Source of the DNA: Prescottella agglutinans
Lineage (GTDB): Bacteria > Actinomycetota > Actinomycetes > Mycobacteriales > Mycobacteriaceae
Direction: 5' to 3'
Assembly (NCBI RefSeq): GCF_004011865.1
Contig: NZ_RKLP01000010.1
Coordinates: forward strand, 213,193-277,192
DNA length: 64,000 nt
Shown in pieces: positions 1 to 64,000 of this stretch. Both the position numbers and the translations under genes were made by a program. The notes beneath the pieces were generated by a model that made no database searches, had not been told where the DNA came from, and saw only the letters and a list, made by a program, of their open reading frames with translations. Positions within the stretch are counted from its first letter, which is position 1. Each line of letters begins with the position of its first letter.

Positions 1-936
1 GACGAAATGGCGGACGGTGCCACCATTTCGATCGATCGCACTGCCGTTCCGGTGGAGTGGGACGAGATCAAGACCGAGCTGACGAAGCTCTCCACGGCGC
101 TCGGGCCGGATGCGTTCGACGAGCAGGGGTCGCTGGCCCGATTCATCGACACGGCCGGCGCGAACCTCGAAGGGAACGGTGACGCGCTGCGGCAGACGCT
201 GCGCGAGCTCTCGGACACGATGCGCACCCTGTCCGAGGGGCGTACCGACCTGTTCTCGACCATCCGGAACCTGCAGGCGTTCGTGTCGGCGCTGTCCTCC
301 AGCAACCAGCAGATCGTCCAGTTCGGTGGCCGACTCGCCTCGGTGTCGGATCTGCTCGCGAGCAGTTCCGACGAATTGGGGACCGCGCTCAGCGACCTCA
401 ACCTCGCGGTGGGCGACGTGCAGCGCTTCGTCGCGGACAACCGTGACGGGCTCTCGGAGTCGGTGCAGCGCCTCGCCGATGCAACCCAGGTTCTGGCGGA
501 CAAGCGCCCGGAGATCGAGCGCGTCCTGCACGCGGGCCCGACCTCGCTCGCGAACTTCTACCAGATCTACAAGCCCAAGCAGGGAAGCCTGACCGGCGCG
601 ATTGCACTGAGCAACTTCCGAAACCCGGTGAACTGGATCTGCGGTTCCATCGAGGCCGCGGCAACATCCACGGCCGAACGCAGCGCAGATCTGTGCAAGC
701 AGCAGCTGGGGCCCGTCCTCGAATCGATGACCATGAACTATCCGCCGATCATGACGAACCCCGCCATCGGCGAATTCGCGCTGCCCGGTGACGTCGAGTT
801 CACAGAGCCCGGACTCGAGCAGGCGGCGGCCGGCGGTGCGCCCGTTTCCGCCGTCAAGAGTCCGCTCGACGCGGCGCCCACTGCGACGGTGCCGAAGGAC
901 CTGACCGGACTGATGCAGCCAGGAGGTGGACGATGA
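1..936 (+). CDS. mce4D: MceD-type substrate-binding protein of an mce4 operon, C-terminal part (5' end outside window)
   Basis: This is the C-terminal 311 codons of an Mce family protein. The frame is open from base 1, so the ATG at 7 is internal rather than the start. The visible part is the helical, coiled-coil-like region that follows the MlaD/MCE domain, with long stretches of polar heptads up to about residue 190. A conserved Mce C-terminal block with two cysteines (NWICGS and ADLCKQ) follows, then a loose Pro/Ala tail. Mce proteins form hexameric needle-like tunnels that carry lipids to an ABC-type YrbE permease; mce4 systems import cholesterol and other steroids in Rhodococcus and Mycobacterium. 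The position before an Mce lipoprotein (E) and a final Mce protein (F) makes this subunit D. It overlaps the next gene by four bases (ATGA). The mce4 assignment rests on the neighbouring otsA, as in M. tuberculosis. Confidence 0.85.
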   Translation, partial: DEMADGATISIDRTAVPVEWDEIKTELTKLSTALGPDAFDEQGSLARFIDTAGANLEGNGDALRQTLRELSDTMRTLSEGRTDLFSTIRNLQAFVSALSSSNQQIVQFGGRLASVSDLLASSSDELGTALSDLNLAVGDVQRFVADNRDGLSESVQRLADATQVLADKRPEIERVLHAGPTSLANFYQIYKPKQGSLTGAIALSNFRNPVNWICGSIEAAATSTAERSADLCKQQLGPVLESMTMNYPPIMTNPAIGEFALPGDVEFTEPGLEQAAAGGAPVSAVKSPLDAAPTATVPKDLTGLMQPGGGR

Positions 937-2165
937 CCAGATTGTCGACGGCCCGCCGGGTCGGCCTCACTGCGGGCCTACTCTCCGCGGCCTTGGTGCT
1001 CTCCGGTTGCGAGTGGTCGGGATTGAATTCCGTATCGTTGCCCGGTACCGAGGGGCGCGGTGACGGCGCCTACGAGGTCGGGATCCAGATGCCGAACGTG
1101 ACCACGCTGACCGAGAACTCGCCGGTCCTCGTGGACGACGTGACGGTGGGCAGTGTGTCGAAGATCGAGGTCCAGGACTGGCATGCGCTGGTCACCGTTT
1201 CGCTCAACGGGGACGTCGATCTTCCGGAGAACTCGACCGCCAAGATCGGGCAGACCAGCCTGCTCGGTTCGGCGCACGTGGCGTTGGCTCCACCGGTGGG
1301 GGAGGCTCCGAAGGGCAAGCTTGCCGACGGTGACGTGATTCCGCTCGATCGCGCGGGCGTCTACCCGACGACCGAACAGACGCTGTCGTCGCTGTCGGTG
1401 GTGCTCAACGGTGGTGGGCTGGCGCAGTTGCAGGACATCACGTCGGAGCTGAACAAGGCATTGGACGGCCGCGAGGACGCGGTGCGAGACCTGCTGCCGC
1501 AGTTGGACACCCTCGTCGGTAGCCTCGATCGGCAGCGCAACGAGATCGTGTCGGCCATGGAGGGGATCAACCGTCTGGCGGATACCGCTGCGAAGCAGAC
1601 GGACACCATCTCGAACGCGTTGGACGCGATCCCGCCGGCGCTCGAGGTGCTGGTCGATCAGCGGCAGGACATCACCAACGCGATGGTGTCGCTCGGCCAG
1701 CTGAGCGATGTCGCGAACAGGCTGATCCAGGAGAGCGGCGACGACTTCGCGACGAACGTCCGCGCGCTCGTCCCGACGTTGTCGGCGCTGGCGAACTCGG
1801 GCGAGAGCCTCACCCAGGTTCTCGGCGTGCTGCTGACATTCCCGTTCCCCCAGGCCGGTATCAACAACGTCATCCGCGGCGACTACGCGAACCTCGGTAT
1901 GACGATCGATCTCACGGTGCCCCGACTGGAGCTGAACTTCCTGTCGGGCACGCCGATGGGAGCACGACTCGGCAGCCCCGAAGGCATCCTGGCGAAGGAT
2001 GCGGGCGTGGCGGGCGAGGCGCAGGATCCGCTGCGCGCTCCGCTGCAGACACCAGCCGCGAAGCCCTCCGACGAGCCGAAACCGGCTGCGGGCGGCGGGA
2101 TCCAGATTCCGGGCTTGCCCCCGATCAACATTCCAGGCCTACCGTTGGGGGAGCCGGCACCATGA
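933..2165 (+). CDS. mce4E: MceE lipoprotein of the mce4 steroid-import operon
   Basis: This 410-residue Mce protein has a lipoprotein signal: a positively charged start, a hydrophobic stretch, and the lipobox L23-S-G-C26, where Cys26 would be lipidated. The MCE/MlaD domain follows at about residues 45-125, with motifs such as PVLVDDVTVG and SAHVAL. A long helical region comes next (about 140-300), then a Pro/Gly-rich C-terminal tail. The E subunit is the lipoprotein member of each mce operon (LprN in M. tuberculosis mce4) and anchors the transport tunnel at the membrane. The start overlaps the stop of the preceding gene in an ATGA, and a purine-rich GGAGGTGG sits just upstream. The stop overlaps the mceF start in the same way, so translation is probably coupled. 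Confidence 0.92.
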   Translation: MTRLSTARRVGLTAGLLSAALVLSGCEWSGLNSVSLPGTEGRGDGAYEVGIQMPNVTTLTENSPVLVDDVTVGSVSKIEVQDWHALVTVSLNGDVDLPENSTAKIGQTSLLGSAHVALAPPVGEAPKGKLADGDVIPLDRAGVYPTTEQTLSSLSVVLNGGGLAQLQDITSELNKALDGREDAVRDLLPQLDTLVGSLDRQRNEIVSAMEGINRLADTAAKQTDTISNALDAIPPALEVLVDQRQDITNAMVSLGQLSDVANRLIQESGDDFATNVRALVPTLSALANSGESLTQVLGVLLTFPFPQAGINNVIRGDYANLGMTIDLTVPRLELNFLSGTPMGARLGSPEGILAKDAGVAGEAQDPLRAPLQTPAAKPSDEPKPAAGGGIQIPGLPPINIPGLPLGEPAP

Positions 2166-3565
2166 TGCTCTCGAAGTTCGTCAAGGTTCAGTTGGTGATC
2201 TTCTCGATCCTGACTGTGATCGGTCTGGTCGTGATGGCCACACAGTACGTGCGGCTACAGGACATGGCCGGCATCGGGCGGTACGAGGTGACCGTCGAGC
2301 TGCCGTCGACGGGCGGCCTGTACCGCAACGCGAACGTCACCTACCGCGGAACCACGGTGGGCAAGGTGGAGGAGGTACGGCTCTCGGACACCGGCGTCGA
2401 GGCGGTACTCAACGTCAGCTCCGGCTATGACATCCCGGCGGACGTGAACGCCGACGTGCGGAGTGTGTCGGCGGTCGGTGAGCAGTTCGTCGACCTGGTC
2501 CCGCCGGAAGATTCGGACACCAGCGATCAGCTCGCGGGCGGCGACGTCATCCCGGTCAGCCGCACCAGCGTGCCGCAGGACGTCGGCGCGATGCTCGATC
2601 AGGCCGACCTGTTGTTGGCGAGCATCTCGGACACCAGGCTGCGGACGGTGGTCGACGAATCGTTCAAGGCGTTCAACGGCTCCGGACCGGACCTGCAGCG
2701 TCTGATCGACTCGGCCCGGTTGTTCGTCGAGGAGGCGAACAAGAACAGCGACGCCACCAAGACTCTCATCGACCAGGCGGGTCCGCTGCTCGACACCCAG
2801 GTGGTGAGCAGTGATGCAATCCGTTCGTGGACCCGGGATCTGGTGACGTTCACGAACCAGCTCCGGACGAGTGATCCGGATCTGCGGGCTGTGATCGAGA
2901 AGGGTCCGGGCGCCGCTGAGGAAGCGAATGCGCTTCTGCAGGACCTCCAACCGACGTTGCCGCTGCTGTTGGCAAATCTCGTCAGTGTCGGCGAGGTGGG
3001 CGTCATCTACAACGCGGGAATCGAGCAGATTCTCGTGCTGTACCCGCCGTTGACGGCTGCTCTGGCGACGGCTGCCGGCTCCGGGCCGGCGGAGGACGGT
3101 GCGCTCGTCAACTTCCATCTGGAGCTCAACGATCCACCGCCGTGCACCACGGGCTTCCTGCCGCCGGACCAGTGGCGATCGCCGGCGGACGAATCCCTGG
3201 TGGACACGCCTGGCGACCTGTTCTGCAAGGTCGCCCAGTCCGACCCGAATGCGATCCGTGGTGCACGCAACCTGCCGTGTATGGAGTACCCCGGCAGGCG
3301 TGGACCCACCCCGGACGCGTGTCGTGACGGCTACGTCCCGGAGGGCACCAATCCGTGGCAGGGTCCGCCTCAGCCGGTCGCTGCCGTGACCGACAAGCCG
3401 GTGCCGGGTCCCGTCACGACAGGTGCCACGACGGCGGCGCGTCGGTACGATCCGGTGACGGGCACGTACATCGGCCCCGACGGAAGGACTTACTCGCAGC
3501 CGAATCTCGGTGGCAACGCGGGTCAGTCGTTGGAGGATCTTATGAAGGGCCAGCAAGGGCGATGA
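2162..3565 (+). CDS. mce4F: MceF subunit of the mce4 steroid-import operon
   Basis: This 467-residue Mce protein opens with an uncleaved membrane anchor (VQLVIFSILTVIGLVVMA, about residues 9-26). The MCE domain follows (about 40-120, with YRNANVTYRG and VGEQFVDLVP), then a helical domain and a C-terminal region with several cysteines (around 330-385: PPCTTGF, DLFCK, LPCMEY, PDACRDG). The end is a low-complexity tail with a YDPVTGTYIGPDG motif typical of actinobacterial MceF proteins. It is the last of the six Mce proteins, and its start overlaps the mceE stop. It would form part of the periplasm-spanning channel for sterols. The stop overlaps the start of the next gene, an Mce-associated membrane protein. 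Confidence 0.92.
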   Translation: MMLSKFVKVQLVIFSILTVIGLVVMATQYVRLQDMAGIGRYEVTVELPSTGGLYRNANVTYRGTTVGKVEEVRLSDTGVEAVLNVSSGYDIPADVNADVRSVSAVGEQFVDLVPPEDSDTSDQLAGGDVIPVSRTSVPQDVGAMLDQADLLLASISDTRLRTVVDESFKAFNGSGPDLQRLIDSARLFVEEANKNSDATKTLIDQAGPLLDTQVVSSDAIRSWTRDLVTFTNQLRTSDPDLRAVIEKGPGAAEEANALLQDLQPTLPLLLANLVSVGEVGVIYNAGIEQILVLYPPLTAALATAAGSGPAEDGALVNFHLELNDPPPCTTGFLPPDQWRSPADESLVDTPGDLFCKVAQSDPNAIRGARNLPCMEYPGRRGPTPDACRDGYVPEGTNPWQGPPQPVAAVTDKPVPGPVTTGATTAARRYDPVTGTYIGPDGRTYSQPNLGGNAGQSLEDLMKGQQGR

Positions 3566-4371
3566 CGATCGACAAGGCTGCCGAACGCGAGGTCGGCGGG
3601 CGGCAGGCCCGCCGACGTGCCTCGCGTCCGGCGGGCCCCTCCGGGGCCGAGCCGACCAGTTCGGAAGTGACCACACCGGCAACCCCGGCGCCGACGGCGC
3701 CCCTGCCGGAGCCCGAGGGGGTGTCGGTGACGGCGGCACCTCCGGCGCCACCGCGGTACGACGCGGTCCGGACGCCCGACACGCCCCCGGCCGCGGCGGG
3801 GGTGCCCGACGCGGCCGAGGAGACGGCGTCGCCGGTGGTCGAGGCCGATGCCTCGGCCGGTGCGGACTCGGACGAACCGCCGACGAAGCCCTCGAAGGCA
3901 CAACTGATCCTGGGTGTGCTGGCGGGCGTCGTGATCGTGGCCCTCGTCGCCGCCATCACCGTTCTCCTGATCGATCGCAAGCAGGCCTCCGACCTGGCGG
4001 CGGAGCGGGCGAAGTACGTGGACATCGCCCGCGCCACGGCGATCAACATCAGTACGCTGCGGTCGGATTCGGCCAAGGAAGACCTCGACAAGCTGTTCGA
4101 GGGCACGACCGGCCCGCTGCGTGCCGACCTCGATGCCCGGCTGGACGACTTTGCAGGTGTGGTCTCCAAGCTGAACGTGAGCACGACCGGAGAGGTCGTG
4201 GAGGCCGGGTTGGAGAGCGAAGCCGGCAACTGCAAGACCTCGCTCGTCGCGGTGAAGGCGAATCAGAAGAACGCCGACGAGGCGCCGGTGGACAAGTCGT
4301 TCCGGCTGCGTGTGGTGATCTGTGACGAGGGCGGCAAGCTGCTCGCATCGAATGTGGAGTTCGTGCCGTGA
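3562..4371 (+). CDS. Mce-associated membrane protein (first of two)
   Basis: This 269-residue protein starts at the ATG that overlaps the mceF stop; longer in-frame starts inside mceF look non-coding and were rejected. Residues 1 to about 110 are a disordered Arg-, Pro-, Ala- and acid-rich cytoplasmic region. One transmembrane helix follows (LILGVLAGVVIVALVAAITV, about 115-135) and then an extracytoplasmic alpha/beta domain of about 130 residues. This is the layout of Mam/Mas proteins encoded after mce4F (Rv3493c in M. tuberculosis; mam4A in Rhodococcus), which are thought to stabilise the Mce complex. The molecular role is not visible from the sequence. It overlaps the next gene by four bases (GTGA). 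Confidence 0.85.
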   Translation: MTIDKAAEREVGGRQARRRASRPAGPSGAEPTSSEVTTPATPAPTAPLPEPEGVSVTAAPPAPPRYDAVRTPDTPPAAAGVPDAAEETASPVVEADASAGADSDEPPTKPSKAQLILGVLAGVVIVALVAAITVLLIDRKQASDLAAERAKYVDIARATAINISTLRSDSAKEDLDKLFEGTTGPLRADLDARLDDFAGVVSKLNVSTTGEVVEAGLESEAGNCKTSLVAVKANQKNADEAPVDKSFRLRVVICDEGGKLLASNVEFVP

Positions 4372-4874
4372 AAAGTAATGTGACGCAACTGCAGAAGATC
4401 CTGACGATCGTCGTCGCTGTCACGATCGTGGCGCTGGCGGGTGTGGCCGGTTGGTTGTACTGGGGCCCGGGTGGGATGCGTGAGACCGAGGCGACGGAGC
4501 AGGCGCGCAGCGAGGTTCTCGACGTCGTCGACGGCAAGGTGGTCGCGATGCTCGCCTACAACCACAACACCGCTCAGGACCAGTTGCACGCGGCCGCAGA
4601 CGGACTCACCGACGGATACAAGACCGAGTACCTCAAGTTGGTCGACGAGACCATCGCCCCCGGTGCGAAGGAGAAGGCCATCGACGTCCAGGTGACGTCG
4701 TCGGCCAAGTCGGTGGTCGAGGCGAGCCCGGACCGCGTCGTCACCTTGCTCTACCTCAACCAGATCACCACGAGTTCCGAGTCGCCGGAGGCCGTCAGCA
4801 GCGGCAGTCGTGTGCGGGTCGAGATGGTCAGGGACGGCGACGACTGGCTGATCAACTGGCTGACGCCGATCTGA
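4368..4874 (+). CDS. Mce-associated membrane protein (second of two)
   Basis: This 168-residue protein starts at GTG, overlapping the previous stop. It has a short cytoplasmic N-terminus, one transmembrane helix (ILTIVVAVTIVALAGVAGWL, about residues 10-30) and an extracytoplasmic domain resembling that of the preceding protein: a region around residues 45-110 rich in Glu/Lys, and a final beta-rich part ending in DDWLINWLTPI. It corresponds by position to Rv3492c, the last mce4 gene. It closes the operon, and a strong hairpin follows 25 bases after the stop. Confidence 0.85.
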   Translation: MKSNVTQLQKILTIVVAVTIVALAGVAGWLYWGPGGMRETEATEQARSEVLDVVDGKVVAMLAYNHNTAQDQLHAAADGLTDGYKTEYLKLVDETIAPGAKEKAIDVQVTSSAKSVVEASPDRVVTLLYLNQITTSSESPEAVSSGSRVRVEMVRDGDDWLINWLTPI

Positions 4875-4898
4875 TCGAGATCTGCCCCCCGGAACCGA

Positions 4899-4929
4899 AA
4901 TGGGCTCCCGCGCAACGCGGGAGCCCATT
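4899..4929. terminator. Convergent hairpin terminator between mce4 operon and otsA
   Basis: A 14-bp perfect stem (AATGGGCTCCCGCG and its complement) closes a CAA loop. It lies between the stop of the last mce4 gene (4874) and the stop of otsA on the other strand (4948), so it can end transcription from both sides. The 3' T-tract is weak on both strands, as is common in actinobacteria. Confidence 0.85.
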
Positions 4930-4947
4930 GTCGTTCTCTGGCTGCGG

Positions 4948-6477
4948 CTACTCGGCGAACTCGCTGTCCGGCGGCAGGAGTGCCGATCCGGCGACGCCCT
5001 GCTGGTCGAGGGCGTCGAGGAAGGAGCGGGCCCAACGGTCCACGTCGTGGGCGAGGACCTGGCGGCGCAGGGCGCGCATGTGGCGTCGGCCGTCCTCCCG
5101 GTTCTGGTTCAGTGCTTCCTCCATCTTGTCCTTGACGTCGTCGAGGTCGTGGGGGTTGCACAGGAAGGCCTGGCGGAGTTCGGCTGCGGCGCCGGTGAAT
5201 TCGCTCAGCAGCAGTGCGCCGCCGAGGTCGCTGCGGCAGGCCACGTATTCCTTGGCGACGAGGTTCATGCCGTCGCGCAGCGGTGTCACAAGCATGACGT
5301 CGGCGGCGACGAAGAACGCGATGAGATCGTCGCGTCCGATGGGGCGGTGGATGTAGTGCACCACCGGCCGGCCCACCTCGGCGTACTCGCCGTTGATGCG
5401 GCTGACGGTCTGCTCGATCGCACCGCGCATCTGCACGTAGCTCTCGACGCGTTCGCGGCTCGGTGTGGCGAGCTGGACCATGACGGTGTCGGCCGGGTCG
5501 ACGCGACCCTCCTGGAGGAGTTCGTACAGCGCGTCGAGGCGGACGTCGATGCCCTTGGTGTAGTCGAGGCGGTCGACGCCCAGCATGATGTGCTTGGGGT
5601 TACCGAGTTCCTTTCGGATCTGCTTGGCGCGGTCCCGAATCGACTTGCGGCGCGACAACTCGTCGAGCTTGCCGGAGTCGATGGAGATCGGGAAGGCGCC
5701 GACGCGGACCGTGCGGAATCCGACCTGCACGATGCCCAGCTTGGAGCGGACACCGACGGTGCCGCGTGAGGTCTGCTGGCCGGCGAGGCGGCGGGCCAGG
5801 AACATGAAGTTCTGTGCGCCGCCGGGGAGGTGGAAGCCGATGAGGTCGGCGCCGAGCAGGCCCTCGACGATCTCGCGTCGCCACGGCATCTGCATGAACA
5901 GCTCGACCGGTGGGAACGGGATGTGCAGGAAGAAGCCGATGGTGAGATCGGGGCGCAGCATCCGCAGCATCTTGGGGACCAGCTGCAGCTGGTAGTCCTG
6001 GATCCACACCGTCGCGCCCTGGGCGGCGGCCTTGGAGGTGGCCTCGGCGAACCGACGGTTCACCTCGACGTACGCGTTCCACCACTCGCGCCGATACTCC
6101 GGCTTGACGATGACATCGTGGTAGAGCGGCCACAGGGTGGCGTTGGAGAAGCCCTCGTAGTAGTCCGCGACCTCCTGGGCGCTCAGCGGCACCGGGTAGA
6201 GGTCGAGACCGTCCTCGACGATCGGGTCGAGGTCGACGTCCGCGACACCGGGCCAGCCCACCCACGCGCCCTTGTTGCTACGCAGGATCGGCTCGAGGGC
6301 GGTGACGAGCCCGCCGGGGCTACGCTTCCAGCGGGTCGTGCCGTCGGGCAGTTTCTCGAGATCGACAGGCAATCGGTTCGCGACGACGACGAAGTTGGAA
6401 CCGGGAAGACTGGCGCCGTCGGAATCCGCGCCCACCTCGCCCTCGGAACTCGTCGATGATTCCGAGCGCGCAGCCAC
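4948..6477 (-). CDS. otsA: Alpha,alpha-trehalose-phosphate synthase (UDP-forming), GT20 family
   Basis: This 509-residue protein makes trehalose 6-phosphate from a nucleotide-activated glucose and glucose 6-phosphate, the first step of the OtsA-OtsB trehalose pathway in the cytoplasm. It shows the GT20 hallmarks in order: VVANRLPVD near residue 32, the sugar-loop region SPGGLVTAL near 55, WVGWPG near 73, FLHIPFP near 183, [11 protein letters not shown] near 298 and [13 protein letters not shown] near 400. The start is GTG at 6477, after a short acidic N-terminal extension. Trehalose is a compatible solute and a component of mycolate glycolipids. Lying next to the mce4 operon matches the arrangement in M. 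tuberculosis (Rv3490 by Rv3492c-Rv3501c). Confidence 0.95.
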
Positions 6478-6508
6478 GGATCTCCTTACCTTTCCCTGTC
6501 GGTGTTCG

Positions 6509-6682
6509 TCAGTCGAGCTTGGTGTTCGGGCCGATGCCGAGCATCGAGAGCAGCATCCGGCATTCGTCGGCGTCGGTGGCGTACGCAGCGACGACGCGCT
6601 GGGCCTGCCGGGCAGTCTCGTCGGCTACGGGCTCGAGGTCCTCGTCCGCGATGTCGTTCTCGGTGGTCGTCTTCGCGGCCAT
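6509..6682 (-). CDS. Small conserved protein upstream of otsA (Rv3489-like by position)
   Basis: This 57-residue protein (starting [18 protein letters not shown], ending IGPNTKLD) is read in the same direction as otsA, 31 bases upstream of it. It has a good ribosome binding site (GGAAGGAACAAG before the ATG). The sequence is acidic at the N-terminus, with one predicted helix (about residues 22-40) that contains a single Cys. The other frame through this interval gives an Arg-rich product typical of a shadow reading. M. tuberculosis has an unnamed small gene, Rv3489, in the same place, which supports a real gene. The function is unknown; a link to trehalose synthesis is only inferred from the shared transcript. 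Confidence 0.75.
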
Positions 6683-6774
6683 CTTGTTCCTTCCGGGCTT
6701 GCACTATTTCGGCGCAGGTAGTTCTTACTGCGACTCTATGAGAACCGCCCCGGTAAGCGCCACTCACCATCCGG

Positions 6775-6793
6775 TTAGGGTCTACTTACCTAA
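6775..6793. promoter_or_regulatory. IdeR-type iron box upstream of the ABC exporter genes
   Basis: TTAGGGTCTACTTACCTAA matches the mycobacterial IdeR consensus TTAGGTTAGGCTAACCTAA at 14 of 19 positions, with both outer half-sites (TTAGG and CCTAA) perfect. It ends 24 bases before the start of the first ABC gene, where a repressor would block transcription when iron is plentiful. The small gene upstream of otsA is read away from it and could also be affected. Confidence 0.8.
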
Positions 6794-6817
6794 CTGGATT
6801 CGAGGGCTGGAGGATCG

Positions 6818-8515
6818 ATGGCCGGTGGTATCGCGGTTCTGCGGCGGACACTCGCACGCAACCGCGCGCGTTTGTTCGCGGGCACGGTCCTGGTGAGCGT
6901 GCACCAGGTCGCGGAAACCGCGGTGCCGATCGCCATCGGTGTCATCGTCGACCGCGCCGTCGAGACCGGTGACGCCACGGCGCTCGCGGTGTGGCTGTCG
7001 GCGCTGGCCGTCCTGTTCGTCGTGTTGACGTCGTCGTGGCGCATCGGCGCGCGGTTCATCGTGGCCGCGGTCCAGCAGGAGGCGCACCGGCTGCGCGTCG
7101 AGGTCGCCGGCCGGATCCTCGATCCGCGCGGCGTCCGCACCGACCTGCGGGCCGGTGAACTGTTGACGGTCTCGACCTCGGACGCCGACAAGGAGGCGTG
7201 GATCCTCGACGTCGTGCCGCGGGTCGCGGCCGCGCTGACCGCGCTGATCGCGTCGGCGATCGCGCTGCTGTGGATCGACGTCCCGCTCGGCCTCGCGGTG
7301 CTGATCGGTACCCCGGTGATGCTCGGGCTGCTGCAGCTCGCGGCGCCGCTGATCACCCGGCGTGCGACGGCGCAGCAGGAGACGTCGGCGCGGGCGGCCG
7401 GCATGGCGACCGATCTGGTGAGCGGATTGCGCCCGCTGCGCGGCATCGGGGCCGAGGAGACCGCGGCGCGACGCTACCGGGACGTCAGCCGCGACGCGCT
7501 CGCCGCGACGATGCGGGCCGCGAAGGCGACGGGTATGTTCGTCGGGGTGTCGATGACGGTGAGCGCGCTGCTCGCGGTCTCGGTCGCGGGGTTCGCCGGC
7601 TGGTTCGCGCTGGACGGGCGGATCTCGGTGGGCGAGCTCATCACCGTCGTGGGTCTGTCGCAGTTCCTCGTGGAACCGCTCGGCATGCTGGCGCGCGTGC
7701 CAGGCCTGTACGCGAACGCGCGGGCGTCGGCGGACCGGCTCGCCCTCGTGCTCGACGCCGAGCCGCTGCTGCCCGAGGGGACGTCGGTGCCGTCGGGCGC
7801 GAGCGACGTGGAGTTGCGGTCGGTCGCGTACCGGTCGCTCGACGACGTCAGCCTCAGCGTGACGCCGGGCGAGCTGCTCGGGGTCGTCGCGTACCGGCCG
7901 GAGGACGCCGAGGCGCTGGCCGAGGTGCTGTCCGGGCAGGTGCCGCCCGACCGGTACGGGGGAGAGGTCCGGATCGGCGGCGTCGCGTCGGCCGCCCTCG
8001 GGCTCACGCACGCGCGCCGGACGATGCTGGTGGAACCGCACCACACCGACCTGTTCGCCGGAACTGTCCACTCCAATGTCACGGCTGGCGCGCCGGACGC
8101 CGACCACGGTGCGGTGCAGCGGGTCCTGACGGCGTCGGCTGCGGTGGACGTCGTCGACGCGCATCCCGCGGGGCTCGACCACGAGGTCACCGACCGCGGG
8201 GCCAGCCTGTCCGGCGGGCAGCGCCAGCGCGTCGCGCTCGCCCGCGCGCTGGCCGCGCAGGCGCCGGTGATGGTGCTGCACGATCCCACCACGGCCGTCG
8301 ACGCGGTCACCGAGCACGCCATCGCCGAGGGCATCGCGTCCGCGCGGCACGGTGACGAGCGCGCCCACTCGACGGTGCTCATCACCAGCAGCCCCGCGCT
8401 GCTGGCGGTGACGGACCGGGTCGTGGTCCTGGTCGACGGCCGGGTGGCCGCCGAGGGCACCCACGCCGACCTGTCGGCCACCGACGTGAACTACCGGAAG
8501 GCGGTGCTGCGATGA
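6818..8515 (+). CDS. ABC exporter half-transporter with degenerate ATPase site (heterodimer subunit 1)
   Basis: This 565-residue protein has an N-terminal six-helix membrane domain (about 1-310) and a C-terminal nucleotide-binding domain. The NBD is unusual. The Walker A region (about 355-364, GVVAYRPEDA) has no GxxGxGKS/T. The Q-loop position reads VEPHH. Walker B reads VMVLHDP, so His488 stands at the Walker B aspartate position and Asp489 replaces the catalytic Glu. The H-loop reads LITSS. The signature LSGGQ (464-468) is intact. The partner encoded next has the opposite pattern, so one functional ATP site would form from this signature and the partner's Walker motifs. The GGAGG ribosome site and IdeR-type box upstream suggest iron-regulated export, most simply of the siderophore made nearby. 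The substrate is inferred. Confidence 0.9.
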   Translation: MAGGIAVLRRTLARNRARLFAGTVLVSVHQVAETAVPIAIGVIVDRAVETGDATALAVWLSALAVLFVVLTSSWRIGARFIVAAVQQEAHRLRVEVAGRILDPRGVRTDLRAGELLTVSTSDADKEAWILDVVPRVAAALTALIASAIALLWIDVPLGLAVLIGTPVMLGLLQLAAPLITRRATAQQETSARAAGMATDLVSGLRPLRGIGAEETAARRYRDVSRDALAATMRAAKATGMFVGVSMTVSALLAVSVAGFAGWFALDGRISVGELITVVGLSQFLVEPLGMLARVPGLYANARASADRLALVLDAEPLLPEGTSVPSGASDVELRSVAYRSLDDVSLSVTPGELLGVVAYRPEDAEALAEVLSGQVPPDRYGGEVRIGGVASAALGLTHARRTMLVEPHHTDLFAGTVHSNVTAGAPDADHGAVQRVLTASAAVDVVDAHPAGLDHEVTDRGASLSGGQRQRVALARALAAQAPVMVLHDPTTAVDAVTEHAIAEGIASARHGDERAHSTVLITSSPALLAVTDRVVVLVDGRVAAEGTHADLSATDVNYRKAVLR

Positions 8516-10320
8516 GCACGACTCGGGAACTGCTGCCGATCGCGTCGGCGGGGGAGAGTTGGCGCTGGCTCGGGCGAGAGTTGGGGCAGCGCAAGGGGCT
8601 GACCGCGCTGACCCTGGTCGTCGGGCTGGTCGCGGCCGCCGCGGCGGTGGTCCCGGTGTACGTGTTCGGCATGCTCGTCGACCGGGTGCGCGAGGGCGCC
8701 CCGGCGTCGACGATCGTCGGCGTCGTCGCGGTCATCACCGTCGCGGCGATCGTCGCCGGCGCGCTGACCGGTGTCGGTTCCTATCTCATCGCGCGGCTGG
8801 GCGAGGGCACGCTCGCCGGGCTGCGGGAGCGGGTTCTGGCGCGGGCCCTGCGGTTGCCGATCCCGACGATCGAACGAGTCGGTAAGGGCGACTTGCTCTC
8901 CCGCGTCGGCGATGACGTCTCGGTGATCGGCAAGGCCGTCGCCGACGTCGTGCCGAGCCTCATCTCGGCGCTGCTGCTGGTGCTGCTGAGCATGGCCGCG
9001 ATGGTCGGCATCGACTGGCGGCTGGGGCTGGCGGGGATGGTGGCGCTGCCGATGTACGCTTTGGCGCTCAAGTGGTACCTGCCGCGGTCGGGTCCGCTGT
9101 ATGCGCAGGAGCGGGTCGCGATGGGGCGCCGCTCGCAGGCCCTCGTCAGCAGCATGCAGGGTGTGCGGACGGTGCGCGCGTACGGCCTCGAGGACCGGCA
9201 CCTCGCCGACATCGACCGCGCGTCGGCGGACGCCCGCAACCTGGCGGTCGGCGTGTTCGGGTTGTTCACGCGCTTCGCCGGACGCGGTAATCGGGCCGAA
9301 TTCGTCGGACTCGCAGTGATTCTCGCGGTCGGCTTCGCGCTCGTGGACGCCGACGCGGTGACCGTCGGTCAGACGACGGCGGCGGCGTTGCTGTTCCACC
9401 GCCTGTTCAATCCGATCGGCGCCCTGCTGTACACGTTCGACGAGGTGCAGTCCGCGGGGGCGAGTCTCGCCCGACTGGTCGGCGTGCTCGGGATCCCCGA
9501 GGCCGACGACACCGGGACACGTGGCGCGCCGGTCGACGGATCGCTCGAGCTCGAGGACCTGCGGCACAGCTACGACGGCGGTCACGAGGTGCTGCACGGC
9601 GTGAGCCTGCGCGTCGAGCCGGGCGAGCGGGTGGCGCTGGTCGGGTCGACGGGTGCCGGCAAGTCGACGCTGGCGGCGCTGGCGGCGGGTTCGCTGCCGC
9701 CGACGTCGGGAACGGTCCGCATCGGCGGGGTGCCGCTGGGCGGGTTGGGCGCCGAATCGCTGCGCCGGCACGTCGCGATCGTCAGCCAGGAGGTCCACGT
9801 GTTCGCCGGTCCGCTCGTCGAGGACCTGAGGCTGGCGCGCCCCGACGCGACGGTCGAGGACGTCACCGCCGCCCTGGACACGGTGGGCGCGCTGACGTGG
9901 GTGCGGGCCCTCGAGCACGGACTCGACACCGTCGTCGGGGAGGGCGGTCACGCGCTCACCGCCGCGCAGGCGCAGGAACTGGCGCTGGCCCGCCTGGTGC
10001 TGGCCGACCCGGCGGTGGCGGTCCTCGACGAGGCGACCGCCGAGGCGGGCAGCGCGGGTGCCCGCGAACTCGAACGCGCCGCCGACGCCGCGACCCGCGG
10101 CCGGACCACGCTCGTCGTCGCGCACCGGCTCACGCAGGCCGCGGCCGCCGACCGGGTCGTGGTGCTCGAGCATGGACGGATCGTCGAGCAGGGCACGCCC
10201 GCCCAGCTGGTCGCGGCAGGCGGACGGTACGCCCAGCTGTGGGCGGCATGGGAAGGACAGGCGAGCGGATCGATTGTCTGCGAACGTGACTCCGGTGCCC
10301 TCGCGGCCGAGACGATCTAG
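8512..10320 (+). CDS. ABC exporter half-transporter with active Walker motifs and degenerate signature (heterodimer subunit 2)
   Basis: This 602-residue partner of the previous gene overlaps it by four bases (ATGA). The membrane domain occupies about residues 25-320. The NBD has a perfect Walker A (GSTGAGKST, 378-386), a Q-loop Gln (IVSQEVHVFAG), Walker B plus catalytic Glu (AVLDE, Asp506-Glu507) and an H-loop His (VVAHR). Its signature is LTAAQ (482-486) instead of LSGGQ. Together the two subunits therefore make one canonical and one dead ATP site, as in heterodimeric exporters. In actinobacterial siderophore loci such pairs move the finished siderophore, or its iron complex, across the membrane. 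Direction and substrate cannot be read from sequence. A convergent hairpin follows the gene. Confidence 0.9.
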   Translation: MSTTRELLPIASAGESWRWLGRELGQRKGLTALTLVVGLVAAAAAVVPVYVFGMLVDRVREGAPASTIVGVVAVITVAAIVAGALTGVGSYLIARLGEGTLAGLRERVLARALRLPIPTIERVGKGDLLSRVGDDVSVIGKAVADVVPSLISALLLVLLSMAAMVGIDWRLGLAGMVALPMYALALKWYLPRSGPLYAQERVAMGRRSQALVSSMQGVRTVRAYGLEDRHLADIDRASADARNLAVGVFGLFTRFAGRGNRAEFVGLAVILAVGFALVDADAVTVGQTTAAALLFHRLFNPIGALLYTFDEVQSAGASLARLVGVLGIPEADDTGTRGAPVDGSLELEDLRHSYDGGHEVLHGVSLRVEPGERVALVGSTGAGKSTLAALAAGSLPPTSGTVRIGGVPLGGLGAESLRRHVAIVSQEVHVFAGPLVEDLRLARPDATVEDVTAALDTVGALTWVRALEHGLDTVVGEGGHALTAAQAQELALARLVLADPAVAVLDEATAEAGSAGARELERAADAATRGRTTLVVAHRLTQAAAADRVVVLEHGRIVEQGTPAQLVAAGGRYAQLWAAWEGQASGSIVCERDSGALAAETI

Positions 10321-10390
10321 CTGTATGAGCTCATGGCGTTGGTGACGGGCTTTCGGTCAGGCTGCCGGCCGCAGCGGCAGGGGGCCTCGG

Positions 10391-10424
10391 CCCGGTCCCA
10401 TCCGGTGAGCCGGATGGGACCGGG
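10391..10424. terminator. Convergent hairpin terminator between ABC exporter genes and acyl-CoA synthetase
   Basis: A perfect 15-bp stem (CCCGGTCCCATCCGG and its complement) closes a TGAG loop. It lies between two genes that end towards each other (stops at 10320 and 10447) and can serve both. Confidence 0.85.
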
Positions 10425-10446
10425 TGTCACATGAGCGACCGCCCAA

Positions 10447-12138
10447 CTAGCCGATGAGGTCCTCGTAGCGGTACTCGGTACTGATCGGCGTGCTGTCGCG
10501 GTGTGCGATGTCTTCTCGGTCCTTGAGTTCGACGCGGCGGATCTTTCCTGAGATGGTTTTCGGCAGTTCGAAGAACTCAACCCGCCGGACCTTCTGATAC
10601 GGCGCTAGATGGTCGCGCGAGTATTCGAGGATCGATCGGGCGGTCTCCGCAGTCGGTTCCCAACCCGCAGCGAGTGCCACATAGGCCTTGGGGATGGCGA
10701 GTCTGGTGTCGTCTGGCTGCGGAACAACTGCCGCTTCCACCACGGCCGGATGCTCGATCAGAACGCTCTCCAGTTCGAATGGGGACACCTTGTAATCCGA
10801 CGACTTGAACACGTCGTCGGTACGTCCGATGTAGGTGATGTAGCCGTCGGCGTCGCGTTGAGCAACATCACCGGTGTGGTAGTAACCGCCGGCCATCACT
10901 TGTTCGTTGCGTTCAGGATCGCCTAGGTATCCGGTCATCAGGTTCATCGGACGCTGGCTGAGATCGAGGCAGATCTCGCCTTCGTCGGACTCTTTGCCCG
11001 AGACCGGATCGACCAGCACTACCGGCACCCCTGGCATCGGCCGTCCCATCGATCCCGGCTTCACCGGTTGCCCGGGCGTATTTCCGACCTGCAGTGTGGT
11101 CTCGGTTTGCCCGAATCCGTCGCGGATGGTGAGTCCCCAGGCCTCCTCGACCTGGCGGATGACGTCGGGGTTGAGTGGTTCACCCGCTCCCAGGAGTTCG
11201 CGTAAGAACTCAGGCTTCTCACCAAGGTCGGCCTGGATGAGCATGCGCCATACCGTTGGTGGCGCGCAAAAGGTGTTCACCTCTGCTCGACGCAACTGCT
11301 CCATCAAGGCGCTCGCATCGAATCGTGCGTAGTTGTAGACGAAGATCGTCGCCTCGGCAATCCACGGGGCGAAGAAACAACTCCACGCATGCTTCGCCCA
11401 GCCCGGTGAGCTGATCGCCAGGTGCACATCGCCAGGTGTCATCCCAATCCAGGCCATCGTGGTGAAATGCCCTACCGCATAACTAATCTGGGAGTGCTCG
11501 ACGAGCTTCGGCTTGCTGGTGGTCCCCGAGGTGAAATAGATGAGCATGGGCTCGTCGACGGTCGTCACCGAGTCGAACGGGCCGTCCGACTCCACCGAGG
11601 CCGAGTCGGCATACGACTGCCATCCGTCTCGGTTACCGCCCACGGTGATGCGGAGATAGTCACCTCCGATGTCGTCGAACTTCGACGTGTCTCCGGCGTT
11701 GGCGATCACGCAGCGGACTGCGCCGCGAGCGATGCGGTCACGCAAATCCTCGGGGCCCAGCGCCGCAGTCGTCGGCATCACGATCGCGCCGAGCTTCATG
11801 ACCGCCAGCATCGCCTCCCACAGCTCGACCTGGTTGCCGAGCATCAGGATGACGCGGTCCCCTTTCCTGATCCCCAACTGCTGCAGCCACGTCGCCGTGC
11901 GATCCGACCGGTCGGCCATTTCGTCGAACGTCACCTTCACTTCGGTGCCATCAGGCTCGACGATCCACAGCGCGATGCGCTCGTTGCCGCGGGCGAACGC
12001 ATCGAACCAGTCCGTCGCCCAGTTGAACTGGCCCGTCAGGTCCGGCCACCGAAACTCGTCAACGGCCTTGTCGTAGTCATCGGCGAGCGCGATCAGCTGA
12101 TCCCGGGCCGAACGGTACAGGTCTGTGTTCGTCTTCAT
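10447..12138 (-). CDS. AMP-dependent acyl-CoA synthetase
   Basis: This 563-residue member of the ANL superfamily activates a carboxylic acid as acyl-adenylate and transfers it to CoA. Visible motifs are the P-loop IYFTSGTTSKPK, the FGQTETT adenylate loop, the YHTGDVAQRD hinge region and the C-terminal catalytic lysine motif TISGKIRR. The length and overall sequence resemble medium-chain (ACSM-like) synthetases. I chose the ATG at 12138 (MKTNTDLYRS); longer in-frame starts add sequence with no similarity to the family and no ribosome site. Codon use is clearly less GC-biased than in neighbouring genes (codons such as ATA, ACT and AAC appear often), suggesting later acquisition. It does not look like the aryl-activating enzyme of a siderophore pathway. 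The substrate is unknown. Confidence 0.88.
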   Translation of the reverse strand: MKTNTDLYRSARDQLIALADDYDKAVDEFRWPDLTGQFNWATDWFDAFARGNERIALWIVEPDGTEVKVTFDEMADRSDRTATWLQQLGIRKGDRVILMLGNQVELWEAMLAVMKLGAIVMPTTAALGPEDLRDRIARGAVRCVIANAGDTSKFDDIGGDYLRITVGGNRDGWQSYADSASVESDGPFDSVTTVDEPMLIYFTSGTTSKPKLVEHSQISYAVGHFTTMAWIGMTPGDVHLAISSPGWAKHAWSCFFAPWIAEATIFVYNYARFDASALMEQLRRAEVNTFCAPPTVWRMLIQADLGEKPEFLRELLGAGEPLNPDVIRQVEEAWGLTIRDGFGQTETTLQVGNTPGQPVKPGSMGRPMPGVPVVLVDPVSGKESDEGEICLDLSQRPMNLMTGYLGDPERNEQVMAGGYYHTGDVAQRDADGYITYIGRTDDVFKSSDYKVSPFELESVLIEHPAVVEAAVVPQPDDTRLAIPKAYVALAAGWEPTAETARSILEYSRDHLAPYQKVRRVEFFELPKTISGKIRRVELKDREDIAHRDSTPISTEYRYEDLIG

Positions 12139-12284
12139 GTGATCATGATCTGCGTCACAGTGTGATCGAGACCACCCCCGAAAGGGGGCGGCACGTACCA
12201 CGCAGGCTTCGCGGCGTGGCGCCGTGTTGTGTCAGGGCGTTGCCACCTGTCGTGACAGCGGACGACGACCGATGTGATCGGTCA
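12138..12284. promoter_or_regulatory. Repeated TGTGATC elements and palindromes upstream of the acyl-CoA synthetase
   Basis: TGTGATC occurs at 12138-12144, 12161-12167 and 12274-12280. The third copy sits in the 17-bp palindrome GACCGATGTGATCGGTC (12268-12284), and the second in TCACAGTGTGA (12155-12165). GATCATGATC at 12141-12150 is also a perfect palindrome. The set looks like binding sites for a dimeric regulator of the gene starting at 12138. No regulator gene lies beside it. The rest of the 12139-12444 gap holds nothing else I can recognise. Confidence 0.45.
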
Positions 12285-12444
12285 TTGTGGGTGGCTCGGT
12301 CCGTCGTCGTGGAGCGCTCTGTGATACGTCTCGAGCCGTTCGTGCCGGCCCTGTCACGTTGATTCGGTCACTGAACTCTCCGGCTCCGGGCTGTCCGGTT
12401 TGATGATCGCTGGACGGGACGGATTTCCGCGATGTGAGCCCGTC

Positions 12445-12969
12445 CTAGTGGTCGTCGGCCGAACTCACGTGGTCCAGGAGGTCGTCGAGCGACGCGAACT
12501 CGACGACCTCGGCGTCGTCGTCCTTCTCGTCCACCATCACCCCGTCGACCTCGAGATCCTCGTCGAGTTGCGCCCGGATCCAGCTGTCGGGGAACTGCTT
12601 CGGTGCGGCGAAGGAGAGCAGTACCGCGTCGTGGTAGACGGCCATCGACGTGAGGGTCAGATCGTCGCGCAGGTCGGTCGCCTCGATCACGCGCTGCTCA
12701 CCGACCGCCTCCTCGATCTCCCCGGCGATCGAGTCGACGATCCGCCCCCATCGGGAATCGGTGACCGCGAGCACTCGTTCCACGGCAGCGAGGAGCGCCC
12801 CGGTGTCCATGTCGGACCGGTCGCCGAGTTCGGGGTCGACGTTCACGTTGACGTCGGTCCCGACGGCGCGCATCCGAGCGCTTCCGAAGACGAATCCGTC
12901 GTCCGCCTGTGGCGCCGTCAGCAGCCCCGTCCGCGCGATTTCGTCCCTGAGTCGGTCGATCGGATCCAT
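12445..12969 (-). CDS. Conserved hypothetical acidic protein
   Basis: This 174-residue protein starts at MDPIDRLRDEIART (ATG at 12969); the longer in-frame reading upstream is a shadow of the phosphatase gene. It has no signal peptide or membrane helix. The C-terminal third is very acidic (a DEKDDDAEVVEF stretch) and the end is rich in Asp and His. Beta-strand-like segments occur at about 85-150. It is read in the same direction as the phosphatase gene, 29 bases after that stop, so the two are probably co-transcribed. I do not recognise the family and assign no function. Confidence 0.75.
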   Translation of the reverse strand: MDPIDRLRDEIARTGLLTAPQADDGFVFGSARMRAVGTDVNVNVDPELGDRSDMDTGALLAAVERVLAVTDSRWGRIVDSIAGEIEEAVGEQRVIEATDLRDDLTLTSMAVYHDAVLLSFAAPKQFPDSWIRAQLDEDLEVDGVMVDEKDDDAEVVEFASLDDLLDHVSSADDH

Positions 12970-12998
12970 CGGGTCATGCCTTCCGAAGCTGACGCGGG

Positions 12999-13850
12999 TC
13001 AGACGAGCAGACGAGCCCGCAGGGTGTCGATGGTCTGCTGGTCGACTCCCAGTCCCTTGCGCACGTAGTTGTCGACACCACCGTACAGCCGGTCGACCTG
13101 AGCGAAAGCGGCATCGAGCCAGGATTTCTCGACGGCCTTGTCGCGGCCGAGGTACGTGTTGCTGGCCAGGAAGTCCTCGTAGACCGTCTCCTTCGGCACG
13201 CCCAGCAGGGTCAGCAGGATCGCGGTACTCCAGCCGGTACGGTCCTTGCCTGCGCTGCAGTGGTACACGGTGGCGCCGTCGGTGTTCTCGGCGATCGCCG
13301 TGAGCAGGTCGCGGAAGGCGACGTCGGAGCCGCGGTAGGTGACCATGAACGGGTAGCCGATGGACTGGCCGATGTCGGACGATCCGTTCACCGCGGCGTC
13401 GACCAGCGCGCGTCCTAACGTGAGCGGCACGAACTCGTGGAACCCGATGCCGTGCTCGAACGAGACGACGTCCGCCACCTGGTAGCGGACCCCCTCGGGG
13501 ATCCGGTCCGGATCCTCCTTGCGTTCCCACATGTTTCGCAGGTCCACGTCGAGCGTGACGTTCGCGGCCGTCAGCGCGGCCTGGTCCGCGTCGGTGAGGG
13601 AGCTGAGCTTGTTGGAGCGGAACACCAACCCGGTGCGGACGTGCCTGCCGTCCGACGTCGCGTAGCCGCCGATGTCGCGGAAGTTCTTTGCGCCCTCGAG
13701 GCGAATCGCGGTGGTGGTCGTCGCGTCGGTGGTCGTGTCGGCCGCCGGTTCGGCGCCGGCGAGCGGGGCGGCGACCACCGGTGCGACCAGGGCGAGCAGG
13801 CCCACGATCAGTAACAGAAGTCGATTGAAGGCGGTGCGTGTCGATCCCAT
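12999..13850 (-). CDS. Secreted tyrosine-protein phosphatase (MptpB/Y_phosphatase3 family)
   Basis: This 283-residue protein has an N-terminal signal peptide (RLLLLIVGLLALVAPVVAAP, cleavage likely near residue 30), a Thr-rich linker, and then a phosphatase domain beginning with the typical LEGAKNFRDIGGY motif. The active-site P-loop HCSAGKDRTGW has Cys198 as nucleophile and Arg204 as the phosphate-binding residue. The Lys in the loop is typical of the MptpB type, which acts on phosphotyrosine and phosphoinositides. M. tuberculosis PtpB is exported and acts in host cells; here the signal peptide indicates secretion. Its neighbour on the same strand is another exported phosphoinositide-linked enzyme. 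The physiological substrate is not known. Confidence 0.9.
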   Translation of the reverse strand: MGSTRTAFNRLLLLIVGLLALVAPVVAAPLAGAEPAADTTTDATTTTAIRLEGAKNFRDIGGYATSDGRHVRTGLVFRSNKLSSLTDADQAALTAANVTLDVDLRNMWERKEDPDRIPEGVRYQVADVVSFEHGIGFHEFVPLTLGRALVDAAVNGSSDIGQSIGYPFMVTYRGSDVAFRDLLTAIAENTDGATVYHCSAGKDRTGWSTAILLTLLGVPKETVYEDFLASNTYLGRDKAVEKSWLDAAFAQVDRLYGGVDNYVRKGLGVDQQTIDTLRARLLV

Positions 13851-13961
13851 GGGTCCTCGCGAGTGACGGCGTTGTACGCGAACGGCCCGGCGCCGCCGCG
13901 GAGTCGGAGGCAGGTTAGCCGTTCCCGGTCGGCCGTGTCCGGCGAATGAACAGGTCGGCGG

Positions 13962-14990
13962 TCAGCGGAAGTTTCGGGCGATGACCGTCTCCACCAGCGC
14001 GGCGGTCGGGAAGTCGGCCATCACGACGCCGGTCCGGCCGGTGCCGGAGGTCCGCAGGTACTGCTCGGCGCGGGTGAGCATTCCCGGGGTTCCGGGGACA
14101 CCCTTGGCGACCGTGATCGGCACGGTTCCGGTCGCCATCACGGCCGGGGAGGCTCCGGTGGCGCTCAGGTGGTTGACGAACAGGGTCCGCGGGGCGCCGG
14201 CGGCCGCCCGCTCGAACTGGGTGCGGACCTTGTCCCACTTCGTCGTGACCGCGGCGAGGTTCGGCAGTTCGAAGTCGTCCTGGATGTCCATGTCCCGACC
14301 CGCCCACCGGGGGCCGTACGCGGCGGTGGCAACGAAGTCCTGCAGCACGACGATCTTGCCGCGGGTCTCGCCGAGCCCCGGGATTCGTTTGTCGTATCCG
14401 GCGGGCGGCCTCCACAGGTGCGCGCCCAGCAGATCACGGGTCTCGGGGTTGTCGTGGATGTACCAGTCCAGGGTTGCCTGGTACGTCCGGGTGTTCTCCT
14501 CCTCCGTGTGCTCCTTCTTCAGTCGCATGAGCACGGTCTCGCTCGGATTCGACTGCAGGAACGTGGTGACCGTCCGGATGACGTCGGTGAAGTTGGCATG
14601 CAGGTACTCGGGGCCGTGATGGATCGGGAACACGTCCCGGAAGTGTCGGGTGCGGATGTCGAGCGCGCGCACCCCGGCCTGTAGCTGAGTGGCCAGATCG
14701 AAGTCCTGGGTGAGGGTCGCGATCGACGAGTTGTGCGCCATGGTGTCGTGGCTGCCGGGAAGCGACAGCCCCGCAAGATCTGTGCTGTCGGGCAGGAGGC
14801 GCATCCAGTCGGGTGCCGACGCGGTGTCGAGGTCCCCGCGGCCGAAGCTGCCGGCCGCCAGGTCGGCGCTGCCGACGCTGGACGCTGCCGACGCAACCGG
14901 GAGGTGCGTCGGAAGGGCGAACAACAGCGGGCTCGCCGCGAGTGCCCGCAGCACGGTGCGACGTCCGGGGCGAGATGCGGCGTCGGGCAT
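13962..14990 (-). CDS. Tat-exported phosphatidylinositol-specific phospholipase C-like protein
   Basis: This 342-residue protein starts at ATG 14990, with an AAGGAGG ribosome site just upstream. The N-terminus RPGRRTVLRALAAS is a twin-arginine (Tat) signal followed by a hydrophobic stretch ending near ASA. The PI-PLC X-type barrel follows, with SLPGSHDTMAH (first catalytic His) and IHHGPEYL (second His), then HLWRPPAGY and GKIVVLQDF. Bacterial enzymes of this type cleave phosphatidylinositol or GPI anchors without calcium. The barrel seems complete by length (about 300 residues, as in Bacillus PI-PLC). It lies on the same strand as the secreted phosphatase but is separated from it by about 110 bases. 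An effect on envelope phosphatidylinositol lipids or host lipids is possible. Confidence 0.87.
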   Translation of the reverse strand: MPDAASRPGRRTVLRALAASPLLFALPTHLPVASAASSVGSADLAAGSFGRGDLDTASAPDWMRLLPDSTDLAGLSLPGSHDTMAHNSSIATLTQDFDLATQLQAGVRALDIRTRHFRDVFPIHHGPEYLHANFTDVIRTVTTFLQSNPSETVLMRLKKEHTEEENTRTYQATLDWYIHDNPETRDLLGAHLWRPPAGYDKRIPGLGETRGKIVVLQDFVATAAYGPRWAGRDMDIQDDFELPNLAAVTTKWDKVRTQFERAAAGAPRTLFVNHLSATGASPAVMATGTVPITVAKGVPGTPGMLTRAEQYLRTSGTGRTGVVMADFPTAALVETVIARNFR

Positions 14991-15130
14991 GGGGCCTCCT
15001 TCGCGGGACGGACCCGCGTGGGAACGCTGCCTCCGCCGGGCGGCGAAGCGCGCCCAGTATCGCAGGAAAGTCGCTGCGGTGGAACGGTTTCGGGCTTTAT
15101 CGGAGCCGATCCGGATCAGATGGTGCGGCG

Positions 15131-15172
15131 GCGGGGCGGAGCCGCGGGCGCGAACCCGCGGATCCGCCCCGC
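15131..15172 (-). terminator. Hairpin terminator downstream of the formyltransferase
   Basis: An 18-bp stem with one mismatch (GCGGGGCGGAGCCGCGGG against its partner) closes a 6-base loop. It begins 12 bases beyond the formyltransferase stop on the minus strand and separates it from the PI-PLC gene. Confidence 0.75.
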
Positions 15173-15184
15173 CCGGACCGGGAC

Positions 15185-16123
15185 TCAGCGCCCCAGGTAC
15201 CCGCCGCCGTGCGGGAAGAACTCCTTGCCCGACATCTCGGTCCCGTCGTCGAGGCGGACCCGTTCGATGACGAGGCCCTTGTTCTGCCCGGTGCGGGCGT
15301 CGGGGCCGGCGACGATGACCATGCCGTCGCCCTCGTGGATGAAGACGCGGCCGGGGGTGCCGCCGTAGTTGCCCTTCGACACCGACGAGTGGAGCACCCG
15401 GATCCGCTGTCCCTTGAACGTGGTGAACGCGTTGGGGTACGGGTCGGACTGGGCGCGCACGAGACGCTCGATGGCGTCGGCCGGCCACGTCCAGTCGATG
15501 CGGCTGTCTTCGTCGGAACGCTTGTGGAAGAAGGTGGCCTGTGTGCGGTCCTGCGGGGTCCAGTCGGTGCGGCCGGACTCGATGAGCGCGAGCGCGTCGA
15601 GGGTGATCGGGCCGATCATGTCCACGGTGCGGTGGAACAGGTCGGTGACGGTGTCCTTAGGCCCGACCGGCGTGGAGCGCTGCAGGACGATGTCGCCGGC
15701 GTCGAGTTCCTCGTCCATGAGGTGCGCGGTGAGGCCCACCTCCTGCTCGCCGTTGATGAGCGCCCAGATCAGCGGCGAGAAGCCGGTGTACTTGGGCAGC
15801 AGCGAGTCGTGGATGTTGAGGGTGCCGTAGCGCGGCGCGTCGAACACGTCCCGCGGCAGCCACGTCCGCCAGTTGTTGGCGACGATGATGTCGGGCTGGG
15901 CGGCCTTCAGGGCGGCCTTGAAGTCCTTGTCGGGCTTGTTCGCGATGTGGACCGGCACGCCGTGCTCGGTGGCGAGGTCGGCGACGGAGTCGGCCCACAT
16001 CTTCTCGTAGGCGTGGTCGCTCTTGGGGTGGGTGATGGCGAGCACCACCTCGTGATCCGAATCGAGGACGGCCTGCAGGGTACGGTGGCCCCAGGTTTGG
16101 TAGCCCAGCGTGGCGACTCTCAA
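15185..16123 (-). CDS. N5-hydroxyornithine formyltransferase (methionyl-tRNA formyltransferase-like)
   Basis: This 312-residue protein resembles Fmt: an N-terminal formyltransferase fold with the catalytic Asn/His in LNIHDSLLP and the catalytic Asp in MDEELDAGDI, followed by a C-terminal OB-like domain. It is not the housekeeping fmt. It lies in a siderophore locus, faces an IdeR-type box, and resembles the enzymes that formylate N5-hydroxyornithine from 10-formyl-tetrahydrofolate (as in rhodochelin and coelichelin pathways). The first adenylation domain of the adjacent NRPS carries a code known for formyl-hydroxyornithine, which fits. It would act after the ornithine monooxygenase at 34067. 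The start at 16123 (MRVATLGYQTWG) matches family N-termini. Confidence 0.88.
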   Translation of the reverse strand: MRVATLGYQTWGHRTLQAVLDSDHEVVLAITHPKSDHAYEKMWADSVADLATEHGVPVHIANKPDKDFKAALKAAQPDIIVANNWRTWLPRDVFDAPRYGTLNIHDSLLPKYTGFSPLIWALINGEQEVGLTAHLMDEELDAGDIVLQRSTPVGPKDTVTDLFHRTVDMIGPITLDALALIESGRTDWTPQDRTQATFFHKRSDEDSRIDWTWPADAIERLVRAQSDPYPNAFTTFKGQRIRVLHSSVSKGNYGGTPGRVFIHEGDGMVIVAGPDARTGQNKGLVIERVRLDDGTEMSGKEFFPHGGGYLGR

Positions 16124-16184
16124 CGCGATCCCTCCGGGACGGGGTTGGACAGTTTCAGCCGCCGGACGCGACGACCACGGTGAA

Positions 16185-16203
16185 TTAGGTTACCCAACCC
16201 TAT
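16185..16203. promoter_or_regulatory. IdeR-type iron box between formyltransferase and hydrolase genes
   Basis: TTAGGTTACCCAACCCTAT matches the IdeR consensus at 14 of 19 positions, with a perfect left half (TTAGGTTA). It lies between divergent starts (16123 minus, 16238 plus) and could control both. Confidence 0.78.
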
Positions 16204-16237
16204 TCGACGCAGTGAGAGCAGCACGAGGAAGGCCGAC

Positions 16238-17038
16238 ATGCCCATCGCCACCATCAACGGGATTCCTCTGAACTACCAGGTCAAGGGCGAGGGCGACCTC
16301 GTCGTGCTGATTATGGGGACCGGCAGCCCCGGCCGCGTGTGGGACCTGCACCAGGTGCCGGCGCTGCAGGCCGCGGGCTACCGGGTGTGCACGTTCGACA
16401 ATCGCGGCATCGCGCCGTCCGGGGAGAGCGTCGACGGCATCACGATCGAGGCGATGGTGGCCGATACCGCGGGGCTGATCGAACTGCTCGGTGGCCCGGC
16501 GCACGTCGTGGGCACCTCGCTCGGTGCCCGTGTCGCGCAGGAGTTGGCGCTCGCGCGCCCGGAGTTGGTCCGCAAGGCCGTGTTCCTCGCCGGTCACGCC
16601 CGCATGGACCAGTTCCAGCGCACCCTCAACGAGGGGGAGCGGGCGCTCGAGGAGTCCGGCGTCGAACTGCCGGCCAAGTATCGTGCCGCCGTCACGGCGG
16701 TGATGAACCTGTCGCCCGCCACGCTCGCCGACCAGCACGCGGCCCGCGACTGGCTCGACGTCTTCGAGTTCTCCGGCGGCAAGACCTCGCCCGGGGTGCG
16801 CGCGCAGCTCGCGATGGACCGTGAATTCGACCGGGTGCACGCCTACCGCGGCATCACCCGGCCGTGCCTGTCCGTCGGCTTCGCCGACGACCGGATGATC
16901 CCGGCCTACCTGTCGAAGGAGGTGGCGGACGCGATCCCGGGCGCGGTGTACCAGGAGATCCCCGACACCGGGCACTACGGCTACCTGGAGCGTCCCGAGG
17001 CGGTCAACAAGGTGGTCCTGGACTTCCTCGCCGGCTGA
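16238..17038 (+). CDS. Alpha/beta hydrolase of the siderophore locus
   Basis: This 266-residue alpha/beta-hydrolase-fold protein has the oxyanion region IMGTGSPGRVWD, the nucleophile elbow VGTSLGA (Ser), a likely acid in FADDRMIP and the catalytic His in PDTGHYGYLE. There is no signal peptide, so it is cytoplasmic. It begins 34 bases after an iron box and ends 123 bases before the NRPS start. Candidate roles are a type II-like editing thioesterase, a siderophore hydrolase that frees iron, or a peptide-releasing enzyme, since the NRPS has no thioesterase of its own. Typical type II thioesterases have GxSxG as GHSMG, whereas this one has GTSLG, closer to esterases of the 3-oxoadipate enol-lactonase type. 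I cannot choose between these. Confidence 0.85.
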   Translation: MPIATINGIPLNYQVKGEGDLVVLIMGTGSPGRVWDLHQVPALQAAGYRVCTFDNRGIAPSGESVDGITIEAMVADTAGLIELLGGPAHVVGTSLGARVAQELALARPELVRKAVFLAGHARMDQFQRTLNEGERALEESGVELPAKYRAAVTAVMNLSPATLADQHAARDWLDVFEFSGGKTSPGVRAQLAMDREFDRVHAYRGITRPCLSVGFADDRMIPAYLSKEVADAIPGAVYQEIPDTGHYGYLERPEAVNKVVLDFLAG

Positions 17039-17085
17039 TCCCGCCCGCAATCGCGGGAGGGCGGTGGGCGAGTTCTGCAGCAGGG

Positions 17086-17104
17086 GTGGGTTAGCCTATC
17101 CTAA
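17086..17104. promoter_or_regulatory. IdeR-type iron box upstream of the siderophore NRPS
   Basis: GTGGGTTAGCCTATCCTAA matches the IdeR consensus at 15 of 19 positions. It lies 57 bases before the NRPS start and after the hydrolase stop, so the synthetase has its own iron-controlled promoter. Confidence 0.8.
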
Positions 17105-17161
17105 AGTCCGACTCACAGCGTCCGTCTCGCGCGGCGCGCCACGACGGACGATCGGATTTGT

Positions 17162-20100
17162 ATGTCTGCGGACCACTTGCCGGCTGCCCCCATGCCCGAC
17201 GCGTCCGTCGCGGGTCTACCCATCACCGCGGCGCAGTCCGAGATCCTGGTCGCGCAGCAGTTGGATCCGCAGAGCACCGTCTACAACCTCTCCCTGGTCG
17301 TCGAGGCCACCGGGCCCATCGACCTGGACCGTGCGGTCGAGGCGATCCGCCGGACCGTCGGCCACGCGGAGGCGCTGCACGTCCGGTTCCGGGTCGGCGA
17401 GGACCGGACGCTGCGGCAGGTGCCGGTGCCGTCCGATGCGTGGCCGCTCGAGGTGGTCGACGTGCGCGACGCCGCCGATCCCGAGGCCGCCGCGCAGGAG
17501 TGGATGGACCGGGACATGGCGGCCGTCGTCGACGTCACCGGCGACGACGCGCTGTTCGCGCATGCGCTGCTCCGCCTCGCCGACGACCACACCCTCTGGT
17601 ACCAGCGCTACCACCACAGCATCGTCGACGGCTTCGGCATCTCGCTGATCGTCGCCGACATGGTCGCGCGCTACGACGATCCCGACCTCGAGTCGAAGGC
17701 GGGAGCGTGGGCGCTGCGCGACCTGGTCGACGCCGACGTCGACTACCGCGGTTCGGCGCGGTTCGAGGCCGACCGGGACTACTGGCTCGCCCAGATCCTC
17801 GACGCGCCCGAGCCGCCGCAGATCTGCGCGGGCGGCGCCGACGCCTCGGCCACGCCCGAGTCCACGACCGTCACGATCGACGCCGCCATCGCGGACGCGC
17901 TGTACGAGTTCGCGTCCGCCGCGGGAATCCGTCGCACCAGGCTGCCGATGGCGCTGATCGTCGCCTACATGCACCGCGTCACGGGCCTGCGGGACCTCAC
18001 CGTCTCGGTGCCGATGGCCGCGCGCGTCGGCCGCGCGATGCGGCGCACCCCCGGCATGGCGTCGACGATCCTGCCGGTGACGTTCCACGTGGATCCGGGC
18101 GCCACCGTCGGCGACCTCGCGCGCGCGATCGACGCGCAACTGGTGGCGACGCTGCGGCACGGGCGTTTCCGCGGCGAGGACCTCGCCCGCGAGGTGCGCG
18201 CGATCGACCCCGACCGGCGCGTGTTCGGTCCGGGCATCAACTCGATGATGTTCGAGCACGTGCTCGAGTTCGCCGGCCACCCCGCCCACATCCGCGGCTC
18301 GGTCACGGGGCCGGTCCAGGACCTCGACTTCTCGATCCAGGGCGGCGAGGACGGCGAACCGATCCGCATCGACCTGCGTGCCCCGGCCGGGCAGCGTGCG
18401 GAACTGCTGCGCCACGAGGAACGACTGGCGCACTTCGTGTCCCAGTTCCTGCGCAACCCGATGGCCGCCGTGGGTGCGCTCGAGCCGATGACCGACGACG
18501 AGCGCCGCCGCGTTCTGGTCGACTGGAACGACACCGCCGAACCCCAGCCGTCGCGCACCGTCCCGGAACTGTTCGCCGACGCCGTCCGACTGGATCCGGA
18601 CGCCGAGGCTCTCGTGGCCGGCGATCGCCGACTGACGTACCGGGAGTTGTCGGAGCGCGTCGCCCAGCTGGCACACCACCTGCGCGATCGCGGTCTCCAG
18701 CCGGAAGAGGTTGTGGCCGTGGGTCTGCCGCGGTCCGCGGAGATGGTCGTCGGCCTGCTCGCGGTGCTGTGCGCGGGCGGGGCGTTCGTGCCGCTGGACC
18801 CGTCGTGGCCGCAGGAGCGCCGCGACTCCGTCCGCGCCGACGCCGCGGCCCGCCTGGTGCTCACCGGCCCGGGCGGGGTGGACGCCGGAACCGACTCGGT
18901 GCACGTCGATCTCGCCGACTGGTCACACGGCGACCAGCCGACGGACCTGCCGGACGGTGACCTCGACGGCCGCCGTCTCGCCTACGTGATCTTCACGTCC
19001 GGCTCCACCGGTCGGCCCAAGGGCGCGATGATCCGGCACGAGGCGATCTGTGCGCGCCTGTTGTGGCAGCGCGAACGCATCCTCGGGTTCGGTGCCGCCG
19101 ACGCGTCGCTGTTCAAGGCGCCGCTGTCCTTCGACATCTCGGTCAACGAGATTCTGCTGCCGCTGGTGTCGGGTGGTCGGCTGATCGTCACCGAGCCGGG
19201 CGGCGAGCGCGACCCGCAGTACCTGCTCGATCTCATTGCCCGCGAGCGCGTCACGTTCGTGTACCTGGTGTCGTCGATGCTCGACGTCCTGCTGGACCTG
19301 GCCCGCGGCACCGACCTGCTGGCCGGGCTGCGGCACGTGTGGTGCGGCGGCGAGGTGCTCACCCCGGACCTGTTCGACCGGTTCCGTCGCCAGTTGTCGA
19401 CGACGCTGTATCACGGGTACGGTCCGGCCGAGGCGACGATCGGTGTCTCGCACGTGATCTACCGCGACGACGCCGCCCGCATCGCGACGTCCATCGGCCG
19501 CCCCAACCCCAACACCCAGCTGTACGTTCTGGATTCGCAGTTGCGCCCGGTGCCGGAGGGCATCGGCGGCGAACTGTACGCGGGCGGCTATCTGCTGGGC
19601 CGCGGCTACGTCGGCGCGCCCGGCCTCACCGCGGCGCGCTTCGTCGCGAACCCGTTCGGCGACGACGGTTCCCGGCTGTACCGCACCGGCGACCTGGCGC
19701 GTTGGAGCGCCGACGGCACCCTCGACTTCCTCGGCCGCGCCGACAACCAGGTGAAGATCCGCGGCATGCGCCTCGAACTCGAGGACGTCGAGGCCGCGCT
19801 CGCGTCCAGCCCGGACGTTCGGCACAGCGCCGTCCTGGTCCGCAAGACCCCGGCCGGCGCGAACTACCTTGCGGCGTACGTGGTTGCGGACGGCGACGGG
19901 CAACCCTCCGTCGACGCGCTGCGGGCGTGGGCGTCGGACAAGCTGCCGGAGTACATGGTGCCGTCGGCCTTCGTCGTCCTGGACGCGTTCCCGCTCACCC
20001 CGAACGGGAAGCTGGATCGCCGGGCGCTGCCGGAGCCCGACCTGGCCGCGGCGAGCGAGCACGTCGCGCCGCGCACCGCGCTCGAGTCTGCGCTGTGCGC

Positions 20101-23100
20101 GATGATCGCGGAGGTGCTCGGGCTCGAGCAGGTCGGTGTCACCGACGACTTCTTCGCCCTCGGCGGCGACAGCATCGTCGCGATCGCACTCGTCAACCAG
20201 GCGCGGCGCGAGGGCTTCTCGATCAGCGCGCGCGACATCTTCCAGCTCCGGACCGCTGCTGCGCTCGCGGCCGCGGTCGACGGCCGGGTCGAGGACGCCG
20301 CGGACACCGACGACGTCGCAGTGGGCGAGATCCCGGCCACGCCCGTCGTTGCGCGCGTGTGCGCCCCCGGCACCGACGTCCGCACCTTCCACCAGTGGGT
20401 ATCGGTGCAGACCCCGGCCGGGCTCGACGAGGCGACCGCGACGGCAGCCCTGCAAGCAGTCGTCGACCGGCACGATGCGCTGCGCGCGCGGTGGAATCGG
20501 GAGACCGGGACGCTCGTGGTCCCGGAGACGGCGGCGCCGGTGACGATCCACGTGTCGGACGTGTCCGGCGACGTCGACGCCGCGGTGGCCGCCGACCGGG
20601 AGATCGTGGTCGACCTGCTCGATCCCGAGTCCGGGATCATGCTGCAGGCCGCCCTGTTCCACTGCGCTGACGCCCCGGGCCGGCTGCTGCTCGTCGCGCA
20701 CCACCTCGTCGTGGACGGGGTGTCGTGGCGGATCCTGCTGGAGGACTTCGCACGTGCCGCGACCGCGATCCTCGCCGGCGCCGCCGAGCCGACGACCGGC
20801 TCGGCTGGTGTCGACCTGCCGCCGGTCGGGACGTCGCTGCGCCGGTGGGCGCAACTGTCGGACGAGCGCGCCCGGTCGGGCGCGTTCGACGACGAACTCG
20901 GCTACTGGCGGTCGGTGACGGCCCCCGGCACGCTCGAGATCGGCTCGCGTGCACTCGATCCCGCCACCGACACGTGGGCCACCGCGGACACCGCGACGGT
21001 CGAGACGACCGCGGAGGTCGCCGCGCCGCTGCTCACCGAGGTGCCCGCCGCGTACCACGCTGGCGCGGGCGACGTCCTCGTCGCCGCGCTGGCGCTGGCG
21101 CTGCGCCGCTGGCGGGGCGGTGACGGCAGTGACCTCGACGTACTGGTGGACCTCGAGGGCCACGGTCGCGAGGAACACCTCGTGCGCCGGGCGGGCACCG
21201 CCCTGGACGTCTCGCGCACGGCCGGTTGGTTCACCACTGTCTACCCGGTGCGACTCGATGTCGCACCGGACGACGTCCCGTCGGCGCTCAAGTCCGTCAA
21301 GGAACAGCTCCGCCGCGTCCCGAACAACGGATTCGGTTACGGCGCACTGCGATACCTGAACAACTCCGGTGGTGACCTGGCGACCGGTACCACGCCGCCG
21401 GTGCTGTTCAACTACCTCGGCCGGGTCGCGTCCGGCGCCGGCGTCGACTGGCTTCCCACCGCGACCGGCGGTGCCAGCGACCCGGCGATGCCGATCGGAC
21501 ACGCCCTCACCGTCGACGTCATCGCGACCGACGGACCCGACGGGCCGACCCTGCACACCACGCTCAGCTGGGCCGACGGCGTGCTGTCGCGGGCCGAGGT
21601 CGACGAGTTCGCCGACCGCTGGCGCGCCGCGCTGCGCCAGATCGCCGCCGCCGTCGCCGACGGCGGCCACACCCCGTCCGACTTCCCGCTGGTGCCGCTG
21701 GCGCAGGTCGACGTCGACCACGTCGCGGAGGCCACGCCGACGTTGGCCGACATCCTGCCGACCACCCCGCTGCAGGACGGCATCTACTTCCACAGCGTCT
21801 ACGAGCGCGACGGTGTCGCCGACACCGAACCCGACCCGTACGTGGTCCAGCAGATCGTCGAACTGACCGGCGAGGTGGACGCGGTCGCGCTGCACCGGGC
21901 GCTGCAGGGCGTCGTCGACCGGCACGCCGTGCTCCGGGCGGCGCTGCGCCCGCTCTCCGACGGCCGTGTGGTGCAGGTGGTCTCGGCGAGAGCGGACGTC
22001 CCGATGACCGTGCTCGACCTGTCCGGCGACCCGGACCGGTCGGGCACCGTCGACCGCATGCTTGCCGCGGATCGGCTGCGCGGCTTCGACTTCGAGCGTC
22101 CACCGCTCGTGCGCTACACGCTCGTCCGGACCGAACCGGCGAAGTTCCTGCTGCTGCAGTCGATCCACCACGTGGTCGCCGACGGCTGGTCGGTGCCGGT
22201 GATGCTGCGGGAGCTGATGGCGCTCTACAGCCCGTCCGGCACCCCGCTCGCGTTGCCCGCGCCGGCGCCGTACCGGAACTACCTGGGATGGCTGGCGTCG
22301 CGTGACCGCGACGCGTCGCTCGAGGTGTGGCGCCAGGCGCTCGCCTTCGCGGACGAGCCGCCCACCCTGCCCTTCGCCCCCGCCGCGGGAGCGAAGGGCG
22401 TGCGCAGCGTGGAGGTCTCGCTGTCGGACACCGCGACCGCGGCGCTGGATCGGCTGGGCCGGGACCGCGGGCTGACCGTCAGCACGCTCGTCCACGGCGC
22501 GTGGGGTCTGCTGCTGGCGCGCCTCACCGGACGCCGCGACGTGCTGTTCGGGTCGACCGTGTCGGGCCGCGGCGGCGACCTACCCGGCATCGAATCCATG
22601 GTCGGACTGTTCATCAACACGGTGCCCGCCCGGCTGCGCCTGCGCCCCGACGAGACGGCCGCGGACGTCCTGGCGCGCTGGCAGTCCGAACAGTCGGCGC
22701 TGCTCGAGCACCAGTACGTGGGGCTCGGTGAACTGCGTCGCCTCACCGGTCTGCAGGAACTCTTCGAGACGCTCGTCGTGGTCGAGAACTACCCGATCGG
22801 GAGCACGGCCATCGCGGACCCGTCCGGCACCGTGCGGCTGACCGGCATCCGGTTCGACGAACATCCGCCGTACCCGCTCACGCTCATCGCCGTGCCCGGC
22901 GACCGGTTGCGGTTCGAGGTCAAGTACGACGCCGCCCGCGTCGGCGGTGCCACCGCCGCGCAGATGGCCGACGGACTCGCCGCCCTGCTGTCGGCGCTGC
23001 CGGAGGCGATCGACCGCCCGGTCGCGGCGCTCGCGCTCGCCGGACGTCCCGCGCCGGCGCCGCGCACCGAGTTCCCGTCGACGACCGTGACCGCGCTGCT

Positions 23101-26100
23101 CGAGGAGCAGGCAGCGCGCACCCCCGAGGCCACGGCGGTGGTGTTCGAGGGTCGGTCGCTCACCTACCGGCAGCTGCACGAGCGGGCGAACCGGCTGGCG
23201 CACATGCTGATCGACCTCGGTGTCCGGCCGGAGGCGAAGGTGGCCGTCGCGCTGCCGCGGTCGCTCGAGCTGATGGTGGCGCTGCTCGCGGTCGGCAAGG
23301 CCGGCGGCGCCTACGTGCCCCTCGACACCGGCTACCCGGCCGAGCGGCTCGCGTACATGCTCGACGACTCGGCCCCGGTGTGCGTGCTGACGACCGCTGC
23401 GGTCGCCGCGGCCCTCCCGCAGGGCGGTGCCGAGACGATCCGGGTCGACGAGATCGACCTGGACGGCTACCCAGTCGAGCGCCCGGAGGTCGCACCGTCG
23501 CCGCAGCACCCGGCGTACGTGATCTACACGTCCGGCTCCACCGGACGGCCCAAGGGTGTCGTCGTCCCGCACGTGGGTTTGGTAAACCGCCTGCTGTGGA
23601 TGCAGACGTTCCGGCCGATCCTCGGCACCGACCGCGTGCTGCAGAAGACCCCGTCGAGCTTCGACGTCTCGGTACCCGAGTTCTTCGGGCCGCTCCTGGC
23701 CGGTGCCACGCTCGTCCTCGCGCGCCCCGACGGCCACCGCGATCCGGAGTACCTGGCCGAGTTGATCGTCGACGAGCGGATCACCCGGGCCCACTTCGTG
23801 CCGTCGATGCTCGAACTGTTCCTCGCCGAGCCCAAGGCCCGCGCCTGCGCGGGGCTGCGCGTGGTCGCCGCCAGCGGGGAGGCGCTGCCGCTGTCGGTGG
23901 CACGCCGGTTCGCGGACGTGCTGCCCGGGGCTCTGCTCGACAACCTCTACGGCCCCACCGAGGCGTCGGTGGAGGTCAGCTTCGCGGCGGCCGTGCAGGA
24001 CCTGCCGACCACCGCCGCGGCCGTCCCGATCGGCCTCCCGGTCTCGAACACCGGTCTGTACGTGCTGGATCCGTACCTGCAGTCCGTCGTCGACGGCGGC
24101 ACGGGAGAGCTCTATCTCGCGGGCCCGCAGCTGGCGCGCGGATACCTCGGTCGGCCCGACGTCACCGCCGACCGCTTCGTCGCCGATCCGTTCGGCGCGC
24201 CCGGCGAGCGCATGTACCGCACCGGCGACATCGTGCGCCGGGGCGCAAACGGCGCGATCGAGTACCTGGGTCGGGCCGACGACCAGGTGAAGCTGCGCGG
24301 CTTCCGCATCGAGCTGGGGGAGATCGAGGCCCAGCTGGCCTCGCACCCCGAGGTGGCCCACGCGGCGGCGGTGATCCGGGAGGATATCCCCGGCCACCAG
24401 CAGCTCGTCGGCTACCTCGTCGCCGACCCCGCGCTCGACACCGAGGCTGTCCGCCGACACGTCGGAAGGGCGTTGCCGGAGTTCATGGTGCCGACCGCGC
24501 TGGTCGTGGTCGAGGCGCTGCCGCTCAGCCCGAGTGGCAAGCTCGACCGACGGGCGCTGCCCGCGCCGACCGTCCAGAACCGCACGAGCACGGACGGTTC
24601 GGCTCCGAGCGGCCGCTCCGCCGTGGTCGCCGGTCTGGTTGCCGAGGTCCTCGGCCGCGACACGGTCGGGGAGGACGACGACTTCTTCGCGCTCGGCGGC
24701 GACAGCATCCTCGCGATCCGCCTGGTGAACCTCGCTCGCCGCGAGGGCATCTCGATCACCCCGCGGCAGATCTTCGAGCAGCGCACCGCGCGGGAACTGG
24801 CGCGGCTGATCGGCGACACCGGGACATCGGCCGACGAGAGCGCGCCGACCCGCGCACCGATCACCACCACCGGCGACACCCTGCCCATGCCGGTCGTACA
24901 CCGGCTCTCGGAGTGGAGCGGTGGAACGGACCGCTTCAACCAGGCCGTGCTGCTGCACAGCCCCGCCGGATCGACGGCCGAGAACATCACGACCGCACTG
25001 CAGTCCGTCCTCGACCACCACGACGGGCTGCGGCAGTGCCTGACCCGGCACGCGCCGGGGGTGTGGTCGCTGCACATCGCCGAGCGCGGCACCGTCGCGC
25101 CGTCGCTGCGCCGCGTGGACGTCAGCGGTCACGACGAAGCGCAGTTGCGTGCGGTGATCGGGACCGAGTCGGCGGCCGCGGCCGACCGCCTCGATCCTGC
25201 GTCCGGCGCGGTCGTCGAGGCCGTGTGGTTCGACGCCGGCGAGCACGATCTCGGACGCCTGCTGCTGGTCGCCCACCACCTCGTCGTCGACGGCGTCTCG
25301 TGGCGGGTGCTGCTCGAGGACCTGCCGATGGCGTGGGTGGCGGCCCGGTCCGATCTACCCGCCGCGCTCGACCCCGTCGGCACCTCGCTGAAGGAGTACG
25401 CGGAGATCGTCACCGCGCACGCCCAGCAGCCCGCCCGGCTGGGTGAACTGGCGCACTGGCGTGAGATCACCTCTTCCGGAGCCGAACTCGTGCCGTCGGC
25501 GCAGGGTGACGCCACGATCGGCACCGGATCGAGCCGCACCGTGCGACTGACTGTCGCCGACACCGAGGCCGTGCTGACCGCCGTGCCCGCGCTCGCGCAC
25601 GCCGACGTCACCGACGTCCTGGTGACCGCGCTGCGCATCGCCGTGACTCGTTGGTTCGCCGAGCAGGGACGCGCGTCGGACCTGCTGGTCGATCTCGAAC
25701 GGCACGGTCGCGAGGAGTTGTCGGCCGGTGTCGACCTGTCCCGCACCGTCGGCTGGTTCACCAACATCACCCCGGTGCGCCTGCCCGGCGGCAGCGACGG
25801 CGTCCAGGCACTCAAGTCGGTCAAGGAGGCGCTGCGCGCCGCGCCGAACGGCGGCATCGGCTACGGCATGCTGCGGTACACCAACGCCCGCACCGCCGGG
25901 ATGCTGGCCGCGGGTGCATCGGCGCAGGTGCTGTTCAACTACCTGGGCCGGATGCCCGCCGGCCTCGTCGGGCCGTGGAGCACGGCGCCCGAAACCGACG
26001 TCCTGGCAACCGAACCCGACGCCGACATGGGCGGTCCGTACCGGCTGCTCGTCAACGCGCTGTGCGAGGACACCCCGGACGGGCCCGTGCTGAGCGCGGT

Positions 26101-29100
26101 GTTCGGCTGGTCCGAGCCGGACCTGTCCGCCGCGGATGCCCGCGCCCTGAGCGACGGTTGGGCGGCGGCGCTGAGCGAACTGGCCGTCCTCGCCTCGCAG
26201 CACGACGGGCCCGCCGCGCTCACCCCGTCCGACGTTCCGCTGACCGCCCTCACCCAGGGCGAGATCGACACCGTCGTCGACGCCGCTCCCACGGCCGTCG
26301 AGACCATCTGGCCGCTGTCGCCGCTGCAGGAGGGCCTGTACTTCCAGGCCGGAATCGCCGACGGCGCCGACATCTACACCGCCCAGTTCTCGCTGGACTT
26401 CGACCGGCACCTCGACCTGGAGCGACTGGCCGCCGCGATCCGCACCCTGCAGCGCCGCAACCCGACGCTGCGTGCCGGATTCGCCAGTGCCGGACTGAGC
26501 GCGCCGGTGCAGTTCGTCACCGCCGGACTCGACGTCCCGATCACCGAGGTGGACCTGCGCGACCTCGACGACGCCGCCCGGGAGGACCGGGCCGCGCAGT
26601 TGATGCTCGCGGATCGGCTCACCCCGTTCGACCTCGCGGCGCCGCCGCTGTGGCGCGCGCTGGTGCTGCGCCTCGGCGAGGACCGCGACCGCCTGGTGAT
26701 CAACCGCCAGTTCCTGCTGTGGGACGGCTGGTCCAACGGCCTCGTCGTCAGCCAACTCCTCGCGCTGTACGAGACCGGTGGCGACGACACCGGATTCGTC
26801 ACGCCCGACGGCGGATTCGACGACTACCTGTCCTGGCTCGCCGGCCGCGACGGTGACGCCGCCCGCGCCGCGTGGGAGCGGACGCTCTCCGGGCTCGCCG
26901 AACCGACGTTGCTGGCGCGGCGGACCGGCGCACCCGCCGGCCTGCCCGACCGCCGTGATGCGGTGCTCTCCCGCGAACTCGGCGAGCGCCTGCGTGCCCA
27001 GGCGACACGGGCGGGTGTCACGTTCAACGCGATCCTGAACGCGGCGCTCGGGCTGGTGCTCGCCGGTGCCACCGGTCGGGGCGATGTCGTGTTCGGCACG
27101 ACGGTCGCCGGCCGGCCGCCGGAGGTGCCGGGAATCGATTCCGTGGTCGGCATGTTCCTCAACACCGTGCCGGTGCGGATGTCGCTGCAGCCGAACGAGT
27201 CCGTCGCCGATCTCATGCGCCGCACCCAGTCCGAGCGGCTCGAACTGATGCCGCACGACTATCTCGGCCTCGCCGCGATCCAGCGGACGAGCGAGCACCG
27301 GGAACTGTTCGACGTGCTGTACGTGCTGCAGAACTTCGTCGACGAGAACCAGGTGTCCGCGCTGCACTCCGCGCACGACATCAGCGGCGGCGACAGCATC
27401 GACCACACGCACTACCCGCTCACGGTGGTCGTCACGCCCGGCGCCGAGACCAAGGTGAAGTTCGAGTTCCACCCCGACAAGGTGGCGGCGTCGGACGCCG
27501 AACGGATGCTCGAGTCCTTCGTCGGACTCCTCGAACAGTTCGCCGGGGACCTCGACGTGCTCGTCGGCCGGACGAACACGCTCACCCCCGCCGACCGCGC
27601 CCTGCTCGCGGTCCGGCAGGTCGAGACCGATCACCCGGTGCCGGAGCGGACGATCGCGGACCTGTTCGCCGAGACCGCGCAGCGGATCCCGGACGCCACC
27701 GCGCTGGTGTTCGGCGACGTCTCCGTCGCCTACGCCGATCTCGACGCCCGGATCAACCGGATGGCGCGGGTGTTGCTCGCGCACGGCGCCGGTCCGGAGA
27801 GGATCGTCGCGCTCGCGCTGCCGCGGTCGGTGGAGACCGTCGTCGCGCTGTTCGCGGTGCTGCGGACCGGTGCCGCGTATCTGCCGCTCGAGCTGGACCA
27901 CCCGGCCGAGCGTCTGGTGGGGATGCTCGACGACGCCCGCCCGGTCACGATGGTGACCACCGCGGCGGTCGCCGAAAGCCTCTCGGCGGCAACGGTCGAC
28001 GCGATCGTCCTCGACGACGCGACGGTTCGCGACACGCTCGGCGCCGCCGACGGGTCCGCGCTCCCCGGCGCCGAACTCGGCGGCTTCGCGCCCGGCACCC
28101 CGGGCCGCATGGACCATCCCGCCTACGTGATCTACACGTCCGGCTCCACCGGCCGACCCAAGGGTGTCGTGACGCCGTACCGCGGCCTGACGAACATGCA
28201 GTACAACCACCGCGAGGCGATCTTCGACCCGGTCGTGCGCGGGGAGGACGGCCGCACGCTGCGCATCGCGCACACCGTGTCGTTCGCGTTCGACATGTCG
28301 TGGGAGGAGTTGCTGTGGCTCGTGGAGGGCCACGAGGTGCACATCTGCGACGAGACGCTGCGGCGGGACGCGCGGGCACTGGTCGCGTACGGCGACGAAC
28401 ACGAGATCGACGTCGTGAACGTGACGCCCACGTACGCGCGGCACCTCATCGAGGAGGGCCTGCTCGACGACGGTCCCGGCCGGCACCGGCCGCCGCTGGT
28501 CCTGCTCGGCGGCGAGGCCGTCTCCGATCACGTGTGGGACACGTTGCGCGACACCGACGGCACGTGCGGCTACAACCTGTACGGGCCCACCGAGTACACG
28601 ATCAACACGCTCGGCGGCGGGACGATGGACAGCGCGACCCCGACGGTGGGGCGCCCGATCTGGAACACCGTCGCCCACATCCTCGACGGCTGGCTCCGGC
28701 CCGTCGCCGACGGGGTGCCCGGCGAGCTGTACATCTCCGGTGTCGGGCTCGCACGCGGCTACCTCGACCGGTTCGGACTGACCGCCGAGCGGTTCGTCGC
28801 CGACCCGATCGTGGGCGGGGGTGCGCGGATGTACCGCACCGGCGACCTCGTCCGCCGCGGCGTCGACGGCAACATCGACTTCCTCGGCCGCACCGACGAT
28901 CAGGTGAAGATCCGTGGTCACCGCGTGGAACTGGGCGAGGTGGAATCCGTGCTGGCCGCGCACGACGCGGTGCGGCAGGCCGCCGTGATCGCGGACGCCG
29001 GTCCGGGCGGAATCAAGCGTCTGGTCGCCTACGTCGTGCCGGGGCGCGAGGGCGCGGCCGACGACGTTGCAGCCCACGCCCGGAAGGTGTTGCCGGACTA

Positions 29101-32100
29101 CATGGTTCCGGTTGCGTTCCTGGCGGTCGACTCGTTGCCGATGACCGTCAACGGCAAGCTCGACGTCCGGGCGCTGCCGTCGGTGGACACGGTGCTCGGG
29201 CAGGGCAGCGGTGAGTCCCGCGCGCCGCGGGACGCCGTCGAGGAGACCCTGTGCCGCCTGTTCGGCGAGGTGCTCGAGTTGGCCGTCGACCTCGGGATCG
29301 ACGACAACTTCTTCGACCTCGGCGGCCACTCGCTGCTCGCGACCCGGCTGATCAGCCGGGCACGTGCGGAACTGTCCACAGAACTGACGATGCGCGACCT
29401 GTTCGAGGCGCCCACCGTCGCCGAACTCGCGGAGCGAGTCGCGGGCCGATCCGACTCGATCCGCCCGCTCCTGGTCGCGGGGGAGCGGCCCGAGCAATTG
29501 CCGCTCTCGCCGGCGCAGCAGCGGCTCTGGCTGATCCAGCAGATCGAGAAGGACACGGCCGAGTCCGCCAGTTCGTACAACTTCCCGATCGTGCTGCGCC
29601 TGCGCGGCGACCTCGACCCGGCCGCGTTCACCGAGGCCCTCGCCGACGTCGTCGCGCGGCACGAGGTGCTGCGCACCGTGTTCGGTGACCACGACGGCGA
29701 ACCGGTCCAGGTGATCCTCGCCGACGCACGTCCCGAGGTGACCGTCGTCGAGGCGGCTCCGGAGGAGGCGGCCGCGCTGGTGGCCGCCGCGGTCGGACGC
29801 CCGTTCGACCTGGCCACCGAGATTCCCGTGCGCGCCACGGTGATCCGCGTCGGTGATCGCGAGCAGGTGCTCGCCCTGGTCCTGCACCACATCGCCACCG
29901 ACGAGTGGTCGGACCGGCCGTTCCTGCGTGACCTGATGGTCGCGTACGGGGCACGCACGCAGGGTGCGGAGCCGCAATGGACTCCGTTGCCGGTGCAGTA
30001 CGCCGACTTCACGTTGTGGCAGCGGGCGCTGCTCGGTGACTCGTCCGACGGCGACTCGCTGATCAGCCGCCAGCTCGACTACTGGGCCGGCGTGCTCGAC
30101 GACGCGCCCGAGGAACTGGTGCTGCCGGCCGACCGCACTCGACCCGCGCGACCCAGCTTCGTCGGTGGCGCAATCGAACTCGATCTCGACACCGAGACCA
30201 CCGTGGCGCTGCGGGCGCTGGCCCGCGAGCACGGCGCGAGCATGTTCATGGTCCTGCATGCCGCGTCGGCCACCCTGCTGCAGCGGCTCGGTGCCGGCGA
30301 CGATCTGCCGCTGGGTGCGCCGGTGGCCGGGCGGGCGGAGCCGGGGCTCGACGAGTTGGTCGGCTTCTTCGTCAACACCGTGGTGCTCCGCACCGACGTC
30401 TCCGGTGACCCGACGTTCGCGGATCTGCTGGCGCGGGTCAGGGAGCTCGACCTGGCGGCGTTCTCGCACGCCGACGTGCCGTTCGAGGCTGTCGTCGAGC
30501 GCCTCAACCCGGCGCGCACGCTGGCCCGGAATCCGCTGTTCCAGGTGATGGTCGGCTACCACAGCCGTACCGCAGACCCGGCGCCGTCGGCCGACCTGGC
30601 GCTCGCACCGGTGTCGATCGAGGAGCGCACCGCCAAGTTCGACCTGGTGTTCAACTGGACGGAGTTCCTGGACGAGGACCGCGTGCAGTTGCGCCTCGAG
30701 TACAGCGCCGACCTGTTCGACGGGGACTCCGCCGACCGCATGGCCCGCCGCCAGATCGCGGTCCTCGGGGCCGTCGCCGCGGATCCCGCGACACGGGTGT
30801 CCGACGTCGACGTGTTCCTCTCCGGCGAGCGCGACGCGGTGCTGCGCGAGTTCAACGACACCGCACGTCCGGTCGAGGAGCTGACGCTGCCACAGGCGTT
30901 CGACCGGTGGGCGCGGGAGACGCCCGACGCGGTGGCCGTCGCGGACCGGGACGGTGAGGCGACGTTCGCCGAACTCGACAAGCGTTCCCGTCGGATCTCG
31001 GCGGTGCTCGCGGCGCGCGGGGTCCGCACCGAAAGCGTGGTGGGCCTGGCCGTTCCGCGTTCGATCGACATGGTGGCGTCGGTGCTCGCAGTGCTGCGCC
31101 TGGGCGCGGCGTACCTGCCGCTCGACCTGACCCACCCCGAGGACCGCATCTCGTACATGCTCGAGGACTCCGGTGCCGGGATCCTGCTGACGACGTCGTC
31201 GGAGTCGGCGCGCATCGCCGCGGCGGGCCTCGAGCGGGTCCTGCTCGACGATCCCCTCGTGATCGCCGAAACCTACGGTCGCGCAACCGACGGACTGCCG
31301 ACGCCGCCGGCCGGACTCGACCACGCCGCGTACGTGATCTACACCTCGGGCTCGACGGGACGGCCCAAGGGCGCGGTGCTGCCGCACGAGGGCATCATGA
31401 GCCTGGTCGCCACGGCCGAGGACCGGATGAAGCTGACGACCGGATCGGTGGTCATGCAGTTCGCGTCCGTCGGCTTCGACGTCGCGGTGTTCGAGTTGTC
31501 GATGGCGCTGTGCACCGGTTCGACGCTGGTGATCATCCCGGAGGAGGCGCGGGTCGCCGGTCCGGAACTCACCGACTTCATGCACGAACGGAACGTCACG
31601 CACGCGATCCTGCCGCCGTCGCTCATGGCCGCGCTGCCGCCGGGATGCCTGGTGCCGGAGGGCTGCACGGTCCTCGTCGGCACCGAGACGGTGCCGCCGG
31701 ACCTGATCGGGCGGTGGGCCGAGCGGCTGAATCTGCTGGCCGCGTACGGATTGACCGAGGCGACCGTCAACAACACCCTGTGGCAGGCACAGCCGGGGTG
31801 GACGCAGTCGGTGCCCATCGGCATCCCCGACCCCAACGAGCAGGCGTTCGTGCTCGACGACCTCCTGCGCCCGGTGCCTCCGGGCGTGCCGGGCGAGTTG
31901 TACATCGCCGGGCGCGGTCTGGCCCGCGGCTACCTCGGCAGGCCGGCGCTCACGGCGGGCCGGTTCGTCGCCAATCCGTTCGGCCCCGGACGCATGTACC
32001 GCACCGGTGACCGTGCGCGGTGGCGCACCGACGGGAACATCGACTTCCTGGGTCGCGTCGACGACCAGGTGAAGATCCGCGGATTCCGCATCGAACTCGG

Positions 32101-33946
32101 CGAGATCATCGCCGCCCTCGCCGGCCACCCGCAGGTCAGCCACGCCGCGGTGGTGGCCGACCGCGAGGGCGGCATCACCCGCCTGGTCGGTTACGTGTCG
32201 CCGGAGTTCGTCGACAGAGCGGACGCCACCCACACCGTGGATGCGGCGGAGGTCCGCGCGCACGCCGCGCAGACGCTGCCGGACTACATGGTGCCGACGA
32301 TGGTCGTGGTGCTGCCCGGCGCGCTGCCGCTCACCCCGAACGGCAAGCTCGACCGCAAGGCGTTGCCCGCGCCGGACTGGTCGGCGCTCGCCGGCGACGG
32401 CAGCCCGCGCGACGACGTCGAAACCGAACTGTGCGAGCTCTTCTCGGAGATCCTGCACCTGCCGGCGGTCGGCATCCACGACGGTTTCTTCGACCTGGGT
32501 GGGCACTCGATGGCGTCGATGAAGCTCGTCGGACGGGTCCGCGCCGTGTTCGGGTGCGACATCACGATCCGCGACGTGTTCGACGCCCCGACGGTGGCCG
32601 AACTGGCCGACGTCGTCCGGCGCGCCGAGAACCCGGCGCGGCCGGCGCTGGTGGCGACCGCGGCCACCGCTCCCGTTCCGCAGGCCCCGGTCCAGCGACT
32701 GCACTGGCTGCGTCACCGCGCCGCCGGGGCGTCCGCGCGCGCCGACCACGCGCTGGCGCTGCAACTGCGCGAGCGCATCGATCCCGAGGTGCTGGCGCGG
32801 GCGCTCGACGACGTCGTCGACCGGCACGTGCCGCTGCGGACCGTGTTCGCCCCGGACGGTTCCGAGGTGTTCGCCTCCGATGGTCCGCGGCCGGGCGTCG
32901 ACGTGATCGACGTCGGCGACGACGATCTGCACCGGCGGGCCTACGAGTTGGCGCAGTTGCGGATCGACCTCACCGGGGAGGCTCCGCTGCGCGTGCACCT
33001 GGTGAGCGACGACGCCGGACGTCAGGTGCTGCTGCTCACGATGCACTACCTCGCGGTGGACGAATGGTCGGTCGTGCCCCTGCTCGGAGACCTGTTGTCG
33101 GCCTACGCGTCCCGCACCGGGGGTAGCGAGCCGTCGTGGGAGCCGCTCGCGGTGGAGTACCCGGACTACGTGCGCTGGCAGCAGCAGTTGCTCGGCGACC
33201 CGGCCGATTCGTCGAGCCGGCACACCCACCAGCTCGAGTACTGGCGGAACAGGCTGTCCAACATGCCCTCCCGGCTGCACCTTCCCGCCCCGGCGGGGGT
33301 GCGGGAGCCGCGGCGCGAGATGGTGCCGATCGTGATCGACGCCGACCTGCACGACGGGATCGACCGGCTCGCCGTCCGTACCGGGACGAGCATGTTCATG
33401 ATCCTGCAGGCGGCGTTGGCCACGCTGCTGACGCGGAGCGGTGCGGGCACCGACATCCCGATCGGTTCGCTCGTCGCGGGCCGGACCGAGGACGCGCTCG
33501 CCCCGATGATCGGGTGCTTCTTCAACGTCGTCGTGATGCGGACCGACACGAGCGGGGACCCGGACTTCGAGGAACTGCTCGCCCGCATCCGCACCTCCAA
33601 TCTGGAGGCGCTCGATCACCAGGACGTCGGATTCGCCTATGTCGCAGCCGAACTCGGCGGCGGCGTCCGCTATCCGCAGGTGATGCTGGTCCACCACGAG
33701 CAGGCGCGCTTCGATGCGCTCGAGGGGGTGCTCGACGGCTTCCTGCCGGTGCCGGTCGGGCTGCCGTCGGCGGAGCTGACCCTCAGCTTCTACGAGCCGG
33801 TCGGGTCGGGTCCGGTGCACGCCTACTTCGAGTTCTCCACCGGTGCGCTCGACCGCGACGCGGTCGTGGGGTGGGCGCGGGAGCTGTCGTCGCTGGTGGC
33901 GTCGGTCGTGAACGGGGAGGTGTGGCCCGCGGCGGATCGGCTGTGA
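17162..33946 (+). CDS. Four-module hydroxamate-siderophore nonribosomal peptide synthetase with terminal C domain
   Basis: This 5594-residue synthetase has the order C1-A1-T1-E1, C2-A2-T2-E2, C3-A3-T3, C4-A4-T4, C5. Phosphopantetheine serines are Ser1004, Ser2515, Ser4057 and Ser5116. C1, C2 and C4 have intact HHxxxD motifs (151, 1669, 4242), as do both E domains (1180, 2705). C3 reads QF at 3183-3184 and C5 reads HY at 5295-5296. Ten-residue codes read by eye are A1 DINYWGGIGK (known for formyl-hydroxyornithine), A2 DVPHASLVEK (serine-like), A3 DMENLGLINK (known for hydroxyornithine) and A4 DVFILGAVNK (not assigned). The predicted chain is D-fhOrn, D-Ser, L-hOrn, X. The layout matches erythrochelin-type synthetases, where a terminal C domain releases the product as a diketopiperazine. 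Rhequichelin of R. equi is a plausible relative. There is no thioesterase. The ATG at 17162 has a weak ribosome site. Confidence 0.93.
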   Translation: MSADHLPAAPMPDASVAGLPITAAQSEILVAQQLDPQSTVYNLSLVVEATGPIDLDRAVEAIRRTVGHAEALHVRFRVGEDRTLRQVPVPSDAWPLEVVDVRDAADPEAAAQEWMDRDMAAVVDVTGDDALFAHALLRLADDHTLWYQRYHHSIVDGFGISLIVADMVARYDDPDLESKAGAWALRDLVDADVDYRGSARFEADRDYWLAQILDAPEPPQICAGGADASATPESTTVTIDAAIADALYEFASAAGIRRTRLPMALIVAYMHRVTGLRDLTVSVPMAARVGRAMRRTPGMASTILPVTFHVDPGATVGDLARAIDAQLVATLRHGRFRGEDLAREVRAIDPDRRVFGPGINSMMFEHVLEFAGHPAHIRGSVTGPVQDLDFSIQGGEDGEPIRIDLRAPAGQRAELLRHEERLAHFVSQFLRNPMAAVGALEPMTDDERRRVLVDWNDTAEPQPSRTVPELFADAVRLDPDAEALVAGDRRLTYRELSERVAQLAHHLRDRGLQPEEVVAVGLPRSAEMVVGLLAVLCAGGAFVPLDPSWPQERRDSVRADAAARLVLTGPGGVDAGTDSVHVDLADWSHGDQPTDLPDGDLDGRRLAYVIFTSGSTGRPKGAMIRHEAICARLLWQRERILGFGAADASLFKAPLSFDISVNEILLPLVSGGRLIVTEPGGERDPQYLLDLIARERVTFVYLVSSMLDVLLDLARGTDLLAGLRHVWCGGEVLTPDLFDRFRRQLSTTLYHGYGPAEATIGVSHVIYRDDAARIATSIGRPNPNTQLYVLDSQLRPVPEGIGGELYAGGYLLGRGYVGAPGLTAARFVANPFGDDGSRLYRTGDLARWSADGTLDFLGRADNQVKIRGMRLELEDVEAALASSPDVRHSAVLVRKTPAGANYLAAYVVADGDGQPSVDALRAWASDKLPEYMVPSAFVVLDAFPLTPNGKLDRRALPEPDLAAASEHVAPRTALESALCAMIAEVLGLEQVGVTDDFFALGGDSIVAIALVNQARREGFSISARDIFQLRTAAALAAAVDGRVEDAADTDDVAVGEIPATPVVARVCAPGTDVRTFHQWVSVQTPAGLDEATATAALQAVVDRHDALRARWNRETGTLVVPETAAPVTIHVSDVSGDVDAAVAADREIVVDLLDPESGIMLQAALFHCADAPGRLLLVAHHLVVDGVSWRILLEDFARAATAILAGAAEPTTGSAGVDLPPVGTSLRRWAQLSDERARSGAFDDELGYWRSVTAPGTLEIGSRALDPATDTWATADTATVETTAEVAAPLLTEVPAAYHAGAGDVLVAALALALRRWRGGDGSDLDVLVDLEGHGREEHLVRRAGTALDVSRTAGWFTTVYPVRLDVAPDDVPSALKSVKEQLRRVPNNGFGYGALRYLNNSGGDLATGTTPPVLFNYLGRVASGAGVDWLPTATGGASDPAMPIGHALTVDVIATDGPDGPTLHTTLSWADGVLSRAEVDEFADRWRAALRQIAAAVADGGHTPSDFPLVPLAQVDVDHVAEATPTLADILPTTPLQDGIYFHSVYERDGVADTEPDPYVVQQIVELTGEVDAVALHRALQGVVDRHAVLRAALRPLSDGRVVQVVSARADVPMTVLDLSGDPDRSGTVDRMLAADRLRGFDFERPPLVRYTLVRTEPAKFLLLQSIHHVVADGWSVPVMLRELMALYSPSGTPLALPAPAPYRNYLGWLASRDRDASLEVWRQALAFADEPPTLPFAPAAGAKGVRSVEVSLSDTATAALDRLGRDRGLTVSTLVHGAWGLLLARLTGRRDVLFGSTVSGRGGDLPGIESMVGLFINTVPARLRLRPDETAADVLARWQSEQSALLEHQYVGLGELRRLTGLQELFETLVVVENYPIGSTAIADPSGTVRLTGIRFDEHPPYPLTLIAVPGDRLRFEVKYDAARVGGATAAQMADGLAALLSALPEAIDRPVAALALAGRPAPAPRTEFPSTTVTALLEEQAARTPEATAVVFEGRSLTYRQLHERANRLAHMLIDLGVRPEAKVAVALPRSLELMVALLAVGKAGGAYVPLDTGYPAERLAYMLDDSAPVCVLTTAAVAAALPQGGAETIRVDEIDLDGYPVERPEVAPSPQHPAYVIYTSGSTGRPKGVVVPHVGLVNRLLWMQTFRPILGTDRVLQKTPSSFDVSVPEFFGPLLAGATLVLARPDGHRDPEYLAELIVDERITRAHFVPSMLELFLAEPKARACAGLRVVAASGEALPLSVARRFADVLPGALLDNLYGPTEASVEVSFAAAVQDLPTTAAAVPIGLPVSNTGLYVLDPYLQSVVDGGTGELYLAGPQLARGYLGRPDVTADRFVADPFGAPGERMYRTGDIVRRGANGAIEYLGRADDQVKLRGFRIELGEIEAQLASHPEVAHAAAVIREDIPGHQQLVGYLVADPALDTEAVRRHVGRALPEFMVPTALVVVEALPLSPSGKLDRRALPAPTVQNRTSTDGSAPSGRSAVVAGLVAEVLGRDTVGEDDDFFALGGDSILAIRLVNLARREGISITPRQIFEQRTARELARLIGDTGTSADESAPTRAPITTTGDTLPMPVVHRLSEWSGGTDRFNQAVLLHSPAGSTAENITTALQSVLDHHDGLRQCLTRHAPGVWSLHIAERGTVAPSLRRVDVSGHDEAQLRAVIGTESAAAADRLDPASGAVVEAVWFDAGEHDLGRLLLVAHHLVVDGVSWRVLLEDLPMAWVAARSDLPAALDPVGTSLKEYAEIVTAHAQQPARLGELAHWREITSSGAELVPSAQGDATIGTGSSRTVRLTVADTEAVLTAVPALAHADVTDVLVTALRIAVTRWFAEQGRASDLLVDLERHGREELSAGVDLSRTVGWFTNITPVRLPGGSDGVQALKSVKEALRAAPNGGIGYGMLRYTNARTAGMLAAGASAQVLFNYLGRMPAGLVGPWSTAPETDVLATEPDADMGGPYRLLVNALCEDTPDGPVLSAVFGWSEPDLSAADARALSDGWAAALSELAVLASQHDGPAALTPSDVPLTALTQGEIDTVVDAAPTAVETIWPLSPLQEGLYFQAGIADGADIYTAQFSLDFDRHLDLERLAAAIRTLQRRNPTLRAGFASAGLSAPVQFVTAGLDVPITEVDLRDLDDAAREDRAAQLMLADRLTPFDLAAPPLWRALVLRLGEDRDRLVINRQFLLWDGWSNGLVVSQLLALYETGGDDTGFVTPDGGFDDYLSWLAGRDGDAARAAWERTLSGLAEPTLLARRTGAPAGLPDRRDAVLSRELGERLRAQATRAGVTFNAILNAALGLVLAGATGRGDVVFGTTVAGRPPEVPGIDSVVGMFLNTVPVRMSLQPNESVADLMRRTQSERLELMPHDYLGLAAIQRTSEHRELFDVLYVLQNFVDENQVSALHSAHDISGGDSIDHTHYPLTVVVTPGAETKVKFEFHPDKVAASDAERMLESFVGLLEQFAGDLDVLVGRTNTLTPADRALLAVRQVETDHPVPERTIADLFAETAQRIPDATALVFGDVSVAYADLDARINRMARVLLAHGAGPERIVALALPRSVETVVALFAVLRTGAAYLPLELDHPAERLVGMLDDARPVTMVTTAAVAESLSAATVDAIVLDDATVRDTLGAADGSALPGAELGGFAPGTPGRMDHPAYVIYTSGSTGRPKGVVTPYRGLTNMQYNHREAIFDPVVRGEDGRTLRIAHTVSFAFDMSWEELLWLVEGHEVHICDETLRRDARALVAYGDEHEIDVVNVTPTYARHLIEEGLLDDGPGRHRPPLVLLGGEAVSDHVWDTLRDTDGTCGYNLYGPTEYTINTLGGGTMDSATPTVGRPIWNTVAHILDGWLRPVADGVPGELYISGVGLARGYLDRFGLTAERFVADPIVGGGARMYRTGDLVRRGVDGNIDFLGRTDDQVKIRGHRVELGEVESVLAAHDAVRQAAVIADAGPGGIKRLVAYVVPGREGAADDVAAHARKVLPDYMVPVAFLAVDSLPMTVNGKLDVRALPSVDTVLGQGSGESRAPRDAVEETLCRLFGEVLELAVDLGIDDNFFDLGGHSLLATRLISRARAELSTELTMRDLFEAPTVAELAERVAGRSDSIRPLLVAGERPEQLPLSPAQQRLWLIQQIEKDTAESASSYNFPIVLRLRGDLDPAAFTEALADVVARHEVLRTVFGDHDGEPVQVILADARPEVTVVEAAPEEAAALVAAAVGRPFDLATEIPVRATVIRVGDREQVLALVLHHIATDEWSDRPFLRDLMVAYGARTQGAEPQWTPLPVQYADFTLWQRALLGDSSDGDSLISRQLDYWAGVLDDAPEELVLPADRTRPARPSFVGGAIELDLDTETTVALRALAREHGASMFMVLHAASATLLQRLGAGDDLPLGAPVAGRAEPGLDELVGFFVNTVVLRTDVSGDPTFADLLARVRELDLAAFSHADVPFEAVVERLNPARTLARNPLFQVMVGYHSRTADPAPSADLALAPVSIEERTAKFDLVFNWTEFLDEDRVQLRLEYSADLFDGDSADRMARRQIAVLGAVAADPATRVSDVDVFLSGERDAVLREFNDTARPVEELTLPQAFDRWARETPDAVAVADRDGEATFAELDKRSRRISAVLAARGVRTESVVGLAVPRSIDMVASVLAVLRLGAAYLPLDLTHPEDRISYMLEDSGAGILLTTSSESARIAAAGLERVLLDDPLVIAETYGRATDGLPTPPAGLDHAAYVIYTSGSTGRPKGAVLPHEGIMSLVATAEDRMKLTTGSVVMQFASVGFDVAVFELSMALCTGSTLVIIPEEARVAGPELTDFMHERNVTHAILPPSLMAALPPGCLVPEGCTVLVGTETVPPDLIGRWAERLNLLAAYGLTEATVNNTLWQAQPGWTQSVPIGIPDPNEQAFVLDDLLRPVPPGVPGELYIAGRGLARGYLGRPALTAGRFVANPFGPGRMYRTGDRARWRTDGNIDFLGRVDDQVKIRGFRIELGEIIAALAGHPQVSHAAVVADREGGITRLVGYVSPEFVDRADATHTVDAAEVRAHAAQTLPDYMVPTMVVVLPGALPLTPNGKLDRKALPAPDWSALAGDGSPRDDVETELCELFSEILHLPAVGIHDGFFDLGGHSMASMKLVGRVRAVFGCDITIRDVFDAPTVAELADVVRRAENPARPALVATAATAPVPQAPVQRLHWLRHRAAGASARADHALALQLRERIDPEVLARALDDVVDRHVPLRTVFAPDGSEVFASDGPRPGVDVIDVGDDDLHRRAYELAQLRIDLTGEAPLRVHLVSDDAGRQVLLLTMHYLAVDEWSVVPLLGDLLSAYASRTGGSEPSWEPLAVEYPDYVRWQQQLLGDPADSSSRHTHQLEYWRNRLSNMPSRLHLPAPAGVREPRREMVPIVIDADLHDGIDRLAVRTGTSMFMILQAALATLLTRSGAGTDIPIGSLVAGRTEDALAPMIGCFFNVVVMRTDTSGDPDFEELLARIRTSNLEALDHQDVGFAYVAAELGGGVRYPQVMLVHHEQARFDALEGVLDGFLPVPVGLPSAELTLSFYEPVGSGPVHAYFEFSTGALDRDAVVGWARELSSLVASVVNGEVWPAADRL

Positions 33947-33986
33947 CGAGTCACACGCCGACCCCGGTATCGGTAGGCTCCCCTAA

Positions 33987-34005
33987 TGAGGGTAGCCTTT
34001 GCTAT
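33987..34005. promoter_or_regulatory. Probable iron box upstream of ornithine monooxygenase
   Basis: TGAGGGTAGCCTTTGCTAT matches the IdeR consensus at 12 of 19 positions. It is weaker than the other three boxes in the window but is correctly placed, 61 bases before the start of a siderophore gene. A second TAGGCT half-like element lies at 33974-33979. Confidence 0.55.
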
Positions 34006-34066
34006 CTTCTGCAACGGAAGATGCGGGGACCCGGCGGCGGTCGGAGCTACAGGACGGACATGAGCG

Positions 34067-35404
34067 ATGACTGACAGTCAACGAGTCGGCGGTGCGGAAA
34101 CGCTCGACGTGGTCGGGATCGGGTTCGGTCCCTCGAACCTCGCGCTCGCGATCGCGATCGAGGAGCACAACGCGGAGTGTCCTCCCGACGAGCGGATCAC
34201 CGCTCGCTTCTTCGAGAAGCAGGAGGAGTTCGGCTGGCACCGGGGCATGCTCCTCGACGGCGCGACCATGCAGATCGCGTTCCCGAAGGATCTGGTCACG
34301 TTCCGCAACCCGCGCAGCGGATACAGCTTCTTCTCGTACCTGCACGATCACGGGCGGCTGGTCGACTTCGTGAACCACCAGACGTTCTTCCCCACGCGGG
34401 TCGAGTTCCAGGACTACCTGCAGTGGGCGGCCGCGCGCGTCACCGCGGACGTCCGGTACGGCACCACGGTCAGCGCGGTCGAGGGGATCGAGGACGCGGG
34501 CGCGGTGGACCGGTTCGCGATCTCGCTCGCGGACGGCACCGTCGTCCACGCCCGAAATGTCGTGGTGGGTGCGGGATTGCGGGAACGACTACCGGAGTGG
34601 GCTACTCCGTCGGCGCGGTGCTTCCACAACCACCAGTTCCTCTTCCGCATCGCGGAGATGCCGGAGCCGGTGCATCAGCGGTTCGTCGTCCTCGGCGCCG
34701 GCCAGAGTGCGGCCGAGGTGGTGCAGTACCTGCACAGCAACTACCCCGAGGCCGAGGTCCACAGCGTCTTCTCGCGGTTCGGGTTCAGCCCGGCCGACGA
34801 CAGCCCGTACGCGAACCGGATCTTCGATCCCGGCACCGTGGACGAGCTGCATGCCGCGCCCGCGGCCGAGCGGGCACGACTGCTCGAGCTGCACCGCGGC
34901 ACCAACTACTCGGTGGTCGACATCGAGCTGATCAACGAGCTGTACGCCACCGAGTACCAGGAGCTGGTCCGCGGCGAGCGGCGGCTGTTCATGCGACGCG
35001 CGTCCGAGGTCAGCGCGGTGCGCGAGGACTCCGACGGCATCGAGGTCTCGGTGCACAGCACTCTCGACGGCCTCACCGACACGTTGGCGTGCGACGCACT
35101 GGTGTTGGCCACCGGATTCTCGGCGACCCCGCTGGACTCGCTGTTCGGCGAGTCGTTTCCCGGCATCGGCCCGGACCGCGGCATCGGCCGCGATTACCGA
35201 CTCGATGTCGGACCGGAGGTCCGGGCGGGCATCTACATGCAGGGCGGAACGGAGAAAACGCACGGTTTGACGGCGTCATTGCTGTCCAATGTCGCGGTGC
35301 GCGCGGGGGAAATCCTCAATTCGATTCTCGCTCATCGAGATATCGGCGGACGCCTTGCTAGGCTGAGCGAAGACAACCCGTACGCGACAAGCGAGGTCAG
35401 ATGA
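34067..35404 (+). CDS. L-ornithine N5-monooxygenase (siderophore biosynthesis)
   Basis: This 445-residue flavin-dependent N-hydroxylating monooxygenase belongs to the SidA/PvdA/IucD family. The FAD-binding motif GIGFGPSN is at 17-24, the NADPH-binding motif GAGQSAAE starts at 210, and the family ATGF motif is at 348-351. The region [20 protein letters not shown] is typical of ornithine or lysine N-hydroxylases. It would hydroxylate the side-chain nitrogen of L-ornithine using NADPH and O2, giving hydroxyornithine for modules 3 and 4 of the NRPS and, after formylation, for module 1. Ornithine rather than lysine is favoured because the NRPS codes match hydroxyornithine. The MbtH gene overlaps its stop by four bases. 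Confidence 0.93.
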
Positions 35405-35634
35405 GCACCAATCCGTTCGACGACGAAGACGGCCGCTTCTACGTGCTGGTCAACGATGAAGACCAGCATTCCCTGTGGCCGACGTTCTCCGAGGTCCCGC
35501 AGGGCTGGAGGATCGTCTTCGGTGAGGATTCGCGTCAGGCGTGCGTCGAATACGTCGAGAAGAACTGGACCGACATGCGGCCGAAGAGCCTGCGCGAGGC
35601 CATGGAGCAGGATCAGAAGAACGCCGAGAAGTAA
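35401..35634 (+). CDS. MbtH-like protein
   Basis: This 77-residue MbtH family protein has the signature residues [15 protein letters not shown] and the C-terminal DMRPKSLRE. MbtH proteins bind adenylation domains and are needed for their solubility and activity, so this one should serve the NRPS at 17162 and perhaps the second NRPS at 57586. The start overlaps the monooxygenase stop (ATGA), making the pair a two-gene unit. The length is normal for the family (about 70 residues) plus a short charged tail. Confidence 0.96.
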
Positions 35635-35649
35635 TCCGTCCGCTGCCGG

Positions 35650-37119
35650 CTACGTGACGTTCCGGGTCACGGAGTCGGACATGGAATTGCTCATCACCAC
35701 GCTGCGTCGCCCGAACCTCGGGCGGCGCAGCGTCGTGTTTCGGCGCAATGTCGCATTGCGTCGCCGCGGCGGGCGGCGCAACGTCCGGGCGCCCCACTCG
35801 CCGAGCGTGACGCCCGCCGCCAGCGCGCACCCGATACCGAACGCACCCAGCAGCGCGGTGAGGCCGACGATCACCTCGTCGTTCAGCATCGCGTACAGGC
35901 CGCGGTACAGAGACAGGCCCGGCAGCAGCGGCGTGATGCCCGCGACCGCCACGACGAGCGGCGGGGTCAGGGCCCGCCGGGCCATCAGTCCGCCGCCGAA
36001 ACCGACCACGGTCGCCGCGATCGCCGACGAGATCACCGGGCCGATGCCCATGCTCTGCGCGAGCACGAAGAACAGCAGGCCCGCGGCGCCGCCCAGGCCG
36101 GCCGCCGTCAGCGCGCGCCGCTCGGCGTAGCACGCGAGCGCGTAGAACATCGACGCCAGCGCCCCCGCGATCACCTTGACCGGAAGCTGCGTGATGTCCG
36201 GCGGCGCGGCGTTGCTGATCAGCGGCAGGTCCGCACCGAGCGCGCCCGCGACCCGCAGGGACAGCGCGACACCGGCGATGATGCCGCCGGTCATCATCAC
36301 GACCTCGAAGAACCGTGCCGACGCGGTGATCGGTGCACCGGTGATCGCGTCCTGCACCGAACCGACCAGCGACAGCCCCGACAGCAGCACGACGACCCCC
36401 GCCGCGATGATCAGTGACGGACGGACCACGACACCGAGGTGATCCTGGACCGTGTACAGCGCCGTCGCGGGGGCGGCCGCGATCAGCCCACCCATCATCT
36501 GCTGGAAGAAGTAGGGCAGCCCGAAGCGGTTGAGGACCCGATTGACGCGGTCGATGACCACCGTGGTCAGGAACGCGACGACCGTGATGAACGGCCCGGC
36601 ACCGAGCAGGACGGCGACCGCGGCCGCCAGGCCGGCCCAGCCGAGCGTCGCGATCCAGCGGTTGTAGGGGTGCGGCGCGGAGACGATGGCGTCGAGGGCG
36701 GCGTGCGCCTGTGCCGGGGTGATCGCCTCGAGTCGGATCCGCCGGGTGAGGCGATCCGCGGCGGCGAGGCGGGTGAAGTCCATCGACCGGTAGTGCACGA
36801 TGCGCATCGTGCTCGCCGGCGGGATCAGCGGACCGCGGTGCGCGGAGACGACGATCGAGTTGTACGTGACGTCGACGTCGCACTGCGCCAACCCGTACGT
36901 CGCGGCCACGAACCGGACCTGCGTGGCCGTGTCCACCGCTGAGGTGCCCGACGCCAGCAGCAGGTCCCCGATGCGCACCGCCAGGTCGAGTACCTCGGCG
37001 ACGCGGGCGTCGTCGGTGAGGTCGATCGGCTGCAGCGGCGTGGGCGCCGCTGTGACCGTGTCGACCGTCGCCCGGCGGTCCTTGACGAGACTGCCGATCG
37101 ACGCCGCGAACCTGCGCAC
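35650..37119 (-). CDS. Threonine/serine exporter family membrane protein (ThrE-like)
   Basis: This 489-residue protein has an N-terminal ThrE-type soluble domain (about 30-170, with LLLASGTSAVDTATQVR and a cytoplasmic beta-rich region) and about ten membrane helices from about residue 175 to 440 (for example WIATLGWAGLAAAVAVLLGA). Both halves of the ThrE fold (the DUF1212 and ThrE_2 regions) are present in one chain, as in Corynebacterium ThrE. The C-terminal tail is unusually Arg-rich (RRPPRRRNATLRR and similar). It uses a GTG start at 37119, one base after the stop of the NTF2-like gene, so the two are one operon. The substrate may be threonine, serine or another small molecule. Confidence 0.85.
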   Translation of the reverse strand: MRRFAASIGSLVKDRRATVDTVTAAPTPLQPIDLTDDARVAEVLDLAVRIGDLLLASGTSAVDTATQVRFVAATYGLAQCDVDVTYNSIVVSAHRGPLIPPASTMRIVHYRSMDFTRLAAADRLTRRIRLEAITPAQAHAALDAIVSAPHPYNRWIATLGWAGLAAAVAVLLGAGPFITVVAFLTTVVIDRVNRVLNRFGLPYFFQQMMGGLIAAAPATALYTVQDHLGVVVRPSLIIAAGVVVLLSGLSLVGSVQDAITGAPITASARFFEVVMMTGGIIAGVALSLRVAGALGADLPLISNAAPPDITQLPVKVIAGALASMFYALACYAERRALTAAGLGGAAGLLFFVLAQSMGIGPVISSAIAATVVGFGGGLMARRALTPPLVVAVAGITPLLPGLSLYRGLYAMLNDEVIVGLTALLGAFGIGCALAAGVTLGEWGARTLRRPPRRRNATLRRNTTLRRPRFGRRSVVMSNSMSDSVTRNVT

Positions 37120-37120
37120 G

Positions 37121-37501
37121 TCAGATGTCTGTGACGAGATCCTTCTCGGTGAGATCGGTGGCCTCCAGTGCCGATTCGAGCGTGTCGTGCCGGAAGACGG
37201 CGGTCACCTGGTCGTTCACGACACGGAAAGCGGTACCCACGGTCCGAGACTCGTCCGGCTTCGCCGTCCAGGTGGCCTGCTCCTCGACCACGACGACACC
37301 GTCGTGCATGAACATCCGGCCGGGGACCAGTGTAATTCCCGAGGACTCGGCCCATTCCCGCAGCGCGGTCAGGCCCTGCGCGGCGCCTTCCGAACCTCCC
37401 AGTTCGATGTCGTCGCTCGAGACCGCCAGGAGCGTGTCGATGTCGGACGAGTTGAGGGCGTCATGCCACGCGAGAACGGTGGCGATCTCCGAGATGCGCA
37501 T
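37121..37501 (-). CDS. NTF2/SnoaL-like domain protein
   Basis: This 126-residue single-domain protein has the NTF2-like pattern: an N-terminal helix with the HDALNSSDIDTLLAVSSDDI motif, a conserved GLTALREW helix, then beta-strands (MFMHDGVVVVEEQATW). Such proteins can be small-molecule binding proteins, isomerases or hydrolases, and the catalytic residues differ between subfamilies, so no reaction is assigned. It is the first gene of a two-gene unit with the ThrE-like exporter and starts 84 bases from the tRNA gene on the other strand. Confidence 0.8.
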   Translation of the reverse strand: MRISEIATVLAWHDALNSSDIDTLLAVSSDDIELGGSEGAAQGLTALREWAESSGITLVPGRMFMHDGVVVVEEQATWTAKPDESRTVGTAFRVVNDQVTAVFRHDTLESALEATDLTEKDLVTDI

Positions 37502-37585
37502 GGGACAACGCTAACCAAAACGGGCGGTCGTGGCACGGTTACGCGCGCCACTGTCGGGTATGGATATGATGAGCGCGCTCGATTT

Positions 37586-37660
37586 GCCTCCTTAGCTCAG
37601 TGGTAGAGCACTCGCCTTGTAAGCGAGCGGTCGTCAGTTCAATCCTGACAGGGGGCTCCA
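37586..37660 (+). tRNA. tRNA-Thr (anticodon UGU)
   Basis: This 75-nt cloverleaf includes an encoded CCA. The acceptor stem is GCCTCCT with AGGGGGC, the D arm AGCTCAGTGGTAGAGC, the anticodon stem CTCGC/GCGAG around loop CTTGTAA (anticodon TGT at 37618-37620), and the T arm has the GTTCAATCC loop. It reads ACA threonine codons, which are rare in this high-GC genome. Confidence 0.97.
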
Positions 37661-37663
37661 CGG

Positions 37664-37705
37664 AAGGACCCTCGCCGGTGGTACGCCGACGAGGGTCCTT
37701 TTCTT
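37664..37705 (+). terminator. Intrinsic terminator after tRNA-Thr
   Basis: An 11-bp stem (AAGGACCCTCG with its complement) closes a 15-base loop and is followed by TTCTT. It begins three bases after the tRNA CCA end. It also lies close to the stop of the convergent VOC gene. Confidence 0.88.
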
Positions 37706-37720
37706 CCCGACGAGTTCGCG

Positions 37721-38104
37721 TCACGCGCCCAGGGGTCGCCCTCCCGGCGGGCGGCAGACACAGAACGGATGCCCCGCGGGATCGAGAAGAACGCGGCACT
37801 TCTCGAGGGCGTACTGCTCCGCGGCGAGGCGGGCACCCAGGCGCACCGCCTCGGTTACGGCGGCGTCGAGGTCGTCGACGACGAGGTCGAGATGGATTTG
37901 CGTCGGCACGGCATTGTCGGGCCAGGACGGCGCCCGGTAGTCCGGCACCCGGATCATCGTCAGCATCGTGTCGGGGGTCTTCACGCTCACGAACTTCTCG
38001 TTGGAGTTGGTGATGCTGCCACCCAGGACGTCGCACCAGAAGCGGGCGAGAGCGGGCGCATCCGCGCAATCCATTGTTATCGAGCCCAAATGTCCGACGG
38101 CCAT
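37721..38104 (-). CDS. VOC (glyoxalase/bleomycin-resistance) family protein
   Basis: This 127-residue protein has paired beta-alpha-beta-beta-beta modules typical of the vicinal oxygen chelate fold. It starts MAVGHLGSITMDCADAPALARFW and ends with the HPFCVCRPPG motif. The metal-ligand positions appear as His (IHLDLVV) and a C-terminal region lacking the usual Glu, so metal-dependent catalysis is uncertain. Many Rhodococcus genomes carry several such small VOC proteins of unknown substrate. It is convergent with tRNA-Thr. Confidence 0.82.
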   Translation of the reverse strand: MAVGHLGSITMDCADAPALARFWCDVLGGSITNSNEKFVSVKTPDTMLTMIRVPDYRAPSWPDNAVPTQIHLDLVVDDLDAAVTEAVRLGARLAAEQYALEKCRVLLDPAGHPFCVCRPPGGRPLGA

Positions 38105-38192
38105 CCCCGCACGTTACCGGCCACGCCGCAATGGAAAGCACATTTCCCGGCCGGACGAAATGAATTGCGCCGGTTCACCACCGTGTATTACT

Positions 38193-38378
38193 TCAGAGGG
38201 CGAAGCCGTCCCCCGATTTCGCGTCGGCGATTGTGAAGGTCGGGTACTTCTCGCCCGCGTCGTGTTTCAGGAGCTGCACGCGGATACCGGACCCGCCGCG
38301 GCGTCGTCCGATGATCCTGCCGAAGCACCAGTCGCCGCTGTCGAGGGCGATCAGCGTCTTACGTCCGCGCCGCATCAT
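38193..38378 (-). CDS. Small hypothetical basic protein
   Basis: This 61-residue protein starts at MMRRGRKTLIALDSGDW, with a GAGGAGA ribosome site correctly spaced before the ATG. It is basic in the N-terminal half (RIIGRRRGGSG) and has a short beta-rich pattern. The frame that runs further upstream is Arg-rich shadow sequence. I do not recognise the family. The sequence GDWCFGRIIG recalls small SH3-like barrel proteins, but this is only an impression. Confidence 0.65.
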   Translation of the reverse strand: MMRRGRKTLIALDSGDWCFGRIIGRRRGGSGIRVQLLKHDAGEKYPTFTIADAKSGDGFAL

Positions 38379-38490
38379 GAGTAGTTCTCCTCGGGTTTCG
38401 AACCGACCTACTCCAGATTGCCTCGCTCGGGCCCCCAGTGCACCGTCTGAACTACCTGTTCGGCCCCCCGCCACTACCTGTTTTCGGTAC

Positions 38491-38526
38491 GGCCGCGCCG
38501 CGCGCTGATCGGCGCGCGGCGCGGCC
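38491..38526 (-). terminator. Hairpin terminator downstream of the methyltransferase
   Basis: A perfect 15-bp GC-only stem (GGCCGCGCCGCGCGC with its complement) closes a 6-base TGATCG loop. It begins eight bases beyond the methyltransferase stop on the minus strand. Confidence 0.8.
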
Positions 38527-38533
38527 CCTCGGG

Positions 38534-39172
38534 TCAGCCCGCCCGGTGCGCCCGCAGGACCGTGTCGTGGATGGTGACCTCGTGATCGCCGTGGGTGACG
38601 GTCCGCGACGACGCGGCCGCGGTGTCGACCGTCCATTCCTTCGGATCGAGCAGTGCCACAACCTCTTCCGGTGTGAAGAACAGCTCCGGCCGGGGCGGGC
38701 GCGGGATGCTGGTCTCCAGGTCGGACGGGTGGTGGCCGACGATCAGCAGCGTGCCGCCGGGGGCGACGAGGTCCGCGAGGTGCTGGAACAGCACCTCGCG
38801 TTGTCCGGACGGCAGGTGGACGTACTGCGAGGTCACCAGGTCGAACCCCGGGACGCCGGGATTCCACTCGAGTAGGTCCGCCTGCTGCCAGGTGATCCGC
38901 TCGGCGATGTCGCTGCCGGAGTCGGCCGCGTGACCGGCGGCGCGATCGATCGCGACGCTGGAGAGGTCGATCGCGGTCACCGTCCACCCCCGCCGGGCGA
39001 GCCAGATGGCGTCGGCGCCCTCGCCGCAGCCGACGTCCAGGGCGGTGGCGGCGGTGAGGTCCGAAACCTCGTTCACCAGATTGGGATTCGGGTTGCCGCT
39101 CCACAGTCGGTGGCTCGAGCGGTAGCGCTCGTTCCAGAACTGCTCGTCGAACACCTCGGTCATGTCGGTCAT
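38534..39172 (-). CDS. Class I SAM-dependent methyltransferase
   Basis: This 212-residue protein has a Rossmann methyltransferase fold. Motif I is ALDVGCGEGADAIWLA (about residue 43), the acidic residue binding the ribose is in VTAIDLSSVAI, motif II lies in FDLVTSQYVHLP and motif III in LVAPGGTLLIVGH. The N-terminus FWNERYRSSHRLWSGNPN is typical of small methyltransferases related to TehB/thiopurine types. It starts two bases after the oxidoreductase stop, so the two are co-transcribed. The substrate is unknown. Confidence 0.88.
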   Translation of the reverse strand: MTDMTEVFDEQFWNERYRSSHRLWSGNPNPNLVNEVSDLTAATALDVGCGEGADAIWLARRGWTVTAIDLSSVAIDRAAGHAADSGSDIAERITWQQADLLEWNPGVPGFDLVTSQYVHLPSGQREVLFQHLADLVAPGGTLLIVGHHPSDLETSIPRPPRPELFFTPEEVVALLDPKEWTVDTAAASSRTVTHGDHEVTIHDTVLRAHRAG

Positions 39173-39174
39173 TG

Positions 39175-40146
39175 TCAGGCTCCCTTCTGCTGCCGCGCGC
39201 GAAGTTCGGCGACGGCACGGTTCGTGTCCTCGGCGACGAGATCGTTGTTGAGGGCGGTCGCGGCCAGCGCGGCCCCCGCGGCGGCCCCCAGCACCTGCGC
39301 CTTGAGGTCGGTGACGTTGCCCGCGACCCACACCCCGGGCACCTTGGTCAGCCCGGACCAGTCGGACGGCACGAACCGCCCGCCGGACATCGGATCGGTC
39401 TCGGTCTCGAGGCCCAGCGAGACGAGCGCGTCGACGCGGGCCACGAAGCGCGGCGCCACCACCAGGGCTTGTCGCGCGACGACCGTGCCGTCCGCGAGCC
39501 GGACACCGGTGAGGCGGTCGCCGGCGATCACGAGCGAATCCACCGATCCCTCGACGACGCGGATGCCGCGCGCCTCGAACTGCTCGTGCTCCTCGACCGT
39601 CGGCTCCGGGGCGGTGTGTCGGAAGAGGACGACGTCGTCGGTCCACTGCCGGAACAGCAACGCCTGGTGCACCGACATCGGTCCCGTGCCGAGCACGCCG
39701 ACCGGTTGGTCGCCGATCTCCCAGCCGTGGCAGTACGGGCAGTGCAGGACGTCGCGTCCCCAGCGTTCCCGGATCCCGGGAACGTCGGGCAGTTCGTCGA
39801 CGAGGCCGGTGGTCACGAGCAGTCGTCGAGCGCGCACCTGCCGGTCGCCGTCGATCGTCACCGTGAATCCGTCGTCGGTCCGGCGGGCGTCGGTGACGGT
39901 GCCCCGGGTGACGTGGCCGCCGTAGCGGCGAACCTCGTCGCGTCCGGTCGCGACCAGCTCGGCGGGCGGGATGCCGTCGCGCGACAGGAACCCGTGCACC
40001 CCGGCGGCCGGTGCGTTGCGCGGATCGCCCGCGTCGACCACCAGGACCGTTCGCCGCGCCCGGGCCAGCATCAGGGCGCCCTCGAGCCCGGCGGCGCCCC
40101 CGCCGATCACCAGCACGTCGTACGCGTCCGATATCCGATCGTTCAT
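39175..40146 (-). CDS. Thioredoxin reductase-like FAD/NAD(P)-dependent oxidoreductase
   Basis: This 323-residue flavoprotein has an N-terminal FAD motif (VLVIGGGAAGLEGAL), a redox motif HCPYCHGWE, an NADPH motif region (VGVLGTGPMSVHQALL) and a C-terminal GVWVAGNVTDLKAQV FAD segment. It resembles low-molecular-weight thioredoxin reductases but is of the type often found away from trx genes, so the electron acceptor is open. The start at 40146 (MNDRISDAYDVLV) has GGGGAGA upstream; a longer reading would run through the operator region. It is divergent from a cupin regulator and co-transcribed with a methyltransferase. Confidence 0.9.
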   Translation of the reverse strand: MNDRISDAYDVLVIGGGAAGLEGALMLARARRTVLVVDAGDPRNAPAAGVHGFLSRDGIPPAELVATGRDEVRRYGGHVTRGTVTDARRTDDGFTVTIDGDRQVRARRLLVTTGLVDELPDVPGIRERWGRDVLHCPYCHGWEIGDQPVGVLGTGPMSVHQALLFRQWTDDVVLFRHTAPEPTVEEHEQFEARGIRVVEGSVDSLVIAGDRLTGVRLADGTVVARQALVVAPRFVARVDALVSLGLETETDPMSGGRFVPSDWSGLTKVPGVWVAGNVTDLKAQVLGAAAGAALAATALNNDLVAEDTNRAVAELRARQQKGA

Positions 40147-40212
40147 TTCCGTCTCCCCGCTCTCGTTCAGGACACCACCATGCAGACGCTCGCCGAAATC
40201 GAGCAAGTTAAT

Positions 40213-40227
40213 TTGCCGAAGTGGCAA
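40213..40227. promoter_or_regulatory. TTGCC-N5-GGCAA operator-like palindrome
   Basis: TTGCCGAAGTGGCAA is a perfect interrupted palindrome. It lies 9 bases before the regulator start at 40237 and 66 bases from the divergent oxidoreductase start. Its position suits binding by the adjacent XRE regulator. Confidence 0.6.
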
Positions 40228-40236
40228 TCTGTAGGC

Positions 40237-40830
40237 ATGGACGACATGGATCGGATCCTCGAAGCGGTCGGGCCGCGGCTTCGCGCGCTGCGGCAGCAGA
40301 GGGGGGTGACGCTGGTGGACCTGTCCGCCGACACCGGGATCTCGGTCAGCACGCTCTCGCGGCTCGAATCGGGTCAGCGGAAGCCGAACCTGGAACTGTT
40401 ACTGCCGCTGGCCAGGGCGTACGGGGTGCCGCTCGACGAACTGGTGGGGGCGCCGCCGACCGGAGATCCGCGGATCCACATGCGGCCGATCCAGCGGGGC
40501 GACCGGACGATCGTGCCGCTGACGCGGCGGCCCGGCGGAATCCAGGCATACAAGCACGTGATTCCTGGGGCGACAGGGGCGCAGGAGCCCGACCTGCGCG
40601 TGCACGAGGGCTACGAATGGCTGTACGTGCTCAACGGCCGCCTGCGGTTGGTTCTCGGCGACCGGGATCTCGTGCTGCAGCCCGGCGAGGCCGCCGAGTT
40701 CGACACCCGAGTTCCGCACTGGTTCGGCGCCGCCGGCGCCGAACCGGTCGAGTTCCTCGGACTCTTCGGCCGCCAGGGCGAACGAGCGCACATCCGCGCG
40801 CGTCCGGCCGGGGACGAGACGGGGGAGTGA
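40237..40830 (+). CDS. XRE-family transcriptional regulator with C-terminal cupin domain
   Basis: This 197-residue protein has an N-terminal helix-turn-helix (about residues 10-65: LRQQRGVTLVDLSADTGISVSTLSRLESGQ) and a C-terminal cupin barrel (about 95-185: HEGYEWLYVLNGRLRLVLGD and PGEAAEFDTRVPHWFG). Cupin-XRE proteins sense small molecules through the barrel and repress neighbouring genes. It is divergent from the oxidoreductase and methyltransferase genes, with a palindrome in the gap, which suggests control of that pair and of itself. The ATG at 40237 was chosen because the in-frame ATG at 40180 would place the palindrome inside the coding region. Confidence 0.88.
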   Translation: MDDMDRILEAVGPRLRALRQQRGVTLVDLSADTGISVSTLSRLESGQRKPNLELLLPLARAYGVPLDELVGAPPTGDPRIHMRPIQRGDRTIVPLTRRPGGIQAYKHVIPGATGAQEPDLRVHEGYEWLYVLNGRLRLVLGDRDLVLQPGEAAEFDTRVPHWFGAAGAEPVEFLGLFGRQGERAHIRARPAGDETGE

Positions 40831-40852
40831 ATCGGAAGGGAGAGGCGGGGCC

Positions 40853-40984
40853 TCACTTGTCCTGGGTGGCGGCGGGTGCGTCTCCGAACATTGCCGCGAT
40901 GCGGGACTTGATCTCCTCGGTGCTGATCGCTCCGGTGCCGAGGCCGTTCGCGGTGGTCTGACGGTTGTTCGAGATGTGGTTCAT
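40853..40984 (-). CDS. Tiny protein of 43 residues, overlapping a 34-residue upstream ORF
   Basis: This small ORF starts MNHISNNRQTTANGLG and ends MFGDAPAATQDK, with GGAAGAAG seven bases before its ATG. The first 15 residues are polar and Asn/Thr-rich; the following ISTEEIKSRIAAMFGD looks like an amphipathic helix. It has no Cys, signal peptide or membrane helix. The ATG overlaps the stop of an upstream short ORF. Codon choice (GCC, CTC, GGC with AAC and ATC) fits this genome. I do not recognise the family; the leader-like N-terminus could fit a modified-peptide precursor, but no modifying enzyme is adjacent. Confidence 0.55.
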   Translation of the reverse strand: MNHISNNRQTTANGLGTGAISTEEIKSRIAAMFGDAPAATQDK

Positions 40985-41085
40985 TCGACTTCTTCCGTGC
41001 CTTCCAGGTACGTCCGTTGCCGTCCGGCGTCGTCGACGCCGATGTAACCGGCGGTGCGGCCTCCGGGGTGGAGCAACCGCGCCAT
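40981..41085 (-). CDS. Possible 34-residue ORF translationally coupled to the next
   Basis: This ORF reads MARLLHPGGRTAGYIGVDDA and continues to end in EGTEEVE. Its stop overlaps the ATG of the 43-residue ORF (ATGA), a common coupling pattern in this genome. No clear ribosome site precedes it, and a longer GTG start at 41166 is possible. TATAAC at about 41132-41137 on the minus strand could be a -10 element. The function is unknown. Confidence 0.35.
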   Translation of the reverse strand: MARLLHPGGRTAGYIGVDDAGRQRTYLEGTEEVE

Positions 41086-41221
41086 TGGCAAGGCTAGCGA
41101 TGCGAAGGAACTTCGGGAGCGTCTGTGGGAAGTGGTTATACAAACGGAATCAACGCCTCCGAACACCGGTGTAATCGTTACGAATTCCCGGTTCGGTCGG
41201 GACCGAAGTCCCTAGTCTCGG

Positions 41222-41947
41222 GTGATGGCGGCTGTCCTCGTTCCCACCCCTGACGGCCCGGTCGGCGCGGTTCTCGACATTCCGGACGACACCGGCACGG
41301 CGCCGTGGCCGGGTGTGGTGGTGGTGCACGACGCGCTCGGCGTCGGACGCGACATCCGCGACATCACCGCGCGGGTCGCGTCGAACGGGTATCTGGCGCT
41401 CACCCCGGACCTGTACTCGCGCGGCGGGCGCGCTCGCTGCATCGTGCGGGTCTTCCGCGAATTGATCGGCGGGCACGGTCGGGCCGTCGACGATCTGCTC
41501 GCCGCCCGGGACCTGCTCGCGGCGCGACCCGACTGCACCGGGCGGGTCGGCGTCATCGGCTTCTGCATGGGCGGCGGGTTCGCGCTCGTCCTCGCACCCG
41601 AGGGGTTTGCGGCCTCGGCGCCGTTCTACGGCGCGCTGCCGCGTCACGTCGACGAGGCGTTACGCGGCGCGTGTCCGATCGTCGGAAGCTACGGGTCGCG
41701 GGATCCGGTGCTGCGGAACGCCGGCCGACGGCTGGACGCTGCGCTCACCCGGATCGGCGTCGAGCACGACGTCGAGACGTATCCCGGTGTGGGACATAGT
41801 TTTGCGAACCGCCTGGTCACCGGCGAGAAGGCGGGACGGCTGCTGCGCATCGCCGGGATGGGCTACGACCACGCGGCGTCGGAGGACGCGTGGCGCCGCG
41901 TGTTCGCGTTCTTCGGAGAGCACCTGTCAGGCGGGTCCGAGGGTTAG
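41222..41947 (+). CDS. Dienelactone hydrolase family protein
   Basis: This 241-residue alpha/beta hydrolase has the dienelactone-hydrolase hallmark GFCMGGG, where Cys replaces the usual Ser nucleophile. The acid is likely the Asp in SYGSRDPVL and the base is His in YPGVGHSFANR. Family members hydrolyse dienelactone in aromatic degradation, but many actinobacterial copies act on unknown esters. The start is GTG at 41222 or the adjoining ATG at 41225. Its last 21 bases overlap the 3' end of the convergent repeat-protein gene. Confidence 0.88.
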   Translation: MMAAVLVPTPDGPVGAVLDIPDDTGTAPWPGVVVVHDALGVGRDIRDITARVASNGYLALTPDLYSRGGRARCIVRVFRELIGGHGRAVDDLLAARDLLAARPDCTGRVGVIGFCMGGGFALVLAPEGFAASAPFYGALPRHVDEALRGACPIVGSYGSRDPVLRNAGRRLDAALTRIGVEHDVETYPGVGHSFANRLVTGEKAGRLLRIAGMGYDHAASEDAWRRVFAFFGEHLSGGSEG

Positions 41948-42763
41948 ATCGCCGCCGCGTCCGCCTTTGAGCCAGCGTCCGGGGAGGCGTCCGGCCAGGT
42001 CGCCGAGGGGGCCGACCGCCGCGCTGAGGACCCCGACGGTCTCCTGCAGCAGGTCGATGCTCGCGCTCATCCGCTGCAGGTTCGGCGCCAGGGCCGTCAG
42101 CGTCTCGGACAGGGCGACGATCTGATCGAGCGGACCGCCCTCCGCGATGAGCCGCTCGAACGCACCGTCCTCCGCGAGCAGCGTCTCGAGGATGCCGTTC
42201 TCGGCGAGGGCCTTGTCGACGATCCCGTCCTTCTTCGTGAGCCTCTCGACGGCCCCGTCCTCGGCGGTGAGGCGCTCGAGCGGACCGTCCTCGGCGGTGA
42301 GGCGATCGAGCAGGCCCCCCGGTGCGAGGAGTCGTTCGAGCGGCCCGTCCTCCGACAGGACCCGGTCCAACGGCCCGTCCTCGGCCAGCACCCGATCCAG
42401 CGGACCGCCCGGCGCGAGCACCCGTTCGAGCGGTCCGCCCGGTTCGAACAGGCGCTCGAGGGTGCCGCCGTCGGACGTGAGACGGTCGACGACGCCGCCG
42501 GGCGCCAGCAGTCGGTCGAGCGGGCCGCCGGGGCGCAGCGCCTGACCGAGTGGGCGGTCGTCGGACGCGAGCGCCGCGATCTGCTGCACCAGTTGCAGCG
42601 GCCCGCGCGGGTTGGCGAACGTCGCGGCACTCACGCCGGTCACGGTCGGGCTGGCCAGCGCCATCCGTGTCGTCGCGAGCGCGGTCTCGGCCACCCCGAG
42701 CGCCGAATCCGCGATGGCGAGCCCGGCCCGCACCGGAAACGTGATCGCTGACACCAGATTCAT
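41927..42763 (-). CDS. Hypothetical protein with 14 decapeptide repeats
   Basis: This 278-residue protein has three parts. Residues 1-70 are an Ala-rich helical region (starting MNLVSAITFPVRAGLAIADS). Residues 77-216 are a strict ten-residue repeat with consensus GPL(D/E)R(L/V)L-A-(P/E)-(G/D), so that a glycine falls at every tenth position from 80 to 210. Residues 217-278 are a helical C-terminus with a basic tail. The alternating hydrophobic and charged pattern suggests a solenoid or an extended amphipathic helix broken by glycines. There is no signal peptide, although the first 40 residues are hydrophobic enough to touch a membrane. I do not know the function. It lies downstream of the SMR gene on the same strand. 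Confidence 0.8.
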   Translation of the reverse strand: MNLVSAITFPVRAGLAIADSALGVAETALATTRMALASPTVTGVSAATFANPRGPLQLVQQIAALASDDRPLGQALRPGGPLDRLLAPGGVVDRLTSDGGTLERLFEPGGPLERVLAPGGPLDRVLAEDGPLDRVLSEDGPLERLLAPGGLLDRLTAEDGPLERLTAEDGAVERLTKKDGIVDKALAENGILETLLAEDGAFERLIAEGGPLDQIVALSETLTALAPNLQRMSASIDLLQETVGVLSAAVGPLGDLAGRLPGRWLKGGRGGDLTLGPA

Positions 42764-42822
42764 CCGATTACTGTAACCCCCGCCACACAGTCAAACGGGG
42801 CGTTCGGTCGGTGGTGCGGCGG

Positions 42823-43137
42823 TCAGTGCAGCGCCTTGAGTCCGATCACGCAACCGACGATGCCGAGGATGAGCAGGATCTTCACCAGCGAGGCACTCTC
42901 GGTGCCGGTGACCATCGCATAGCCGACCGTGAGCGACGCGCCGATGCCGACCCACACCGCATACGAGGTGCCGATCGGCAGGGTGCGCATCGCGTAGGCG
43001 AGGCCGGCCATGCTGAGCACGATGCCGATGCCGAATACGATCGTCGGGCCGAGCCGGGTGAAGCCTTCCGACTTGCCGAGGGCGGTGGCCCACACCGCTT
43101 CCAGGACGCCGGAGATTACTAGCACGATCCAAGCCAT
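42823..43137 (-). CDS. SMR-family transporter, Gdx/SugE-like
   Basis: This 104-residue protein has four membrane helices, the size of small multidrug resistance transporters. The essential membrane glutamate is Glu13 (SGVLEAVWA). The segments GFTRLGP, LPIGTSYAVWVGIGA and a C-terminal GLKALH match the SugE/Gdx subtype, which exports guanidinium ion in exchange for protons, rather than the QacE drug-export subtype. A GGAGAG ribosome site precedes the start. I looked for a guanidine riboswitch in the leader and found no convincing one. Confidence 0.9.
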   Translation of the reverse strand: MAWIVLVISGVLEAVWATALGKSEGFTRLGPTIVFGIGIVLSMAGLAYAMRTLPIGTSYAVWVGIGASLTVGYAMVTGTESASLVKILLILGIVGCVIGLKALH

Positions 43138-43207
43138 GGTGTTTCAACTCTCCAAACACCGTCTTGTCGCTGGCCGGGTACGGTGTGCTCGTCCGGATGT
43201 CACTTGA

Positions 43208-43223
43208 CTGGTACCAGGGTACC
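43208..43223. promoter_or_regulatory. CTGGTACCAG/GGTACC palindromes in the SMR-phoP intergenic region
   Basis: The sequence CTGGTACCAGGGTACC contains a perfect 10-bp palindrome followed directly by a second GGTACC. It lies 71 bases upstream of the SMR start and 113 bases upstream of phoP. It may be an operator for the SMR gene. Confidence 0.4.
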
Positions 43224-43274
43224 GAAATCGTGTCGCAGATCCCGCAATGGTTGCCAGGATCACCATCAGGCCAT

Positions 43275-43292
43275 TCACAGGAACTTCCCAGC
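43275..43292 (+). promoter_or_regulatory. PhoP-box-like direct repeat upstream of phoP
   Basis: TCACAGG-AACT-TCCCAGC matches the mycobacterial PhoP box (TCACAGC-N4-TCACAGC) at 12 of 14 fixed positions. It lies 44 bases before the phoP start, which fits autoregulation as described for M. tuberculosis PhoP. Confidence 0.65.
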
Positions 43293-43335
43293 GGATGCCC
43301 AGCCTGCCTCCAGTTCGGTGGAAGACTCTGGTGGT

Positions 43336-44037
43336 GTGAACGAAACGCCGCAGGTCCGGGTGCTGATCGTCGACGACGAGCCGACGCTGGTCGAACTGCT
43401 GTCGGTCAGCCTCCGCTTCCAGGGTTTCGAGGTGGAGACCGCGACGAACGGCGCGGAAGGGTTGGACCGGGCTCGGACCTTCCGGCCGGATGCCCTCATC
43501 CTCGACGTCATGATGCCGGGCATGGACGGGTTCGGGATGTTGCGGCGCCTGCGGGCCGACGGCATCGACGCGCCGGTCCTGTTTCTTACGGCGCGGGATG
43601 CCTTGGAGGACAAGGTGACCGGTTTGACGATCGGCGCCGACGACTACGTCACCAAGCCGTTCAGTCTCGAGGAGGTGGTCGCGAGGCTGCGGGTGATCCT
43701 GCGCCGGGCCGGCCACGGCGGTCAGGACAAGCAGTCGTCTCGCATCCGCTTCGCGGACATCGAACTCGACGACGACACCCGGGAGGTGTGGAAGGACGGC
43801 GAGTTGGTGCCGTTGTCGCCGACCGAGTTCACGCTGCTGCGGTATTTCATGGTGAACGCCGGCACGGTGCTGAGCAAGCCGCGGATCCTCGATCACGTGT
43901 GGAACTACGACTTCGGCGGCGAGGTCGGGGTGGTCGAGTCGTACGTCTCGTACCTGCGTCGAAAGATCGACACCACCGAACCTCGCCTCATCCACACGCT
44001 GCGGGGCGTCGGCTACGTGATGCGTGAACCGAGGTAG
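43336..44037 (+). CDS. phoP: Two-component response regulator PhoP (OmpR family)
   Basis: This 233-residue protein has a receiver domain (acidic pocket Asp13-Asp14, phosphoacceptor Asp57 in LILDVMMPG, conserved Lys in YVTKPFS) and a C-terminal winged helix (about 135-233). Segments such as LLSVSLRFQGFEVETATNG, FADIELDDDTREVWKDG and YDFGGEVGVVESYVSYLRRK agree closely with M. tuberculosis PhoP as I recall it, and the downstream kinase and HIT gene match phoP-phoR-Rv0759c. In mycobacteria PhoP controls cell-envelope lipids, acid response and secretion. The start is GTG at 43336; the longer in-frame reading upstream runs through the likely PhoP box and is not coding-like. Confidence 0.9.
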   Translation: MNETPQVRVLIVDDEPTLVELLSVSLRFQGFEVETATNGAEGLDRARTFRPDALILDVMMPGMDGFGMLRRLRADGIDAPVLFLTARDALEDKVTGLTIGADDYVTKPFSLEEVVARLRVILRRAGHGGQDKQSSRIRFADIELDDDTREVWKDGELVPLSPTEFTLLRYFMVNAGTVLSKPRILDHVWNYDFGGEVGVVESYVSYLRRKIDTTEPRLIHTLRGVGYVMREPR

Positions 44038-44043
44038 CCGACC

Positions 44044-45438
44044 ATGAGTCGCCTGCGTGCGTTGCCGCTGCGGATCACCCTGGTCGCCGCGCTGTTGCTG
44101 CTGGCGGCCGCGGGTCTGCTGGCGTCCGGGCTCGCGGTGACGTCCGCGATGGAGCGTTCGCTCCTGGAGCGGACCGACCGCCAACTGTTCGATGCCGCCC
44201 ACGGATGGGCGAAGCCGCGGGATCCACGGATCGTGCCCCCGCTGACCGAACCCGGGCCGAATCGTCCGCCCAGTCCCTTCTACGTCCGGATCACCGCACC
44301 CGACGGAACCGTGCGAATGGAGCTGAACGACGAAAGTACCTACGCCACTCCGGAAATCGTGGACGATCCCGGTCCGGTGACGGTCGGGTCGGCCGACGGG
44401 AGCGGTACCCGGTGGCGGGAGATGACGGTGACGACGCCTTCGGGCGCGACGACCGTCGCGGTGAAGCTCACCGACATCGACGCGACGGTGGACCGGTTGG
44501 TGGTGCTGCAGGTCGGGATCGGTGCGGTGGTCCTCGTCGTCCTCGGCTTCGGAGCCTATTTCGTGGTGCGGCGTAGCCTGCGACCGCTGCGCGAGGTCGA
44601 GGAGACCGCGGCCGGCATCGCGGCCGGCGATCTGCACCGCCGAGTACCCGAGTGGGACCAGCGGACCGAGGTGGGCAGGTTGTCGTCGGCGTTGAACGGC
44701 ATGCTCGCGCAGATCCAGTCGGCCTTCGCCGCCACGGGCGCGTCGGAGGAGTCGGCGCGCCGGTCGGAGGAACGCATGCGGCGTTTCGTCGCCGATGCCA
44801 GCCACGAACTTCGCACGCCACTCGCGACGATCCGAGGCTTCGCCGAACTCTATCGACAGGGTGCGTCGACGGACACGGGGATGGTGATGAGCCGCATCGA
44901 GGACACGGCCACGCGGATGGGGCTGCTGGTCGAGGACCTGCTGATGCTCGCCCGCATGGATGCCCAACGTCCCTTCGAGCGCCATCCCGTGGACCTGCTC
45001 ACGGTGGCCGCCGACGCCGTTCACGACGCACGGGCCATCGCGCCGCAGCGGCGAATCACGTTGGAGTTCCTGCCCGATTCGGGTCCCGCCGAGGTGATGG
45101 GTGACGACGCCCGGCTGCGTCAGGTGGCCGGGAACCTGATCGGGAACGCGCTCGAACACACCCCGGCCGCGGCGTCGGTGACGGTGCGGGTGGGGACCGC
45201 GGGCGACGCCGCGGTCCTGGAGGTGGCCGACACCGGGCCGGGGCTCGGTGAGGCGGATGCGGCGCGGGTGTTCGAGCGGTTCTACCGCGCCGACGAATCC
45301 CGGACGCGGGCGAGCGGTGGCAGCGGGCTGGGCCTGTCGATCGTCGCGGCGATCGTCGCCGCACACGGTGGCACCGTCACCGTCGACAGCGCACCCGGCC
45401 AGGGGGCGACCTTCCGGGTGCGACTGCCGCGGGGATGA
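44044..45438 (+). CDS. phoR: Sensor histidine kinase PhoR
   Basis: This 464-residue membrane kinase begins six bases after the phoP stop. Its order is transmembrane helix 1 (about 11-33), extracytoplasmic sensor domain (about 35-150), helix 2 (about 152-175), HAMP, dimerisation domain with phosphoacceptor His254 (DASHELRTPLATIRGF), and a HATPase domain with N-box GNLIGNALEHTP, G1 DTGPGLGEADAARVFERF and G2 GGSGLGLSIVAAIVAAHGG. It would phosphorylate PhoP. The signal is not known from sequence; in mycobacteria acidic pH and chloride have been proposed. Confidence 0.9.
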   Translation: MSRLRALPLRITLVAALLLLAAAGLLASGLAVTSAMERSLLERTDRQLFDAAHGWAKPRDPRIVPPLTEPGPNRPPSPFYVRITAPDGTVRMELNDESTYATPEIVDDPGPVTVGSADGSGTRWREMTVTTPSGATTVAVKLTDIDATVDRLVVLQVGIGAVVLVVLGFGAYFVVRRSLRPLREVEETAAGIAAGDLHRRVPEWDQRTEVGRLSSALNGMLAQIQSAFAATGASEESARRSEERMRRFVADASHELRTPLATIRGFAELYRQGASTDTGMVMSRIEDTATRMGLLVEDLLMLARMDAQRPFERHPVDLLTVAADAVHDARAIAPQRRITLEFLPDSGPAEVMGDDARLRQVAGNLIGNALEHTPAAASVTVRVGTAGDAAVLEVADTGPGLGEADAARVFERFYRADESRTRASGGSGLGLSIVAAIVAAHGGTVTVDSAPGQGATFRVRLPRG

Positions 45439-45443
45439 CGCCG

Positions 45444-45869
45444 TCAGGCGGGAACGAACTCGCCGTTGCCGAGTTCGCGCAGCGCAGCCTTGATCTTGGT
45501 CGCGGCCTCGTCCAGGGACTCCGCCGAGGGGTTGGGGTCGGCGCCGCTGATGTCGAAGTTACCCATGGTGTACGCGGGGAACACGTGCATGTGCAGGTGC
45601 GGCACCTCGAGGCCGGCGATCAGGAAGCCGGCGCGGGGCGCGTCGAACGCCTGGCGGACGGCCTGGGCGATCTTGCGGGAGACGGTGGTGCACTTGTCGA
45701 ACAGTTCACCGTCGACGTCCTGCCACTGGTCGACCTCCTTGCGGGGGACGACGAGCGTGTGACCCTGGGTCACGGGCGCGATGGTGAGGAAGGCGACGAC
45801 GTCCTCGTCCTCCCACACGAAACGTCCGGGCAGGTCTCCGGCGATGATGGCGCTGAACACTGAAGGCAT
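45444..45869 (-). CDS. HIT-family protein
   Basis: This 141-residue histidine-triad protein has the active-site motif HLHMHVFP (the HxHxH pattern) and the N-terminal [19 protein letters not shown] segment of the HIT/Hint branch. Such proteins hydrolyse nucleoside phosphoramidates or dinucleoside polyphosphates. It is convergent with phoR, five bases away. The same arrangement (phoP, phoR, convergent HIT gene Rv0759c) occurs in M. tuberculosis and supports the phoPR naming. Confidence 0.92.
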
Positions 45870-46041
45870 ACCGCGAGGATAGTGCCACGGGCGGCGGCCG
45901 GTGCCGCGCCCGTGCTCTCTGACGGGGGCGCGTCGTGACCGCGGAAAATCACGGAACGGACGGCGAGATCACGCTCGGTAGTCCACACTGATTGACTATC
46001 GCAGCATTCGGTCGGGGGACCGTTACTCGAGGGGGAGTTGT

Positions 46042-46701
46042 ATGTCCGTGTTCCCGTCACCCCGACGGATCCTTTTTTCGGCCGTCCTGGCCGCCGCCGC
46101 AGTCGGATTGGCGATCCCCGGCCAGGCCGGCGCCCAATCCTCGCTCGACGTGGTCGATGCGCTGTCGCCGACCACCCTGGTCAACGGTGCGCTTTCCGTG
46201 GTCGGCGGATGCCAGAGCCCGGACCGGGACCGGATCCTGAACTGCACCCGGCAGGAGACGCTCACCACGCAGGTTCCCGTGATGCTGGCCTTCAATCCGT
46301 TCACCACGAACATCGTCGTGCTCGGTGCCGGCCTGTACCCGGACGGGACGATGCGACCGTTGCTCGTTTCTCGGCTGCAGGCGGCTCTCCAACTGGCGCA
46401 GCGTTTTCCGACTGCCCCGATCATCGTGACCGGTGGTGTGCCCCAGTCCGGGGTCACCGAGGCGCAGGCAATGCGGCAGTGGCTCGTCGCCAACGGGATC
46501 CCGCCGTTCCGCATCACCGAGGAGAACACGTCGCGGTCGACGGTCGAGAACGCCCGGAACACCAATGCGATCCTCGCGCAGCGCGGCGCGAGCGGCGCGG
46601 TCGTCGTGACCAGCCCCGACCACCTGCAGCGGGCGATGGTCGACTTCCGTGTCGCCGTCGCCGGCCGTATCCCGATCGCGGGTGTGGTCGCGCCGTTCTG
46701 A
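46042..46701 (+). CDS. Exported YdcF-like (DUF218) protein
   Basis: This 219-residue protein has a signal peptide (ILFSAVLAAAAVGLAIPGQAGA, cleavage near residue 31). A DUF218/YdcF domain follows, with VVLGAGLYPDGTMRP, a strand ending PIIVTGG, the ITEENTSRSTVENARNT motif and VVTSPDHLQRA. DUF218 proteins include SanA and ElyC, linked to envelope integrity and lipid-carrier metabolism, but the reaction is not established. It starts 18 bases after a GAGGGGGA stretch. It lies between phoPR and a glycosyltransferase operon. Confidence 0.83.
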   Translation: MSVFPSPRRILFSAVLAAAAVGLAIPGQAGAQSSLDVVDALSPTTLVNGALSVVGGCQSPDRDRILNCTRQETLTTQVPVMLAFNPFTTNIVVLGAGLYPDGTMRPLLVSRLQAALQLAQRFPTAPIIVTGGVPQSGVTEAQAMRQWLVANGIPPFRITEENTSRSTVENARNTNAILAQRGASGAVVVTSPDHLQRAMVDFRVAVAGRIPIAGVVAPF

Positions 46702-46769
46702 TCGCGAACACGCGCGTTGCCGAACGCCTTCCATCGTTACCGGACATTTCCGGCGGCGTCCGGTAACTC

Positions 46770-46787
46770 TGACAGGAACCTCACAGC
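46770..46787 (+). promoter_or_regulatory. PhoP-box-like direct repeat upstream of the GT2/GtrA gene
   Basis: TGACAGG-AACC-TCACAGC matches the PhoP box at 12 of 14 fixed positions and is almost the same as the element before phoP, including the shared GGAAC core and the CGG that follows. It lies 45 bases upstream of the gene start at 46832, nearly the same distance as at phoP. Confidence 0.65.
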
Positions 46788-46831
46788 GGGACCGCAGCCG
46801 GCTCGAAGACGAGCCCCACACTCTGGGGTGC

Positions 46832-48070
46832 ATGACGACCGGACCCGAACCCTCGGTCGGCGCGCAGCGGGTCGAGACGGTGCCCGCCGCGCCCGCCCTC
46901 GACATCGTCGTGCCCGTGTACAACGAGCAGGCGGCGCTGGCGGGATGCGTGCGACGCCTGCACGAGTACCTGTCCTCCGAGGTCCCGTACACCGCGCGGA
47001 TCACGATCGCGGACAACGCCAGCACCGACCGCACCCTCGAGGTCGCGCGGGCGCTCGCGGACGAGTGTGCCGACGTGAGGGTTCTGCATCTCGACGAGAA
47101 GGGGCGCGGACGCGCGTTGCACGCGGCGTGGGGACGATCCGACGCCAGGGTCCTGGTCTACATGGACGTCGACCTGTCGACCGGGCTCGACGCGCTGATG
47201 CCGCTCGTCGCCCCACTCCTGTCGGGGCACTCGGACGTCGCGATCGGGTCCCGCCTCGCCCGGTCGTCGCGCGTGGTGCGCGGGCCGAAGCGTGAATTCA
47301 TCTCCCGCAGTTACAACTTGATCTTGAAAAGTGCGTTGCATGCGCGGTTCTCGGACGCGCAGTGCGGGTTCAAGGCGGTCCGTGCCGACGTGGCCCGCGC
47401 ACTGCTGCCGCTCGTAGAGGACGGTGGCTGGTTCTTCGACACCGAGCTGTTGGTGCTCGCGGAACGGGCCGGCATGCGCATCCACGAGGTTCCCGTCGAC
47501 TGGGTCGACGACCCGGACAGCCGTGTCGACATCGTCGCGACCGCGCTCGCGGACCTGCGTGGCGTCGCGCGGGTGGGGCGTGCACTGGTGACCGGTGCGC
47601 TGCCGCTCGCGGCGCTGCGGGACAGCCTCGGGCGCGGCGACCTCGCCGCGGGACCGTCGCCGGCGATGCTGGGCCAACTGGTGCGCTTCGCGGTCGTCGG
47701 AGTCGCCAGCACCGCGGCCTACGCGCTGCTGTACCTCGCACTGCAGGGTGGCCTCGGGGCCCAGTGGGCCAACGCGATCGCACTGCTCGTCACGGCGGTC
47801 GCGAACACCGCGGCTAACCGGGCGTTCACGTTCGGTGTCCGGGGCCGTCGGGACGCGGGGCGCCACCAACTCCAGGGCCTGATCGTGTTCGGCTTCGGGC
47901 TCGGCGTCACGAGCGGATCGCTCGCCGCCCTGCACCGGTTCTCGCCGGGGGCCTCGCCGCATCTCGAACTTGCAGTTCTCGTGGTCGCGAATCTCATTGC
48001 CACGCTTTCCCGTTTCATCGGCCTGCGCTGGGTGTTCCGGCACGGTGCCGCGGAAGGAGTCACCCCGTGA
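46832..48070 (+). CDS. Bifunctional glycosyltransferase family 2 / GtrA membrane protein
   Basis: This 412-residue fusion has an N-terminal GT2 domain (about 20-255) with VVPVYNEQAAL, the metal-binding YMDVDLSTG, and QCGFKAVR. It resembles dolichyl- or polyprenyl-phosphate sugar synthases. The C-terminal GtrA-type domain (about 285-405) has four membrane helices (for example LVRFAVVGVASTAAYALLYL). It probably makes or flips polyprenyl-phosphate-linked sugar for the transferase encoded next, whose start it overlaps by four bases. The start is ATG at 46832, after the PhoP-like box; earlier in-frame readings were rejected. Confidence 0.88.
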   Translation: MTTGPEPSVGAQRVETVPAAPALDIVVPVYNEQAALAGCVRRLHEYLSSEVPYTARITIADNASTDRTLEVARALADECADVRVLHLDEKGRGRALHAAWGRSDARVLVYMDVDLSTGLDALMPLVAPLLSGHSDVAIGSRLARSSRVVRGPKREFISRSYNLILKSALHARFSDAQCGFKAVRADVARALLPLVEDGGWFFDTELLVLAERAGMRIHEVPVDWVDDPDSRVDIVATALADLRGVARVGRALVTGALPLAALRDSLGRGDLAAGPSPAMLGQLVRFAVVGVASTAAYALLYLALQGGLGAQWANAIALLVTAVANTAANRAFTFGVRGRRDAGRHQLQGLIVFGFGLGVTSGSLAALHRFSPGASPHLELAVLVVANLIATLSRFIGLRWVFRHGAAEGVTP

Positions 48071-50199
48071 GCGTCACCATCGACCGCCCGGTGCAGGCGC
48101 CGCAACCGGCCGCCGCACCGAAGCGCACACGCGAGTACTGGGCGCTGGCGGCGCTGCTCGTCGGGACCGCGGTCGCCTACCTGTGGAACCTGAGCGCCTC
48201 CGGATGGGCCAACTCGTTCTACTCGGCCGCGGTCCAGGCGGGGTCGGTGTCGTGGAAGGCATTCTTCTTCGGGTCGTCGGATGCGGCCAACTCGATCACC
48301 GTCGACAAGCCGCCGGCGTCGCTGTGGGTGATGGAGCTGTCGGCGCGGGTGTTCGGGCTGAACTCGTGGAGCATCCTGGTACCGCAGGTGCTCATCGGGG
48401 TGGCGTCGGTCGCGTTGCTGTGGGCGACCGTGCGGCGGTACTTCGGCGCCGCGGCGGGACTCCTCGCGGGCCTCGTTCTGGCACTGACTCCGGTCGCGGT
48501 GCTGATGTTCCGGTTCAACAACCCCGATGCGCTGCTGGTGTTGCTGATGATCGCGGCCGTGTGGGCCACGCTGCGCGGTGTCGAGGACGGCCGCACCCGA
48601 TGGATGGTGCTGACCGGCGTGTTCGTGGGTCTCGGGTTCCTCACCAAGCAGTTGCAGGTGATGCTCGTCGTGCCGCCGCTGGCGCTGACGTACCTGATCG
48701 CCGGGCCGCCGAAGCTCGGCAAGCGGATCCTCCAGTTGTTCGCGGCCCTCGGCGGGCTGATCGTCTCCGCCGGATGGTGGCTGCTCACCGTCGAGCTGTG
48801 GCCGGCCGACTCGCGGCCGTGGATCGGCGGCTCGCAGAACAACTCGATCCTGGAACTGACGCTGGGCTACAACGGTTTCGGTCGACTCAACGGCAACGAG
48901 CGGGGGAGTGTCGTCCCGGGCGGCGGCCCGCGGGGCGCAATGCCCGGCACCGACGCGGTGGCGGGCGGGTTCCCCGGGAGTGACGGGATGCCGGGCGGCG
49001 GGCCCGGCGGCGGAATGTGGGGGAGCACCGGAATCGCGCGACTGTTCGAGCCCGCCCAGGGCGGTCAGATCGCGTGGCTGCTGCCCGCAGCGTCGATACT
49101 GCTGGTGGCGGGGATCGTGCTGTGCGGGCGCGCCGCCCGCACCGATGTCCGTCGAGCGGCCTTCATCGCGTTCGGGGCGTGGCTGCTGGTCACCGCCCTG
49201 GTGTTCAGCTTCATGGCGGGCATCTTCCACGCGTACTACACGGTGGCGCTGGCGCCCGCGGTCGCGGCAGTCGTCGGAGCCGGAGCGGTGACGCTGTGGC
49301 GCCGCCGTGACCTGCTCTGGGTGCGGATCGTCGCGGCGGTGACCGTCGCCGCGACGGCGACGACAGCGTGGATCCTGTTGGGGCGCAGCCCCGACTTCGT
49401 GGCGTGGCTGCGCTGGGTCGTCGTCGCGGTAGGGGCCCTCGCGGCCGTCGCGATGCTGGTGCCGGCCGTCCTGCGGGCACGGGCCGCCGTCGTCGTGATC
49501 GCGGCGACGATCTTCACCGGCCTCGCCGGACCCGTCGCGTACGCGGCGGACACCATCGGCACCGGGCACGCCGGATCCATCCCGTCGGCCGGCCCGCGCG
49601 TCGAGGGTGAGATGGGTCGGGGCGGGCCCGGCGGCATGCGCGGCATGTGGGAGCAGCAGAACGGCATGCAGATGCCGGGCGACGGTGCCGGGGTACCGCG
49701 CGTGGCGGGGATGCCGGGTGCGGCGAACGGGACGCGCGGACCGGGTGGTCGCGGCGACGGCGGTGGCGGCGACGGCGGTGGCGGCGCGTTCGAGATGCCG
49801 GGCCTGCCGGGTGGCTTCGGCGGCGGCGCGGGCGGGGGACTGCTGGACGCCAGCAGTCCGGGCGACGAGTTGACGGCGCTGCTGCGCCAGCGGGCCGACG
49901 ATTTCACGTGGGTGGCCGCCGCGATCGGTTCCAACAGTGCGTCGGGCTACCAGTTGGCGACCGAACGTCCGGTGATGCCGATCGGCGGGTTCAACGGCAG
50001 TGATCCGTCGCCGACCCTCGAGCAGTTCCAGCAGTACGTCGAGGACGGCCGGATCCACTACTTCATCGCCGGTGGCATGGGCGGGGGTCGTGGGGGAGGC
50101 GAGGGCACTGCGTCGCAGATCTCCGAATGGGTTCAGGCCAACTTCACGTCGACCACGGTCGACGGGGTCACGATCTACGACCTCACGGCGGAACGGTGA
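48067..50199 (+). CDS. ArnT/PMT-like membrane glycosyltransferase (GT39-type) with Gly/Met-rich loops
   Basis: This 710-residue integral membrane GT-C enzyme shows the catalytic acidic loop near residues 60-85, with the KPPASLWVMELSARVFG motif, and about eleven membrane helices. It carries two low-complexity insertions rich in Gly, Met and Pro, at about residues 280-320 (GGGPRGAMPGTDAVAGGFPG and similar) and about 515-600 (with a GGGGDGGGG run). A final globular region follows, ending in GVTIYDLTAER. It would transfer a sugar from the polyprenyl-phosphate donor made by the preceding gene onto an envelope acceptor that I cannot name. The start is GTG at 48067, overlapping the GT2/GtrA stop. 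Confidence 0.87.
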   Translation: MSVTIDRPVQAPQPAAAPKRTREYWALAALLVGTAVAYLWNLSASGWANSFYSAAVQAGSVSWKAFFFGSSDAANSITVDKPPASLWVMELSARVFGLNSWSILVPQVLIGVASVALLWATVRRYFGAAAGLLAGLVLALTPVAVLMFRFNNPDALLVLLMIAAVWATLRGVEDGRTRWMVLTGVFVGLGFLTKQLQVMLVVPPLALTYLIAGPPKLGKRILQLFAALGGLIVSAGWWLLTVELWPADSRPWIGGSQNNSILELTLGYNGFGRLNGNERGSVVPGGGPRGAMPGTDAVAGGFPGSDGMPGGGPGGGMWGSTGIARLFEPAQGGQIAWLLPAASILLVAGIVLCGRAARTDVRRAAFIAFGAWLLVTALVFSFMAGIFHAYYTVALAPAVAAVVGAGAVTLWRRRDLLWVRIVAAVTVAATATTAWILLGRSPDFVAWLRWVVVAVGALAAVAMLVPAVLRARAAVVVIAATIFTGLAGPVAYAADTIGTGHAGSIPSAGPRVEGEMGRGGPGGMRGMWEQQNGMQMPGDGAGVPRVAGMPGAANGTRGPGGRGDGGGGDGGGGAFEMPGLPGGFGGGAGGGLLDASSPGDELTALLRQRADDFTWVAAAIGSNSASGYQLATERPVMPIGGFNGSDPSPTLEQFQQYVEDGRIHYFIAGGMGGGRGGGEGTASQISEWVQANFTSTTVDGVTIYDLTAER

Positions 50200-50242
50200 C
50201 GGACCGTGCCGGACGGGCCTACCCTCCAGGAAGGGAGGCATC

Positions 50243-50485
50243 ATGACCGATCACGACGTCATCGACCACATCGACGAACTGGTTCGCGAAGAGAAGGAAC
50301 TCCGTGCCCGCGCGGCGGGCGGCGGTCTCGGCGACGAGGACCGGGCCCGCCTGACGCTCGTCGAGGAACGCCTCGACCAGTGCTGGGATCTGCTGCGGCA
50401 GCGGCGAGCGCGCGCCGAGTTCGGCGGGGACGCCGATACGGCGACGCCACGGCCCGTCGACGAGGTCGAGTCCTACCGGCAATAG
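50243..50485 (+). CDS. DUF2630 family small protein
   Basis: This 80-residue charged helical protein reads [20 protein letters not shown] and continues with a second helix containing [20 protein letters not shown]. It has a GGGAGG ribosome site six bases before its start. The two-helix hairpin and the ending [11 protein letters not shown] match the actinobacterial DUF2630 family, whose function is unknown. It is followed after 52 bases by purD. Confidence 0.85.
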
Positions 50486-50537
50486 GCGGCCGAGGTCGTG
50501 GTCGAGACGGCTCGGGCCGGGCCGTAGGCTGACACCT

Positions 50538-51791
50538 GTGCGCGTACTCGTGATCGGCTCCGGAGCCCGTGAACATGCCCTCCTGTTGGCCCTCGCCCGT
50601 GACCCGGGCGTCGACAAGCTGATGTGTGCCCCCGGCAATGCCGGTATCGCCCGCATCGCCGAGACCCACGCGGTCGACGTCGCGTCGGGTGACGCCGTCG
50701 TCGCGCTCGCGAAGTCGCAGGCCGCCGACCTGGTCGTCATCGGCCCCGAGGTCCCGCTGGTGCTCGGCGTCGCCGACGCCGTTCGTGCCGCGGGCATCGC
50801 GTGCTTCGGCCCGTCCGCCGAGGCCGCCCGCATCGAGGGCTCCAAGGCGTTCGCCAAGGACGTCATGGCCGCTGCCGGTGTCCGCACCGCGCACAGCGAG
50901 GTCGTCGACACCCCGGCCGACCTCGACGCCGCCCTCGACCGCTTCGGCCCCAACTGGGTCGTCAAGGACGACGGGCTGGCCGCCGGCAAGGGCGTCGTCG
51001 TCACCACCGACCGCAGCGCCGCGCGCGACCACGCCGCCGAGTGCCTCGAGATCGGGCACCCCGTGCTGCTCGAGTCGTTCCTCGACGGCCCCGAGGTGTC
51101 GCTGTTCTGTCTGGTCGACGGCGAGACCGTGGTCCCGTTGCTGCCTGCGCAGGACCACAAGCGCGTCGGCGACGGCGACACCGGCCCCAACACCGGTGGC
51201 ATGGGCGCCTACACGCCGCTGCCGTGGCTGCCCGCCGAGTCCGTCACCCAGATCGTCGACGACGTCGTCAAGCCCGTCGCGGCCGAGATGGTGAAGCGGG
51301 GCTGCCCGTTCACCGGCCTGCTGTACGCGGGCCTGGCGATGGGGAAGAACGGCCCGGCCGTCGTCGAGTTCAACTGCCGCTTCGGCGACCCGGAGACCCA
51401 GGCCGTGCTGGCGCTGCTCGAGTCCCCGCTCGGTGAGGTCCTGAACGCCGCCGCGACCGGCACCCTCGCGTCGATCCCGCCGCTGCAGTGGCGCGACGGC
51501 TCCGCGGTGACCGTCGTCCTGGCAGCCGAGAACTACCCGGCCACCCCGCGCACCGGCGACGTCATCACCGGGTCCGAGGCCGAGCGCGTCCTGCACGCCG
51601 GTACCGCCGCCCGCGAGGACGGCGCCGTCGTCTCCGCCGGCGGCCGCGTCCTGAGCGTCGTCGGTGTCGGCGCCGACCTGACCGAGGCCCGCGAGGACGC
51701 GTACGCGCGTCTGGCCGAGATCAAGCTGCCGGGCGGGCACTTCCGCAGCGACATCGGCCTGGCCGCGGTCGAGGGTCGGATCTCCATCTGA
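50538..51791 (+). CDS. purD: Phosphoribosylamine-glycine ligase (GARS)
   Basis: This 417-residue ATP-grasp enzyme catalyses the second step of purine synthesis, joining glycine to phosphoribosylamine. It shows the N-terminal [15 protein letters not shown], the ATP-grasp segments [16 protein letters not shown] and [15 protein letters not shown], the signature [18 protein letters not shown] and the metal-binding [12 protein letters not shown]. The length is normal. The start is GTG at 50538. A terminator follows. Confidence 0.97.
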
Positions 51792-51810
51792 CCCGACGCA
51801 CCCTCCTCGT

Positions 51811-51846
51811 ACGACGCCGCGTTCCCGCTCGGGGACGCGGCGTCGT
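51811..51846 (+). terminator. Terminator after purD
   Basis: A 12-bp stem (ACGACGCCGCGT with its complement) has a further inner CCC/GGG pairing and is followed by GTATTTCTC. It begins 20 bases after the purD stop. Confidence 0.85.
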
Positions 51847-51876
51847 CGTATTTCTCGGACAATTGTGCCAATTCGA

Positions 51877-52059
51877 TTAGCAGCACTGTTTCGGCGGATT
51901 GCATTGGGGGGCTGCGTTTACCGGATTATTCCGGTCGTATTCTTCTTCAGGCCCGCTCATATTCTCGATAACGTGACGGAAGGCCTTCTTCTCGGTGCAG
52001 AACCGGTGTTCGCCGCAGTAGCGACCAGAGGGATTGTTTCGTCGAACGTCACAGGGCAC
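51877..52059 (-). CDS. Possible 60-residue Cys-containing peptide in an AT-richer gap
   Basis: This minus-strand ORF starts at GTG 52059 and ends with the Cys-rich tail AAPQCNPPKQCC; it also has YCGEHRFCTEKK near residue 14-25. It lies in the 51854-52113 gap, which is visibly less GC-rich than its flanks. There is no clear ribosome site, and the plus strand carries a competing 70-codon ORF (51865-52077) with less protein-like composition. No family is recognised. The gap otherwise contains only the upstream region of the SDR gene. Confidence 0.25.
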   Translation of the reverse strand: MPCDVRRNNPSGRYCGEHRFCTEKKAFRHVIENMSGPEEEYDRNNPVNAAPQCNPPKQCC

Positions 52060-52113
52060 GAACCGGGCGATCAGTAATCAATGCGGCGATCGGCCGCAGG
52101 CGAAGGGATTGGC

Positions 52114-52917
52114 ATGAATCGTCTCTCGGAAAAGAAGATCATCATTACCGGAGCGGCCAGCGGCATCGGCCGTGCCGCGGCCCAACTCATGGTCGACGAG
52201 GGGGCACAGGTGCTCATCGCCGACCTCGATCAGGACGCCGCCGCGGGTGCCGCGGCCGAGATCAGCGGTGGTGCTTCGGCGGGGCGGGCCATCGGTATGG
52301 CGGTCGACGTGATGAACGAGGAATCGGTCGCCGCGATGATCGACCGCGCGGCCACGGAGTTCGGCGGCATCGACGTGCTCTGCAATCACGTCGGTGGCAG
52401 CAATCCGCGCAAGGATCTCGACCTGTTGCGTCTCGACCTCGACGAGTGGGACCGGACGATGGTCCTCAACGCCCGCAGCACGGTCGTCGCCTCCCGCCTG
52501 GCCCTGCCGCACATGATCTCCGCCGGCGGCGGATCGATCATCAACACCGTCTCGGTGGCCGGCCTGGCCGGCGACACCCTGCAGTGCGCCTACGGCGCCG
52601 CGAAGGCCGCCGTCGTCCGGCTCACCCAGTACATCGCCACCCAGTACGGCCGCAGCGGTGTGCGTTGCAACGCGGTCGCGCCGGGAGCGATCATGACGCC
52701 CGCGCTGCGCGACAACCTGCCCGCGGACGTGATCGCCGACATCCGCCACCACAACGCCCTCGACATGATCGGGGATCCCGAGGACATCGGTTGGGCGATG
52801 GTCTATCTGGCCTCCGACGAGTCCCGGTACATGAGCGGCCAGACCCTGGTGCTCGACGGTGGTCTGACGGCGCAGAGTCCGATCGCCGCGAGTCGTCGTG
52901 TCCTGCTCGACGACTGA
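52114..52917 (+). CDS. Short-chain dehydrogenase/reductase
   Basis: This 267-residue SDR has the cofactor motif TGAASGIG (about residues 11-18), an acidic residue at the end of strand 2 (LIADLDQ) favouring NAD(H), a CNHVGG variant of the NNAG motif, a catalytic Ser in INTVSVAG, and the YGAAKAAV active-site motif (YxxxK). The C-terminus has the usual SGQTLVLDGG. The start at 52114 has a GAAGGGA ribosome site; the longer reading upstream is not favoured. The substrate is unknown. It precedes an aminotransferase gene by 50 bases, and GGCACC-G-GGTGCC at 52923-52935 is a palindrome between them. Confidence 0.9.
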   Translation: MNRLSEKKIIITGAASGIGRAAAQLMVDEGAQVLIADLDQDAAAGAAAEISGGASAGRAIGMAVDVMNEESVAAMIDRAATEFGGIDVLCNHVGGSNPRKDLDLLRLDLDEWDRTMVLNARSTVVASRLALPHMISAGGGSIINTVSVAGLAGDTLQCAYGAAKAAVVRLTQYIATQYGRSGVRCNAVAPGAIMTPALRDNLPADVIADIRHHNALDMIGDPEDIGWAMVYLASDESRYMSGQTLVLDGGLTAQSPIAASRRVLLDD

Positions 52918-52967
52918 CCCGGGGCACCGGGTGCCGGTACGTCGACGGCATTGCTAGCGTCGAATAC

Positions 52968-54152
52968 GTGCGTACCGAATCCCAGCGATCGACCATCCCC
53001 GGCTTCCACGTCATGGACGTGTGGAAGGCCGCCAACGAGCGGCAGCGCACCCACGGTGACGTGCTGTCGCTCGCGGCCGGGCAGCCGTCGACCCCGGCGC
53101 CGGGGCCGGTGCTGCGCGCGGCGCGGGAATCGCTGGACAGCCACCTGCTCGGCTACACCGAGACGTTCGGGATCGAACCGCTGCGCGAGGCCGTCGCCGA
53201 CTACCACTCGCGCCGGTCCGGGATCTCCGTCCACGCCGACGAGGTCGTCGTCACCACCGGGTCGTCCGGGGCCTTCACGCTGCTGTTCCTCGCCGCGTTC
53301 GACGCCGGTGACACGGTCGTGGTCGCCCGGCCCGGTTACCCGGCCTACCGGAACACGCTGACGGCGCTGGGCTGCAATGTCGTCGAGATCGACTGCGGTC
53401 CCGAGACCCGCTTCCAGCCGACCGTCGCGATGCTCGAGGCGCTGGAGACGCCGCCCGCCGGGCTGATCGTCGCGAGCCCCGCCAACCCGACCGGCACGGT
53501 GATCGACCCGGCCGAACTCGCGGCGCTGGCCCGCTGGTGCGAGCAGCACGACACGCTGTTGATCTCGGACGAGATCTACCACGGCATCGAGTTCGGCCTC
53601 GGCGGTGCCGAGAATCGCGATCGCGGGCAGGTGACTGCGTGTGCGTGGGAGACGTCGCGCGAGGCGGTCGTGATCGGCTCGGTGTCGAAGTACTTCTCGA
53701 TGACCGGGTGGCGGCTGGGTTGGATGCTGGTGCCCGAGCACCTGCGGCGGGCGCTGCAGCGGCTGGCGTCGAACATGACGGTGTGTCCGCCCGCGATCTC
53801 GCAGTACGCGGCCGTCGCGGCGTTCTGCGACGAGTCCCGCGCCGAGCTCGACGGCCACGTCCAGCGCTACGCCGTGAACCGGGAGCTGCTCCTCACGGGC
53901 CTGCCGAAGCTCGGGCTCACCGAGCTGGCACCCGCCGACGGCGCGTTCTACGTGTACGCCGACATCGCGCACCTCACCGACGACTCGACGTCGTGGTGCG
54001 CGCGGCTGCTCGCCGACACCGGCCTCGCGCTGGCGCCGGGCATCGACTTCGACACCGCGCACGGCGACCACACCGTGCGACTGTCGTTCGCCGGATCGAC
54101 GGCGGAGATCCAGGACGCCCTCACCCGTCTGGAGCGGTGGCTGCCCCGCTAG
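52968..54152 (+). CDS. PLP-dependent aminotransferase class I/II
   Basis: This 394-residue fold-type I aminotransferase shows LAAGQPSTPAPGPVLRAA, the PLP-phosphate region TTGSSGAFTLLF, ASPANPTGTV, the Asp-Tyr motif ISDEIYHGIEFG, the Schiff-base lysine in GSVSKYFSMTGWRLGW, and the substrate-binding Arg in VRLSFAGS. It resembles aspartate/valine-type aminotransferases of the AspC family. The start is GTG at 52968 (VRTESQRSTIPGF, read as Met). The specific amino acid is not determined. Confidence 0.92.
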   Translation: MRTESQRSTIPGFHVMDVWKAANERQRTHGDVLSLAAGQPSTPAPGPVLRAARESLDSHLLGYTETFGIEPLREAVADYHSRRSGISVHADEVVVTTGSSGAFTLLFLAAFDAGDTVVVARPGYPAYRNTLTALGCNVVEIDCGPETRFQPTVAMLEALETPPAGLIVASPANPTGTVIDPAELAALARWCEQHDTLLISDEIYHGIEFGLGGAENRDRGQVTACAWETSREAVVIGSVSKYFSMTGWRLGWMLVPEHLRRALQRLASNMTVCPPAISQYAAVAAFCDESRAELDGHVQRYAVNRELLLTGLPKLGLTELAPADGAFYVYADIAHLTDDSTSWCARLLADTGLALAPGIDFDTAHGDHTVRLSFAGSTAEIQDALTRLERWLPR

Positions 54153-54245
54153 TCGGTCGTTAGTCGGCTGCCGGCCTTCCGGGTGGCTTTGCGATCTTCG
54201 CCGAATTCGGCCTGGTTCGCGGCGTCCGGCTGGCACGATGAGGGG

Positions 54246-54857
54246 ATGACTTCTGCCGCGACCCCCAAGGGCGAGAGGCGTCGGCAGGCACTGGTCACCG
54301 CGGCGGCGGATCTGTTGCTCGAGGGCGGTTTCGACGCGGTCCGGCATCGTGCCGTGGCATCCCGGGCGGGTCTTCCGCTGGCGTCGACCACCTACTATTT
54401 CGGCTCGCTGGACGAGTTGGTGGCACTTGCCGTCGAGCACAACGGCAACCGTGAGTTGGACGCGATGCGGGAGCGCATCGACGACGTGACACAGCGCCGA
54501 CGCGGCGTCGAGGCGACGGTGGACCTGATCGTCGACCTGCTGGTGGGTCCGGACGAAGCGGGCGACGGCTCCCGGGAGCGGCTGATCGCACGGTACGAGC
54601 GGTTCGTGGCGTCGGCCCGCCACCCCGAACTGCGCGACGTCCAGTTGCGGCTGCGCGCCCAGCTCGACGACCTGCTCGTGGAGGTGCTGCGCCGGTCCGG
54701 GCGCGCCGTGCGGGAGCAGCAGCTGCGCCGGCTGGTGGCCGTCGTGGACGGGGTCGTCGTGGGGGCGCTCAGCGAGGTCGACCCCGATCCGCGGGCCATG
54801 GCCCGGGCGATGCTGCTCGACCTGATCGACGACCTGGCACCGCCGACTATGCGCTGA
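54246..54857 (+). CDS. TetR-family transcriptional regulator
   Basis: This 203-residue protein has an N-terminal TetR DNA-binding domain (about residues 8-55: RRRQALVTAAADLLLEGGFDAV, then RAVASRAGLPLASTTYYFGS) and a helical C-terminal ligand domain. The recognition helix is of the TTYYFGS type. It sits between the aminotransferase gene and purB on the same strand. M. tuberculosis has a TetR-type gene (Rv0775) between purD and purB as well, so the placement is conserved. The ligand and targets are unknown. Confidence 0.9.
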   Translation: MTSAATPKGERRRQALVTAAADLLLEGGFDAVRHRAVASRAGLPLASTTYYFGSLDELVALAVEHNGNRELDAMRERIDDVTQRRRGVEATVDLIVDLLVGPDEAGDGSRERLIARYERFVASARHPELRDVQLRLRAQLDDLLVEVLRRSGRAVREQQLRRLVAVVDGVVVGALSEVDPDPRAMARAMLLDLIDDLAPPTMR

Positions 54858-54893
54858 CGAGGGCGTTCGGGTCCGGCCGTAAACTGGGGTCTC

Positions 54894-56315
54894 GTGAGCC
54901 GCATCCCGAATGTCCTTGCCAACCGTTACGCCAGCCCCGAGCTGAAGGCGCTGTGGTCGCCGGAGTACAAGATCGTGCTCGAGCGCCAGCTGTGGTTGGC
55001 GGTGCTGCGCGCCCAGGCCGAGCTCGGAATCGACGTCCCGGCCGAGGCCGTCGCCGACTACGAGCGGGTCCTCGAGCAGGTCGACCTCGACTCGATCGCC
55101 GAGCGGGAGCGGGTCACCCGTCACGACGTGAAGGCCCGCATCGAGGAGTTCAACGCCCTCGCCGGTCACGAGCACGTCCACAAGGGCATGACCAGCCGCG
55201 ACCTCACCGAGAACGTCGAGCAGCTGCAGGTGCTGCGTTCGCTCGAGCACGTCTACAACCACGGCGTCGCGATCGCCGCCCGTCTGGGCGAGCGGGCCGC
55301 CGAGTACACCGGCATCGTGATGGCCGGACGCTCCCACAACGTCGCCGCGCAGGCCACCACCCTCGGCAAGCGCTTCGCGTCGGCCGCCGACGAGCTGCTG
55401 GTCGCGCTCACCCGCGTGCGTGAGCTCATCGACCGCTACCCGCTGCGCGGCATCAAGGGCCCGATGGGCACCTCGCAGGACATGCTCGACCTCCTCGACG
55501 GTGACGCCGCCAAGCTCGAGCAGCTCGAGGCCAAGGTCGCCGAGCACCTCGGCTTCGCGCACGTGTTCACCAGCGTCGGCCAGGTGTACCCGCGCTCGCT
55601 CGACCACGACGTCCTGTCCGCGCTGGTCCAGGTCGGTGCCGCGTCGTCGTCGATGGCGCACACCATCCGCCTGATGGCCGGCCACGAGCTGGTCACCGAG
55701 GGCTTCCAGCCCGGCCAGGTGGGCTCGTCGGCGATGCCGCACAAGATGAACACCCGCTCGTGCGAGCGCGTCAACGGCCTGCAGGTGGTGCTGCGCGGCT
55801 ACGCGTCGATGGCCGCCGAACTGGCCGGTGCGCAGTGGAACGAGGGCGACGTGTTCTGCTCCGTGGTCCGCCGGGTCGCGCTGCCGGACGCGTTCTTCGC
55901 GATCGACGGTCAGATGGAGACGTTCCTGACGGTGCTCGCCGAGTTCGGCGCCTACCCGGCCGTCATCGAGAACGAGCTGGCCCGCTACCTGCCGTTCCTG
56001 GCCACCACCAAGGTCCTCATGGCCGCGGTGCGTGCGGGCGTCGGACGCGAGACCGCGCACGAGGCCATCAAGGAGCACGCCGTCGCCGTCGCGCTCGCGA
56101 TGCGCGAGGAGGGCAAGGAGCCCGACCTGCTCGATCGTCTGGCCGCCGACGAGCGCCTGCCGCTCGACCGTGCCGCGCTCGACGAGGCCCTCGCCGACCG
56201 CACCGCGTTCGTCGGTGCCGCCGGCGCCCAGGTCGACTCGGTGGTCGCCGAGGTGCAGAAGCTCGTCGACGCCAATCCCGACGCCGCTCGTTACACCCCG
56301 GGTTCGATTCTGTAA
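54894..56315 (+). CDS. purB: Adenylosuccinate lyase
   Basis: This 473-residue fumarase/aspartase-superfamily enzyme catalyses two steps of purine synthesis (SAICAR to AICAR, and adenylosuccinate to AMP, each releasing fumarate). Motifs are KGMTSRDLTENVEQLQ (catalytic region), GRSHNVAAQATTLGKRF with the general-acid His, and the family signature GSSAMPHKMNTRSCERV. The length is normal. The start is GTG at 54894. It is followed by a hairpin terminator. Confidence 0.97.
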   Translation: MSRIPNVLANRYASPELKALWSPEYKIVLERQLWLAVLRAQAELGIDVPAEAVADYERVLEQVDLDSIAERERVTRHDVKARIEEFNALAGHEHVHKGMTSRDLTENVEQLQVLRSLEHVYNHGVAIAARLGERAAEYTGIVMAGRSHNVAAQATTLGKRFASAADELLVALTRVRELIDRYPLRGIKGPMGTSQDMLDLLDGDAAKLEQLEAKVAEHLGFAHVFTSVGQVYPRSLDHDVLSALVQVGAASSSMAHTIRLMAGHELVTEGFQPGQVGSSAMPHKMNTRSCERVNGLQVVLRGYASMAAELAGAQWNEGDVFCSVVRRVALPDAFFAIDGQMETFLTVLAEFGAYPAVIENELARYLPFLATTKVLMAAVRAGVGRETAHEAIKEHAVAVALAMREEGKEPDLLDRLAADERLPLDRAALDEALADRTAFVGAAGAQVDSVVAEVQKLVDANPDAARYTPGSIL

Positions 56316-56325
56316 CAACGGATTT

Positions 56326-56365
56326 GCGGTCGAGGCGCGGACCTCGCGGGCAACGCCTCGACCGC
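56326..56365 (+). terminator. Terminator after purB
   Basis: A perfect 12-bp stem (GCGGTCGAGGCG with its complement) closes a 16-base loop, beginning ten bases after the purB stop. No T-tract follows. Confidence 0.7.
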
Positions 56366-56508
56366 GCACCTGGCGCAGCCCGAGGGCGGCAGGGCACCGT
56401 CATGCGGTTGCCGCCGATGATCAACGGCATCTAGGCGTAGGTGCTCGCGTACGCTACGGCATCGCCGGCCCGGTAGCGGCCGGAACGGCGGCGCACGCGC
56501 CGCGCAGC

Positions 56509-57219
56509 TCAGTCGGACGTCGGAGTCAGGGTGCCGTCGACGACTTCGGCGGCAACGTCGTGGAGCGGGCGTCCATGGGTTCGGGCGTAATGGCGGAGGG
56601 CTTCGAATGCCACGGCCGGGGTGAATCCGGCAGATTCGGCGAGCATTCCCTTGGCTTGCTCGATGATGACCCGGCTGGTCAGCGCCTGTCTCAGTTGAGC
56701 GGCCTCTTCCTGCGCGATGCGCGTGGCGCGCTTGTGCAGCAGACCGATGGTGGCGATCCGTGCCAGCGCCCGGCTGGTATCGATGTCCTCCGCTGGGAGG
56801 CTGCCGGGGGCGACGCAGAACATGTTCAGCGACCCGATCACGTGGGTTGCCAGCTGCAACGGAACGGCATGGACGGCCCCGAAACCCATCTGTCCGGACG
56901 CGTGCTGAAACCGTGGCCAGCGCGCCGAGGCCGCGTCGCGGCCGAGGTTGACGATCGGACGCCCGGTGGTGAAACAGTCGTGGCAGGGGCCGCGCGCGTT
57001 CGTGATCTCCAACTGTTCGAGGGTGTGCACCGGCTCGGTGGTGGACGCCACCGAATCGAGGTGCCCGTGTTCGTCGGCCAGCAGGATGCCTGCGGCGTCG
57101 ATCGCAACCATTTCCACGGTTCGATCGGTCAGGGTGCGTAGAAAGTCGACGGTGTCGAAGCCGGGTACGAGGGCGTCCGCCAGCTCCTCGAACACATGGA
57201 CCAATCGTCGTTCGCTCAT
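56509..57219 (-). CDS. GAF-ANTAR antiterminator-type regulator
   Basis: This 236-residue protein has an N-terminal GAF sensor domain (about 15-160: AIDAAGILLADEHGHLDSVAST, then GPCHDCFTTGRPIVN with two Cys, and AVPLQLATHVIGSLNMFC). A C-terminal ANTAR domain follows (about 165-225: ALTSRVIIEQAKGMLAE and AFEALRHYARTHGRPLHDVAAEVV). ANTAR domains bind paired RNA hairpins and prevent transcription termination. The start at 57219 (MSERRLVHVFEEL) has GGAGAG upstream at slightly long spacing. It is divergent from the NRPS gene at 57586 and could influence it, but no target hairpin pair was identified. Confidence 0.9.
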   Translation of the reverse strand: MSERRLVHVFEELADALVPGFDTVDFLRTLTDRTVEMVAIDAAGILLADEHGHLDSVASTTEPVHTLEQLEITNARGPCHDCFTTGRPIVNLGRDAASARWPRFQHASGQMGFGAVHAVPLQLATHVIGSLNMFCVAPGSLPAEDIDTSRALARIATIGLLHKRATRIAQEEAAQLRQALTSRVIIEQAKGMLAESAGFTPAVAFEALRHYARTHGRPLHDVAAEVVDGTLTPTSD

Positions 57220-57585
57220 GGGCTTCAGGTCTCTCCAACGGCTTGTCGCCGCACCAGTCGCTTCCAGGTTAGCCACGTCGGGCGTCGTCGGCACGGAGCA
57301 CTTCGGTCGGTTGGCACCCTTCGAGTCGCTCTGGCAGGATGGATGAGCGGCCACCGAGTGGCCCAGGACGCCGTAGGCGTCATTCCACCACCCCGGACCC
57401 GGTGGCGCGGTCGGCATGTTCGAGCGAGAAGAATCCACCGCTGCTCCGTTATCGGGCACTCGCCGAGCACGTCGGCAGCATCGTGCGGTTCGTCCCTCGG
57501 GACGTGCCGCCTGACGCAACACGACCAGATTGCTCCGCTGGCCGAGCACGCGGAGTCGACGTGAACCGGATTGGTAGCCATTCCT
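57220..57585. other. Intergenic region between ANTAR regulator and second NRPS
   Basis: This 366-base divergent gap must hold promoters for both genes. I see no convincing gene in it. A lone AGGTTAGCC at 57267-57275 resembles half an iron box, but the other half is missing. The ORFs crossing it have shadow-like composition. Confidence 0.6.
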
Positions 57586-60500
57586 ATGGAAGTTGCTGCA
57601 TCGGAACCTTTTCCGTTGTCATCGGCGCAGTACGAGGTCTGGCTCGCGCAGCAACTGGCCCCACACCTTCCGTACTGCATCGCGCAGTACGTGGAGTTCC
57701 AGGGAGACCTCGATCTCGCCCTGCTCCGATCGACGGCGGTGACCGCGGGGCGTGAGGTTCAGTGCGCCTTCCTCCGGTTGATCGAGGTCGACGGGGAGCC
57801 AAGGCAAGTCGTTGACCCGTCATTGGACAACTCAGTGGGGTTCATTGATTTTCGCGGCGAGGACGATCCGGTGGCGGCTGCGGATGCGTGGATGCGCGAG
57901 GACCGGTCGAACCCGGTGGACCCGATGCGCGACCTGGGCGTGTCGACGATATTGCAGGTCGGTGATGCACGGTACCTGTGGTACAGCCGCGCTCACCATG
58001 TCGCGTTGGACGGGTACGCCGCGATGACGTTGGTCAACCGCGTAGCAGCTCTGTACTCGTCTGCCGTGTCGGGCCGGGAACCGGAACCCAGCGGGGCTGC
58101 TGATCTGCGAACGCTGTACGAACTCGACTGTCGGTATCGTGCCTCGAGCCGTTTCGAGGCGGACCGCGCGTACTGGATCGAGCGGTTCCGGGCGCTGGCG
58201 GAACCCGTGAGTCTGGCAGACCGAGACCGGGCTGCCGTGGCCCGCGACATGCTGGTGACCCGATCGCTCGACGAGGACACAGCCGCTCGGCTCGAGGACT
58301 CCGAGGGGCGGACGAGCCGCACGTCCGCTGCGGTGATCATCGCGGCGTTCGCCTGCTACCTCTCGCGGATGGCGGGCCGGCCGGAGGTTCGGGTGGATGT
58401 CCCCGTCTCCGGGCGGACCACTGCGGTGTTGCGGCGTTCGGGTGGGATGTTCGTCAACGTCGTTCCGCTGCGAATCCGGGTCGGTCCCGGCGACACCGTG
58501 GGCGATCTGGTCGAGCGGGTCAGTCTGGAACTGATGGGCGCGTTGCGACACCAGCGCGCCAACCTCGCCGAGATTGCGCGAGAGGCGAGTGTCGGTGCCG
58601 ACGCTCACCTGGCCGCTGCGCCGATTGTCAACGTGATGCTCTTCCGTCAGGAACTCGAGTTCGGCTCGGTGACCGGCGAATTTCATGTGCTCACCTCCGG
58701 TCCCATCGAGGACCTGCTGATCAATGTCTACCAAAGAGGTTCCCCCGCAAAGATATTCGTCGAGTTCCGGGGGAACCCGGCCCGCTACCGTCTCGACGAG
58801 CTGAAGATCCACCAGCAGCGGTTCGTCGGTGTGATCGAGGGCTTCCTGATGTCCGGTCCAGCGTCGCCGCTGACGACGATCCACCGCGAGAGTGCGAGGG
58901 AAGGAGAGCGTCGGCGTGCCGAAGTGCTTTGCCTGGACTACTGGCGACACACGCTGGCGGGGATGCCGGTCCGGGGCGGGCTGCCGACGGATCGGCGGCG
59001 GCAGACAGAGCCGTCTCCGACACCGCGGTCCGCAGAACCCGGAAGCTTGCGGATCGCTCTCGGTGCAGAACGACATCGCATGCTTCAGCTGCGCGCCCAC
59101 GAGCACGACTCGACGATGTTCATGGCGATGCATGCGGCGCTGGCGGCACTGCTGGCCCGGGTGAGCGGATCCGACGACATTGCGGTGGGTGCGCCGATTG
59201 CCCGACGGGATGCCGCGCTGGACCATGGGGCGGAGGCGGTCATCGACACCGTGGTGTTGCGGACCCACGTGAATCCAGGACGGTCGTTCGCGGCTCTCCT
59301 GGACCGGGTGAAGCAGTGCCAACACGACGCCTTCGCCCATGCGGGGGTGTCGTTCGGACGCGTGGTCGAGGCCGTCGCCCCGGAACGCGCCCCGGACGGC
59401 CCGCCGCTGGTGCAGGTGATCCTCGGACCAGATCGCCGAGAGCCGACCGCAGTGACCGACGTATCGGTGACGTCGCCCGAAGCCTGTTGTCCCGAACTCT
59501 GCGACGTGCAGGTGACCGTCGGCGAGAGTTTCACCGACTCCGGTCGACCGGCCGGGGTGTCGGTCGATCTGGCGTTTGCCCCCGATCTGTTCGATCCGGC
59601 GACACTGCAGGCCTTCGCGGATCGGCTGGTGCGCATTCTCGAGTACGCGGCAGCAGATCCGTCCGCCCCGGTCGGCGACGTCGATGTGCTTGCCCCCGAG
59701 GAGCGCGATCAGCTGGTGCCGGTGTCCGGCGCGGAGGCGTTGCCCGCGACGACTTTGCCGGGACTGTTCGCCGCATCGGTGGGCACGGACCCGCATGCGA
59801 TCGCGGTGGTGTACGGAGACCGGAGTTGGACGTACGGGGAGTTGGACGAGCGGTCGAATCGGTTGGCGCGGTGGTTGATCGGTCGTGGTGTGGGGCCGGA
59901 GTCGTGTGTGGCGGTGGGTTTGCGGCGGTCGTTGGAGTCGGTGTTGGCGGTGTGGGCGGTGACGAAGGCTGGTGCGGCGTTCGTTCCGTTGGATCCGGGG
60001 TATCCGTCGGTTCGGCTCGAGCACATGTTGACCGATTCGGGTGCGGTGCTGGGGTTGACGGTGGGGGGCTTGGCGGGTGAGTTGCCGGGGATTGTGCCGT
60101 GGGTGGTACTCGATGACGAGTCGGTCGAGGCGGAGGTGGCGGGGTGTGCTGCGGGGGTGGTGTCCGATGGTGAACGGGCCGTTGCCTTGTATCCGGATCA
60201 TCCGGCGTATGTGATCTACACGTCGGGGTCGACGGGGGTGCCGAAGGGGGTGGTAGTGACCCATCGGGGAATGGCGAACATGGCCGCCGAACAACGCGAC
60301 CGTTACGCCGCGGGACCTGGTGCGCGGGTCCTGCACTTCGCCTCTCCCAGCTTCGATGCGTCGGTCTTCGAGCTGGTGTGGGCGTTCGCGTCCGGCGGGT
60401 GCCTGGTCATCACACCACCGACGGTCTACGGCGGCGACGAACTGGCCGCCCTGCTCGATCGTGGCCGCGTCACCCATGCGGTTCTGACACCGTCGACGTT

Positions 60501-63500
60501 GTCGTCAGTCGATCCCCGGGGGCACGCCTGCCTGCGGTATCTCGAGGTGGCAGGTGAGGCGTGTTCTCCGGAGCTGTTGGCGCGGTGGGCACCTGGGCGC
60601 TCGATGTTCGACGGCTACGGCCCGACGGAGGCGACCATCATGGCGAACCTCGGAGATATCGGGCCGCCGGGGGAGCCGGTGACCGTCGGCGGCCCGATCC
60701 GGGGTGTCGAGGAGTTCGTACTCGACGGGCGTCTGCAGCCGGTGCCGGTCGGTGTGGCGGGGGAGTTGTATCTCACCGGTGCGGCGCTGGCACGTGGGTA
60801 TCGGAATCAGGCGGGGCTTACGGCTGCTCGCTTCGTCGCGGATCCGTTCGGTCCACGGGGACAACGTCTTTACCGCACCGGTGATGTGGTCAGATGGCGG
60901 CGCGATCGGAAGGGAGACCTGGAGCTCGAGTACGTGGGCCGCACCGACTTCCAGGTCAAGATCCGCGGCGTCCGGACCGAACCCGGCGAGGTGGATGCGG
61001 CTCTGATGGCCCACCCGTATGTGCGATTCGCGGCCACACTCAGCCGTGCGGGACCGGCCGGCGACCCGGTCCTGGTGTCCTACGTGCTCCCCGCCGCCGG
61101 GCAGGTCCCCGATCCCGCCGAGCTGACGGAACGAGTTCGCGCGGCGGTACCGAACCACATGGTGCCCGCGGCGATCACGATGCTCGACGAGATTCCGCTG
61201 ACCCCGGTCGGCAAGCTCGACCGCGCCGCACTGCCCGCACCTGACTTCGGGACGAGGCGCACCGAGTCCCGGCCACCGCGCACGCCGACCGAGGAGGCAA
61301 TCGCAGGCGTCTTCGCCGAGGTGCTCGCAGTCGACCGCCTCGGTGTCGATGCGCACTTCTTCGACCTCGGCGGAAACTCCCTGGTCGCGACCAAAGCGGT
61401 CGCGCGGATCAACTCGGCGTTGGATCGGAACATCGATATCCGTGACCTGTTCGAGGCGCCCACCGTCGCGGCGCTCGCGGCCCGACTCGACGGCATCGAT
61501 GGTCAATCGTCGACCCGGCCGGCCCTGACCGCCGGCGCGCGGGCCGACAAAGTACCGATCTCCATCGCGCAGCAACGTATGTGGGTCGTCAACCAGCTGG
61601 ACACGTCCTCGCCGGCATACAACATTCCCCTGGCGCTCCGGCTGTCGGGCGCCTTGGACATCGATGCTCTGCGGTTGGCGCTCGCCGACATCATGGATCG
61701 GCATGCCACGCTCCGGACCGTCTACCCCGAGTCTGCTGACGGACCCCGCCAGGTAGTGGTTCCGATGGAACGGGTGCATCCTGACCTGACGCCGGTATCG
61801 GTCTTCGGGGAGGCGGAATTGCGTGCGCACCTTGTGCGGCGTGCCGCCGCCGGCTTCGATGTCACCGACGAGATACCCATGCGGACCGGGCTGTTCCGGA
61901 TCGGTCCGGATGAGCACGTGCTGGCGATCGTGATGCACCACATCGCGGTTGACGGTTCGTCGATGGTGCCGCTCGCCAGGGACGCGGCGGTGGCATACGC
62001 CGCCCGCCTGCACGGACGGGCACCGGACTGGGCGCCTTTGCCGGTGGACTATGCCGACTACAGCCTGTGGCAGCGTCGGATTCTCGGCAGCGAGTCCGCG
62101 CCCGATTCGCTGTTCGCGCGCGAGTTGACGTACTGGCGGTCGACGCTTGCGGGGATGCCGCCGTGCATCGAACTGCCGACGGACCGACCACGTCCGGTGT
62201 GGCGGTCGACGCAGGGAGGCAGCGTTCGGTTCGAGATCGGCGCGGATCTACATCGACGACTACACGACCTTGCCCGCGAACTTCATTCGACTATGTTCAT
62301 GGTCGTGCACGCGCTGCTCGCCGTGCTGCTGAGCCGGTTGAGTGGGAGCACCGACATTGCGGTGGGCACACCGACGGCGGGACGCGGCGAGGCCGCGCTC
62401 GACGACGTGGTGGGCATGTTCGTCAACACCGTCGTGCTGTGGACGCCGGTGGCGCCCGGGGGTTCGTTCACCGACCTGCTCGGTGAGGTCGGCACGTGTG
62501 ATCTCGACGCCCTCGTCCACGCGGAGGTCCCGTTCGAACGAGTCGTCGAAGCCGTTGCGCCCGTTCGGTCGACGGCGTACTCACCGCTCTTCCAGGTGAT
62601 GCTGGAGTTCCGGAACGTAGAGCCGCCCGACCTGGCCCTGCCGGGGCTCACGGTCGAGCCCATCGATGTCGGCCTCGACGTCGCCCGTTACGACCTGCAC
62701 CTGAGCCTTTCGGAGGAGTTCGACCCCGTCGACGACGCGCCTCACGGGATGGCGGCCTCCTTCGGCTTCGCGACCGACATCTTCGACTCGGCCACGGTGC
62801 AGCTTCTCGCGGACCGCTTCCTCCGCATTGCCGAGGAAGTCGTCTCCTCGCCTTCGACACGGGTCGGGGAGATCGAGCTTCTGTCCCCTGGCGAGCGCCG
62901 GGAGTTGCTGTCGGTGTCAGGTGGGCCGGGGGTTGCGGGGCGGGTGCTGCCGGAGTTGTTGGCGGCGTGGGCGGCACGCGATCCGGGCGCGGTGGCGGTG
63001 GTGTGCGGCGACCGGCGTTGGACGTATCAGGAGCTGGACGAGCAGTCGAACCGATTGGCGCGGTGGCTGATCCGTCACGGAGTGGGTCCGGAGTCGGGGG
63101 TGGCGGCGGCACTGCCGCGGTCGCTGGAGTCGGTGTCGACGGCGTGGGCGGTCGCGAAGTCCGGTGCGGCGTTCGTGCCGGTGGATCCGTTGTATCCGGT
63201 TGGCCGGATCGAGCACATGTTGTCGGATTCGGCTGTGACGGTGGGTGTCACGGTCGCAGAGTGGCGGGACCGCTTGCCGGGGTCCGCGCGCTGGCTTGTA
63301 CTCGATGATCCGGCGGTCGAGGCGGAAGTGGCGGGGTGTTCCGCGGCCGCGGTGACCGCCGGCGAACGGACCGCTGCGCTGTCTCCTGACCATCCGGCGT
63401 ACGTCATCTACACGTCGGGGTCGACGGGAGTCCCGAAGGGTGTGATGGTGACGCATCGAGGGTTGGCCAATCTGGTGACGGAGCAGTGCGCACGGCTCGC

Positions 63501-64000
63501 GGCGGGCCCCGATGCGCGGATACTGCACGCTGCGTCGCCGAGTTTCGATGCGGCGGTGTTCGAGCAGATGATGGCCTTCGGTTCGGGCGCGCGGCTGGTG
63601 ATCTCCCCGCCGACCCTGTACGGAGGCGAGGGGCTGGTGCAGTTGCTCGACGCCGAGGGCGTGACTCACGCCGTGCTCACCCCCACTTTGCTGGCATCGT
63701 TGGACGTGCCCGCGACGACCCCGAGCTCCACGGATGCAACGGGTTTGGAGTCGCTGCGAAATCTGATGGTGGCCGGCGAAGCCTGCCCTCCAGAGTTGGT
63801 GACCCGATGGGCCCGGGGTCGGTCGATGTTGAATCTGTACGGGCCGACCGAGACGACGATCTGGGCGAATGTCAGTGCGCGCATGACGCCGGGTGATCGG
63901 GTGACGGTTGGTGGTCCGATTCGTGGTGTGGGGGAGTGTGTGTTGGATGGGTGGTTGCGGCCGGTTCCGGTGGGGGTGGTGGGGGAGTTGTATTTGGCTG
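57586..64000 (+). CDS. Second large NRPS, N-terminal part (continues beyond window)
   Basis: The frame is open from the ATG at 57586 to the window end (2138 codons). Domain order is: a full C domain of EntF-like starter type (about 1-425, HH at 137-138); the C-terminal half of another C domain (about 448-705, from [10 protein letters not shown] through [12 protein letters not shown], without an N-lobe or HHxxxDG); A1 (about 715-1215, TSGSTG at 879); T1 with Ser1265 (FFDLGGNSL); C2 (about 1300-1735, HHIAVDG at 1451); and A2 (from about 1750, TSGSTG at 1943), which is cut. Codes read by eye are A1 DAFVEAGIM and A2 DAFVMALIW; I cannot assign substrates. There is no epimerase after T1. The ribosome site is weak and a TTG start at 57571 is possible. 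No iron box precedes it. Confidence 0.92.

What the first reader, a model, noticed from the sequence alone, without database searches (positions are those of the whole stretch)
26702..26731. C3 domain of the siderophore NRPS has QF in place of the catalytic HH
The motif reads RQFLLWDGWS (Gln3183, Phe3184), so the second His of HHxxxDG is absent although the rest of the domain is complete. In erythrochelin the matching step joins serine to the side-chain N-hydroxyl amine of hydroxyornithine, a stronger nucleophile than an alpha-amine. The loss of His may therefore mark a C domain adapted to a hydroxylamine nucleophile. The residue change is seen; the mechanism is a hypothesis.
Basis: partly seen in the sequence, partly recalled or inferred. 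Interest (0 to 1): 0.72.

Follow-up and report, generated by a model that had tools for sequence, protein, structure and literature searches.

The report
Condensation domain clade without catalytic histidine
One bond-forming domain of this predicted iron-scavenger-making enzyme belongs to a conserved group of several hundred related domains that lack the histidine thought to drive the reaction, likely because they join their substrates through an N-hydroxyl side-chain nitrogen that would not need it.

Summary
In the 5594-aa NRPS (17162-33946, +) the third C domain reads R3182-Q-F-L-L-W-D-G-W-S. Both His of HHxxxDG are gone; the domain is otherwise complete, confidently folded in silico and under purifying selection.

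It is not a local oddity. Of 1812 distinct C domains found directly before an A domain, 399 of 443 before a hydroxyornithine (hOrn) code lack the second His. Of 1369 before other codes, 1368 keep it; the exception has a cut-off hOrn code. The His-less domains group in trees, usually carry a Trp before DG, and include coelichelin-type synthetases. The donor varies; the acceptor code does not. The sample is of relatives, not random.

There are counter-examples. Ten TE-terminated modules, most of fuscachelin type, lie in the same wider clade and keep HH, although fuscachelin-type products have a Ser-N5 hydroxamate. So His loss is not required for N5 chemistry. One to three losses fit the trees; a single loss is not rejected.

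Best reading: a hydroxamate-forming C-domain subtype in which the His is dispensable because the acceptor is a hydroxylamine. The association is shown; linkage in this product and mechanism are inferred. Ten paper searches listed no description of this subtype.

The parts
17162..33946 (+). Four-module NRPS, 5594 aa: C1-A1-T-E1 / C2-A2-T-E2 / C3-A3-T / C4-A4-T-C5, no TE seen
   Evidence: ORF; Pfam Condensation, AMP-binding, PP-binding, no thioesterase match; motif positions
26288..27592 (+). C3, the His-less condensation domain (residues 3043-3477)
   Evidence: Pfam PF00668 and own HMM; AlphaFold2 model pLDDT 89.9, pTM 0.87; Foldseek TMq 0.90 to a tyrocidine synthetase chain (9bfd_B)
26705..26734 (+). 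Motif RQFLLWDGWS (R3182-S3191) in the place of HHxxxDG
   Evidence: strand 133-141 of the model ends at Q3183 and the next helix starts at G3189
26711..26713 (+). Codon of Phe3184, the column of the second (catalytic) His
   Evidence: most discriminating column of the domain: His-less set L58 F28 V5 %, other C domains H 100 %
26720..26722 (+). Codon of Trp3187, second signature of the His-less set (WDGWS)
   Evidence: W 88 %, F 8 % in the set; A/L/V or T/M/G in other C domains
27629..29191 (+). A3, code DMENLGLIN, predicted N5-hydroxyornithine
   Evidence: code read by own HMM alignment; assignment of the code to hOrn is recalled
24944..26251 (+). E2, epimerization domain before C3 (donor predicted D-Ser)
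   Evidence: AHHLVVDGVS motif; A2 code DVPHASLVE, Ser-like by recall
18527..20011 (+). A1, code DINYWGGIG, predicted N5-formyl-N5-hydroxyornithine
   Evidence: code assignment recalled
29474..30871 (+). C4, canonical HHIATDEWS, before A4 (DVFILGAVN, predicted acyl-hOrn)
32654..33931 (+). C5, terminal C domain with MHYLAVDEWS (second His replaced by Tyr), likely diketopiperazine release
   Evidence: role recalled from erythrochelin-type NRPS
34067..35404 (+). Ornithine N5-monooxygenase, predicted source of hOrn
   Evidence: Pfam PF13434 E 7e-101; the only strong match in the genome (next 1.5e-13)
15185..16123 (-). Formyltransferase, predicted to formylate hOrn
   Evidence: Pfam PF00551 and PF02911; NCBIfam matches all below their cut-offs

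Best explanation
C3 belongs to a conserved clade of condensation domains that have lost the second His of HHxxxDG and sit before modules with a code predicted to be hydroxyornithine's, and it likely joins the upstream residue (predicted D-Ser) to the side-chain N5-hydroxylamine of hydroxyornithine, a nucleophile predicted to need no histidine. Shown: the residue change, its conservation, its link to the acceptor's A-domain code rather than to the donor, purifying selection, and an intact predicted fold. Inferred: that the acceptor is hOrn (code recalled), and that the bond is to N5 (by analogy with coelichelin, erythrochelin and foroxymithine, structures recalled, and because a terminal C5 without TE suggests diketopiperazine release, which would occupy both alpha-nitrogens). 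Also inferred: that an N-alkylhydroxylamine, largely unprotonated at cell pH and strongly nucleophilic, attacks the thioester once C3 holds donor and acceptor together, so that the His, which serves alpha-amines, became dispensable.
For:: 1812 distinct C sequences directly before an A domain; hOrn code (DM[ED][ND][LMV]GL[IV]N): 399 non-His, 44 His; other codes: 1 non-His, 1368 His. The only non-His domains with an unmatched code are L033 and L049, whose codes are cut off (DMEN-----, DMENLG---). Search by the A3 domain, not by C3 (best 120 of 7971 proteins listed; parsed): before DMENLGLIN 57 His-less, 28 His; before other codes 355 of 356 keep His, the one exception having the near code DMDNLGLIN. 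The donor varies (beta-Ala-like, Thr with E, Ser with or without E) while the acceptor code is constant. Five CchH-like three-module synthetases (fhOrn-Thr-hOrn order, 3648-3698 aa) have YHLLLWDGWS there. dN/dS of C3 is 0.156-0.230 over five orthologues; the other ten domains span 0.083-0.282. A His-to-Gln change in the alpha-amine-using fuscachelin C3 domain leaves about 1 % activity with Gly (PMC8097023, passages), so hundreds of conserved domains without it would have to work differently.
Against: Ten HH domains lie in the wider clade, six of them in Thermobifida-like FscI-type modules, although fuscachelin and cellulochelin carry a Ser-N5 hydroxamate. In coelichelin as I recall it the alpha-amine of hOrn is acylated as well, yet CchH-like domains are His-less, so 'alpha-acylation needs His' would not explain every case; a review passage describes coelichelin differently (two Thr; PMC9854754). 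The clade may stem from one loss (AU p = 0.146 for a single His-less clade), so the sequences are not independent trials. Part of the pooled set was found with the motif itself. Neither product, nor linkage, nor kinetics were measured; the hOrn assignment rests on recalled specificity codes.
Confidence: 0.7

Rival explanations
1. Regiocontrol: the His was lost chiefly to stop the alpha-amine from being positioned and activated, so that the N5-hydroxylamine wins. The chemistry is the same, the selective reason is different.
For: The acceptor amine lies near the His in the Gly-bound fuscachelin C3 structure (PMC8097023 passages); in a putrescine-using C domain the second His is credited with substrate positioning (PMC10587159 passages). 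Of 35 hOrn-coded HH domains in the protein sets, 32 follow another hOrn module and are of other C types, predicted alpha-linked. Fuscachelin-type modules, whose product has a second chain on the hOrn alpha-amine, keep HH.
Against: Coelichelin-type modules are His-less although, as recalled, the hOrn alpha-amine is also acylated there. No regiochemistry was measured.
Confidence: 0.4
2. Historical inertia: one ancestral C-A unit for hOrn lost the His by drift and was copied; the loss has no functional link to the nucleophile.
For: The 110 dereplicated His-less domains were one clade in FastTree (support 0.997); a single His-less clade is not rejected (AU p = 0.146).
Against: A column that is His in 1368 of 1369 other C domains stayed non-His in 399 sequences; in the five orthologues tested C3 is under purifying selection; other columns changed with it (W3187, L3389, R3359, Q3390). 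The same A code also occurs after HH domains of other lineages, so C and A do recombine. In the best trees an HH domain (L170) lies beside or within the His-less group and L129 falls outside it, which would mean 2-3 losses.
Confidence: 0.2
3. C3 is catalytically dead: it only docks donor and acceptor, and the hydroxylamine reacts without enzyme catalysis or another enzyme forms the bond.
For: No obvious base at either His position here (Q, F) or in L111 and L145 (R-R-F); L006, L013 and L066 have R-E-F, where the Glu could in principle act.
Against: Complete fold; Asp3188, Gly3189 and Ser3191 at 100 %; purifying selection. No other condensation enzyme was sought in the genome.
Confidence: 0.12
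4. The change reflects the donor (a D-residue after an E domain), not the acceptor.
For: Here C3 follows E2.
Against: C2 also follows an E domain and keeps HH; His-less domains also follow beta-Ala-like and Ser modules in which no E domain was detected.
Confidence: 0.02

Closest known systems
Canonical LCL/DCL condensation domains (HHxxxDG)
   Same: Fold, position between carrier/E domain and A domain, Asp-Gly-Trp-Ser of the motif
   Different: No His at either position; Trp before the Asp; Q/R instead of the usual Glu at column 3390 of DGWS types (389 of 1368 other HH domains also lack an acid at 3189/3390, so that column is not diagnostic)
CchH-like third C domain (coelichelin synthetase type; L112, L113, L148-L150)
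   Same: Second His absent (YHLLLWDGWS), same hOrn code DMENLGLIN, follows an E domain
   Different: First His kept; donor Thr code, not Ser; the protein ends after this module, no C4-A4-C5.
EtcD / foroxymithine / rhequichelin-type NRPS (P0276 Saccharopolyspora sp. K220, P0012 Prescottella equi)
   Same: Module order hOrn-Ser-hOrn-hOrn with terminal C domain; His-less C3
   Different: P0276 has HHLALWDGWS, no E domain detected by my profile, and another A1 code; the P. equi protein is a direct orthologue (89 % in C3). EtcD itself was not seen
Fuscachelin FscI-type C-A-T-TE module (L143, L144, L146, L147, L163-L169)
   Same: Same A code; in the trees these C domains group with the His-less clade; product type has a Ser-N5 hydroxamate
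   Different: Keeps HH (FHHIVMDGWS, SHHI..); TE follows; second chain on the hOrn alpha-amine (from PMC13251462)
Heterocyclization (Cy) domains, DxxxxD
   Same: A C-type domain whose HH motif is replaced
   Different: No DxxxxD here; QFLLWDG

Membership tests
Condensation domain superfamily (PF00668) | Pfam match over the domain and complete C fold | tested here: met
Canonical LCL/DCL condensation domain | HHxxxDG with the second (catalytic) His | tested here: not met
   RQFLLWDG; His at this column in 1368 of 1369 C domains before non-hOrn codes
Canonical LCL/DCL condensation domain | Forms a bond to the acceptor alpha-amine | not testable with these tools
   no product or assay
Heterocyclization domain | DxxxxD in place of HHxxxD | tested here: not met
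Epimerization domain | E-type motif and position after a carrier, before the next C domain | tested here: not met
   C3 follows E2 and precedes A3
His-less hydroxyornithine clade (defined here) | Non-His at the second position, W/F before DG, directly upstream of a DM[ED]..GL.N code | tested here: met
His-less hydroxyornithine clade (defined here) | Groups with the other members in trees | tested here: met
   FastTree 0.997; IQ-TREE, with the caveats on L170 and L129
His-less hydroxyornithine clade (defined here) | Product bond to N5 (hydroxamate) | not testable with these tools
   inferred from recalled structures of coelichelin, erythrochelin and foroxymithine
Erythrochelin/rhequichelin-type siderophore synthetase | hOrn-Ser-hOrn-hOrn module order, terminal C domain, no TE, ornithine hydroxylase and formyltransferase nearby | tested here: met
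   codes and the type's definition recalled
Erythrochelin/rhequichelin-type siderophore synthetase | Makes a siderophore of that structure | not testable with these tools
   no product data

The most novel reading that the evidence does not exclude
His-less hydroxyornithine C domains are a separate, hydroxamate-forming subtype of NRPS condensation domain: nature's own His knock-outs, showing that the motif His is needed for alpha-amine acceptors but not for a hydroxylamine. The fuscachelin-type branch keeps HH because it must also acylate the alpha-amine, so the motif predicts N5 or alpha linkage from sequence.
Probability: 0.45. Interest if true: 0.82.

Novelty: new variant of a known kind. 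Interest (0 to 1): 0.72.

Why it matters
The role of the HHxxxDG His (base, positioning, or neither) is described as debated (PMC8097023, passages). A clade of hundreds of presumably working C domains without it, tied to one kind of acceptor code, makes the question directly testable with natural proteins. It would also give genome mining a marker for side-chain hydroxamate linkages: the passages I read of a survey of 18 C subtypes say the motif is almost always HHxxxD outside heterocyclization domains (PMC10212144).

Tried and rejected
Donor stereochemistry as the cause: rejected, since donors with and without a detected E domain precede His-less domains. A shifted register in which the first His takes over: rejected for this protein, which has Q there; relatives have E or R, and the model places the strand end and helix start as in HHxxxDG. 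Loss of an acid at 3189/3390 as a better marker: looked perfect on a subset but 389 of 1368 other HH domains also lack it, so dropped. Multiple independent losses: suggested by the trees, not established (AU). Proof of linkage in albisporachelin (PMC6024995, parts 1 and 2 of 3 read): not usable, no genome was available and an ordinary linkage is reported. NCBIfam on C3: only long NRPS models far below their cut-offs. First structure model (7 sequences) was weak at the motif loop and replaced.

Rows left out: the 80 loci were found with a pattern containing the motif, so their 73 of 73 (6 further non-His rows there have near, cut-off or unread codes or motifs) is not independent evidence; they are nevertheless part of the pooled 1812. 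C domains under about 370-380 residues or without an A domain within 250 residues were dropped. Protein lists were capped at the best 120 of 940, 2150 and 7971 hits. Of the 71 places listed I read 54; the 17 unread are weaker matches (E 2.9e-146 or worse). Of I read the 30 automatic loci of a longer, capped list. TE was called by a GxSxGG-type motif after the last domain; of 53 distinct His-less domains in the genome survey, 9 had under 300 residues of sequence after the A domain. Trees used dereplicated subsets (608 of 1727; 589; 94; 85). The discriminating-column test used 94 His-less, 110 of 198 DGWS and 70 DE domains.

Literature: ten searches listed no paper that by title or abstract start describes a His-less hydroxamate-forming C domain; two listings were cut (15 of 35, 30 of 36), and most subscription papers are not held. 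Beyond listings I saw passages of PMC5550956, PMC10212144, PMC10587159, PMC9854754, PMC12971057, PMC7347517, PMC8097023 and PMC13251462 (of the last also section 8). The original papers on erythrochelin, coelichelin, foroxymithine and exochelin were not seen; their structures are recalled, and one review passage gives coelichelin two Thr rather than the two formyl-hOrn I recall (PMC9854754). The rhequichelin and fuscachelin papers were not held.

Full report
The observation. The ORF 17162-33946 (+) encodes a 5594-residue NRPS. Its third C domain carries N3181-R-Q-F-L-L-W-D-G-W-S; the motif is at 26705-26734, one codon later than given. Gln3183 and Phe3184 replace both His of HHxxxDG. Pfam finds C, A and carrier domains and no thioesterase. 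By motif the order is C1-A1-T-E1, C2-A2-T-E2, C3-A3-T, C4-A4-T-C5. A-domain codes read by alignment are DINYWGGIG, DVPHASLVE, DMENLGLIN and DVFILGAVN. From recall these are formyl-hOrn, a Ser-like code, hOrn and acyl-hOrn. An ornithine hydroxylase (34067-35404) and a formyltransferase (15185-16123, -) lie nearby, and the hydroxylase is the only strong one in the genome.

Not a dead or damaged domain. All 10 orthologues among the 120 proteins listed have RQFLLWDGWS. Eight of 14 genomes of the genus, the own one included, match C3 in one open frame and all 8 have RQFLLWDGWS. Nei-Gojobori dN/dS for C3 against five orthologues is 0.209, 0.230, 0.182, 0.178 and 0.156; the other ten domains span 0.083-0.282. 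An AlphaFold2 model from 54 relatives has pLDDT 89.9 and pTM 0.87 and matches solved C domains, TMq 0.90 for 9bfd_B and 0.89 for 9lco_A. The strand before the motif ends at Q3183 and the helix starts at G3189, which fits the ordinary register of HHxxxDG (the register itself is recalled).

A pattern far beyond this protein. In the 120 proteins listed as best by C3, 178 of 178 C domains before the code DMENLGLIN lack the second His, and none of the other C domains directly before an A domain does. With 120 more proteins it was 222 of 230, and 774 of 782 before other codes keep His; the 8 others precede near-identical codes such as DMDNLGLIN. These sets were drawn by C-domain similarity. I therefore searched by the A3 domain instead (best 120 of 7971, 119 of them new): before DMENLGLIN, 57 C domains lacked the His and 28 had it, and 355 of 356 before other codes had it. 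The 28 are other C types, 27 HHxxxDEWS and 1 LHHLVADGWS, and 25 of them stand in modules that follow another hOrn module, so the same A code occurs with two kinds of C domain. Whole-genome searches by A3 in 396 genomes of the phylum (13 with a match) and 394 of the class (62 with a match), partly the same genomes, showed His-less domains again and also the counter-examples below. All sets pooled, with identical sequences counted once: 1812 C sequences; hOrn codes 399 without, 44 with His; other codes 1 without, 1368 with. The only non-His domains whose code did not match are L033 and L049, and both codes are cut-off hOrn codes. These numbers are not independent trials: many sequences are close relatives, and 80 loci came from a pattern search with the motif itself.

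What changes with it. In an alignment of 94 His-less domains with 110 DGWS and 70 DE-type HH domains, the second-His column separates the groups best (Leu 58 %, Phe 28 %, Val 5 % against His 100 %), followed by L3389, W3187 (Trp 88 %), Y3387, R3359, L3333, Q3390 and D3176. Asp3188, Gly3189 and Ser3191 stay at 100 %. The residue at the second-His position varies (L, F, V, M, A, T, Q), as if nothing particular were needed there. The first position is mostly H, otherwise Q, E or R.

Anchors in known chemistry. Saccharopolyspora sp. K220 (P0276) has the erythrochelin module order with HHLALWDGWS. In coelichelin, erythrochelin and foroxymithine the residue before this hOrn is, as I recall, on N5. 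I could not read those papers, and a review passage on coelichelin's composition differs from my recall (PMC9854754).

The counter-example. Modules of fuscachelin type (C-A-T-TE; L143, L144, L146, L147 and L163-L169, several of them the same places) keep HH with the same A code. [quoted passage not shown] A ten-membered ring requires Ser on N5 (my count), and the second chain must then sit on the alpha-amine. In the genome survey His and a TE go together: 10 of 10 distinct HH domains are followed by a TE-like motif (the fuscachelin-like ones, L160 and L170), against 2 of 53 His-less domains (L111, L145), 9 of the 53 having too little sequence after them to judge or ending there. So His loss is not required for an N5 hydroxamate. 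One reading is that the branch that keeps HH also acylates an alpha-amine. Against this, coelichelin as recalled has an acylated alpha-amine too.

History. FastTree put all 110 dereplicated His-less domains in one clade, support 0.997. With the fuscachelin-type sequences added, these joined it (MRCA support 0.47). IQ-TREE supports a clade of hOrn-acceptor domains that includes the fuscachelin-type HH branch (ultrafast bootstrap 99, 93), with L170 (HHHILWDGWS: His kept, Trp present) next to or inside the His-less part, and L129 (SELILLDGWS) outside. That would mean two or three losses if His is not regained, but a single His-less clade is not rejected (AU p = 0.146; 0.447 when L129 alone is set aside).

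How it most likely works. The fuscachelin pathway offers a bench comparison: its C3 domain with His changed to Gln kept about 1 % of activity with Gly as acceptor (PMC8097023, passages), and the authors call the role of the His debated and note that in some C domains its loss does not abolish activity. A domain class that lives without it should have a different nucleophile or a different need. N5-hydroxyornithine offers an N-alkylhydroxylamine, less basic than an alkyl amine and a better nucleophile (general chemistry, recalled). I propose that C3 aligns the seryl thioester and hOrn so that N5 attacks, with no His needed, and that absence of the His also disfavours the alpha-amine. The first half of this chain (which domains have the change and before which code) is shown; the second half is inference.

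Novelty. The passages I read of a 2023 survey name 18 C subtypes and say the motif is almost always HHxxxD except in heterocyclization domains (PMC10212144). None of ten searches listed a paper on a His-less hydroxamate-forming C domain; two listings were cut and the library lacks most subscription papers. I file it as a new variant of a known kind.

Noticed in passing
33041-33070 (C5) and terminal C domains of relatives: The terminal C domain also lacks the second His (MHYLAVDEWS). Of 73 terminal DE-type C domains with H or Y at that position, 51 read HY, 10 SY, 2 GY and 10 HH; likely diketopiperazine-forming release domains with their own His loss.
   Followed up: partly
P0103, P0117 and others, modules with A code DAQEGGLVD: In the first 120 proteins 40 of 40 C domains before DAQEGGLVD read QH: first His replaced, second kept. 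Other sets also show HHIAGDEWS there.
   Followed up: no
P0075, P0088 and other Amycolatopsis NRPS, about residues 2070-2450: An E-like domain with HP in place of HH (AHPVLLDARS and similar; 29 HP domains, some in other genera), apparently degenerate; in P0075 it stands directly before the His-less C domain.
   Followed up: no
L170 / L194: A hOrn C domain that keeps both His but has the Trp of the His-less group (HHHILWDGWS), before a TE-terminated module; possible intermediate state.
   Followed up: partly
P0123, P0122, P0166 (Pseudonocardia and unnamed): Three hOrn-coded modules in a row, the first two with His-less, the third with an HH C domain; a natural within-protein test of the linkage rule.
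   Followed up: no
6818-10320 (+): Two adjacent ABC transporter genes with membrane and ATPase domains, possibly siderophore transport.
   Followed up: no
13962-15488 (-), 12999-13850 (-), 4948-6477 (-): Pfam matches: PI-PLC X domain, Y_phosphatase3, glycosyltransferase family 20.
   Followed up: no
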